DNA of 35,142 bases, from NCBI GenBank assembly GCA_947473305.1, contig CANJCB010000042.1, positions 1-35,142 on the forward strand, written 5' to 3'. Both the position numbers and the translations under genes were made by a program. How positions within the stretch are numbered: the first letter of the stretch is position 1; each line of letters opens with the position of its first letter. This stretch comes from Rhodospirillales bacterium (GTDB lineage: Bacteria; Pseudomonadota; Alphaproteobacteria; ATCC43930; CGMCC-115725). Of the stretch, positions 1 through 35,142 are shown one piece after another. The notes beneath the pieces are model-generated. The model saw only the letters and a program-made list of their open reading frames with translations, ran no database searches and was not told the DNA's origin.

Positions 1-168
<168 letters not shown>

Positions 169-823
169 TTTACGAGAACCCTTCGGGCCGTATCCGATAT
201 GATATGCCATCGCCGTCTCCATGCTTTCCGCTAAGCATATAGCAACGGGGCTTGGGAGGCACAGAGTCTCAACCCATCAGATTTCAACTGAGCCACTTCC
301 GGTTTTAGGCCTCGCTGGGTGGCGCAACCTTGTTGTGAAAGCAAGCCTGGGCACGCTTAGAGTTCATCTAGTCAATGCCCCCGCGGCCATTGACGAATTG
401 GATCAATTTACATTCTAAGCCAGGGGCACTCCGATACCAGAGATTTTAGCTTAACCTCAAAACCCTGTTCGGAGATTTTTGGCCCTGTTACGGGTGACTT
501 AAGTCCCTGCTCCTTTGCGTAGGGAATTCTTCCTGAGGGCCACAGAAATCTGCGGGTTTTCAGAAGGCGAACATCCGAATCCGACCAAAAAATAATCGGT
601 TCCCTGTAAAAGTCCCTGATACCAGGGATTTGGACAGAGACGAGTTCGCAGCAGACTGCGTCCTCCGCCATTTCACTGCTATCTGCTTGATGGTTCAGCC
701 GAATTCTGGCCAGGACAGCGATCGTCGACAGTAGAAGCGGGCCGCGATCCAGCGCGTCCTCTCCCTCCGATTGCCGCAGGGCCGCTCAAAGCCGCAGGAA
801 GCGGCATCAAGGGGGGGCCTTCG
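169..823. other. Gene-poor scar without a recognisable gene
   Basis: No convincing coding sequence was found in these 655 bases. The open frames are short, have no ribosome binding site and do not resemble known proteins. The stretch holds a 15-bp imperfect direct repeat (433-447 and 618-632, 13/15 identical), of which the second copy forms a hairpin, and a run of seven G at about 811-817. Its base composition is visibly less GC-rich than the genes to the right. It probably represents degraded DNA between the transposase fragment and the binding-protein remnant. Confidence 0.5.
613..628. repeat. Perfect 6-bp inverted repeat, part of a possible dispersed repeat
   Basis: TCCCTG and CAGGGA are separated by ATAC. 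A related unit, GATACCAGAGATTTT, lies at 433-447 against GATACCAGGGATTTG at 618-632. CCCTGATA...CAGGGA-type motifs are familiar from dispersed non-coding repeats of alphaproteobacterial genomes. That link is from memory and untested. Confidence 0.4.
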
Positions 824-1157
824 GGTGGCGATCCACTGATTCCAGCGTTCCTGGAGCTGGTTCATGTGAGGCCCATCCAATCGGGATCGGGTTGGAAGGC
901 GATCCTGAGGTGCTCTTCCGAGGTCGGTAGCATTTCCTTGATTTTGGGCGACAGGAGTTCAAAGGCCTTGGGATTGGCCGGCCCTAGGGCAGCTGGTTGG
1001 AAAAGTCGGCCTGGGGCTTTGCCTGCTGGCAGAACTCGATGAACTGCCATGCATTCCTGACGCGCGGCGTGGCTTTGGGAACCGCATATTGGACCCAGCT
1101 TATCTGCGCCCCGTCCCAGACGATCTTGCAGGATGTGCCGGAATGAAGCCTTCCGCA
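824..1157 (-). pseudogene. Decayed C-terminal fragment of a PotD-like ABC substrate-binding protein
   Basis: Read on the minus strand, three successive frames give one continuous homologue of the C-terminal third of the intact binding protein at 32878-33924. The first gives KIVWDG...TPRVRNAWQFIEF; the second GPANPKAFELL...TSEEHL; the third PHMNQLQERWNQWIAT. The first shift falls at about 984-987, where LPY-GP would be restored by one extra base in the Tyr codon. The second falls at about 872-877, between DPDW and PHMNQ, and again needs one base. The reading starts after an in-frame TAA at 1158-1160, so the N-terminal two-thirds are missing. The stop expected after WIAT is also lost. The remnant abuts the promoter of the next gene. 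Confidence 0.85.
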
Positions 1158-1162
1158 TTAGA

Positions 1163-1202
1163 ATGTAATGATATGTGAAATATTTTCTGTATTATATAAC
1201 GC
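1163..1202 (+). promoter_or_regulatory. Probable IclR-type operator/promoter element, copy A
   Basis: This AT-rich 40-bp stretch in front of the dehydrogenase matches the reverse complement of 3671-3710 at 34 of 40 positions. The most conserved core is 1173-1192. It holds TTCTGTATTATATAA (1185-1199), a one-base variant of the near-perfect palindrome in the other copy. The element lies 44 bp upstream of the ATG at 1246. It argues against an upstream start codon, since translation from 1168 would run through it. Confidence 0.7.
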
Positions 1203-1245
1203 TACCCTCATGTGTCAATCTACAGGCCCTGGATGGGAGACGACC

Positions 1246-1995
1246 ATGGCGCGCAAGATGACGATACTCGTAACCGGCGCGGCGAGCGGCATCGGCAAGG
1301 CCAATGCCCGCCAGCTTCTTGCCGCCGGACATGAGGTGGCAGCCCTCGACCTCGATGCCGAGGCGGTGCGGGCGAGCCTCGACGGGGCTGGCGGCAATCT
1401 CGAGCTGCTGGCGGGCGACGTCTCCCGCGAGGATCACTGCCGGATGGCGGTGGAACGGGCGGTCGCGCGGTTCGGAAAGCTCGACGCGGTGATCCATTGG
1501 GCCGCGCGCCACTCGACCACTTTCTGGGCCGATCTTACCGCCGAAGAGTTCAATCGCATCTTGGCGGTCAATACGACGGGCGCCTTCCTGATCGCCCAAG
1601 CCGCCGGGCGACATATGACGGAGCGGAAATCGGGAGCCATTGTGCTTGCCTCCTCGACCTCGGTTCTCGCGGGCACCACAGGCGGCGCGATAGGGAATGG
1701 TGGACCTGCTTATGTTGCGTCGAAGGCTGCGATCGTCGGGCTCGTCCGCTCGCTGGCCCGGGCGCTCGGGCCAAGCGGCGTGCGCGTCAATGGCGTGACG
1801 CCCGGTGTAACCGAAACGCCCATGATCGCCGCCTATTCCGCGGAGAACCTCGCAATCCAACAGGCACGGATCCCCCTGGGCCGGATCGCGCAACCGGAGG
1901 AAATCGCCTCCGTCGCCACATTTCTCGTATCCGACGAGGCGGCCTATATCAACGGCGAGAGCATCATCATTAATGGCGGCGCGGCATTCGGCTGA
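1246..1995 (+). CDS. Short-chain dehydrogenase/reductase (SDR), classical type
   Basis: This 249-aa cytosolic NAD(P)-dependent oxidoreductase has the usual length for a classical SDR. Visible motifs are the Rossmann glycine motif TGAASGIG (residues 10-17), the acidic end of beta-2 (DLD, 35-37), Asn109 in AVNTTG, a serine at about 137 in LASSTS, and Tyr156 and Lys160 in YVASK. D35 after beta-2 favours NAD over NADP by family precedent. The loop between the catalytic Ser and Tyr is longer than usual. GGGAGA lies upstream of the ATG at 1246, which also leaves the operator at 1163-1202 untranslated. The gene converges on an IclR gene with a 4-bp gap. The substrate is unknown; it is probably a hydroxy or keto intermediate of the adjacent catabolic genes. 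Confidence 0.9.
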   Translation: MARKMTILVTGAASGIGKANARQLLAAGHEVAALDLDAEAVRASLDGAGGNLELLAGDVSREDHCRMAVERAVARFGKLDAVIHWAARHSTTFWADLTAEEFNRILAVNTTGAFLIAQAAGRHMTERKSGAIVLASSTSVLAGTTGGAIGNGGPAYVASKAAIVGLVRSLARALGPSGVRVNGVTPGVTETPMIAAYSAENLAIQQARIPLGRIAQPEEIASVATFLVSDEAAYINGESIIINGGAAFG

Positions 1996-1999
1996 TCGC

Positions 2000-2800
2000 T
2001 CAGCCGGGAGTAAGACGAATATCGCCGGGTGACATATGTCCGAAGGGGTGGATGAAGGTCCCGCTTCGGGAATCGACAATCACCTGAAGCGCGATCACCA
2101 CGGCCTGCCAATTGCCAAGTTCCTGATCTTCCGGCTGCGCATCCAGGCGCAGCACCGGTCCCTCGATGGATAAGGCCCCGAGCGGCCCCTGCGATCCCCG
2201 GATCGGGAAGGAGAGGGCGGCGCGGCTCTGCGCGAAGGCAGCGATCTCCAGGGCAAAGCCGCGGCGGGCTATTTCCTTGAGATCGGTCGCAAGAGTGACG
2301 GGCGGGACTTCCACTGTTTCGACGGTTCCGCACCATGCCCGATAGTCCTCGATCTTCTCGGGGCTTAGAGCGGAGAGGATCGCACGGCCGGGCAGGGTTT
2401 CATGCAGCGCCCGCAGGTCGCCCAGCGGCGGGGAACTCGTTACCGCATTGGAGCCGGGAGCGGCCGCGACACGCAGCCCGTACCATCCCACCGGCATGGT
2501 GAGCGAGACGCATTCCCCCGTCGCGAAGGCAAGCTGCCGCATATAGGGCAGGCTGACGCCACGCAGCGCGAATTTCGATAGCAGCGCCTGGCGCAGCCGA
2601 CTGACGGAAGGCCCCAGGATATAGCGTGACGATGACTGAAAGCGCGCGACATAGCCGTTGCTTTCGAGCGCGTCCAAGCTCCTGAAAACGGTGCCCACCG
2701 AGGATCCCAATTGCCGGGCTACCTCGGTCACGCCGATGGGCTTCTCGCTCCGTCCGACGGTTTCAAGGATGTCGAGGCTTCTCTGGGCTGAAGAAATCAT
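2000..2800 (-). CDS. IclR-family transcriptional regulator 1
   Basis: The 266-aa protein has an N-terminal winged helix-turn-helix (residues about 5-60, with PIGVTEVARQLGSSVGTVFRSLDAL). A C-terminal IclR effector-binding (GAF-like) domain follows from about 75 to 250. The family usually represses, or occasionally activates, small-molecule catabolic operons and responds to a pathway intermediate. The gene starts 6 bp after the stop of a second IclR gene and has no clear Shine-Dalgarno sequence, so it is probably translationally coupled to that gene. A tandem pair of different IclR regulators next to a catabolic block suggests two effectors or heteromeric control. Confidence 0.92.
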   Translation of the reverse strand: MISSAQRSLDILETVGRSEKPIGVTEVARQLGSSVGTVFRSLDALESNGYVARFQSSSRYILGPSVSRLRQALLSKFALRGVSLPYMRQLAFATGECVSLTMPVGWYGLRVAAAPGSNAVTSSPPLGDLRALHETLPGRAILSALSPEKIEDYRAWCGTVETVEVPPVTLATDLKEIARRGFALEIAAFAQSRAALSFPIRGSQGPLGALSIEGPVLRLDAQPEDQELGNWQAVVIALQVIVDSRSGTFIHPFGHMSPGDIRLTPG

Positions 2801-2806
2801 CTGCCG

Positions 2807-3616
2807 CTAGGTCGGAATGATAACGGGATCTGGCACGAAGGAGCGGCATTGGCCCTGCAACTTCTCCACGAGCGGGCCTATGGCTTCCATAAGTCCTGCC
2901 TTCGTCGGATCGAAGCGCTCCATCGGACCGCCGATGGTCAGGATGCCATGGATGTGTTCGTCAGCGCCGGGAAGCGGAAAGGCAACATAGGCCCCACTGA
3001 ACTGCTTGGGGTTGCGCCAGACGATATGAGCCGCGCCCCGCAGCCGGCGCAGATCGTCCCAGAGGTCGCTCTCGGTCGCGACCGCGTCGTCAGGATAGAG
3101 GTCGTTGTAGCGATCCAGCGGCGAAGCGATGTCGATATATTTCCGGATCTCCTCGTCGCTCAAGGAGGAGAGCAGATAGCGCGACTGCTTGGTGCAATGG
3201 AGAGGAACCGGCCGGCCGCGCTGGCCAAGACTGACCCGGCGTCCCTGGGCCTCGATCCAGTCGATATTGACCCGGTTGGGGCCGACCATGATCGAGAGGA
3301 AAACGCTCTCCCCGCTGACGATATGAAGCTGCTCCAGCGTCGGACGGCACAGCGCGCGGAGGTCGAAGGTCGCTTCGTCGGTATGAAGATCGAGGATGCG
3401 GTAGCCGAGTTGATAGCGATCTCCGCCCGGGTCCTTGATCACATAGCCCGCGTCCACCAGGGTCGAAAGCACCCGGTAGATGAGGTTCTTGTTCATCCCC
3501 GTGGCACGGCTCAACTCACTGATTCCCCGGGACGATTCCGGTCCGGCGAACATCAGCAGAAGGTTCAGGACCCGCTGACTCGCTTGATTACCGTAGCGTG
3601 GACTCTCCGACATCAT
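2807..3616 (-). CDS. IclR-family transcriptional regulator 2
   Basis: The protein is 269 aa if started at the ATG at 3616. A GTG at 3667 would add 17 residues with no family resemblance. The helix-turn-helix covers about residues 12-60 (SRGISELSRATGMNKNLIYRVLSTLVDAGYV), and the ligand-binding domain covers about 80-260. It is the first gene of a two-gene IclR operon reading left. The shared 40-bp element at 3671-3710 lies just upstream, in the divergent space before the alpha/beta hydrolase. Autoregulation plus control of the hydrolase operon and the dehydrogenase is the simplest reading, by inference. Neither possible start has a strong ribosome binding site. Confidence 0.9.
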   Translation of the reverse strand: MMSESPRYGNQASQRVLNLLLMFAGPESSRGISELSRATGMNKNLIYRVLSTLVDAGYVIKDPGGDRYQLGYRILDLHTDEATFDLRALCRPTLEQLHIVSGESVFLSIMVGPNRVNIDWIEAQGRRVSLGQRGRPVPLHCTKQSRYLLSSLSDEEIRKYIDIASPLDRYNDLYPDDAVATESDLWDDLRRLRGAAHIVWRNPKQFSGAYVAFPLPGADEHIHGILTIGGPMERFDPTKAGLMEAIGPLVEKLQGQCRSFVPDPVIIPT

Positions 3617-3670
3617 GCAAGCCGATCTGCGAGCGCCCGGACCCCTGGGTGTAATTGACAGAAGCACATC

Positions 3671-3710
3671 ATGTTCTATAATACAGAATATATTTCACAT
3701 TTCATAACAT
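3671..3710 (-). promoter_or_regulatory. Probable IclR-type operator/promoter element, copy B
   Basis: This is the inverted counterpart of 1163-1202. It contains TTCTATAATACAGAA (3674-3688), a 15-bp palindrome with only one mismatched pair. That fits the general size and symmetry of IclR-family operators. It lies between the leftward IclR gene and the rightward hydrolase (ATG 3730), about 20 bp from the latter. In this orientation the element points towards the IclR gene, as copy A points towards the dehydrogenase. Confidence 0.7.
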
Positions 3711-3729
3711 TAAATGGGAAGATGCCAGG

Positions 3730-4551
3730 ATGTCACGAAAGGTCGAAGGGCGAATATCTTCCGTTCGCGGTCATCGCATCGACGTACACGAGGTCGGCGA
3801 AGGGCCGCCGTTGCTCTTTCTGGGCGCGGGCATCGGAAATGATCCTGGGCGCGCGGCGATCGAGATCCTGGCTCGGAAATTCCGTGTGATCGCGCCATCT
3901 CATCCCGGTTTCGCCGGTTCGGAAAGGCCCCGTTCGATCACCACCGTCGATGACCTTTCCTATTTCTATCTGGATTTGCTTCAAGAGCATTCCCTTTCCG
4001 GCGCCGTCGTGGTCGGCGTCTCATTTGGCGGCTGGATCGCGAGCGAGATCGCGGTGAAATCGACCGCGCATATCTCGCGGCTGGTGCTCGCGGACGCGGT
4101 TGGAATCAAGATCGGCGATCGCGAGACGCGGGACATCACGGATGTCTTTCAGATCACCGAGGACAATCTCCGGAAGGCGATTTTCGCGACCCCCGCGCCC
4201 CGGGTGGTGGATTATAAAAGCATGACCGACGCCGAGGTTCTCGCGATCACGCAGAACCGCGAGGCCCTGGCCCGCTTCGCCTGGTCGCCCTACATGCACA
4301 ATCCCAAGCTGAAGGACCGGCTGCACCGCATCGCCGTGCCGACCCTTGTGCTTTGGGGCGCCGAGGATGGGGTCGTTTCGACGGCCTATGGCCGGGCTTA
4401 TTGCGCCGCCATACCGGCCGCGGCCTTCGCGACGATCGAGAACGCGGGCCATCTGGCGCAGATCGACCAGCCGGAGGATTTTGCGCGGCATGTGCTCGAT
4501 TTCACGTCGGGCGCGCTGACCGCGAAACGTGAAACTACAGGTGCCGCATGA
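3730..4551 (+). CDS. Alpha/beta-fold hydrolase
   Basis: This 273-aa cytosolic hydrolase shows the full catalytic set: nucleophile Ser98 in GVSFGG, acid Asp213 in GAEDGVV, and His241 in NAGHLAQ. A small GAG motif at about 32-34 probably contributes to the oxyanion hole. The spacing and length fit carboxyl-ester or carbon-carbon (meta-cleavage-like) hydrolases. It opens a rightward operon: its TGA overlaps the ATG of the flavin monooxygenase (ATGA), and a TauD-like dioxygenase follows. It probably hydrolyses an ester, lactone or diketone made by the oxygenases. The true substrate cannot be read from sequence. Expression is probably controlled through the element at 3671-3710. Confidence 0.9.
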   Translation: MSRKVEGRISSVRGHRIDVHEVGEGPPLLFLGAGIGNDPGRAAIEILARKFRVIAPSHPGFAGSERPRSITTVDDLSYFYLDLLQEHSLSGAVVVGVSFGGWIASEIAVKSTAHISRLVLADAVGIKIGDRETRDITDVFQITEDNLRKAIFATPAPRVVDYKSMTDAEVLAITQNREALARFAWSPYMHNPKLKDRLHRIAVPTLVLWGAEDGVVSTAYGRAYCAAIPAAAFATIENAGHLAQIDQPEDFARHVLDFTSGALTAKRETTGAA

Positions 4552-5705
4552 GAGTCTATCACTTTTCCGAGCAGGCCTATCCCGACGTCTGGGAGGGGCA
4601 TCCCGGCACGCTCCGGGTATCGCTTCCCAATGGCCGGATGGATCCGGACCGGGCGGCGGATCTCCTCCATCGCTATTACGACGAATGGCTGCTCGCCGAC
4701 GAGTTGGGCCTGGATATCATGGTGAACGAGCACCATCAGACCGCGACCTGCATGTCCTCCACCTGCATCGTTGCCCTGTCGGTTCTGGCCCGTATCACGA
4801 AGAAAGCCCGTCTCCTTGTCCTGGGCTATCCGATGGGACATCGTCCCGATCCGCTGCGAGCCGCCGAAGAGCTTTCGACCATCGACGTCATTTCCCGCGG
4901 CCGCCTCGACATGGGCTTCGTCAAGGGGGTCCCCTATGAGTTCGCCTGTTCGAACCAGAACGCCGTCGGGGTGATGGACCGTTTCTGGGAAGCGCATGAC
5001 TTCGTGCTGAAGGCGATGACCACGCACGACGGTCCGTTCAATTGGGAAAGCGAACACTTCCACTATCGCAACGTGAACATCTGGCCGCGCCCCTATCAGG
5101 CGCCGCATCCTCCGATCTGGAGCACGACGGCGAGCCGGGGGACTGCCAGGGTGCTTGGCGCAAAGGGCTATGTGATGGCTTGCCTGGGGTCGGGTTATAA
5201 TTCCCGCCCGATCTACGATGCTTACCGAGAGGGCTTCGCCACGCTCGGTCGGGGAAGCGAGCCGAGCGCCGACCGCTTCGCCTATCTTGGCCTTGTGGCG
5301 GTCGCCGATAACGAGGCCAAGGCGCGGGAGCGCGCGGTTCATGTCGCCTCCTATCTCAGGACGAGCCCCATCGTGGCGCCCGAGTTCCGGAACCCGCCGG
5401 GCTATCTCTCGCCCGAGGACAATGCCCGCATCCTCAAGGGGCAGACTCCCCCGCGCACCCGGACGAAGGACGGCCGGCCGATCTCGATGTTCGACGGATC
5501 GATCCAGGATCTTATCGATGCGGGTGTGCTCTTCTGCGGTACGCCAGACCAAGTCTATAGCCAGATCGTGGAATTTTCGGACTATTGCGGCGGGCTAGGC
5601 CACCTCTTGATGATGGGACAGGCGGGGGCGATGTCCCATGCGGACACGGTGGACAACCTGACGCTTTTCGCAAAGGAAGTGCTGCCACGCCTGAAATCCC
5701 ATTGA
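4548..5705 (+). CDS. LLM-class flavin-dependent monooxygenase (luciferase-like)
   Basis: The 385-aa protein belongs to the bacterial luciferase-like monooxygenase family, a TIM barrel using reduced flavin supplied by a separate reductase. Characteristic segments are DELGLDIMVNEHHQ (about 52-65), the RGRLDMGFVKG turn, an FNWESEHFHYRNV strand, and WPRPYQAPHPPIW, all typical of the limonene, alkanesulfonate and nitrilotriacetate monooxygenase relatives. It starts on the ATGA overlap with the hydrolase, so the two are probably co-translated. No flavin reductase gene lies within the window, so reduced flavin must come from elsewhere. With the hydrolase and the TauD protein it suggests oxidative degradation of an organic compound of unknown identity. 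Confidence 0.9.
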   Translation: MRVYHFSEQAYPDVWEGHPGTLRVSLPNGRMDPDRAADLLHRYYDEWLLADELGLDIMVNEHHQTATCMSSTCIVALSVLARITKKARLLVLGYPMGHRPDPLRAAEELSTIDVISRGRLDMGFVKGVPYEFACSNQNAVGVMDRFWEAHDFVLKAMTTHDGPFNWESEHFHYRNVNIWPRPYQAPHPPIWSTTASRGTARVLGAKGYVMACLGSGYNSRPIYDAYREGFATLGRGSEPSADRFAYLGLVAVADNEAKARERAVHVASYLRTSPIVAPEFRNPPGYLSPEDNARILKGQTPPRTRTKDGRPISMFDGSIQDLIDAGVLFCGTPDQVYSQIVEFSDYCGGLGHLLMMGQAGAMSHADTVDNLTLFAKEVLPRLKSH

Positions 5706-5768
5706 GCGGGCGTCTCTGGCATACTGGGGTCGGTCAAGTGCGAGACAGCATTTGTTAGGGACCAAGCG

Positions 5769-6578
5769 ATGACTTCACTACAGACGCAGGATCTCTCGCC
5801 GAAGATCGGCACGATCATCCAGGGAATCGATCTGGCCAAGGCCGGAGCCCTGGATGAATTTGGCGATGCCCTGCGCCGGATCCTTCTCGAACGCCAGGTG
5901 ATTTTTCTGCGCGACCAGCATCTCACTGTCGATGTGCAGCTCGCTCTGGCCAAGCTGTTTGGTGACGTTCGTCCCGTCGCTTCAAAATTCCCGCATCATC
6001 CGGGCAGCGACTGTGTCGAAATCCTTCAGAGCAGCGGTGAGCCAACCGGAACGGATGTCTGGCATACCGATCTCAGCTTCCTGGAAACCCCGCCGAAATG
6101 CACGATGCTCCATGCCCAGTCCCTTCCGCCCGCGGGAGGAGACACGATCTGGGCGAGCATGAACGCGGCCTATGAGTCCTTGAACCCTCTGCTGCGCAGC
6201 TACCTCGAAACGCTGAAGGCCATTCACGATTGGGAAGCGCCGGAGCTTCTCATCCGCATCAAGGACGAGGAGGCCTATCACCAGCGCCGCCGGAAAGATC
6301 CGCCGACCGAAAAGCCCGTGATCACAACCCATCCTGAAACGGGCAAGAAAGTCGTCAACGTCAACGAGCTTTACACGACCAGGATCGTGGGCGTCAGCCG
6401 TGCCGAAAGCCGGGCGCTCGTTTCATTGCTGTCGGGCTTGGCGCATATCCCGGAATGGCAGGCTCGCTTCCGGTGGGAGCCGCTTTCTCTGGCGATCTGG
6501 GACAATAGATCGGCGCAGCATTACGCGATCAGGGACTATGCGTCGCGGCGGGTCATGAACCGTATTACAATCTACTAA
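5769..6578 (+). CDS. TauD/TfdA-family Fe(II)/2-oxoglutarate dioxygenase
   Basis: The 269-aa enzyme keeps the iron-binding triad: His99 and Asp101 in WHTD, and His251 in WDNRSAQHYAIRDY. Arg261 or Arg265 in RRVMNR would bind the 2-oxoglutarate carboxylate. The family couples decarboxylation of 2-oxoglutarate to hydroxylation of sulfonates, phenoxyacetates, sulfate esters and similar compounds, often cleaving a C-S or C-O bond. The protein ends at RITIY, about ten residues earlier than TauD, which continues past the corresponding strand. All catalytic residues are retained. AGGGACC lies upstream of the ATG. It follows the flavin monooxygenase by 63 bp and is probably the last gene of that operon. 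Confidence 0.9.
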   Translation: MTSLQTQDLSPKIGTIIQGIDLAKAGALDEFGDALRRILLERQVIFLRDQHLTVDVQLALAKLFGDVRPVASKFPHHPGSDCVEILQSSGEPTGTDVWHTDLSFLETPPKCTMLHAQSLPPAGGDTIWASMNAAYESLNPLLRSYLETLKAIHDWEAPELLIRIKDEEAYHQRRRKDPPTEKPVITTHPETGKKVVNVNELYTTRIVGVSRAESRALVSLLSGLAHIPEWQARFRWEPLSLAIWDNRSAQHYAIRDYASRRVMNRITIY

Positions 6579-6620
6579 CTCCGCCTCCAGGATAAACCTG
6601 CTTCCGCCGCCTCGAAATCG

Positions 6621-6651
6621 TTGACACGTCTCATTCTGCGTGACGTACCCT
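6621..6651 (+). promoter_or_regulatory. Possible sigma-70-type promoter of the LIV operon
   Basis: A perfect TTGACA at 6621-6626 is followed at 19 bp by TACCCT (6646-6651). The -35 box is good; the -10 match and spacing are weak. The site lies 35 bp before the ATG of the binding protein, in the 107-bp gap after the dioxygenase. Confidence 0.3.
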
Positions 6652-6685
6652 TGCGCAAGGCGAATGAGATCCACTGGAGCGAAAG

Positions 6686-7852
6686 ATGATCAAGACGCGG
6701 GTGCTATTTGCGATGCTGGCCGTAGCGGTGGCCTCTCCCGCCTTCGCGGCGGACAAGGTCAAGATCGGATTCATCACGACGATGTCCGGCCCGGCGGGCG
6801 TCGTCGGCAAGCATCACAAGGACGCGGCCGATCTCGCGCTGGAGGAACTCGGTGGCAAGATCGGCGGCCTGCCTGCCGAGATCATCTATGCGGACGACCA
6901 GTTGAAGCCGGATGTCGGCCGTCAGCTGGCCGACAGCATGATCAAGCGTGACAAGGTCAACTTCATGACCGGCCTCACCTATTCGAACATCATGGTGGCC
7001 GCCTATCCGCCGATCGTCGCTTCCAAGACGCCCTTCATCGGACTGGCCGGTCCTTCGGAGATCGCCGGCAGCATGTGCTCGCCCTACTATTATTCGGTGG
7101 CCTGGCAGAACGACCAGCCGGCCGAGGCGATGGGCAAGTATCTCGCCGACGCCGGTCTCGACGAGGCCTATCTGCTGGCGCCGAACTACACGGCCGGCAA
7201 GGACAACCTCAACGGCTTCAAGCGCAATTTCAAAGGCAAGATCGCCGCCGAGATCTATACGAACCTGAACCAGTTGGACTACCAGGCCGAGCTGTCGCAG
7301 GTTCGCGCCGCCAATCCCAAGGCCGTCTTCGCGTTCTATCCGGGCGGCCTTGGCGTCCAATTCGTGAAGCAATGGGCGCAGGCCGGGTTGCAGGGCAAGA
7401 TCCCGCTCTATACGGTCTTCGCCCAGAACGCGATCACCCTCCCGGCGATCGGCGAATCTGCCGAGGGCAATTACGAGACGGGCATCTATTCGCCGAATAT
7501 CAAGAACCCCACCAATGCGGCCTTCGTCGCCGCCTATAAGAAGAAATACGGCTACGAGCCGTCGGAATACGCGGCGATCAGCTATGACGCGATCAAGCTG
7601 ATGGACGCGGTGACGAAAATGGTGAAAGGCAAGGTCGAGGATACCCAGGCCGTGCTGGCCGCGATCCCCAAGGCCGATGTGATGTCGGTGCGGGGCCGGA
7701 AGCTCGCCTTCACCGCCAACCACATGCCGCTGCAGGACTTCTATCTCTTCAAGATCGCGAAGGGCGCGGATGGGCAGATGACGCCCGGGGTCGAGAAGGT
7801 CGTCATGTCCGATACGACGGATGCCTATGCCGGCGAATGCAAGATGAAGTGA
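6686..7852 (+). CDS. livK: LIV-type ABC transporter periplasmic substrate-binding protein
   Basis: This 388-aa protein has a classical signal peptide (MIKTRVLFAMLAVAVASPAFA, residues 1-21) and then a type I periplasmic binding fold (Peripla_BP_6) from about 24 to 370. It opens with KVKIGFITTMSGPAGVVGKHHKDAADLALEE in the style of LivJ/LivK. GGAGCGAAAG precedes the ATG at 6686. It is the first gene of a complete five-gene branched-chain amino-acid-type importer (6686-11214). The LIV family also carries amides, aromatic acids and urea, and the neighbouring degradation genes make a non-amino-acid substrate plausible. The symbol indicates family, not proven substrate. A hairpin overlaps its stop codon. 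Confidence 0.9.
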   Translation: MIKTRVLFAMLAVAVASPAFAADKVKIGFITTMSGPAGVVGKHHKDAADLALEELGGKIGGLPAEIIYADDQLKPDVGRQLADSMIKRDKVNFMTGLTYSNIMVAAYPPIVASKTPFIGLAGPSEIAGSMCSPYYYSVAWQNDQPAEAMGKYLADAGLDEAYLLAPNYTAGKDNLNGFKRNFKGKIAAEIYTNLNQLDYQAELSQVRAANPKAVFAFYPGGLGVQFVKQWAQAGLQGKIPLYTVFAQNAITLPAIGESAEGNYETGIYSPNIKNPTNAAFVAAYKKKYGYEPSEYAAISYDAIKLMDAVTKMVKGKVEDTQAVLAAIPKADVMSVRGRKLAFTANHMPLQDFYLFKIAKGADGQMTPGVEKVVMSDTTDAYAGECKMK

Positions 7853-7872
7853 TCGAGCCTGGCTCCTCGATC
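7851..7872 (+). promoter_or_regulatory. Hairpin in the binding-protein/permease spacer
   Basis: GATCGAG (7851-7857) and CTCGATC (7866-7872) form a perfect 7-bp stem with an 8-nt loop. It overlaps the binding-protein stop codon and ends 14 bp before the permease start. No T-run follows, so it is not a classical terminator. A processing or mRNA-stabilising element that keeps binding protein in excess over permease is the likely role. Confidence 0.5.
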
Positions 7873-7886
7873 GTCCTTCCTAATCC

Positions 7887-8810
7887 GTGAACGGCGTTCT
7901 CGCCCTCGAGCAGATCCTGAATGGGCTTCAGTTCGGCGTGATGTTGTTTCTCATCACCGCCGGGCTGACGCTGACCTTCGGGATCATGAATCTTGTCAAC
8001 CTGGCCCATGGCATCCTCTACATGCTAGGGGCCTACTTCTGCGCGAGCCTCACGGTCGCCACGGGATCCTTCGTGGGAGCGGTCATCCTCGCCTCGGCCG
8101 CGACGGTCCTGGTTGGGATCGTCATCGAGCTGCTGACCTTGAAGCGGCTCTACGCCCGCAATCATCTCGATCAGGTCCTGGCGACCTTCGGCGTGGTCCT
8201 GTTTTTCAATGAGCTCGTCCGCATCATCTGGGGGCCGGCGTCCATCTACTCCTCGGTGCCTCCGGCTTTGTCCGGACAGGTCGAGCTTATTCCCGGGCTC
8301 CTCTATCCGGCCTATCGGCTGGTCATCATCGGGGTAGGGCTCGTCGCGGCGGCGGCGCTGGTGCTGCTCATCAATTTCAGCAAGCTCGGCATGCTGATCC
8401 GGGCGGGGGCGAGCAACCGCATCATGGTCAGCGCCATCGGGGTCAATATCGACCTCCTGAACACCCTGGTCTTTGGGTTGGGAGCCGCCTTCGCGGCGCT
8501 CGCGGGCGCCATTGCGGGGCCGATCCTGACGGTCGAATCCGGGATGGGCAACGACATGCTGATTCTGGCGCTCGTTGTGATCGTCATCGGCGGCATTGGC
8601 TCGATCAAGGGCGCCTTCATCGCGTCGCTTCTGGTGGGGCTGATCGACACCTTCGGTCGGACGATGCTCCGGCCTTTGTTCGAACTCTTCATGACGAAGG
8701 CCGCCGCCAACAGTGCGGGGCCGGCGGTGGCGTCGATGCTGATCTATCTCGCGATGGCGCTGGTGCTCTTCTTCCGCCCGCAGGGCCTGTTTCCTCCAAG
8801 GACCCGGTAG
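7887..8810 (+). CDS. livH: LIV-type ABC transporter permease (LivH-like)
   Basis: The 307-aa integral inner-membrane protein has eight or so hydrophobic segments. LivH hallmarks are the N-terminal ILNGLQFGVMLFLITAGLTLTFGIMNLVNLAHG (about 8-40) and the cytoplasmic-loop region IRAGASNRIMVSAIGVNI (about 165-190), which contacts the ATPases. It starts with GTG at 7887; no good Shine-Dalgarno sequence is visible and no better start exists in frame. It pairs with the LivM-like permease that begins 4 bp after its stop. Confidence 0.9.
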   Translation: MNGVLALEQILNGLQFGVMLFLITAGLTLTFGIMNLVNLAHGILYMLGAYFCASLTVATGSFVGAVILASAATVLVGIVIELLTLKRLYARNHLDQVLATFGVVLFFNELVRIIWGPASIYSSVPPALSGQVELIPGLLYPAYRLVIIGVGLVAAAALVLLINFSKLGMLIRAGASNRIMVSAIGVNIDLLNTLVFGLGAAFAALAGAIAGPILTVESGMGNDMLILALVVIVIGGIGSIKGAFIASLLVGLIDTFGRTMLRPLFELFMTKAAANSAGPAVASMLIYLAMALVLFFRPQGLFPPRTR

Positions 8811-8814
8811 ACCC

Positions 8815-9765
8815 TTGCGCAAGCTCTCCTACATCCTCTGCGCGCTCGGCATTGCCGTCCTGTTCTGCGTGCCTGCCGTCACCGAAGTGGCGGACATGTC
8901 CTATTACCTCGACTTCACCACGCGGGTGGTGATCTTCGCGATGGCGGCGGTGAGCCTCGATCTCATCCTGGGCTATGGCGGAATGGTGAGCTTCGGGCAC
9001 GCGGCTTTCCTCGGCGTCGGCGGCTATGCGGTCGGCATCCTCAGCTACTACGGGATCACCGATGGATTCATCCACTTCGGGGTCGCGATCCTGGCCTCGG
9101 CCCTTGTGGCGCTCTTCATCGGGATGCTGTCGGTCCGCACCATCGGCGTCTATTTCATCATGATCACGCTGGCCTTTTCGCAGATGCTCTATTACCTCGC
9201 GATCAGCGTGAACACCTATGGCGGCGACGATGGGCTTTCGGTGCGGGGCGCCAGCGTTTTTGCCGGTGTCGTGGATCTGGCCGACCGCGACCAGCTTTAC
9301 TACGCGTCGCTCGCGATCCTCCTCGGCATGCTCCTGATCTGTTATCGCCTGATCGGCTCGCGGTTCGGCATGGTTCTGCGTGGCATCAAGTCCGACGAGC
9401 GCCGGATGATCGCCATCGGCTATTCGCCCTTCCGCTACAAGCTCCTGGCTTTCGTCATCTCCGGGGTGATGTGCGGCATCGCGGGGGCGTTGCTCGCCAA
9501 CCAGACCTTGTTCATCTCGCCCGCGATCATGCATTGGAGCCGGTCGGGCGAGATCATGGTCATGGCGATCCTGGGCGGCATCAGCACGCTTTTCGGATCG
9601 GTGATCGGCGCCGGGCTCTACCTCGGGCTCGAAGAGACCTTGTCGCGCTTCACGCCCCATTGGCAGGTCCTGCTGGGCCCGCTTTTGGTCGTCGTCGTCC
9701 TTTTCGCGCGGAATGGCGTGTTGAGCCTCATCGTTCCGCGCCGGGCGAAGACCCGTCATGGATGA
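8815..9765 (+). CDS. livM: LIV-type ABC transporter permease (LivM-like)
   Basis: The 316-aa membrane permease carries the LivM signature LILGYGGMVSFGHAAFLGVGGYAVG (about 50-75) and the ATPase-coupling loop LRGIKSDERRMIAIGYSPFRYKLLAF (about 185-210). Translation probably starts with TTG at 8815, four bases after the LivH stop; AAGGA lies about a dozen bases upstream. Its end overlaps the start of the LivG ATPase by 8 bp, the usual tight packing of these operons. It forms the translocation channel with LivH. Confidence 0.9.
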   Translation: MRKLSYILCALGIAVLFCVPAVTEVADMSYYLDFTTRVVIFAMAAVSLDLILGYGGMVSFGHAAFLGVGGYAVGILSYYGITDGFIHFGVAILASALVALFIGMLSVRTIGVYFIMITLAFSQMLYYLAISVNTYGGDDGLSVRGASVFAGVVDLADRDQLYYASLAILLGMLLICYRLIGSRFGMVLRGIKSDERRMIAIGYSPFRYKLLAFVISGVMCGIAGALLANQTLFISPAIMHWSRSGEIMVMAILGGISTLFGSVIGAGLYLGLEETLSRFTPHWQVLLGPLLVVVVLFARNGVLSLIVPRRAKTRHG

Positions 9766-10513
9766 CGCGCTCCTGAGGATCGAGGGCTTGGTCAAACGCT
9801 ATGGCGGATTGATCGCCACGGACCATCTCGGCCTTTCGATCCGCCGGAATGAGCTCCACGCCATCATCGGGCCTAACGGTGCCGGCAAGACGACGCTGGT
9901 GAGCCAGATCACCGGCGAGGTGCGACCCGACGAAGGGAGGATCGTCTTCGCCGGAGACGATGTGACCCGGCTCCCGCCCAATGCGCGGGCTGCGAAGGGG
10001 ATTGGACGCTCATTCCAGATCACGAGCGTCTTTCTCGATTTTACGGTGATCGAGAATGTGAGCCTCGCGGTCCAGGCGCGGGCGGGTCACAGCTTTCGTT
10101 TCTGGAAGCAGGCCGCTGGCGAGGCCATCCTTCGCGATCCGGCCCACGCGATCCTGGCCAAGGTCGGTCTCCTGGATCGTGCCGACGAGCTGGCCGTCAA
10201 TCTTTCCCACGGCGAAAAGCGCGCGCTCGAACTGGCGATCGCGCTGGCCGGATCACCGAAGTTGCTGCTGCTCGACGAACCCATGGCGGGAATGGGACCC
10301 GAAGAATCGCTGCGCATGGTGAAATTCCTCGAGACGCTGAAGGGCCAGCTGACGATCCTCCTGATCGAGCATGACATCGAAGCGGTCTTCGCGCTCGCGG
10401 ATCGGATCACGGTCCTCGTCTATGGACGCGCGATTGCCGAGGGCACGGCCGCCGAGATCCGCAATCATCCGGAGGTTCGGCGGGCCTATCTCGGCGACGA
10501 CGAGGAGGCGTGA
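9758..10513 (+). CDS. livG: LIV-type ABC transporter ATPase (LivG-like)
   Basis: The 251-aa nucleotide-binding subunit has Walker A GPNGAGKTT (38-46), the Q-loop region GRSFQITSVF (83-92), a signature motif in the variant form LSHGE (149-153), Walker B LLLLDE (169-174) and the switch His in IEHD. These are LivG features. It powers import together with the LivF-like subunit, whose ATG overlaps its TGA. The C-terminal extension (HPEVRRAYLGDDEEA) is also typical of the family. Confidence 0.93.
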   Translation: MDDALLRIEGLVKRYGGLIATDHLGLSIRRNELHAIIGPNGAGKTTLVSQITGEVRPDEGRIVFAGDDVTRLPPNARAAKGIGRSFQITSVFLDFTVIENVSLAVQARAGHSFRFWKQAAGEAILRDPAHAILAKVGLLDRADELAVNLSHGEKRALELAIALAGSPKLLLLDEPMAGMGPEESLRMVKFLETLKGQLTILLIEHDIEAVFALADRITVLVYGRAIAEGTAAEIRNHPEVRRAYLGDDEEA

Positions 10514-11214
10514 TGCTGGAACTCGCGGGCGTCCAGGCCGGATATGGGGAGGTGCAGGTCCTCTACGACGTCTCGCTCAAGGTGGGGCAGGGACAGGTCG
10601 TCACCCTGCTCGGCCGCAACGGCATGGGCAAGACGACGACGGTCTCGACCATCATGGGCATCCTGCCGGCGATGGCGGGCACGATCTCCTTCGACGGCGC
10701 GTCGATCGCCCGCCAATCGCCCTTCCGCGTCGCCCGCTGCGGTATCGGCCTCGTGCCCGAAGGACGGCAGGTTTTCCCCAATCTCACGGTTCGCGAGAAT
10801 CTCCACGTCGCGGGACGGAAAGCGAGACCCGGTGCCTCACCCTGGGACATTGAGAAGGTGCTTGAATTGCTGCCCGCTCTGCGCCCGAAGCTGCCGATCA
10901 TGGGGCGGCTTCTGTCGGGCGGGGAACAGCAGATGCTCGCCATCGGGCGGGCGCTGATGACCAACCCGCGCCTCTTGATTCTCGATGAAGCCACGGAAGG
11001 CCTGGCTCCGATCATCCGGGCGGAAATCTGGCGCTGCATCACCAAGATCAAATCGACCGGCCAGTCCATCCTGGTGATCGACAAGAACGTCAAGGCGCTG
11101 ATGGCGATCGCGGACCGCCACTATTTCATCGAGAAGGGCCGCATCGTCCACGATTGCAGCTCGGAGGCTCTTCGTGAGGACCGGTCTCTGCAGCAGCGTT
11201 ATCTCGGCGTCTGA
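10513..11214 (+). CDS. livF: LIV-type ABC transporter ATPase (LivF-like)
   Basis: The 233-aa second nucleotide-binding subunit has Walker A GRNGMGKT (34-41), signature LSGGEQQ (134-140) and Walker B LLILDEATEGLAP (154-166). LivF proteins usually have LDEPSxGLAP at the last site; here Pro-Ser is replaced by Ala-Thr, a mild variation. The ATG at 10513 overlaps the LivG stop (TGATG); an adjacent in-frame GTG at 10510 is an alternative. It is the last gene of the LIV importer. A 146-bp gap with a leader hairpin separates it from an oligopeptide-type binding protein. Confidence 0.92.
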   Translation: MLELAGVQAGYGEVQVLYDVSLKVGQGQVVTLLGRNGMGKTTTVSTIMGILPAMAGTISFDGASIARQSPFRVARCGIGLVPEGRQVFPNLTVRENLHVAGRKARPGASPWDIEKVLELLPALRPKLPIMGRLLSGGEQQMLAIGRALMTNPRLLILDEATEGLAPIIRAEIWRCITKIKSTGQSILVIDKNVKALMAIADRHYFIEKGRIVHDCSSEALREDRSLQQRYLGV

Positions 11215-11307
11215 GTCTTAAGCGTGGCCCGTTCAGGGACCTTGCTCCGAAGCGACCTTGCCTCGCCCTGTGGATGTGCAATAGGTTTCCTCCAGGATCT
11301 CAGGGCG

Positions 11308-11333
11308 GATCGACGCAGTCTTTTGCGACGATC
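11308..11333 (+). promoter_or_regulatory. Leader hairpin before the oligopeptide-type binding protein
   Basis: The arms GATCGACGCA (11308-11317) and TGCGACGATC (11324-11333) pair at 9 of 10 positions around a 6-nt loop, 27 bp before the ATG at 11361. A short A-rich stretch and a GGGGGAAG ribosome binding site follow. On the plus strand there is no T-run, so it may be a leader or processing structure, or an operator, rather than a terminator of the LIV operon. Confidence 0.45.
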
Positions 11334-11360
11334 AATCGAAAAAATGGGGGAAGTAGTCGG

Positions 11361-12950
11361 ATGACAGCCATCACTCGCACCTTGGCGGCGGCGACCTTGT
11401 CGCTGGGCCTTGTTCTGAACCTTCCGCTCCAGGCGCAAGAAACCCCGCAGCGGGGCGGCACCGCCATCCTGGCCCTGGCTCAGGATCCGCCGACGGTAAA
11501 TCCGGTGCTGAGTTCCGGGATTCCCGACCGGCAGATCGGCTGCATTATTTACGAGCCCCTGATCAATATCTCGCCGGACTACAAGATCCTGCCGCAACTG
11601 GCCAAGTCCATGACCATCTCGCCCGATGGCAAGACCTATACCTTCGAGCTGAACGAGGCGAAATGGACGGACGGTCAGCCTTTCACCTCGGAGGACGTGC
11701 GCTATTCCTTCCAGGAGGTGGCGGCGAAATTTTCCCCGGCCTTCGGACCGGTTGCCCGCATCCTCGACACGATCGAAACGCCCGACCCGCGTAAGGTTAT
11801 CGTCAAGCTGAAGGAGTCCTTCGGCCCCTTCGTCGAATCGCTGATCTGCCTCCAGGGCGGCTCGATCCTGCCCTCCCATCTCTTCCGGGGCACCAACCCC
11901 AGGGAGAACCCGGCCACGACCTCGAAGCCGGTGGGCACCGGCGCTTTTGCGATGACCGAGTGGAAACACGGCGACTTCGTGAGGCTCGCGCGCAACAAGG
12001 ATTACTATGTCCCGGGCAAGCCCTATCTCGACGGGGTGATCGGCAAGGTGATCCCCACCACGGCCGGGCGCATCCAGGCGCTGCGGGCCGGCGAGGTGGA
12101 CCAGATCCGCGGTCTTCTGCCCACCGAGTTGGATATCATCCGTGCGACGCCGGGGCTTCAGACGGTGATCACCGACGGCTCGCCCTCGATGGACCTCCTG
12201 TTCTTCAACCTGCGGCGCAAGCCCTTCGACGACAAGCGGGTGCGGCAGGCGCTGATGATGGCGACGGATCGGGACTATCTCTTCGAGCGTGCCTTCTTCA
12301 AGTTCGGCCGCGTCGGGACTCAGCCGTTCACGACGGAGATCCCCTGGGCGGTGGACCCCAATCTCGACTATCGCAAGATGTATCCCTTCGATCCGGCCAA
12401 GGCGAACGCGCTGCTGGATGAGGCGGGCTTCAAGCGCGGTCCCGACGGCAAGCGATTCAGCGCGAGCCTTCTCGTGTGGAGCAACGACTATCCCGAATTC
12501 ACGGTCGCTGCGACCGCCATCAAGAGCATGTGGCAGGCGGTGGGCGTCGACGCGAACATCGAGTCGGTGGAACGCGCGTCGCTCGTCAAGCGGGTCTTCA
12601 CTGACAGCGATTTCGACCTGTCCTTCCAGAACTATGGATCGAACTACGATCCCGCGCTGGGCATGGCGCGGACCTATGTCACGACCTCGATCGGGGCCAT
12701 CTTCGGCAATGCCTCGGGCTATTCGAACCCGGAGATGGACGCGCTCTTCGAGAAGGGCCAGCGCGGCACCGATCTTGAGGAGCGGGGCAAATATTATCGT
12801 GAGGCGGCGCAGATCGGCGCCCGGGATCTGCCGGTGATTACGCTCAGCACCCGCCTCGCGGCGGATGGGGCCTCGAAGCGGCTCCACGGCATCTGGGGCA
12901 AGATCCAGACCACCAGCGGCAGCTGGGCGGACGCCTGGCTGGAGAAATAA
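11361..12950 (+). CDS. Orphan oligopeptide/nickel-type ABC substrate-binding protein (SBP family 5)
   Basis: The 529-aa exported protein has a signal peptide of about 30 residues ending near LQAQE. The family 5 fold follows: RGGTAILALAQDPPTVNPVLSSG at the start, YEPLINISPDYKILPQLAKS at about 60-80, and the conserved WTDGQPFTSEDVRYSFQEV at about 100-120. Such proteins deliver peptides, opines, nickel chelates or glycosides to a DppB/C-type permease. GGGGGAAG lies just before the ATG at 11361. No family 5 permease or ATPase gene lies nearby, so it is an orphan. It must use a transporter encoded elsewhere or serve as a sensor. It sits between two complete importers of other classes. Confidence 0.9.
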   Translation: MTAITRTLAAATLSLGLVLNLPLQAQETPQRGGTAILALAQDPPTVNPVLSSGIPDRQIGCIIYEPLINISPDYKILPQLAKSMTISPDGKTYTFELNEAKWTDGQPFTSEDVRYSFQEVAAKFSPAFGPVARILDTIETPDPRKVIVKLKESFGPFVESLICLQGGSILPSHLFRGTNPRENPATTSKPVGTGAFAMTEWKHGDFVRLARNKDYYVPGKPYLDGVIGKVIPTTAGRIQALRAGEVDQIRGLLPTELDIIRATPGLQTVITDGSPSMDLLFFNLRRKPFDDKRVRQALMMATDRDYLFERAFFKFGRVGTQPFTTEIPWAVDPNLDYRKMYPFDPAKANALLDEAGFKRGPDGKRFSASLLVWSNDYPEFTVAATAIKSMWQAVGVDANIESVERASLVKRVFTDSDFDLSFQNYGSNYDPALGMARTYVTTSIGAIFGNASGYSNPEMDALFEKGQRGTDLEERGKYYREAAQIGARDLPVITLSTRLAADGASKRLHGIWGKIQTTSGSWADAWLEK

Positions 12951-12961
12951 AGGTCCGCGAC

Positions 12962-12977
12962 CTCCGCTTCGGCGGGG
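12962..12977 (+). terminator. Possible UUCG-capped hairpin after the binding protein
   Basis: CTCCGC and GCGGGG pair (with one G-U) around a TTCG tetraloop, 12 bp after the stop at 12950. UUCG loops are very stable and common in terminator stems, but no U-run follows. Termination or 3'-end protection is possible but unproven. Confidence 0.35.
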
Positions 12978-13088
12978 CGCGCATCTGGTCCTGTAACTTT
13001 CTGAAGCTTCGGTTGGATATCCCTGATTCGGTTCCGGGATAAAGGCTCCCGGCTGCCTAGCCAAGCCGTTTGTTTTGCTGATAAATAC

Positions 13089-13108
13089 ATGTTTACCATA
13101 GCAAACAT
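13089..13108 (+). promoter_or_regulatory. Palindromic operator candidate before the sugar-type ABC operon
   Basis: ATGTTTACCATAGCAAACAT is a 20-bp inverted repeat with 8 of 10 pairs matched. It lies 20 bp before the ATG at 13129 and upstream of a GGGAGG ribosome binding site. Size, symmetry and the GTTTAC/GCAAAC arms resemble LacI/GalR-family operators, a common control of CUT1 sugar importers. No LacI gene is present in the window. Confidence 0.55.
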
Positions 13109-13128
13109 TCGGGCGCAGGGAGGATGCC

Positions 13129-14466
13129 ATGGCGGGGAATTTCATTTCGGGTGCATCGATCGGTCGGCGTAGTCTCGTCAAGGGGATAGGCGGCGCGGCG
13201 CTTGTGGCGGGAACCGCCGGCGCCCCCTGGATCGCCCATGCCCAGGGCAAGAAAAGCCTCCGCTTCTGGACCAGCCAGAACGCGCCGAATCAGATGCAAG
13301 CTTGGCAGGACATCTTCGGCCGTTTCGAGAAGGCAAATCCCGACTTCAAGGTCGAGATCGAGGCCTATTCCGACGACAACCTCTGGCCCAAGCTCTCGGC
13401 CGCTTTCGCCGGCCGGGACGTGCCGGACCTTATTTCCTATGTGCAGGCCTATACGGTCGTGAGCCTCAACCAGCAAGGCCTGGTCGAGCCTTTCGACGAT
13501 GTGATCAAGGCGGTGGGCGAGAACGAATTCTTCGACAGTGCCCGCGACATCTACAAGAGCAACGGCAGCTACATGGCCGCCACGCTCAACAACCAGACAA
13601 GTTCCAACCTCTTCTACCGCAAGGACCTGCTGCAAGAGGCCGGGGTCGAGCCGCCGCGCTATTGGGACGATCTTCTGAACGTCGCCAAGAAGACCACCAA
13701 GAACGGCATCTACGGCAATTCGCTGCCCTATGGCCGCAACGCGATGACCAGCACCATGATGGTGATGTTCGTGAAGCAGTCCGGCGGCTCGATCGTCAAT
13801 CCCGACCTCTCCGTCGCCTTCAATTCCCCGGAAGTGGCCGCGACACTGGAATTCCTCAAGGAAATCTACGAATACGCCCCGCCGGGCGCCAACAATTACA
13901 GCTGGGGCGAGACGGTCAATTCCTTCGTGACCGGCAAGGCCGCCTGCGCCCCCTATACGGGTCGGCCGCTGTTCCTGGTCAGTACCCAGAACCCCTCGCT
14001 GGCGGACAAGATCTCCCGCGTCGCCTATCCCCATCGCAAGGAAGGGAAACCGGCTTACGATTGTCCCTTCAACTCGCTCTTCATTCCCAAGGGATCGAAG
14101 AACGTCGAAGGGGCGAAGCTCCTGGCCCGTGCGCTCTTCGAGAAGCAGGCGAATATCCAGATCCTGCATACGGCGCCCGGCCATAACCTGCCGGTTCTGA
14201 AGGCGGTGGCCGCAGCGCCCGAATACTATGACCAGCCGCTCATCAAGAAATATGAGTCGGAGGTCAGGGGCATGATCGAGACCACCAATCTCTCGCGTAA
14301 TCTGGTCAAGGAAAGCGACCAGCATAAGTTCAACGTGAAGGCGGGCGATATCTTCAACAGCATGGTGCTGGCGGAAGCCGTCCAGGCCGTCGTGGTGGAG
14401 AAGAAGTCGGCGAAGCAGGCCGCCGCCGAGGGCGCCGACAAGATCGCGGAGATCATGAAGGGCTGA
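13129..14466 (+). CDS. CUT1-type ABC transporter substrate-binding protein (SBP family 1), Tat-like leader
   Basis: This 445-aa extracytoplasmic protein has a twin-arginine leader, SIGRRSLVKGIGGAAL (residues 10-25), with cleavage likely after AHA (about 39). The mature protein matches MalE/UgpB-like binding proteins: LRFWTSQNAPNQMQAWQDIFGRFEKANPDFKV, then a lipid-free type II fold with FYRKDLLQEAGVEPPRYWDDLL at about 162-183. The start has GGGAGG upstream. It heads a complete operon with two permeases and an ATPase (to 17281). Substrate class is a sugar, polyol or glycerol-phosphate-like compound by family; it cannot be refined further. Confidence 0.92.
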   Translation: MAGNFISGASIGRRSLVKGIGGAALVAGTAGAPWIAHAQGKKSLRFWTSQNAPNQMQAWQDIFGRFEKANPDFKVEIEAYSDDNLWPKLSAAFAGRDVPDLISYVQAYTVVSLNQQGLVEPFDDVIKAVGENEFFDSARDIYKSNGSYMAATLNNQTSSNLFYRKDLLQEAGVEPPRYWDDLLNVAKKTTKNGIYGNSLPYGRNAMTSTMMVMFVKQSGGSIVNPDLSVAFNSPEVAATLEFLKEIYEYAPPGANNYSWGETVNSFVTGKAACAPYTGRPLFLVSTQNPSLADKISRVAYPHRKEGKPAYDCPFNSLFIPKGSKNVEGAKLLARALFEKQANIQILHTAPGHNLPVLKAVAAAPEYYDQPLIKKYESEVRGMIETTNLSRNLVKESDQHKFNVKAGDIFNSMVLAEAVQAVVVEKKSAKQAAAEGADKIAEIMKG

Positions 14467-14477
14467 GCCGCCGCCTC

Positions 14478-15377
14478 ATGGAGCCGTCGAACCGCAAGCG
14501 CGAGAGCCGGGAGCGGTGGCTCGGCCTCGCTCTCATCTCGCCGACCATGGTGCTGTTCCTGACGCTCGTCGCCTATCCTCTGGCGGCGAGCATCGGGTTC
14601 AGTCTCTTTTCGATCAATACCCTGACCTTGCAGGGGCGTTTCGTCGGCTTCGACAATTATACCCGCCTCTTCGGGCAGGCGGCTTTCTGGACCTCTTTCC
14701 AGAACACGTTGATCTGGACGGTGAGCGCCGTCTCGCTCCAGCTCCTCTGCGGGATCGGTTTCGCGTTGCTCCTGCACCGGAGTTTCCCCGGCCGGTCGCT
14801 GGCGCGGGGGCTGGTGCTCTTTCCCTATCTGCTGCCGACCGCGGTCGCGATCCTGGTGTGGCAATGGATGTTCAACGACCTCTACGGGATCATCAATTAC
14901 GGCCTGCTCTCCGCCGGCCTCGTATCGAAGCCCATCGCCTGGCTGAGCCACATGCCCGACGCCATGGTCAGCATCGTGCTGGTCGGTACCTGGAAGCTTT
15001 TTCCCTTCGTCGTCATCGCCGTCTTGGCCCGGCTTCAGACCATCCCGGAGCAGCTCTATGAGGCGGCGCGGCTCGACGGCGCGGGCGTCTGGGCGCGTTT
15101 CTGGGACATCACCCTGCCGCAGCTTCGCGGGGTGCTGGTGATCGTCGTGCTGCTGCGCAGCATCTGGGACTTCAAGGAATTCGATCTCATCTATCTGATG
15201 ACTGGCGGCGGACCGGCGATCGGAACCCAGACCCTGCCGTTGATGGTCTATAAGGAGGCCTTCCCGCTCCTGAATTTGGGGCGTGGCGCGGCGGTGGCGG
15301 TGGCCATGCTGGTCTTCATGCTGGCCTTCTTCCTCCTTTATTTCCGGACCTATGGGAAAGAAGAGGAGGAGAGATGA
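14478..15377 (+). CDS. CUT1 ABC transporter permease 1 (MalF/UgpA-like)
   Basis: The 299-aa inner-membrane permease has six predicted hydrophobic helices and the EAA coupling loop EQLYEAARLDGAGVWARFWDITLPQL (about 192-217) that docks to the ATPase. The N-terminus (ESRERWLGLALISPTMVLFLTLVAYPLAASIGFS) is typical of MalF/UgpA-like subunits. It begins 11 bp after the binding-protein stop, without an obvious ribosome binding site, and its TGA overlaps the next ATG. It forms the channel with the following permease. Confidence 0.92.
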   Translation: MEPSNRKRESRERWLGLALISPTMVLFLTLVAYPLAASIGFSLFSINTLTLQGRFVGFDNYTRLFGQAAFWTSFQNTLIWTVSAVSLQLLCGIGFALLLHRSFPGRSLARGLVLFPYLLPTAVAILVWQWMFNDLYGIINYGLLSAGLVSKPIAWLSHMPDAMVSIVLVGTWKLFPFVVIAVLARLQTIPEQLYEAARLDGAGVWARFWDITLPQLRGVLVIVVLLRSIWDFKEFDLIYLMTGGGPAIGTQTLPLMVYKEAFPLLNLGRGAAVAVAMLVFMLAFFLLYFRTYGKEEEER

Positions 15378-16192
15378 AGCGCTTCCTGGCCGCCCTTCTC
15401 ACCTGGTTCGCGGTTCTCCTCGTCGCCTTCCCGCTTTTCTGGATGATCTCCAGCGCCTTGAAGCCTCATGCGGAAACCTTCGCGATTCCGCCGACGCTTC
15501 TGCCGGTGAATTGGACGCTGGAGCACTTCCAGGTCTTGGTCTTCGAGACCCCCTTCCTGCGTTATTTCCTGAACAGCTTGATCGTTGCGGCTCTGACAAC
15601 GGCTCTTGTTCTCGTGGTCGCGGTACTGGGCGCCTATAGCCTCGTGCGCTTCCGCTATCCGGGCCGGCGCTTCATGGCGCAATTGACGCTCTTCACCTAT
15701 CTCTTGCCGGCTGTGGTGCTGCTGCTGCCGCTTTATCTGCTGCTCGCCCAATTGGGGCTCACCAACAGCCTCTTCGGGCTGGTCATCGCCTATACGACCT
15801 TCGCGCTGCCCTTCTCGCTCTGGCTGCTGCGGTCCTTCATCGCGGCGATTCCCATCGACCTCGAAGAGGCCGCGATGGTGGATGGAGCGAGCCGGATGGG
15901 CGCTTTCCGGGATGTGGTGCTGCCCCAGGCGGTGCCGGGGCTGATCTCGACCGCGCTCTTCACCTTCATCCTGAGCTGGAACGAGTATCTCTATGCGCTC
16001 GTCTTCATCAACCGCAACGACATGAAGACCCTGCCGCCGGGGGTCATCACCATGCTGCAGCAGAACCAGAACATCGAATGGTCACTGCTCATGGCGGCCT
16101 CGGTGCTGATGTCGATTCCGGTGCTGATCAGTTTCTCCTTCCTGCAAAGCCATCTGACGCACGGTTTCGGGGCCGGCGCGGTAAAGGGATAG
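15374..16192 (+). CDS. CUT1 ABC transporter permease 2 (MalG/UgpE-like)
   Basis: The 272-aa inner-membrane protein shows the MalG-type N-terminus (LVAFPLFWMISSALKPHAETFAIPP) and the EAA loop PIDLEEAAMVDGASRMGAFRDVVLPQAVPGL (about 158-188). Five to six further hydrophobic segments follow the normal pattern. It starts on an ATGA overlap with the first permease, and AGGAGGAGAG in the preceding codons serves as ribosome binding site. Three bases separate it from the ATPase gene. Confidence 0.92.
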   Translation: MKRFLAALLTWFAVLLVAFPLFWMISSALKPHAETFAIPPTLLPVNWTLEHFQVLVFETPFLRYFLNSLIVAALTTALVLVVAVLGAYSLVRFRYPGRRFMAQLTLFTYLLPAVVLLLPLYLLLAQLGLTNSLFGLVIAYTTFALPFSLWLLRSFIAAIPIDLEEAAMVDGASRMGAFRDVVLPQAVPGLISTALFTFILSWNEYLYALVFINRNDMKTLPPGVITMLQQNQNIEWSLLMAASVLMSIPVLISFSFLQSHLTHGFGAGAVKG

Positions 16193-16195
16193 CCC

Positions 16196-17281
16196 ATGGC
16201 GACCGTCACGCTCGATCATCTGCGCAAGGATTTCCCCGACGGCACCGTGGCGGTAGAGGATTTCTCCCTTCTCATCGAGGACGGTGAATTCCTGACGCTG
16301 CTCGGGCCTTCGGGCTGCGGCAAGACGACGACGCTTCGGATGATCGCCGGGCTTGAAACGCCGACCGGCGGCGCGATCCGCTTCGGCGACCGCCGCGTCG
16401 ACGATCTGGCGCCCGGCCAGCGCAATATCGCCATGGTCTTCCAGAGCTATGCGCTCTACCCGCATATGACGGTGCGGCAGAATCTCGAATATCCGCTGAA
16501 GAAGCATGGCGTTCCGCGCGAGGAACGGCGCAGGCGGGCCGACGAACTCGCGCTCATGCTGCAGATCGGTCCCCTCCTGGATCGCCGTCCGAAGCAGCTC
16601 TCCGGCGGCCAGCAGCAGCGGGTGGCCTTGGGCCGGGCCTTGATCCGCGATCCCGAGGTCTTCCTGCTGGACGAGCCCTTGAGCAATCTCGACGCGACCT
16701 TGCGCGCCCAGCTTCGCGCGGAGCTTATCCAGCTTCATCAGCGCATCGGCAAGACCATGGTCTATGTGACCCATGACCAGTTCGAGGCCATGACCATGTC
16801 GACCCGGATCGCCGTTCTCCACCAGGGCCGCCTTCAGCAGGTCGGCACGCCCGACGAGGTCTATCGCAGGCCCGCCAACCGTTTCGTCGCGTCTTTCGTT
16901 GGCACGCCCGCGATGAATTTCCTGACGGGCGAGATCGCGGGCGAGGGCGACCGGATCGCTATCGCCGGTGTCACCACGCCGGTCTCCCTGCCGCCCGAAC
17001 GCGCCGCGGCGCTGCGGGAACTGTCCCCGGCGCGCGACGTGATCGTGGGGCTGCGGCCCGAGGACATTCTCGTCGGCACCGGCGAGGCCTCGGCAACGAT
17101 TAAATTGGTGGAACCCCTCGGCCACGAGGCGCTCGTCTATCTCGACATCGGCGGCCAGAGCGTGATCAGCCGGGCGAGCAGCGAGATGTCGCTTCGGGCC
17201 AAGGAGAGCACGGCAATCGATTTCCGTGCCGCCCGCCTTCATCTCTTCGACCCGGCCTCCGGTCGCAGACTCGACTGTTGA
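16196..17281 (+). CDS. CUT1 ABC transporter ATPase (MalK/UgpC-like)
   Basis: The 361-aa ATPase has Walker A GPSGCGKTT (37-45), the Q-loop VFQSYALYPHMTV (81-93), signature [15 protein letters not shown] (135-149), Walker B VFLLDEPLSNLDA (155-167) and the switch His193 (THD). A TOBE/OB-type regulatory domain follows (about 240-361, with GLRPEDI), as in MalK and UgpC. It energises the two preceding permeases and closes the operon. The next gene begins 88 bp later behind a palindrome and probably has its own control. Confidence 0.94.
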   Translation: MATVTLDHLRKDFPDGTVAVEDFSLLIEDGEFLTLLGPSGCGKTTTLRMIAGLETPTGGAIRFGDRRVDDLAPGQRNIAMVFQSYALYPHMTVRQNLEYPLKKHGVPREERRRRADELALMLQIGPLLDRRPKQLSGGQQQRVALGRALIRDPEVFLLDEPLSNLDATLRAQLRAELIQLHQRIGKTMVYVTHDQFEAMTMSTRIAVLHQGRLQQVGTPDEVYRRPANRFVASFVGTPAMNFLTGEIAGEGDRIAIAGVTTPVSLPPERAAALRELSPARDVIVGLRPEDILVGTGEASATIKLVEPLGHEALVYLDIGGQSVISRASSEMSLRAKESTAIDFRAARLHLFDPASGRRLDC

Positions 17282-17329
17282 GCGGATCGGGGGACCTTCA
17301 AGAGGGTGCTCCGTCGCACCGACTTGCGC

Positions 17330-17346
17330 TATCCTGTGACAGGATA
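17330..17346 (+). promoter_or_regulatory. Perfect 17-bp palindrome before the oxygenase operon
   Basis: TATCCTGTGACAGGATA has perfect 7-bp arms around TGA. It lies 23 bp before the preferred ATG (17370) of the PhyH-like gene. It does not match the alphaproteobacterial LexA site (GTTC-N7-GTTC). It is probably an operator for an unidentified repressor and suggests that transcription of the oxygenase genes starts here. Confidence 0.6.
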
Positions 17347-17369
17347 TGGCCAAGAAGTCGGAGGTCGTG

Positions 17370-18188
17370 ATGGGCAAGGCGCTTTCAGAGACGGAGATTC
17401 AGCAATTCCGCAGCGAGGGCTGGCTGGCTCCCTATCGCGCCATGGAGACGGCCGATGCGCGGCGATGTTTCGACAAGATCGAAAGTTTCGAGGAGGAATA
17501 TGGCCGGCAAGCCAATGTCTTGCTGCGGCTGAAAAGCCATATCGTTCTCCCCTGGATCGCCGAGCTTGCGCGGAAAAAGGAGATCCTGGATGTCGTCGAG
17601 GACTTGATCGGGCCGAATATCCGGCTCTTCGCCTCGTCGATCTTCAGCAAGGCCGGACTGAGCCGTTCCTATGTTTCCTGGCATCAGGATTCGGCCTACT
17701 TCGGGCTCACCCCGCATGAGGAGATAACCGCCTGGGTCGCCTTCTCCGAGAGCAATGTCGCCAATGGCTGCCTGCGTGTGCTGCCGGGCTCGCATCTGGG
17801 AGACAACCGCGCGCATATCGAGACTTTCGCCAAGGACAACATGCTCGGGCGCGGCCAGACCATCACGGAGATCGACGAGGCCAGGGCCGTGAATCTCGAA
17901 CTCAAAGCTGGCGAGTTCTCGGTCCATCACGAGAAAATGGCCCATAGCTCGCGGGTGAACACGACGCCGGACCGGCGCATCGGCTTTGCCTTCTTCTATA
18001 TTCCGACCCATGTGCGTTCGGTCAGCCACCGCCAATCCTCGCTGCTGGTTCGCGGCGTCGACACCCACGGCCATTGGGACGACGATATCGAGCCGAAAGC
18101 CGAGATGGAGCCCAGGGCGCTGGCCTCCCTGGAGGCCATCCTCCATGGCTATCGGGACGGCGAGCTTAAGCAGGCCGCAGCCACCTAG
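17370..18188 (+). CDS. Phytanoyl-CoA dioxygenase (PhyH)-family Fe(II)/2-oxoglutarate enzyme
   Basis: The 272-aa enzyme has the iron ligands His105 and Asp107 in SWHQDSAYFGL and the distal His192 in HHEKMAHSSRVN. The following Arg residues in TPDRRIGFAF bind 2-oxoglutarate. The central GCLRVLPGSH segment is a family marker. The family hydroxylates small molecules such as phytanoyl-CoA, ectoine and natural-product intermediates. The ATG at 17370 has GGAGG five bases upstream. An earlier in-frame ATG at 17346 overlaps the palindrome and lacks a ribosome binding site. A 135-bp gap separates it from the next oxygenase gene. Substrate unknown. Confidence 0.9.
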   Translation: MGKALSETEIQQFRSEGWLAPYRAMETADARRCFDKIESFEEEYGRQANVLLRLKSHIVLPWIAELARKKEILDVVEDLIGPNIRLFASSIFSKAGLSRSYVSWHQDSAYFGLTPHEEITAWVAFSESNVANGCLRVLPGSHLGDNRAHIETFAKDNMLGRGQTITEIDEARAVNLELKAGEFSVHHEKMAHSSRVNTTPDRRIGFAFFYIPTHVRSVSHRQSSLLVRGVDTHGHWDDDIEPKAEMEPRALASLEAILHGYRDGELKQAAAT

Positions 18189-18323
18189 CCGCTGTTCCGC
18201 CGGACCCCCATCTAGGCCTCTGACAGCAAGGATCGGAGTTTTCCGCGCCCGGATCCGTTGCAGGATTCCGGGAATTGGCGGGGAATTGGCGGGAAGCTGG
18301 TGGGAGTGGAGGGGAGATCTGGG

Positions 18324-19034
18324 GTGGAAAATATCGGCGATCGCTTGGATGGGATCGATTGGCAGGTCGTGAGCGCCGAACTGGACGACCAGGGCTGGGC
18401 GCTTCTGCCCGGTCTGATGAACGAGGCCGACTGCGGGCAAGTCGTTACGCTCTATGGGCAGCAGGATCTCTTCCGAAGCCATGTGGTCATGGCACGCCAT
18501 GGCTTCGGCAAAGGTGAATATCGCTACTTCGCCTATCCTCTGCCTGCCCTGGTGCAGGAATTCCGGACGGCGCTCTATCCTCATCTGGCGCCCGTCGCCA
18601 ATCGCTGGCAGCGGAGGATGGGTATCGACACGAGCTTTCCGATGGATCACACCGCTTTCCTGAAGCGCTGCCATGCCGCCGGGCAGACGCGGCCGACGCC
18701 GCTGCTGCTCCGATACGGCGCGGGCGACTACAACTGCCTCCACCAGGATCTTTACGGAGAGCATGTGTTTCCGCTGCAGGCGACGGTCCTTCTCTCCGAG
18801 CCGGGGCGCGAGTTCTCGGGCGGCGAATTTGTGGTCACGGAGCAGCGCCCCCGCATGCAGTCCCGGGCGGAAGTCGTCCCCTTGGCCAAGGGCGACGCGG
18901 TGATATTCGCGGTCAACGGCCGGCCCCGGACCGGCAACCGGGGCGATTATCGTGTCACCCTGCGCCACGGCGTCAGCACCTTGAGGTCGGGACAGCGGCA
19001 TACGCTGGGGATCATCTTCCACGATGCAGCCTGA
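18324..19034 (+). CDS. 2OG-Fe(II) oxygenase, prolyl-hydroxylase-like, uncharacterised family (COG3826-like)
   Basis: The 236-aa protein starts at GTG 18324 behind GGAGGGGAG; upstream in-frame codons give an unlikely Gly-rich leader. Conserved features are YFAYPLPALVQEFRTALYPHLAPVANRW, the metal motif HQD within NCLHQDLYGEHVFPLQ, the distal His in LRHGVSTL, and the Arg in GQRHTLGIIFHDA. This matches a conserved bacterial family of 2OG-Fe(II) oxygenases of unknown substrate, distantly related to prolyl 4-hydroxylases (recognition from memory). Its last 11 bases overlap the alkB start, which implies co-translation and perhaps a joint role in nucleic-acid or protein repair (inference). Confidence 0.82.
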   Translation: MENIGDRLDGIDWQVVSAELDDQGWALLPGLMNEADCGQVVTLYGQQDLFRSHVVMARHGFGKGEYRYFAYPLPALVQEFRTALYPHLAPVANRWQRRMGIDTSFPMDHTAFLKRCHAAGQTRPTPLLLRYGAGDYNCLHQDLYGEHVFPLQATVLLSEPGREFSGGEFVVTEQRPRMQSRAEVVPLAKGDAVIFAVNGRPRTGNRGDYRVTLRHGVSTLRSGQRHTLGIIFHDAA

Positions 19035-19665
19035 TCTCTTCGCCGAAGATCGCAGCCGCTTGGAGCTTGATCCCGGCGCCTTCCTGCTCGGCGGCTTCGC
19101 GCTGGAAGAAGCGGCGGCCCTTCTGGAAGGCATCGAGGTTGTCCAGGCCGCAAGCCCCTTCCGTCAGATGGAGACGCCGGGTGGCCGGTCCATGTCGGTC
19201 GCCATGACGAATTGCGGCCCGGCGGGATGGACGACAAGCCGGCGTGGCTATCGCTATACGGACCGGGATCCCGAGACCGGCGCGCTTTGGCCGGCGATGC
19301 CGAAAGCTTTCGCGGAGGTGGCGCGACGTGCGGCCGCCGAGGCCGGATATGCCGCTTTCGAGCCCGATGCCTGCCTTGTGAACCGCTATGAGCCTGGCGC
19401 GCGGCTCTCCCTCCATCAGGACAGGGACGAGGTCGATAAGAGCGCCCCCATCGTTTCCCTGTCGCTCGGCCTGCCGGCGGTCTTTCTCTGGGGCGGGCAA
19501 ACGCGCCGCGAGCGGCCCCGCCGTCTCATGCTCCACCATGGCGATGCGGTGGTTTGGGGCGGGCCTTCGCGCCTGACCTTCCACGGGATCGATATCTTGG
19601 CGTCGGGCGACCACGCCGTCACCGGCCCCTTGCGCTACAATCTCACCCTTCGCAAGGCGCGATAG
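19024..19665 (+). CDS. alkB: AlkB, Fe(II)/2-oxoglutarate DNA/RNA alkylation-damage demethylase
   Basis: The 213-aa protein is close in length to E. coli AlkB (216 aa), and every key residue falls at the same number: His131 and Asp133 in LSLHQDRDE, His187 in LTFHGID, and Arg204 and Arg210 in RYNLTLRKA. AlkB oxidatively removes methyl groups from 1-methyladenine and 3-methylcytosine in DNA and RNA, releasing formaldehyde. NRYEPGARLSLHQD and GDAVVWGGPSRL are family signatures. The ATG overlaps the preceding oxygenase gene by 11 bp. In E. coli alkB follows ada. No ada or alkA homologue lies here; the partners are other 2OG oxygenases. Confidence 0.96.
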   Translation: MQPDLFAEDRSRLELDPGAFLLGGFALEEAAALLEGIEVVQAASPFRQMETPGGRSMSVAMTNCGPAGWTTSRRGYRYTDRDPETGALWPAMPKAFAEVARRAAAEAGYAAFEPDACLVNRYEPGARLSLHQDRDEVDKSAPIVSLSLGLPAVFLWGGQTRRERPRRLMLHHGDAVVWGGPSRLTFHGIDILASGDHAVTGPLRYNLTLRKAR

Positions 19666-19691
19666 GGCTGCAAGCGGCGGGAGGAAACCAC

Positions 19692-20360
19692 ATGTTCTCC
19701 GTGATCTTCGAAGTCCATCCGCGAACCGAGCAATGGGATGCCTATCTTGACACCGCCAAGATGCTGCGGCCCGAGTTGGAAGCGGTCGAGGGCTTCGTCG
19801 ACAACATCCGCTACCGGAGCCTGACCCGGGAGGGATGGGTCCTGTCGCTCTCGGGCTGGCGCGACGAGAAATCCCTGGTCCGCTGGCGCACTCGGATGCG
19901 GCATCACGAGGCCCAGGAAAAGGGCCGTGCGGAAATCTTCGGGGATTATCACCTGAGGGTGGGGCAAGTGACCCTGGATACCAGGGTTCCCGAGGGGCAC
20001 TCCCTGGTCGAACAGCGTCTCGACGAAACCGAGGCGGGCGAGGCCACGGCAGTGACTCTGATCGCCGCGAGGCGTCCGGGCGATGGGGCGACCGCCGAAG
20101 ACCTGGGCCGATATCTGGGCCTCGATAAAGCGGCCAAGGGTCTGGTCGGCTGGGACGTCTTCGACGCGGTCCTGACACCGGGCGACCTGCTGCTGCTGCT
20201 ATCCTGGCAGGATCGCGCCGCCGCCGAGCATCACCGGGGCAAGGTCAAGCCGCCTCCGGACGCCCGGCTGCGCCACGTCCGGGTCATCCGCGACTACGGG
20301 ATGTTCGACCGCCGCGAGGCTCCCCAGTATTACCCGGAGGCCCCGCGCCGGTCGTCCTGA
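19692..20360 (+). CDS. Antibiotic-biosynthesis-monooxygenase (ABM)-like protein with two domains
   Basis: The 222-aa cytosolic protein has an N-terminal ferredoxin-like ABM domain (about 1-100: MFSVIFEVHPRTEQWDAYLD, GFVDNIRYRSL, GWVLSLSGWRDEKSLVRWR) and a second, weaker copy (about 115-215: AVTLIAARRPG, GLVGWDVFDAV, LLLLLSWQD). The family covers small cofactor-free monooxygenases and haem-degrading or stress proteins. GAGGAAACC precedes the ATG at 19692, 26 bp after alkB, so it probably belongs to the same operon. It converges on the next leftward gene with a 9-bp gap. Function is not predictable beyond the fold. Confidence 0.82.
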   Translation: MFSVIFEVHPRTEQWDAYLDTAKMLRPELEAVEGFVDNIRYRSLTREGWVLSLSGWRDEKSLVRWRTRMRHHEAQEKGRAEIFGDYHLRVGQVTLDTRVPEGHSLVEQRLDETEAGEATAVTLIAARRPGDGATAEDLGRYLGLDKAAKGLVGWDVFDAVLTPGDLLLLLSWQDRAAAEHHRGKVKPPPDARLRHVRVIRDYGMFDRREAPQYYPEAPRRSS

Positions 20361-20369
20361 GGACGCCGG

Positions 20370-21212
20370 CTAGAACTTGACGCCGGCCGGAAGTTTCTCG
20401 ACGGGCAGGCCCGACTTCGCGATGGCCTCGGTGATGACCGTCTGGGCGCGGCCCGATTGGTGGTATTCCACCGACCACTTCTGGGCAAAGGCGGCGAAGC
20501 GGCCGTCGGCGTCCTTGGTGGCCCCGCCGCCCGAGGGGGCGGTCTGGACCGGCTGGAGCAGCATCAGCTTGCCCGTATTGGGTGCCTTGGTGCTGGCATC
20601 AAGGCCGATCAGCAGCGAGGTCACCAGCGCCTGGGACCGGCCGGACTGCACGTCGAGAGCGGCCTCTGCCAAGGTGCGATGTCCCCGGAACTTCGCGTTC
20701 TTCATGACGGCCTTGGCGGCTTCCTCGTCGGTCGTTCCCATGATCGTCGCGATATTGACCGTGTCCTTGTCGTAATCGGCCCATTTGTCGCCCGGATTGA
20801 AGTTGGCGGCGTTGAGCGCGACCACCGGCACTGAATAGAGCGGGCCGAACATGGCGACCGCCTTGCGCCGCTCCTCGCTGTCGGTCATGCCGAAGAAGAC
20901 GTCGACATTGCCGGCCTGGATGTCGAGCACGATGGTCGCCCAGGTCGATTGCACATAGGAGATCTTGATCTCGCCACCCATCTCCTTGCTGAGTGCTGCG
21001 GCCAGATCCTTGCCCATCTGGATTGCCAACCCCTCCTGCTCGCCATTGAGCAGATATTGATAGGGAGGCCGATTCGGGATGAGACCCACCTTCAGGGTTT
21101 TCTGCGACGAGATCTTGTCCCAGCTGGACGCGACCTGTTGGGCGGCGGCGGGTTGCGCGAGCCCGGCAAAAGCCAGGATAGCCGCCAGGGCGGCGAGTTT
21201 TTTCAGTCCCAT
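20370..21212 (-). CDS. Family 3 ABC substrate-binding protein, orphan paralogue A
   Basis: The 280-aa secreted periplasmic protein has a signal peptide (MGLKKLAALAAILAFAGLAQPAAA) and then an amino-acid-type family 3 fold: LKVGLIPNRPPYQYLLNGEQEGLAIQMGKDLA, VDVFFGMTDSEERRKAVAMFGPLY, and IMGTTDEEAAK. It shares length and several blocks with the protein at 25806-26648: VGxIPNRxPYQ, MGTTDExAAK, PSGGGxxKDxDGRF and the terminal PAGVKF. The PSGGG loop and fixed C-terminus mark a distinct subfamily. GGGAG lies upstream of the ATG. No permease or ATPase is adjacent. It is divergent from an IclR gene and near aminotransferase and CoA-transferase genes. Confidence 0.9.
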   Translation of the reverse strand: MGLKKLAALAAILAFAGLAQPAAAQQVASSWDKISSQKTLKVGLIPNRPPYQYLLNGEQEGLAIQMGKDLAAALSKEMGGEIKISYVQSTWATIVLDIQAGNVDVFFGMTDSEERRKAVAMFGPLYSVPVVALNAANFNPGDKWADYDKDTVNIATIMGTTDEEAAKAVMKNAKFRGHRTLAEAALDVQSGRSQALVTSLLIGLDASTKAPNTGKLMLLQPVQTAPSGGGATKDADGRFAAFAQKWSVEYHQSGRAQTVITEAIAKSGLPVEKLPAGVKF

Positions 21213-21307
21213 CGTGAATCTCCCAAAAGAGGTGCGGCCATTTTTATAGGTTCGAAAAGTCGGGTTTTTGTTTGCAGGTCCGACGCACTTCTATATGCAG
21301 GCCGGTC
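21213..21307. promoter_or_regulatory. Divergent promoter region between binding protein A and IclR 3
   Basis: This 95-bp gap must hold promoters for both flanking genes. On the minus strand TATAAAAAT is a reasonable -10 region for the binding protein. The minus strand also reads CATATAGAAGTG and then GCAAACAAAAA, which loosely resemble the CATAGAA and CAAAACAAG parts of the shared boxes at 23528-23559 and 26694-26724. Confidence 0.4.
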
Positions 21308-22120
21308 ATGAACGAGACCGATCCTCTCCATAAGAATCACGCCAGCTATTTCGTCCCCGGTTTGCAGCGGGGCCTGCGCGTCTTGGAAGTCATCGCGGCG
21401 GCGCGCCGCCCGATGACCGTCTCGGAAATCGCATCGAAGCTGAAGCTTTCGCGATCCTCGGTTTTCCGGCTGGTCTATACGCTCCAGCTCACCGGCTTCC
21501 TGGAACCCATCGAGGACGCGAAGGTTTTCACGCTCGGCGCGCGGGTGCTGAACATCGGTTTTGCCTATCTGGCGTCCAAGGACATCATCGAGGTGGCGCG
21601 GGCGGATCTGGAAACTCTGCGCAACAACACGAATGTCTCCGCCCATCTGGCGATTCGCGACACCCGGGAGGTGCTCTACCTGAGTTGCATCCAGACCCGC
21701 TCGGGCTTCCTCAGCAACATGAACGTCGGTGCGCGGATTCCCGCCTATGCGACGCCCATGGGGTGGTTTCTGTTGTCGGATCTTTCCAACCGCGAGATCG
21801 CGACGCTCTTCGAGGGACAGGTCTTCGAGACTCTGACGGATCAGACGCCCCGGGACCTGGGCAGTCTCAGCCAGCGGATCGCCGAGGGCATCGGCAAGGG
21901 CTGCATCATCAGCCATGGCATCATGGAAGCGGGGGGCAGTTCTATCGCGGCTCCCGTTTTCGATAAATCCGGCCGTGTGGTGGCGGCGATCGATGTGTCG
22001 GGACCCGACTCCGCCTTCGAGATGAGCGAGCTTCAGTCCCGCTATGTGAACGAGGTCCTGAAGGCCGCCGCCAGCATCTCGGCCAGGCTGGGTCATAATC
22101 CGGGCTTCACTGCCGGCTGA
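21308..22120 (+). CDS. IclR-family transcriptional regulator 3
   Basis: The 270-aa regulator has an N-terminal winged helix-turn-helix (about 17-70: PMTVSEIASKLKLSRSSVFRLVYTL) and a C-terminal effector domain (about 90-265, with GARIPAYATPMGWFLLSDL and GGSSIAAPVFDKSGRVVAAIDVSG). The ATG at 21308 gives the normal N-terminus; an earlier in-frame start adds unrelated residues. It is divergent from binding protein A and convergent with the aminotransferase. As the only regulator among these genes, it is the natural candidate to bind the shared boxes at 23528 and 26694 (inference). Confidence 0.92.
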   Translation: MNETDPLHKNHASYFVPGLQRGLRVLEVIAAARRPMTVSEIASKLKLSRSSVFRLVYTLQLTGFLEPIEDAKVFTLGARVLNIGFAYLASKDIIEVARADLETLRNNTNVSAHLAIRDTREVLYLSCIQTRSGFLSNMNVGARIPAYATPMGWFLLSDLSNREIATLFEGQVFETLTDQTPRDLGSLSQRIAEGIGKGCIISHGIMEAGGSSIAAPVFDKSGRVVAAIDVSGPDSAFEMSELQSRYVNEVLKAAASISARLGHNPGFTAG

Positions 22121-22149
22121 GGCCATTTTTCAGACGAATGGACTTTGCG

Positions 22150-23496
22150 TCATGCCGCCTTGGCGACGGCGGTCAGCGAGGGTTCTATCGCGCGCTGCAG
22201 CTTGTCGATCATTTCGTCGATTTCGCTCTGGCCGACGATATAGGGCGGCGCCACCAGCACATGGTCGCCGTTCCGCCCATCGGCGCTGCCTGAGGACGGA
22301 TAGCAGATGAGGCCCAATTCCTGCGCCTTCGTCTTGATCCGGCCGGCAAGATTGAGCGAGGCGTCGAAAGGCCGCTTGGTCGCGCGGTCGGCGACCAGCT
22401 CGACGCTCCAGAAGAGGCCCCGGCCCCGGATGTCGCCGACATTGGGATGATTGCCGAACTGGCTCCGCAGCAATTCCTCGACCACGGCGCCCTGGGTCTT
22501 CACCCGCCCGATGAGCTGCTCCTCCTCGAAGGCGTCGAGGACGGCGAGCGAGCCGGCGCAGCCCACCACATGGCTCATATAGGTATGGCCATGGGCGAGC
22601 TGACCCGTGCCGTCGATGATCGGCTGTATCACGGAGGCCTTGGCGAGGAGGGCGCCGATCGGCTGATAGCCGGCGCCGAGGCCCTTGGCGATGGTGATGA
22701 TATCGGGCGTCACCCCTTCCGCCTCAGAGGCGAAGAGCGTGCCGGTCCGGCCCATGCCGCACATGACCTCGTCGGCGATGAAAAGCACGCCATATTTGTC
22801 GCAGATCTCGCGGATGCGCTTGAAGTAGCCGGGAGCCGCCGTCGCAGACCCAAGGGTTGCACCCACCACGGGCTCCGCGATGAAGGCGGCGACCGTCTCC
22901 GGCCCCAGCTCTTCGATAGCGGTCTGAAGTTCGTTCGCCATGCGCAGCCCGTAGGCTTCCAGGCTTTCGCCCGCTTCCTGGCCGCGATAGGCGTGGCAGG
23001 GCGAAATTAGCGCGGTTTTCATCAGCAGGGGCTCGTAGATCGCCCGCCGCCCGGGATGGCCGCCAATGCCGAGCGCGCCGATGGTATTGCCGTGATAGCT
23101 CATGCGCCGTGCGATGAAGCGGCTGCGCTGGGACTGCCCCGCCTCGACGAAATGCTGGCGGACGAGTTTCAGCGCCGCTTCCATGGCTTCGGAACCGCTG
23201 CCCACGAAAGCGACGCGGCCGCCGGCGAAACCTTCGGGCGCGAGCGAAATCAGGCGATCCGCCAGCCGTTCCGCGGGCTCTGATGTGAAGAAGGAGGTAT
23301 GCGCGAAGGCCAGGGTTCCGACCTGGCGCTGGATCGCCTCGATCACCCGGGGATGGCTGTGGCCGAGGCAGGAGACGGCCGCGCCGCCCGACGCGTCGAG
23401 ATAGCGCTTGCCCGCCTCATCGATCAGATAGCAGCCTTCGCCACGTACCACGAGAGCGGGAGTCTCGGCGATCTTGCGATGGAGAATGGAGCTCAT
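22150..23496 (-). CDS. Class III PLP-dependent aminotransferase
   Basis: The 448-aa cytosolic enzyme is of the omega-aminotransferase type. The PLP lysine is Lys271 in ITIAKGLGAGYQPIGA, and Asp242 in FIADEVMCGMGRTG contacts the pyridine nitrogen. GSGSEAMEAALKLVRQ (99-114) binds the cofactor phosphate, and SYHGNTIGALGIGG follows at about 133-146. Typical substrates of this class are omega-amino acids, diamines and beta-alanine-like compounds, with pyruvate or 2-oxoglutarate as acceptor. GAGGA precedes the ATG at 23496, and the shared box at 23528-23559 lies just upstream. Placement between binding-protein and CoA-transferase genes suggests deamination of an imported amine. Confidence 0.94.
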   Translation of the reverse strand: MSSILHRKIAETPALVVRGEGCYLIDEAGKRYLDASGGAAVSCLGHSHPRVIEAIQRQVGTLAFAHTSFFTSEPAERLADRLISLAPEGFAGGRVAFVGSGSEAMEAALKLVRQHFVEAGQSQRSRFIARRMSYHGNTIGALGIGGHPGRRAIYEPLLMKTALISPCHAYRGQEAGESLEAYGLRMANELQTAIEELGPETVAAFIAEPVVGATLGSATAAPGYFKRIREICDKYGVLFIADEVMCGMGRTGTLFASEAEGVTPDIITIAKGLGAGYQPIGALLAKASVIQPIIDGTGQLAHGHTYMSHVVGCAGSLAVLDAFEEEQLIGRVKTQGAVVEELLRSQFGNHPNVGDIRGRGLFWSVELVADRATKRPFDASLNLAGRIKTKAQELGLICYPSSGSADGRNGDHVLVAPPYIVGQSEIDEMIDKLQRAIEPSLTAVAKAA

Positions 23497-23527
23497 CTAA
23501 TCCTCGGGGCAATCCCAATTTTATTGA

Positions 23528-23559
23528 TATACAAAACATAGAACGGTATACAAAACAAG
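23528..23559. promoter_or_regulatory. Shared AT-rich operator box, copy 1
   Basis: The box begins TATACAAAACATAGAA and repeats TATACAAAACA 21 bp later, two helical turns, so it carries an internal direct repeat. Its first 16 bases are identical to those of copy 2 at 26694-26724, and most of the rest matches. It lies 32 bp upstream of the aminotransferase ATG, in the divergent gap before the SMP-30-like gene. Confidence 0.65.
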
Positions 23560-23663
23560 AGTTGGGGCCTGAAGCAAGGGGCTAATTGTGAGGTCCGATT
23601 TGCTGGACTTCTAAGCTTCCTCCATGGTGGCAGCGGGGTATTTTCTTGGGAACGCGAGGAGCC

Positions 23664-24560
23664 GTGACGCTGTCGCCGCCACAAGACATCGAGGCCGAGC
23701 TTTTTACCCGCTTGCCCGAAGATCTCCATTACCGGGGCGAGCCCAACGACTGGGTCAAAGCGACGCGGCCGGGACAGCGGCTCCATTCCTTCATAGAGGG
23801 GCCGTCCTTCGACGATCAGGGGCGGCTGTGGCTGGTCGATGTGCCCTATGGCAGGATTTTCCGGATCGATCCCGAAGGCACCTGGACCCTCGCCCATGCC
23901 TATGACGGCGAGCCCCATGGGCTGGCAAGGCTGCCTGACGGATGCTACGCGGTGGCGGATTACCGACACGGACTTCTGAAGCTCGATCCCGAGGCAGGCT
24001 CGGTCGAGACGATTTGCGGCCGGATCAATACGGAGCGCTTCCGGGGCCTGGGCGACCTGACGCGCGCGCCGAACGGCGATCTCTGGTTCACCGATCCCGG
24101 ACGCAGCAGCCTTACCGATCCCACAGGCCGGCTCTTCCGGCTGCGCCAGGGCGAGACGCGGCCGGAACTCATCTTGCAGAACATCCCCTATCCCAACGGC
24201 GTGGCGCTGGGGCCTGACGGCAAGCTTGTCTATCTTTCGGTGACCCGGGCCAATGCGATCTGGCGCTTCATGGCGGAGGCTCCCGATCCCGTCTATCCGA
24301 TGGTCGGGACCTATATCCAGCTTTCGGGCGGGCTCGGACCCGATGGGCTCGCGGTCGACCGCCACGGCCGGCTCGCGGTCGCCCATGCGCAGGCGGGACG
24401 GGCCTGGCTCTTCGACAAATGGGGCGATCCCATTGCCCGCATCCGCACGCCGGGGGGAAGCTGGACAACCAGCGTCGCCTTCACGCCGGATGGCTTGGGG
24501 CTGATGATCCTCGATGCGGAGACCGCTTCCATCTATCGCGTTGCCCTGCCGGCGGCTTGA
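23664..24560 (+). CDS. SMP-30/gluconolactonase-like beta-propeller hydrolase
   Basis: The protein is 298 aa when started at GTG 23664, which has GAGGA three bases upstream; TTG at 23646 would add six residues. The six-bladed propeller family uses one divalent metal. Its usual ligands are visible as Glu45 in FIEGPSFDDQGRLWLVD, Asn178 in IPYPNGVALGPDG and Asp227 in GGLGPDGLAVDRHGRL. NGDLWFTDPG is another family hallmark. Members hydrolyse sugar lactones and other lactones or esters. It ends 24 bp before the CoA-transferase, so the two probably share a transcript starting near the 23528 box. Substrate unknown. Confidence 0.9.
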   Translation: MTLSPPQDIEAELFTRLPEDLHYRGEPNDWVKATRPGQRLHSFIEGPSFDDQGRLWLVDVPYGRIFRIDPEGTWTLAHAYDGEPHGLARLPDGCYAVADYRHGLLKLDPEAGSVETICGRINTERFRGLGDLTRAPNGDLWFTDPGRSSLTDPTGRLFRLRQGETRPELILQNIPYPNGVALGPDGKLVYLSVTRANAIWRFMAEAPDPVYPMVGTYIQLSGGLGPDGLAVDRHGRLAVAHAQAGRAWLFDKWGDPIARIRTPGGSWTTSVAFTPDGLGLMILDAETASIYRVALPAA

Positions 24561-24584
24561 GCGGCGCTAACCCGAGGTACAACC

Positions 24585-25787
24585 ATGAAAGCCTTCGACG
24601 GCATCCGCGTCCTCGATTTCACCCATGTGATCGCGGGACCCTTCTGTACCTATCAATTGGCTCTCCTGGGCGCCGATGTGATCAAGGTCGAGGAACCCGA
24701 ATCGGGCGACTACCTGCGCGGCCGGGGCGGCGTCGATGCCTTGAGGCGGTCCTTGATGGGCGACCATTTTGCCTGCCAGAACGCCAACAAGCGGTCGATC
24801 GCCATCGATCTCAAGCACCCCGACGGCGCGGCGCTGGCGCGGCGGTTGGCCAAGCGTGCCGATGTGCTGGTGGAGAATTTCCGCCCCGGCACCATGGACC
24901 GGCTGGGGCTCGGCTACGACGCGGTGAAGGCGCGGAACCCGAAGCTGGTCTATTGCTCGCTGAGCGGTTACGGGCAGATCGGCGACCTCGGGTCCCGTCC
25001 GGTCTACGACAATGTGGTGCAGGCCTTCAGCGGCTTGATGGCGGCGACAGGAACCGCGACTTCCGGGCCACTCAAGAGCGGCGCGCCGATCCTCGATTAT
25101 GCCTCGGGCACGATGGCGGCCTTTGCCGTGGCGGCGGCGCTGATGCGCCGGGAACGCACGGGGGAAGGCCAATACGTCGATGTCTCGATGGTGGACACCG
25201 CCTTCATGCTGATGAGCCCGGTAATCTCCTCGCTGCTCAATGCAGGCAAGCCGCCGAAGCCCCATGCCAATGACCATGCCCTGGCGGCGGCAAGCTGCTA
25301 TGTGGCCGCGGATGGCGAACTCATCATGCTGGGGTCCTGCAATCAGGCGCAATTCGAGACCCTGTGCCGGTTGATCGGGCGGGAGGATCTTCTGGCGGAT
25401 ATGCGCTTCGCGGATGTCCGCCTGCAGGATCCGCATCGTGCGGCCCTGGAGCCTATCCTCGCCGGGGAAATGAAAAAGCGGACTGCTGCGGAATGGGAAA
25501 CCTTGCTCGCGGCCCAGGTCCCCGCCACCCGGGTGCGTAAGCTCGGCGAGGCGCTTGAGGGTTCAGATGCCGTCGGTCGCGGCGTCGTCCAGAAAATCAC
25601 CTATCCCGGCGCGCCGGAGGGTGGCTTGGCGGTGCCGGTCGCAGCCTATCGCACCGATAGGGACGGGCCGGAGATCACGACTCCGCCCTCGCCACTGGGC
25701 CAGGATGGTCGATCTGTGCTGGCGGAACTCGGTCTTTCCGAGGAGGACCAGAACCGCTTGGCGGAAAGCGGCGCGGTCCGCTTCTAG
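24585..25787 (+). CDS. CaiB/BaiF-family (class III) CoA-transferase A
   Basis: The 400-aa enzyme has the family start GIRVLDFTHVIAGPFCTYQLALLGADVIKVEEP (7-39), NKRSIAIDLKHPDGAALARRLAKRADVLVENFRPG (68-102) and YCSLSGYGQ (123-131). The catalytic aspartate is Asp171 in APILDYASGTMAAF, which would form the aspartyl-CoA anhydride. Class III enzymes move CoA between carboxylic acids, for example formyl/oxalyl, carnitine or mesaconyl/succinyl. GAGG lies about ten bases before the ATG. A second member sits at 26798-27997. It converges on binding protein B. Confidence 0.94.
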   Translation: MKAFDGIRVLDFTHVIAGPFCTYQLALLGADVIKVEEPESGDYLRGRGGVDALRRSLMGDHFACQNANKRSIAIDLKHPDGAALARRLAKRADVLVENFRPGTMDRLGLGYDAVKARNPKLVYCSLSGYGQIGDLGSRPVYDNVVQAFSGLMAATGTATSGPLKSGAPILDYASGTMAAFAVAAALMRRERTGEGQYVDVSMVDTAFMLMSPVISSLLNAGKPPKPHANDHALAAASCYVAADGELIMLGSCNQAQFETLCRLIGREDLLADMRFADVRLQDPHRAALEPILAGEMKKRTAAEWETLLAAQVPATRVRKLGEALEGSDAVGRGVVQKITYPGAPEGGLAVPVAAYRTDRDGPEITTPPSPLGQDGRSVLAELGLSEEDQNRLAESGAVRF

Positions 25788-25805
25788 AACCGCGCCGATC
25801 TTCGC

Positions 25806-26648
25806 CTAGAACTTCACGCCGGCGGGGATCTTCTCGACTTCGAGGCCGGCTTCCTTCATGGCGTCATAGATCGCCGTGGTCGCGCCGCCGCCGGCCTGAT
25901 AGGCCGTGGCCCAATCCTGCATGAAGCGCAGGAAGCGACCGTCGCCGTCCTTGCGGGTGCCGCCGCCCGAAGGGGGAGCCTCCACCGGCTGCAGCAAGGT
26001 GATATCGCCGAGGTTCGGGTTGTTCTTGACGCCGATGAGGCCAAGGAGAAGTCCCATCACCACGGCATCGGACTTGCCCGCCTGTACTTCGAGCACAGCC
26101 TCGCTGGTGCTTTTCAGGGCGCGGATCGAGGCGCCGGTCAGCCGCTTTTTCGCCGCCAACTCGTCGGTCGTGCCCATGACCACGGAGATCGTCGTGGCGG
26201 GCTTGTTGTAGTTGCTCCAGTCCTTGCCCGGATCGAAACCCTTCCGATTGAAGGCGACGACGGGCATCAGATAAAGCGGCTCGAACATGTCGACGGCCGC
26301 CCTGCGCTCCTCGGTCACGGTCAGCGGAATATAGACGTCGATTCGGTTGGCCTGGAGATCGAGGATCGTCGTCTGGTTGGTGGTCTCGACATATTCGAGC
26401 GCCACAGGATGTCCCAGCTTCTCCCCGAGCTTCCCGACGAAGTCCTTGGTCATCGTATCGATGAAGCCCTTCACCTTGCCGCCGTCGACCCATTGATAGG
26501 GCGCGCGGTTCGGGATGAAGCCGACCCGGATCTTGCCGGTCTTGTCGATCTGCTCCCAGGTGGATGTCTGCGCCATGGCGGGCTGCGAGATCGCGAAACC
26601 GATCATGACTGCCAAGGTTACAAAGAGCGATGCTCGCAAGTTTTTCAT
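25806..26648 (-). CDS. Family 3 ABC substrate-binding protein, orphan paralogue B
   Basis: The 280-aa periplasmic protein starts at ATG 26648 with AGGGGAA upstream; an earlier in-frame start lacks such a site. The signal peptide is about residues 1-27 (ending PAMAQ). The mature part has IRVGFIPNRAPYQWVDGGKVKGFIDTMTKDFV, VMGTTDELAAKKRL, PPSGGGTRKDGDGRF and the terminus VEKIPAGVKF, shared with paralogue A. It lies between two CoA-transferase genes, with the shared operator box 46 bp upstream. Like A it lacks an adjacent transporter, and might feed the GltJKL-like permease at 28006-30106 (inference). Confidence 0.9.
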   Translation of the reverse strand: MKNLRASLFVTLAVMIGFAISQPAMAQTSTWEQIDKTGKIRVGFIPNRAPYQWVDGGKVKGFIDTMTKDFVGKLGEKLGHPVALEYVETTNQTTILDLQANRIDVYIPLTVTEERRAAVDMFEPLYLMPVVAFNRKGFDPGKDWSNYNKPATTISVVMGTTDELAAKKRLTGASIRALKSTSEAVLEVQAGKSDAVVMGLLLGLIGVKNNPNLGDITLLQPVEAPPSGGGTRKDGDGRFLRFMQDWATAYQAGGGATTAIYDAMKEAGLEVEKIPAGVKF

Positions 26649-26693
26649 CGGGTTCCCCTGTTCCAATTGGTTTGCCAGCGACTTGATAATTTA

Positions 26694-26724
26694 TATACAA
26701 AACATAGAATGATACGCAAACAAG
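26694..26724. promoter_or_regulatory. Shared AT-rich operator box, copy 2
   Basis: It begins TATACAAAACATAGAA, identical to copy 1 (23528-23559), and ends ACGCAAACAAG, a slightly shorter and diverged version of the second half. It has the same orientation and position: between a leftward gene (binding protein B, start 26648) and a rightward gene (CoA-transferase B, start 26798). Confidence 0.65.
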
Positions 26725-26797
26725 TATGCTCTTGCGGATCGCTTGTTTTCGCCTGCGCGAAAATCGCCGGGCTTGGGAAAAATTGGGAGGACACGAC

Positions 26798-27997
26798 ATG
26801 GCGCAGCCCTATAGCGGCATCAAGGTAATCGACATGACCCACGTGCTGGCGGGTCCCTTCGCCACCTATCAGCTTGCGGTGCTGGGCGCGGAGGTCATCA
26901 AGATCGAGAACCCGCGCCAGCCCGATCAGGTGCGCGAGACGGGCGTCGAGGACGAATGGGGCCATCGCCTCATGAACACGAATTTCCTGACGCAGGGCTC
27001 GAACAAGCGGGCGATCACCCTCGACATTCACTCGGAGAAGGGCCGCGAGATCCTGTTGAAGCTGGTCAAGGGCGCGGATGTCTTCGTGCAGAATTACCGG
27101 ACCGGCGCGCTCGAGGGCCTGGGTCTCGGCTACGAGGCTCTGAAGAAGCTGAATCCCAACCTGATCTATTGCTCGATGACGGGTTTCGGCGCGACCGGCC
27201 CCAAGGGCCAGCACACGGCTTACGACGGCGTCATCCAGGCCACTTCCGGGCTCATGAGCGTTTCAGGCACGCCGGAGGTCAACCCCCTCAAGGTGGGCGC
27301 GGCGGTGGTCGATTATGCGAGCGGAACGACAGCCGCCTTCGCGATCGCCAGCGCGATCGTGCAGCGGGAGCGCAACGGGGGCGGCAGTCAGCATATCGAC
27401 GTGGCGATGATGGATGCGGCGCTCATGCTCTTGAGCTCGAACGTCTGCGGCTATATGTCGACGGGCAAGCGCCTCTCGGCCCCGCGTGGCAACGCCTATC
27501 CGACGGCCGGCGGCAGCTGCTTCGAGACCAAGGAGGGGCTCATCATGCTGTCCTCGATCAACGACCGGCAGCATATCCGGCTCTGGAAGCTCTTGGGTCG
27601 CGAGGATTTCGCCAAGCTCTACCGGCACTTCGACCAGGTCGAGCACGATGCCGAGCTGCGCGGCGAGCTGACCCGGATCTTCATGACCAAGACGGCGGCC
27701 GAATGGGAAGAGATCCTCAACGGCGCCGGCGTGCCCGCGGGCCGCGTCCGCACCATCCCCGAAGCCCTGGAGATGGAACAGACCAAGGGCCGCAAGAACC
27801 TCCTGCACACGCATGAGTATGTGAAGGGCGTCGAGGGGCCGGTGACCGTGCCGGTCCAGGGTTTCTCCTACGAGCACGATGGCGCCAAGATCCATTCGCC
27901 GCCGCCGATGATGGGCGAGCATACCGACGATGTGCTGAAGGAATTGGGCTACGGCGCCCAGGAGATCGCCGCGCTCCACGAGCAGGGGGTCGTTTAA
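26798..27997 (+). CDS. CaiB/BaiF-family (class III) CoA-transferase B
   Basis: The 399-aa protein is clearly related to CoA-transferase A: GIKVIDMTHVLAGPFATYQLAVLGAEVIKIENP, NKRAITLDIHSEKG, YCSMTGFGATGPKG and VVDYASGTTAAF, with catalytic Asp172. GGGAGG lies upstream of the ATG at 26798. It is divergent from binding protein B and converges on the ABC ATPase gene with an 8-bp gap. Two different class III CoA-transferases within 4 kb suggest either two acyl substrates or a heteromeric enzyme. The pair may activate acids produced by aminotransfer and later dehydrogenation (inference). Confidence 0.94.
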   Translation: MAQPYSGIKVIDMTHVLAGPFATYQLAVLGAEVIKIENPRQPDQVRETGVEDEWGHRLMNTNFLTQGSNKRAITLDIHSEKGREILLKLVKGADVFVQNYRTGALEGLGLGYEALKKLNPNLIYCSMTGFGATGPKGQHTAYDGVIQATSGLMSVSGTPEVNPLKVGAAVVDYASGTTAAFAIASAIVQRERNGGGSQHIDVAMMDAALMLLSSNVCGYMSTGKRLSAPRGNAYPTAGGSCFETKEGLIMLSSINDRQHIRLWKLLGREDFAKLYRHFDQVEHDAELRGELTRIFMTKTAAEWEEILNGAGVPAGRVRTIPEALEMEQTKGRKNLLHTHEYVKGVEGPVTVPVQGFSYEHDGAKIHSPPPMMGEHTDDVLKELGYGAQEIAALHEQGVV

Positions 27998-28005
27998 CCC
28001 CAGGA

Positions 28006-28734
28006 TCAGTGGCGCAGGATCTTCGAGAGGAAGAGCTGCGCCCGGTCGCTGGTCGGCCGGTCGAAGAACACGTCGCGGGGACTGTCTTCCTGGATTGCGC
28101 CCTGGTCCATGAAGACGACCCGATGGGCGACCTTGCTGGCAAAGCCCATTTCGTGGGTCACGACCATCATGGTCATGCCGTCCTGGGCAAGGCTCGTCAT
28201 CACGTCGAGCACCTCGTTGATCATCTCCGGATCAAGCGCGGAGGTCGGCTCGTCGAAGAGCATGGCGATGGGATCCATGGCGAGCGCCCGGGCGATGGCG
28301 ACCCGTTGCTGCTGGCCGCCGGAGAGATTGGCCGGATAGCGATCCGCGAAGTCGCTGAGACCCACGCGCTCCAGGAGTTCCAGCGCGCGGGTCCTGGCCG
28401 TCTCCTTGCTGCGGCGGAGCACCTTCAGGGGCGCCAGCATGATGTTCTCGGCGGCGGTCATATGGGGATAGAGCTCGAAATTCTGGAAGACCATGCCGAT
28501 GCGGGCGCGGAGCTTCGGCAGGCTGGTCTTGGGCGAGGCGACGGAGACGCCGTCCACGGTGATCTCGCCCCTGTCGATGCGCTCCAATCCGTTGACGCAT
28601 TTGATCAGCGTGCTCTTGCCCGAGCCCGAGGGGCCGCAGACCACGACGACCTCGCCCTTGGCGACGCTCGTCGAGCAATCCTTCAAGACCTGGAACTCGC
28701 CGAACCATTTGCTGACATGCTCGATCGCGATCAT
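28006..28734 (-). CDS. Polar amino-acid ABC transporter ATPase (GltL/GlnQ-like)
   Basis: The 242-aa nucleotide-binding subunit has Walker [10 protein letters not shown] (34-42), Q-loop [17 protein letters not shown], signature [15 protein letters not shown] and Walker [15 protein letters not shown], then VVTHEMGFA with the switch His. [18 protein letters not shown] is the typical PAAT ending. The ATG at 28734 overlaps the permease stop (ATGA). It is the last gene of a leftward operon of four (30982 to 28006): binding protein, two permeases, ATPase. Confidence 0.95.
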
Positions 28735-29387
28735 AGGGCGTAGCGCCTTTCGAGCCGCTTCACGAGGCGAGCCCCGCCGAAGCAGAGGGTGAAGTAAACG
28801 AGGGCGGCAAAGACATAGAGTTCGGTGAGCTGGTGGTCCCGCGTGCCGACGATCTCGGCGGCGGTGAGAAAATCGCGCACTCCCACCACATAGACCAGCG
28901 ACGTGCTCTTGAAGAGGTTGATGCATTGGAGCAGCAGCACCGGCACCATGTTGCGGAAGGCCTGGGGCAGCACGATGGCTCGCATGACCGCGCCATAGGG
29001 CAGGCCCGTGGCGAGACCGGCCATGATCTGCCCCTGTCGCACGCTCTGGATGCCGGAACGGATGATCTCGCAGAAGAAGGCCGCTTCGAAGAGCACGAAG
29101 GCGATGAGCGCCGCGTCGAAGCCGGCGATGGGATGGCCGAGAAACAGCGGGATCAGGAAATAGAACCAGAAGATCAGCAGCAGCAGCGGCAGGGAGCGGA
29201 AGAGCACCACATAAGTAGCCGCGAAAGTCCGAACCGCTCTGAGGCGAGAGAGACGCAGCACGGCCAGCACCGCGCCGAGCGACAGGCCGCCCGCGATGGC
29301 GAGCACCGTCAGCAGGAGCGAGACGCCCATGCCTTCGAGCAGGAGCGGTAGGGACCGGATGATGACGCCGAGATCGAAGCCGCTCAT
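28731..29387 (-). CDS. Polar amino-acid ABC transporter permease 2 (GltK-like)
   Basis: The 218-aa inner-membrane permease of the His/Glu/Gln/Arg/opine (PAAT) family has about five hydrophobic helices. It has the N-terminal [33 protein letters not shown] segment and the coupling loop [35 protein letters not shown] (about 115-150). It overlaps the ATPase gene by four bases on one side and the first permease by four on the other. Confidence 0.93.
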
Positions 29388-30106
29388 CGGGTCGCCCGCG
29401 TGATCATGCCGGGCAGACGCGATCTCCGCTCGATGGCCATCATGATGGCCGTGGTGAGCATGGCGATCACGAAATAGACCGCGGAGGCGGTAATGAACAT
29501 CTCGAGCGGCTGATAGGTATATTCGGAGATCTGCCGGGTGCGGCTGGTGAGTTCCAGCAAGCCGATGCTGAGCGCAAGCGACGAGTTCTTGAAGATATTG
29601 ATGAACTCGTTGCCGAGCGCCGGGACGGCGATTCGCAGGCCCACCGGCAGGAGGATATAGCGATAGACCTGCCAGCGGGTGAGACCGGAGGCGAGCGCCG
29701 CATTGGCCTGGCCGCGCGGGATCGCCTCGATGCCGGCCCGGACCTGCTCCGCGACCATGGCGGCGGTATAGGTGCTGAGCGCCACCACCGAAGTCCAGAA
29801 CTCAGGAAAGGGCAGGTCCCGCTTGACCCAGAGGCCCGCGTTGCGCGGCAGGATCTCCGGCGCCACGAAATACCAGAGGAAGAAGATCACCAGCAGCGGC
29901 ACATTGCGGAAACATTCCACATAGGCCGCCGCCAGCGACCTTATCCACTTCGTCTCGGCGGTCCGCGCGATCCCGATCAGGCATCCCAGCACCAGGGCTA
30001 TCGCCCAGGAGATCAGGGATAGTAGGAGCGTCAGCTCAAGCCCTGAGATGATCCAATCAAAATAGGGATCGGTAAGGACCGCGCTCCATTTCCAGCTATA
30101 GCGCAA
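29384..30106 (-). CDS. Polar amino-acid ABC transporter permease 1 (GltJ-like)
   Basis: The 240-aa PAAT permease starts [37 protein letters not shown]. It has the [22 protein letters not shown] segment (about 67-88) that distinguishes GltJ-type subunits, and the EAA-like loop [36 protein letters not shown] (about 128-163). It begins three bases after the binding-protein stop and pairs with the GltK-like subunit. Glutamate/aspartate-type import fits the whole set, though related systems carry opines and other amino acids. Confidence 0.93.
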
Positions 30107-30109
30107 GGC

Positions 30110-30982
30110 CTACTCGGGCAGCGCCTGGACCTTGAAGAGGGTCTTGGTTTCAGGATCCATCGACATGCCGATGGTGGAGAGCCACTTCTCGTAGATCTTG
30201 TCGATCTCGCCGGAGCGATAGAGGTCGGCCAGCGCCTTGTTGCCCACGAGGCGGAAGGCGGAATCGTCGCGCCGGACCACGATGGCGAAGGGATCGAAGG
30301 AGAGGCGGGGACCCGGTACCACGAGGTATTTGTCGGGCTGCTTGGAAGCCACGACCAGGCCATAGGCGGTCGGCTCGTCCGTCACATGGGCATCCGACCG
30401 GCTGCTTTCGAGCGAGGCCCAGGCCTGTGGATTGTCCTTGGTATTGATGAAGCGGATGCCGAGCTTCTGCTGCTCGTCGAGCGCCTTCATGATCTGCTCG
30501 TTGCTGGAGCCCTGGTTGACCGTCACGGGGCGACCCTTGAGGTCTGCCAGGCTCTTGATGCCGGTATCCGCGCGGGTGATGATCCGCGCCCCGGAGATAT
30601 ACATGGTCGAAAGATAGTCGACCTGCCGCTGCCGGGTAAAATTGTTGGTTGTGGTCGCGCAGACCATGTCGACTGTGCCGTTGACCAGCAACGGGATGCG
30701 GTTGACCGGCGTCAGCGACACATATTCGATCTTGAGGTCGGGACGCTTCAGTTCCTTCTTCACATCTTCGGCCACCCGGTGGCAGAGATCGATCGTATAG
30801 CCCTCGGGCTTGCCATTGGCGCCGATATAGGAGAAGGGCGGTGAATCCGCGTTATGGCCGATGACAATCTTGCCGCTGTCGTTGACCTTCTTGAGGGTGC
30901 CGTAGAGATCGTCGGCCGAAGCCGGACCCGCAAAAGCGAGTGTGGCCAGAAAAGCCGCGGATAACGCGAGCCGCCATACCAT
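30110..30982 (-). CDS. Glutamate/aspartate-type ABC substrate-binding protein (GltI-like, family 3)
   Basis: The 290-aa periplasmic protein has a signal peptide ending at about 23 (GPASA). GltI-like features are IVIGHNADSPPFSYIGANGKPEGYTIDLCHRVAEDVKKEL, the ligand region VNRIPLLVNGTVDMVCATTTNNFTRQRQVDYLSTMY (about 91-126), and LKGRPVTVNQGSSNEQIMKALDEQQ. It is the only binding protein in the window sitting inside its own family 3 operon. It differs strongly from orphan paralogues A and B and lacks their PSGGG and PAGVKF motifs. It is divergent from the amidohydrolase across a 157-bp gap with half-site repeats. Confidence 0.94.
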   Translation of the reverse strand: MVWRLALSAAFLATLAFAGPASADDLYGTLKKVNDSGKIVIGHNADSPPFSYIGANGKPEGYTIDLCHRVAEDVKKELKRPDLKIEYVSLTPVNRIPLLVNGTVDMVCATTTNNFTRQRQVDYLSTMYISGARIITRADTGIKSLADLKGRPVTVNQGSSNEQIMKALDEQQKLGIRFINTKDNPQAWASLESSRSDAHVTDEPTAYGLVVASKQPDKYLVVPGPRLSFDPFAIVVRRDDSAFRLVGNKALADLYRSGEIDKIYEKWLSTIGMSMDPETKTLFKVQALPE

Positions 30983-31016
30983 GAGTATCCTCCCGATATA
31001 TCTTTCTTGGCGGGCA

Positions 31017-31049
31017 GTTTGTGGGCAAACGATTGTTTGGTCAAGAAAG
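31017..31049. promoter_or_regulatory. Cluster of GTTTG/CAAAC half-sites in a divergent promoter
   Basis: GTTTG (31017-31021), CAAAC (31026-31030) and GTTTG (31035-31039) are evenly spaced by four bases, giving two overlapping palindromes. CTTTCTTG at 31002-31009 pairs with CAAGAAAG at 31042-31049, enclosing the array. It lies between the GltI-like gene (start 30982) and the amidohydrolase (start 31140) and is probably a regulator binding site. Confidence 0.45.
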
Positions 31050-31139
31050 CTTGCCGCTTCCGCCCGAAAGCCCTATCGGCAGGCTTGTCCCTGGGCGGAA
31101 CGGCGCATGGCCACTGCCGAAGCCACGGAGTAAGCGGGC

Positions 31140-31970
31140 ATGGAGATCATCGACGCGCAGATTCACGTCTGGCAGCCGAATTCGGTCGAGCGCCCCTGGC
31201 CATCGGGTGCGGTCAGCCGGCAGGGCGGCGCCTTCTCGGTCGAGCAGGCCCTGGCCGAGATGGATGCGGCCGGCGTCTCCCGCGCGATCCTCGTTCCGCC
31301 GTTCTGGGCCGGGGGTGACAGCGCCTATGCGCTGGAAGCGGCGCGGCGTCATCCCAGCCGCTTCGCGGTCATGGGCCATTTCGATCCCGATCTGGCGGGT
31401 GGGGTGGAGCGCCTCCATCAATGGCGGCATCGATCGGGAATGCTCGGCATCCGCCTCCTCATGGACACCGAAGCGACCTCGGCCTATGCCATGGACAAGC
31501 GTTACGCCTGGTTGTGGGCGGGCTGCGAGAACGCCCGGCTCCCTCTGATGTGCTGCCTCCCCGGTCATGTGGCGGCTCTCGGGCCGATCGCCCTGCGCCA
31601 TCGGAAGCTGAGGTTGATCGTGGATCATGCGGGACGCGATCCCGACGGGTCAAAGGACGCTGCCGCCTGGAAGGATCTGGACGATCTCCTGCAACTGGCC
31701 CGCTATCCCAATGTGGCGGTGAAGCTTTCGTCTTTGCCTTGCTTTTCGACCGCGCCTTATCCCTTTCCGGTCCTGCATGGGCCGATCGAACGGATATACG
31801 ACGCCTTCGGCGCGACGCGGCTCATCTGGGGCAGCGACGCGACGCGGCTGACCCATCCCTATCGGGACAACCTGAGGCTTTTCACCGAAGGGCTGAGCTT
31901 CCTGACCGAGAACGACCGCGACTGGATCCTCGGCGGCGCGGCGGCGGAATGGTGCGACTGGTCCCTTTAA
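31140..31970 (+). CDS. Amidohydrolase-2-family metal-dependent hydrolase (TIM barrel)
   Basis: The 276-aa cytosolic protein has the fold of 2-pyrone-4,6-dicarboxylate lactonases, fuconolactonases and related decarboxylases. Metal or active-site motifs are DAQIHVW (5-11), His163 in IVDHAGRD and Asp233 in IWGSDATRLTHP. The usual first-strand HxH is QxH here (Gln7, His9), a variant also met in this family (from memory). CGGAG lies upstream of the ATG at 31140. It is divergent from the amino-acid importer and convergent with a marR gene. It probably opens a lactone or amide, or decarboxylates a dicarboxylic acid; the substrate is unknown. Confidence 0.9.
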   Translation: MEIIDAQIHVWQPNSVERPWPSGAVSRQGGAFSVEQALAEMDAAGVSRAILVPPFWAGGDSAYALEAARRHPSRFAVMGHFDPDLAGGVERLHQWRHRSGMLGIRLLMDTEATSAYAMDKRYAWLWAGCENARLPLMCCLPGHVAALGPIALRHRKLRLIVDHAGRDPDGSKDAAAWKDLDDLLQLARYPNVAVKLSSLPCFSTAPYPFPVLHGPIERIYDAFGATRLIWGSDATRLTHPYRDNLRLFTEGLSFLTENDRDWILGGAAAEWCDWSL

Positions 31971-31980
31971 AGGGCGGCCG

Positions 31981-32583
31981 TCACGCGGATCTTTTCTTCA
32001 GGTCTTCCGGCGTTTCCAATGCGTGGAGCGCACGCTTGGAATCGATCAGCAGGGTAGAGATGATCTTGGTGAAGTGACGCGCTTCCGTCTTGGTCAAGGA
32101 GCCGAACATGATGTCGTTGGTCTCCCGCCGGATCGTGCCGACCTGACGCACGCGATCCCGCCCCTCCTCGGTGAGCCGAAGCAGCATGCTGCGGCCGTCG
32201 CGAACGTTCTTGTGCTTCTCCACGAGGCCCGCATCGATAAGCTTGTTGATTTCAGCGGTCACGAAGGGGCTTGAGACATGAAGTTGCTCCGCGAGGCGGG
32301 TGACGGTGCTGTCTCCCGCCTCGCCGATCGCGACGATCATGTTGAATTGCGGCGCCGTTACCGAGATATGCGCGGCGAAACGCTCGCGCGCCCGAAGCAT
32401 ATTCGATGACACGGTCAGTAGATTGTAGATCAGCTCACGGAAACGCGTGTCCGAGCCGTCCTGGAGGAAATTCTCCTGCGAGGTGCTGAGAGGCGGAAAT
32501 TGCTCGCTTGCGCCTCCTTGGGGGAATGTCTTCCTGTCGGCCGCATCCGCCGTGGTTTCTTCCCCTTGCCTTTGGGTCTTCAT
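31981..32583 (-). CDS. MarR-family transcriptional regulator
   Basis: The protein is 200 aa if started at ATG 32583, which has GGGGAG upstream; an earlier ATG at 32625 has no ribosome binding site. The first 45 residues are polar and probably disordered. The winged helix domain covers about 75-145 with TVTRLAEQLHVSSPFVTAEINKLIDAGLVEKHKNVRDGRS, including the classic MarR wing DGRS. MarR proteins act as dimers that leave DNA on binding aromatic or other small ligands. It converges on the amidohydrolase with a 10-bp gap and may control it and the importer through the half-sites at 31017-31049 (inference). Confidence 0.92.
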   Translation of the reverse strand: MKTQRQGEETTADAADRKTFPQGGASEQFPPLSTSQENFLQDGSDTRFRELIYNLLTVSSNMLRARERFAAHISVTAPQFNMIVAIGEAGDSTVTRLAEQLHVSSPFVTAEINKLIDAGLVEKHKNVRDGRSMLLRLTEEGRDRVRQVGTIRRETNDIMFGSLTKTEARHFTKIISTLLIDSKRALHALETPEDLKKRSA

Positions 32584-32877
32584 TGGCCGCTCCCCGGCAA
32601 ATCGCGTGTGCCCTATTTGACGCATAGCATAGTGCGTGTCGCACCGGAGCCTGCAATTACTCTTTGCGAGATTCTTGCCTCAAGCGTTCACAAAAACGGT
32701 AGTGCGTCGGCAAAGACGGAAGCGGCCGGCTTGGCAAGGCCGTCGGCTTGTCGCACGATGGTGTGTCGGCCTGAGCTGAAACCGGGGGCCATAAATAAGA
32801 CGAGGATCGCTGCCATCCCGGTCAAGGAACGATGGGCCGCTTCTTTCAACAGGTCGTTGATTTCGGATCGCGACGTC
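32584..32877. other. Intergenic region with no supported gene
   Basis: These 294 bases lie between the MarR start and the stop of the next leftward gene. A 42-codon minus-strand frame at 32688-32816 begins MAAILVLFMAPGF and looks hydrophobic, but it lacks a ribosome binding site and a recognisable homologue. The part near 32600-32645 should hold the marR promoter; CATAG occurs twice there (CATAGCATAG). No terminator is evident. Confidence 0.4.
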
Positions 32878-33924
32878 TCAGGTCGCGATCCATTGGGCGA
32901 ACCGCTCTTTGATCTGGGCGATGTGGGGCGTGATCCACTCCGCATCGGCCACATAGCCATTCTTCAGATGTTCGGGTGAGGTGGGCGATTTGGCGACCGC
33001 CTCCGGCGTCATGAATTTGAACGCCTCGGGATTCGAGGGACCATAGGGCAGGACAGAGCAGAACTCGCCCTGGGCCTTGGCCCCGATCGTGAATTCGATG
33101 AACTGCATGGCGAGCTTCTTGCGCGGCGTGCCCTTGGCCACGAACCAGGCTCCGCCATCGGTGCGCCCGTCGTTCCACACGAGTTCGAGGGGGACGCCCT
33201 GGTCGATGTGCAATTGGGCGCGCGCATTGTGCATGCCGATCATATCGACCTCGCCGTCCTTGATGAGTTGGTCGGCCTGGCTGTTCTGGCTCCACCAGAC
33301 GAGGATATGCGGCTTGATCTGGTCGAGCTTCTTGAAGGCGCGGTCGATGTCGAGCGGATAGAGCTTGTCGCGAGGGACCCCATCGGCGAGCAGCGCCCAT
33401 TCCAAAGGAAGCGGGGCCTGCGCGTAGAGGGATCGGCGGCCGGGGAATTTCGCCACGTCCCAGAAGTCCTTCCAGGACTGGGGACCGCCTTTGGGCATCT
33501 TGTCTTTGCGATAGACGATATTCGTTCCCAGGATGACGTTGCGGATCCCGTTGTGGACGATCGCCCCCGGGGGCATCGCAGCCTTGTTGATGATCGAAAA
33601 ATCGAGCGGCTCGGTCAGGCCCTCCGAGGTGGCCTGGAGGAAGTCGATCATATTGAGCGCGGTGCAATCCCATTCGTAATTGCCGCTCTGCACCTGGGCC
33701 TTGAGCTTGGTGAAGGACACGGGCTCAACGGCCCGGACCTGGATCCCGGTCTTGGCGGTGAAGGGCTCGTAGAAATGCTTGCGCTCGGTCGCCGTCCAGG
33801 CGCCGCCGTAGGTATTCACATAGACGATATTGTCTTGGGCACGCAGGGGCCGGACGATGAAAGGCGCGGCGAGGAGCGCTCCTGCCTTGATGACGGTGCG
33901 GCGGTCGAGTTTACGGGTGGTCAT
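32878..33924 (-). CDS. PotD-like (spermidine/putrescine-type) ABC substrate-binding protein, Tat-exported, orphan
   Basis: The 348-aa protein starts at ATG 33924 behind AAGGAAG. The leader has a twin-arginine motif, DRRTVIKAG (7-15), and cleavage is likely after LRA (about 29). The mature protein follows the SBP family 8 pattern: NIVYVNTYGGAWTATERKHFYEPFTAKTGIQV, YEWDCTALNMIDFLQATSEGL, and a C-terminus QIKERFAQWIAT. Family members bind polyamines, iron or other cations. No permease or ATPase follows on the minus strand, so it is an orphan here. A decayed relative with the same C-terminal motifs lies at 824-1157. Confidence 0.9.
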   Translation of the reverse strand: MTTRKLDRRTVIKAGALLAAPFIVRPLRAQDNIVYVNTYGGAWTATERKHFYEPFTAKTGIQVRAVEPVSFTKLKAQVQSGNYEWDCTALNMIDFLQATSEGLTEPLDFSIINKAAMPPGAIVHNGIRNVILGTNIVYRKDKMPKGGPQSWKDFWDVAKFPGRRSLYAQAPLPLEWALLADGVPRDKLYPLDIDRAFKKLDQIKPHILVWWSQNSQADQLIKDGEVDMIGMHNARAQLHIDQGVPLELVWNDGRTDGGAWFVAKGTPRKKLAMQFIEFTIGAKAQGEFCSVLPYGPSNPEAFKFMTPEAVAKSPTSPEHLKNGYVADAEWITPHIAQIKERFAQWIAT

Positions 33925-34139
33925 GGTTTTTCTTCCTTCCCCATCGCCCCCGTCCTGCAAGCGAGGCGGACGGCTCATTGTCGGCTTATGGCGGGAAGCG
34001 TAACGCGATTTCCAGCCGGCGTACATGGGGTGGAGAGAGGCACGTCCGGCTTGGCGACCAGAAATTGACAGGTGCGGCGGACCTCCCCCGGGACCGATCC
34101 GCCATCACCTGATAAGGTCTTTTTATAAGGCTTCTTGGA

Positions 34140-34829
34140 CTAGGAACGCTTGCGGCGGCGCATCAGGCCGAGACCTGCTAAGCCGAGGCCGAAGATCGCC
34201 AGCGTCGCCGGTTCCGGCACGGTGGCGGGCGTCGGCAGATTGCCGGCATAAACCAGCAAACCGATGCCATTGCCGCCGGTGCCGGTGACATTGCCGTTGG
34301 TGCTCTGGTTCGAGAAGGTGGTCAGCCCACCGTTGTCGTTGAGGTCGAAAGTCAGGTTGTAAGTCTGGCCGACAACCGTGGCGATGGCCTGGGTGATCGA
34401 ATCATAGGCTTGCACGGCGCCGTCGAAATAGCAGCGGCTGCCGCCCGTGCCGCAACTGGTATTGACAACGCCTCCGGCGAAAGCGCCGAAGATGTTGAGA
34501 TAAGTCCAACCGGTAGGCGCCTGGACGCCTGACGGACCCGATTCGAAATCGCCGTTAACGACGAGGTTCGACCCGCCGCCCGTGGTTAGGACCACGTTGT
34601 CGAGTTCGAGGAATGCGGGATCCTCACGGAAGGCGAAGCTCAGGTTGGTGAGCGCCGAGGCCGCGACAAAGCTGGTCGAATAGGACGTATAGGTATGCGG
34701 AACCGGCGTGCCGTTGAAGTCGAGAATGACCGGGCCGGCAGGCGGTGGTTCGTTGGTCTGAGCGAAGGCTTGGTTCGCCATCAGACCGGCTGCCATCAGG
34801 ATGGCGAGCCGCAAAAGCCAAACTTTCAT
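34140..34829 (-). CDS. PEP-CTERM sorting-domain exported protein
   Basis: The 229-aa protein starts at ATG 34829 with AGGAG upstream. It has a signal peptide (about 1-23, ending NQAFA) and a Thr/Gly/Asn-rich beta-type body including NLVVNGDFESGPSGVQAPTGWTYL. It ends in the tripartite sorting signal VPEPATLAIFGLGLAGLG followed by RRRKRS. PEP-CTERM proteins are processed by exosortase at the inner membrane and are linked to exopolysaccharide and biofilm. Two cysteines (in TSCGTGGSRCYF) may form a disulfide. The gene stands alone and no exosortase is in the window. An AT-rich stretch upstream (about 34905-34990) probably holds its promoter. Confidence 0.92.
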   Translation of the reverse strand: MKVWLLRLAILMAAGLMANQAFAQTNEPPPAGPVILDFNGTPVPHTYTSYSTSFVAASALTNLSFAFREDPAFLELDNVVLTTGGGSNLVVNGDFESGPSGVQAPTGWTYLNIFGAFAGGVVNTSCGTGGSRCYFDGAVQAYDSITQAIATVVGQTYNLTFDLNDNGGLTTFSNQSTNGNVTGTGGNGIGLLVYAGNLPTPATVPEPATLAIFGLGLAGLGLMRRRKRS

Positions 34830-35028
34830 GGGAATACTCCTGGTTACCATTGTGCCCGCAACGTTAACCGTAACGGGCGAATGATAGCCGAAGCAAACCA
34901 TGGGCCATTTAGATATCTATTTGATATTATTAACTATTATGGGTCTCTCTCCGGCATAAGTCAGCGGTTTGTAAAGATTAATATAATCCGCATTTGATCG
35001 GCCCCCATCGATTGGTCCGGTTTGAATG
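34830..35028. promoter_or_regulatory. AT-rich upstream region of the PEP-CTERM gene, up to the IS remnant
   Basis: The sequence 34905-34990 is markedly AT-rich in a GC-rich window and contains the 8-bp palindrome AGATATCT. GCCCG (34854-34858) and CGGGC (34874-34878) form an inverted repeat near the gene start. The end of the IS-derived sequence must lie somewhere in about 34990-35028, but terminal inverted repeats cannot be fixed from one end. Confidence 0.4.
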
Positions 35029-35142
35029 TTAGTGGATGGTTGGTTTAGGGTCTAGCGCGGGCGGCGTAGCTGGTCGGGATTGCGCAGCCGACCGCGCGGC
35101 AAGAGCTGGGACAAAAACCTCCGGGGCTGGTGGCTTGTAGCC
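35029..35142 (-). mobile_element. C-terminal end of an IS3-type transposase (cut by window edge)
   Basis: The minus strand is open from the last base of the window to a TAA at 35029-35031. It reads GYKPPAPEVFVPAL and then an Ala/Pro-rich tail. GYRPPAPE preceded by RPHSSL is the common C-terminal ending of IS3-family OrfB proteins. The rest lies beyond the window, so whether the element is intact is unknown. It differs in region from the fragment at 1-168, so the two cannot be compared directly. Confidence 0.75.

Follow-up and report, generated by a model that had tools for sequence, protein, structure and literature searches.

A tandem palindromic element as the predicted operator of an IclR-family regulator in a Rhodospirillales bacterium

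In a stretch of 35,142 nucleotides from a Rhodospirillales bacterium (contig CANJCB010000042.1; hereafter, the window), a box that recurs at two promoters is, as read from the sequence, a pair of short palindromes with arms GTTT and AAAC, 19 bp apart. This structure was revealed by comparing the clusters of other proteobacteria. We consider it likely that the box is the tandem operator of IclR 3, a regulator encoded in the window. Pairs of copies 19 bases apart stand at the promoters of several transport and breakdown genes, and they are very probably the landing sites of IclR 3. The shared operator would group genes of a catabolic pathway; otherwise, this would be an ordinary kind of gene control. 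The genes concerned are:

13129-17281, plus strand: sugar-type ABC operon (Pfam: SBP_bac_1 binding protein, two permeases, and MalK-type ATPase)
21308-22120, plus strand: IclR 3, the proposed regulator (270 amino acids; Pfam IclR_C 4.6e-33 and HTH_IclR 7.8e-15 on a longer ORF)
22150-23496, minus strand: class III aminotransferase (Pfam Aminotran_3 4.2e-92)
23664-24560, plus strand: SMP-30/gluconolactonase-like hydrolase (Pfam SGL 1.1e-32 on a longer ORF)
24585-25787, plus strand: CoA-transferase family III, first copy (Pfam CoA_transf_3 5.9e-107)
25806-26648, minus strand: solute-binding protein B, family 3 (Pfam SBP_bac_3 7.2e-12 on a longer ORF)
26798-27997, plus strand: CoA-transferase family III, second copy (Pfam CoA_transf_3 2.3e-104 on a longer ORF)
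31981-32625: MarR regulator, beside an amidohydrolase

IclR 3 is an IclR-family transcription factor, with an N-terminal helix-turn-helix and a C-terminal effector domain that are both above the gathering scores. We found no other close member of its subfamily in its own genome (the next best is 32% identical), and just 1 of 385 genomes of the class has a match at E 1e-60. Its relatives at other loci are 68% (L009), 66% (L042), 63% (L041), 49% (L016), and 46% (L017) identical. The aminotransferase scores 677 bits against NCBIfam NF005685 (cut-off 485). The SMP-30 gene starts at GTG 23664 or TTG 23646, and the first CoA-transferase begins 24 bp past it. Matches to SMP-30 at E 1e-85 occur in 3 of 385 genomes of the class. 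Two additional SMP-30 loci (L014 and L015) have no IclR 3 match at E 1e-12 within 16 and 15 kb, respectively, and no match to the palindrome at 12 of 16 bases. Binding protein B was found in 1 of 39 genomes at E 1e-40 and in 1 of 43 at E 1e-85 (its own genome both times), and no plasmid matched it at E 1e-50.

An earlier note on this DNA had pointed to 16 bases that are identical and in the same orientation at two places, each between a divergent pair of genes. Both statements hold: TATACAAAACATAGAA lies at 23528-23543 and 26694-26709, and both boxes are flanked as described. With up to 3 mismatches, the window contains 2 matches to the 16-mer while shuffled sequences contain 0.01 on average (0 of 100 shuffles had two). 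Across the whole genome (4,695,435 bases), the two boxes are the only matches with up to 1 mismatch, and also the only matches to a 27-base longer form with up to 3 mismatches. Among 39 genomes of the family, searched with up to 1 mismatch, just this one has the 16-mer. The similarity extends to 84% agreement over 32 nt, without gaps (23523-23554 versus 26689-26720). The first copy contains a direct repeat, earlier given a period of 21 bp, whose actual period is 19: matches of the GTATACAAAAC type start at 23527 and 23546. By itself, this short pattern is not significant, as 10 of 100 shuffles have equally many matches.

The window boxes are poor palindromes, with degenerate left arms and, in box 2, a weak second copy. 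The left arms are too degenerate for a single palindrome to be read from these boxes alone; it was the orthologues that showed it. Scoring the window for tandem pairs gave four elements, none assigned to a strand:

23522-23556: box 1, TATTGATATACAAAAC at 23522-23537 and GAACGGTATACAAAAC at 23541-23556
26688-26722: box 2, AATTTATATACAAAAC at 26688-26703 and a weak second copy at 26707-26722
13072-13106: third strong element, GTTTTGCTGATAAATA and GTTTACCATAGCAAAC, upstream of the ABC operon at 13129-17281
31016-31050: weaker candidate (score 15.5), between binding protein C and the amidohydrolase

Box 1, between the aminotransferase and SMP-30 genes, has its palindromes 19 bp apart from start to start and scores 17.5. 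This is the joint maximum of the window, shared with 13072-13106, and it was reached in 0 of 200 shuffled windows, whose length may be as much as 2% below that of the real one. Box 2 scores 15.5; another weak copy lies 19 bp before it, at 26669, and the pair 26669/26688 scores 15.0. The elements at 13072-13106, as strong as box 1, and at 31016-31050 had been overlooked earlier. In the region upstream of IclR 3 (21213-21307), where a weaker resemblance had been suggested, there is no recognizable site: the best single match scores 7.0, within the 6.5-8.5 of controls, and 19 is absent from the four best pair offsets. On plasmids of Rhizobium (R. leguminosarum, p3) and Sulfitobacter (strain SK012), strong single sites do lie upstream of the IclR gene itself.

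The earlier note had also called for a comparison with orthologous loci. We examined six IclR-linked aminotransferase promoters (from the window, L009, L016, L017, L042, and L043) alongside six from aminotransferases with no IclR annotated within 8 kb, which came from the 15 listed matches of 165 found. Five of the six IclR-linked promoters scored above every control (14.5-21.5 versus 10.0-13.5), with a consensus drawn in part from loci that were later scored; the sixth, from L042, scored 13.0, inside the control range. Summed over the six promoters, the pair score is highest at offset 19 (102.0; runner-up 88.5), and none of 1,000 dinucleotide shuffles matched this at any offset (best 76). The promoters of L009, L042, and L043, which were outside the consensus building though inspected by eye before scoring, by themselves give 44.5 at offset 19 (next 39.5; 0 of 2,000 shuffles). 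The best site has its best partner exactly 19 bp away in 5 of these 6 promoters, and in just 8 of 16 regions of a wider set. Overall, the comparison gives good support to the box as the predicted operator of IclR 3.

Pairs scoring at least 15 occur at four places in the window, at four on another contig of the same genome (C20), and nowhere in 339 kb of its other stretches (C1-C17). Own-genome pairs at offsets 18 and 20-24 mostly repeat the same elements as offset 19. A tandem pattern of the arms only, with up to 2 mismatches, matched at 6 places in eight genomes or records, versus 0 for a backward control; three of the eight have no match, and the pattern fails to catch box 1. The element at 13072-13106 is one of its two matches in the own genome, and one match starts 28 bp upstream of a BKACE gene on C20. 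When one palindrome of 16 bases is searched for and up to 3 mismatches are allowed, it is found at 3 places in 370 kb of the Rhizobium plasmid and 2 in 107 kb of the Sulfitobacter plasmid, all within the clusters (backward control, 2 and 0); in the own genome it is not specific (3 places, 1 of them in the window, versus 2). A 14-base palindrome with 3 mismatches was uninformative (29 versus 22 backward-control matches in the own genome; 6 versus 7 in G647).

Might another protein or process account for the boxes? An operator for a GntR/FadR-type regulator instead of IclR 3 seems improbable. GntR/FadR-type sites resemble TTGTATACAA; the Rhizobium and box 1 sites share a core, GTATAC, that agrees with this consensus, and Rhizobium has a GntR gene about 6.5 kb away from its IclR. 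However, this core is gone from the L043 and L018 sites, which keep the arms. The sole GntR match in the window is below threshold and inside IclR 1 (Pfam, 38 of 90 listed ORFs), and the 18.8 kb stretch of Sulfitobacter has no annotated GntR, in an annotation that is incomplete by design. Across the loci compared for this, those of the window, Sulfitobacter, and Rhizobium, GntR is not consistently linked to the site; IclR is the only regulator found to be common to the clusters.

It is slightly less probable still that the boxes are mere core sigma-70 promoters that look alike because of shared -35 and -10 hexamers (in box 1, TTGATA, 17 nt, and TATACA). By eye, box 1 and its L009 counterpart share TTGAYA-17-TATANA, and a consensus scan finds a promoter-like pair of hexamers that overlaps with box 2. 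But the same scan found none in box 1 or in the Rhizobium region, and the conserved GTTT/AAAC arms differ from promoter hexamers. Also, the 339 kb of control stretches must be rich in promoters yet lack the element, and five of the six IclR-linked aminotransferase promoters outscore all six without IclR.

We give little credence to a local duplication that left boxes 1 and 2 alike and now without function. The 16 identical bases do extend past the palindrome arm into the spacer, and repeated stretches are common to binding proteins A and B and to the two CoA-transferases, as duplication might leave. But the boxes have different flanking gene pairs, their ungapped similarity stops after 32 nt, and paired elements with 19-bp spacing are present at the corresponding promoters in other genomes. 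A copied operator that still functions would be compatible with both duplication and control by IclR 3. Least plausible is binding by the MarR regulator, whose gene is local and adjoins the amidohydrolase but has no homologue at E 1e-5 in any of six loci with IclR 3 relatives (L009, L016, L017, L041, L042, and L043).

The predicted IclR 3 operator is a further example of the published IclR tandem-palindrome class: a survey describes tandem palindromes 18-22 nt apart, mainly 19-21, for 94 groups (Suvorova and Gelfand 2021, PMC8222616). The 19 bp between centers falls within this range (0 of 1,000 shuffled six-promoter sets), and the site is conserved beside regulator orthologues at all of the six promoters except that of L042. 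As in group 1 of that survey, the arms are GTT and AAC, the copies are 19 bp apart, the centers mostly lie 20-80 nt away from the start of a gene, and the regulon is small and catabolic (PMC8222616). Unlike the group 1 subgroups, whose outer triplets are separated by 11 or 12 nt (GTT-11-AAC and others; PMC8222616), exact GTT/AAC pairs here are mostly 9 or 10 nt apart: among 18 regions, 7 pairs have 9 nt, 7 have 10, 1 has 11, and none has 12. With one mismatch, spacings of 8, 9, and 13 exceed all shuffles in these regions and 10 does not. The best NCBIfam model for IclR 3 is TIGR02431 (PcaR/PcaU/PobR), at 180.6 bits, under the curated cut-off of 284.75 for that subfamily. These regulators of aromatic catabolism also differ in the genes controlled, and their motif is given as GTNCG-N5-6-CGNAC, to which PcaU and PobR add a direct half-site (PMC8222616). 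The second-best model is NF045644 (BhcR), at 142.8 bits, far under its cut-off of 350. BhcR is the regulator of the beta-hydroxyaspartate cycle.

The comparisons show the element itself, its 19-bp spacing, its co-occurrence with relatives of IclR 3, and its clustering on two contigs of this genome; we infer from them that IclR 3 binds, perhaps as a tetramer, that it represses rather than activates, and that it has a ligand. Each operator would consist of two palindromic sites of about 15-16 bp, with GTTT/AAAC arms and centers 19 bp apart, and because of this spacing, two IclR dimers or one tetramer could fit along almost the same side of the helix. At every such promoter in the window, the start of one neighboring gene is about 30 to 67 bp away from the centers of the sites: about 34 and 53 bp for the aminotransferase, 48 and 67 for binding protein B, 31 and 50 for the ABC operon, and 42 and 61 for binding protein C. 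Repression is likely, and it may occur by blocking RNA polymerase at the promoter, with relief once IclR 3 has bound either the substrate or an intermediate of the pathway.

The regulon first suggested, which comprised the aminotransferase, SMP-30, both CoA-transferases, and binding protein B, appears to be too narrow. We propose that it also includes the ABC operon (13129-17281), downstream of the element at 13072; there is possibly a site at 31016, and there are four on C20. The orthologous ABC operons of L009 and L042 have upstream pairs at 15.0 each; their binding protein and first permease are 63% and 65% identical to those of the window in L009, and in L042 the binding protein is 60% and the two permeases are 62% and 72% identical. 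In L042, the operon and the IclR 3 relative diverge, with an element in between, which makes IclR 1 and IclR 2 (2000-3667; 19% and 21% identical to IclR 3) less likely as owners of the 13072 site.

C20 contains further pathway genes, including BKACE, which adjoins the IclR 3 relative in other genomes. The C20 BKACE is 61-63% identical to the IclR-adjacent BKACE of Rhizobium and Sulfitobacter and 77% identical to that of G647. We propose that IclR 3 acts in trans there on BKACE, an Fe-S/flavin oxidoreductase set, an ABC operon, and a DapA-like gene. One candidate site on C20 is 32533-32567. No relative of IclR 3 was found on C20 in a search of the own genome; a distant IclR 2-like stretch on this contig (27%), about 26 kb away, could belong to another regulator of the C20 sites. 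A visual resemblance has become a regulon hypothesis with eight candidate operator places, a named regulator, and a link between the window and a second contig, on which a missing pathway enzyme is encoded. More tentatively, and with perhaps a modest chance of being right, one IclR across the two contigs might unite a route of import of an amine or N-substituted amino acid, flavin oxidation, transamination, BKACE cleavage, CoA transfer, and SMP-30 hydrolysis, using half-sites 1-2 bp closer than in the published group 1. If so, the shorter half-site spacing would imply a distinct dimer geometry.

We found that the near-identical boxes proposed for the two divergent promoters are real. The 16-mer TATACAAAACATAGAA lies at 23528-23543 and at 26694-26709, and with up to 3 mismatches it has 2 matches in the window (shuffle mean of 0.01). 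Across the 4,695,435 bases of the genome, we found neither a third copy of the 16-mer (at most 1 mismatch) nor a third match to a 27-base form of the box (at most 3 mismatches). The genes that flank the boxes are:

22150-23496, leftward, class III aminotransferase (left of box 1)
23664-25787, rightward, SMP-30-like hydrolase and, 24 bp on, a family III CoA-transferase (right of box 1)
25806-26648, leftward, binding protein B (left of box 2)
26798-27997, rightward, second family III CoA-transferase (right of box 2)

The proposed regulator, IclR 3 (21308-22120, forward strand), has relatives in similar clusters elsewhere. A MAG contig titled Proteobacteria bacterium (L009) has binding protein A, CoA-transferase 1, binding protein B, IclR 3, the aminotransferase, and SMP-30, at 57-73% identity to the window and in a rearranged order. 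Plasmids of Rhizobium leguminosarum (L016) and Sulfitobacter sp. SK012 (L017) encode the IclR (51% and 46% identical), the aminotransferase (57% and 58%), and SMP-30 (50% in both), along with a BKACE gene and a CoA-transferase. In two other genomes, the IclR adjoins the aminotransferase (68% and 67% identity in G647; 63% for both proteins in G737). The cluster is rare among the genomes searched: of 385 from the window's class, its own genome alone matched IclR 3 at E = 1e-60, and of 346 from the order of the L009 genome, 3 did so at E = 1e-55. A further IclR 3-like copy (64%) in G647 lies at another place on the contig of the first (L041, 10364-11221, versus L042, 6121-6966, for the 68% copy), and both neighborhoods contain transporter genes and a tandem element.

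At the corresponding promoter, the Rhizobium and Sulfitobacter plasmids have the clear palindromes GTTTTGTATACTAAAC and GTTTTGTATATTAGAC, each with a second palindrome 19 bp earlier, and both plasmids have a further palindrome immediately upstream of the IclR gene. The pattern GTTTTGTATACAAAAC, with up to 3 mismatches, occurs at 3 places in 370 kb (Rhizobium) and 2 in 107 kb (Sulfitobacter), all inside the cluster (2 and 0 for the backward control, which is the reversed pattern). This single pattern is less telling in the window's own genome (3 places, 1 in the cluster; backward control 2) and in that of L009 (2 places, 1 in the cluster; backward control 0). The window has three matches of at least 12/16 to the palindrome, namely both copies in box 1 and the first of box 2. 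No 12/16 match was found in two SMP-30 loci that lack the IclR (L014 and L015; 16 and 15 kb).

The earlier note described a 21-bp period inside box 1; the measured period is 19. We scored pairs of palindromes at offsets of 10-40 in six aminotransferase promoters that adjoin IclR 3 or a relative (the window, L009, L016, L017, L042, and L043). The summed score was highest at offset 19 (102.0; the runner-up was 88.5 at 24), and none of 1,000 dinucleotide-shuffled sets reached 102 at any offset (best shuffle 76). Without the three loci that supplied the consensus, offset 19 was still the best (44.5 versus 39.5) and 0 of 2,000 shuffled sets reached 44.5, for promoters that had been inspected by eye before this test. 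Taken singly, 8 of 16 regions had 19 as the best partner offset, including 5 of the 6 aminotransferase promoters. Regions with another best offset include L042, two L009 promoters, L019, and the region upstream of IclR 3 in the window, where the weaker resemblance proposed in the earlier note is not borne out. The IclR promoters of both plasmids have strong single sites whose best partner offset is not 19.

As controls, we used six aminotransferase homologs (L031-L036, from 15 records listed) that are 57-60% identical to the window's and have no annotated IclR within 8 kb. Their operon promoters had tandem scores of 10.0-13.5. The IclR-linked promoters scored 13.0, 14.5, 17.0, 17.5, 18.5, and 21.5, so that five of six exceeded all controls and L042 (13.0) lay within their range; the other promoter of the L042 cluster, between the IclR gene and an ABC operon, has a pair of 15.0. 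By comparison with these clusters, the box is very probably an operator of IclR 3, as the earlier note had guessed, and of an ordinary kind; the probable regulon is likely wider than was proposed there. The high-scoring elements in the window are:

13072-13106, tandem element, score 17.5 (equal to box 1; missing from the earlier note)
23522, box 1, score 17.5
26669, tandem pair, score 15.0 (overlaps the 26688 pair)
26688, box 2, score 15.5
31016, tandem element, score 15.5, between binding protein C and an amidohydrolase (a candidate from the window's sequence alone)

In 200 shuffled windows, scores of at least 15.5 averaged 0.015 and none reached 17.5. The element at 13072 ends 23 bp ahead of the start codon of a sugar-type ABC transporter operon (13129-17281). 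Orthologs of this operon in L009 and L042 both have an upstream pair of 15.0; around the L042 pair, operon and IclR 3 relative are transcribed divergently. At 26669-26722 there are three successive palindrome-like copies at 19-bp steps, of which the middle one alone is strong.

A tandem pattern with only the arms (GTTT/AAAC; at most 2 mismatches) matched 6 places in 8 genomes or records, with none for the backward control and no match in 3 of the 8. It misses the elements of L009 and L017, and also box 1 itself, with its degenerate left arms. Five of the places are tied to IclR 3 or a relative (window 13072, G737, G647, Rhizobium, and a more distant Nitratireductor IclR). The sixth is on another contig of the window's genome (C20), where it starts 28 bp ahead of a BKACE gene (Pfam, 6.5e-98). 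This BKACE is 61-63% identical to the IclR-adjoining BKACE of Rhizobium and Sulfitobacter and 77% identical to that of G647; with four BKACE genes that neighbor control aminotransferases, it shares 24-33% identity across the aligned portions. C20 also has homologs of the Rhizobium Fe-S, NAD/FAD, and DAO oxidoreductases, SDR, and DapA-like genes. Scanning all of C20 gave four distinct elements scoring at least 15, at 19516, 28348, 32533, and 34528 (regions L010 and L050), located:

roughly 100 bp ahead of an ABC permease gene
between an ABC ATPase and the Fe-S/flavin oxidoreductase set
before the BKACE gene
near the start of a DapA-like gene with an uncertain start codon

Seventeen 20-kb stretches from contigs C1-C17 (339 kb scanned; 64% G+C, versus 62-63% in the window and C20) had no element at 15 or above, nor at 14.5. 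We found no IclR 3 relative on C20, and the next best in the genome is 32% identical; about 26 kb away from the C20 sites is one stretch that matches IclR 2 at 27%.

Near the promoter, the paired palindromes would most likely be occupied by two IclR 3 dimers or one tetramer, and bound IclR 3 would silence the genes until a substrate or intermediate binds. PcaU and PobR act by activation; for IclR 3, the placement of the sites makes repression the likelier mode. IclR 3 scores below the cut-offs for the PcaR/PcaU/PobR subfamily and for BhcR. An amine or N-substituted amino acid is our guess for the ligand, based on the gene content.

According to Suvorova and Gelfand 2021 (PMC8222616), tandem palindromic sites lie 18-22 nt apart in 94 IclR groups, and our spacing of 19 fits this range. 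The group 1 motif classes described there have 11 or 12 nt between the outer triplets; in contrast, the spacing within our sites is seemingly shorter (9 or 10 nt). A group of the IclR 3 type may already be listed in that paper's supplementary tables. Exact GTT/AAC pairs in 18 regions comprised 7 sites with 9 nt and 7 with 10 (shuffle means 0.53 and 0.45), 1 with 11, and 0 with 12; four C20 regions were added to the 18 for the site list. With one mismatch, spacings of 8 (31 sites), 9 (38), and 13 (21) exceeded all 300 shuffles, and 10 (20 sites) did not (shuffle maximum 21), which makes the exact half-site spacing provisional. This lowers the odds of an already rather unlikely reading, in which one IclR regulator would join the catabolic genes of two contigs via an operator with closer half-sites than group 1. 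Literature searches for this gene set and for the core motif in connection with IclR turned up nothing.

A Nitratireductor plasmid has the same tandem architecture (L018, 5926-5960) where a 39-41% identical IclR gene begins, with other transporter genes alongside; judging by this element, a wider IclR subfamily may use this type of operator. The window itself has two adjacent further IclR genes (2000-3667, minus strand; 19-21% identical to IclR 3). It also has two neighboring 2OG-Fe(II) oxygenase genes (18258-19665), of which one matches Pfam Oxygenase-NA and the other 2OG-FeII_Oxy_2, an AlkB-like family.
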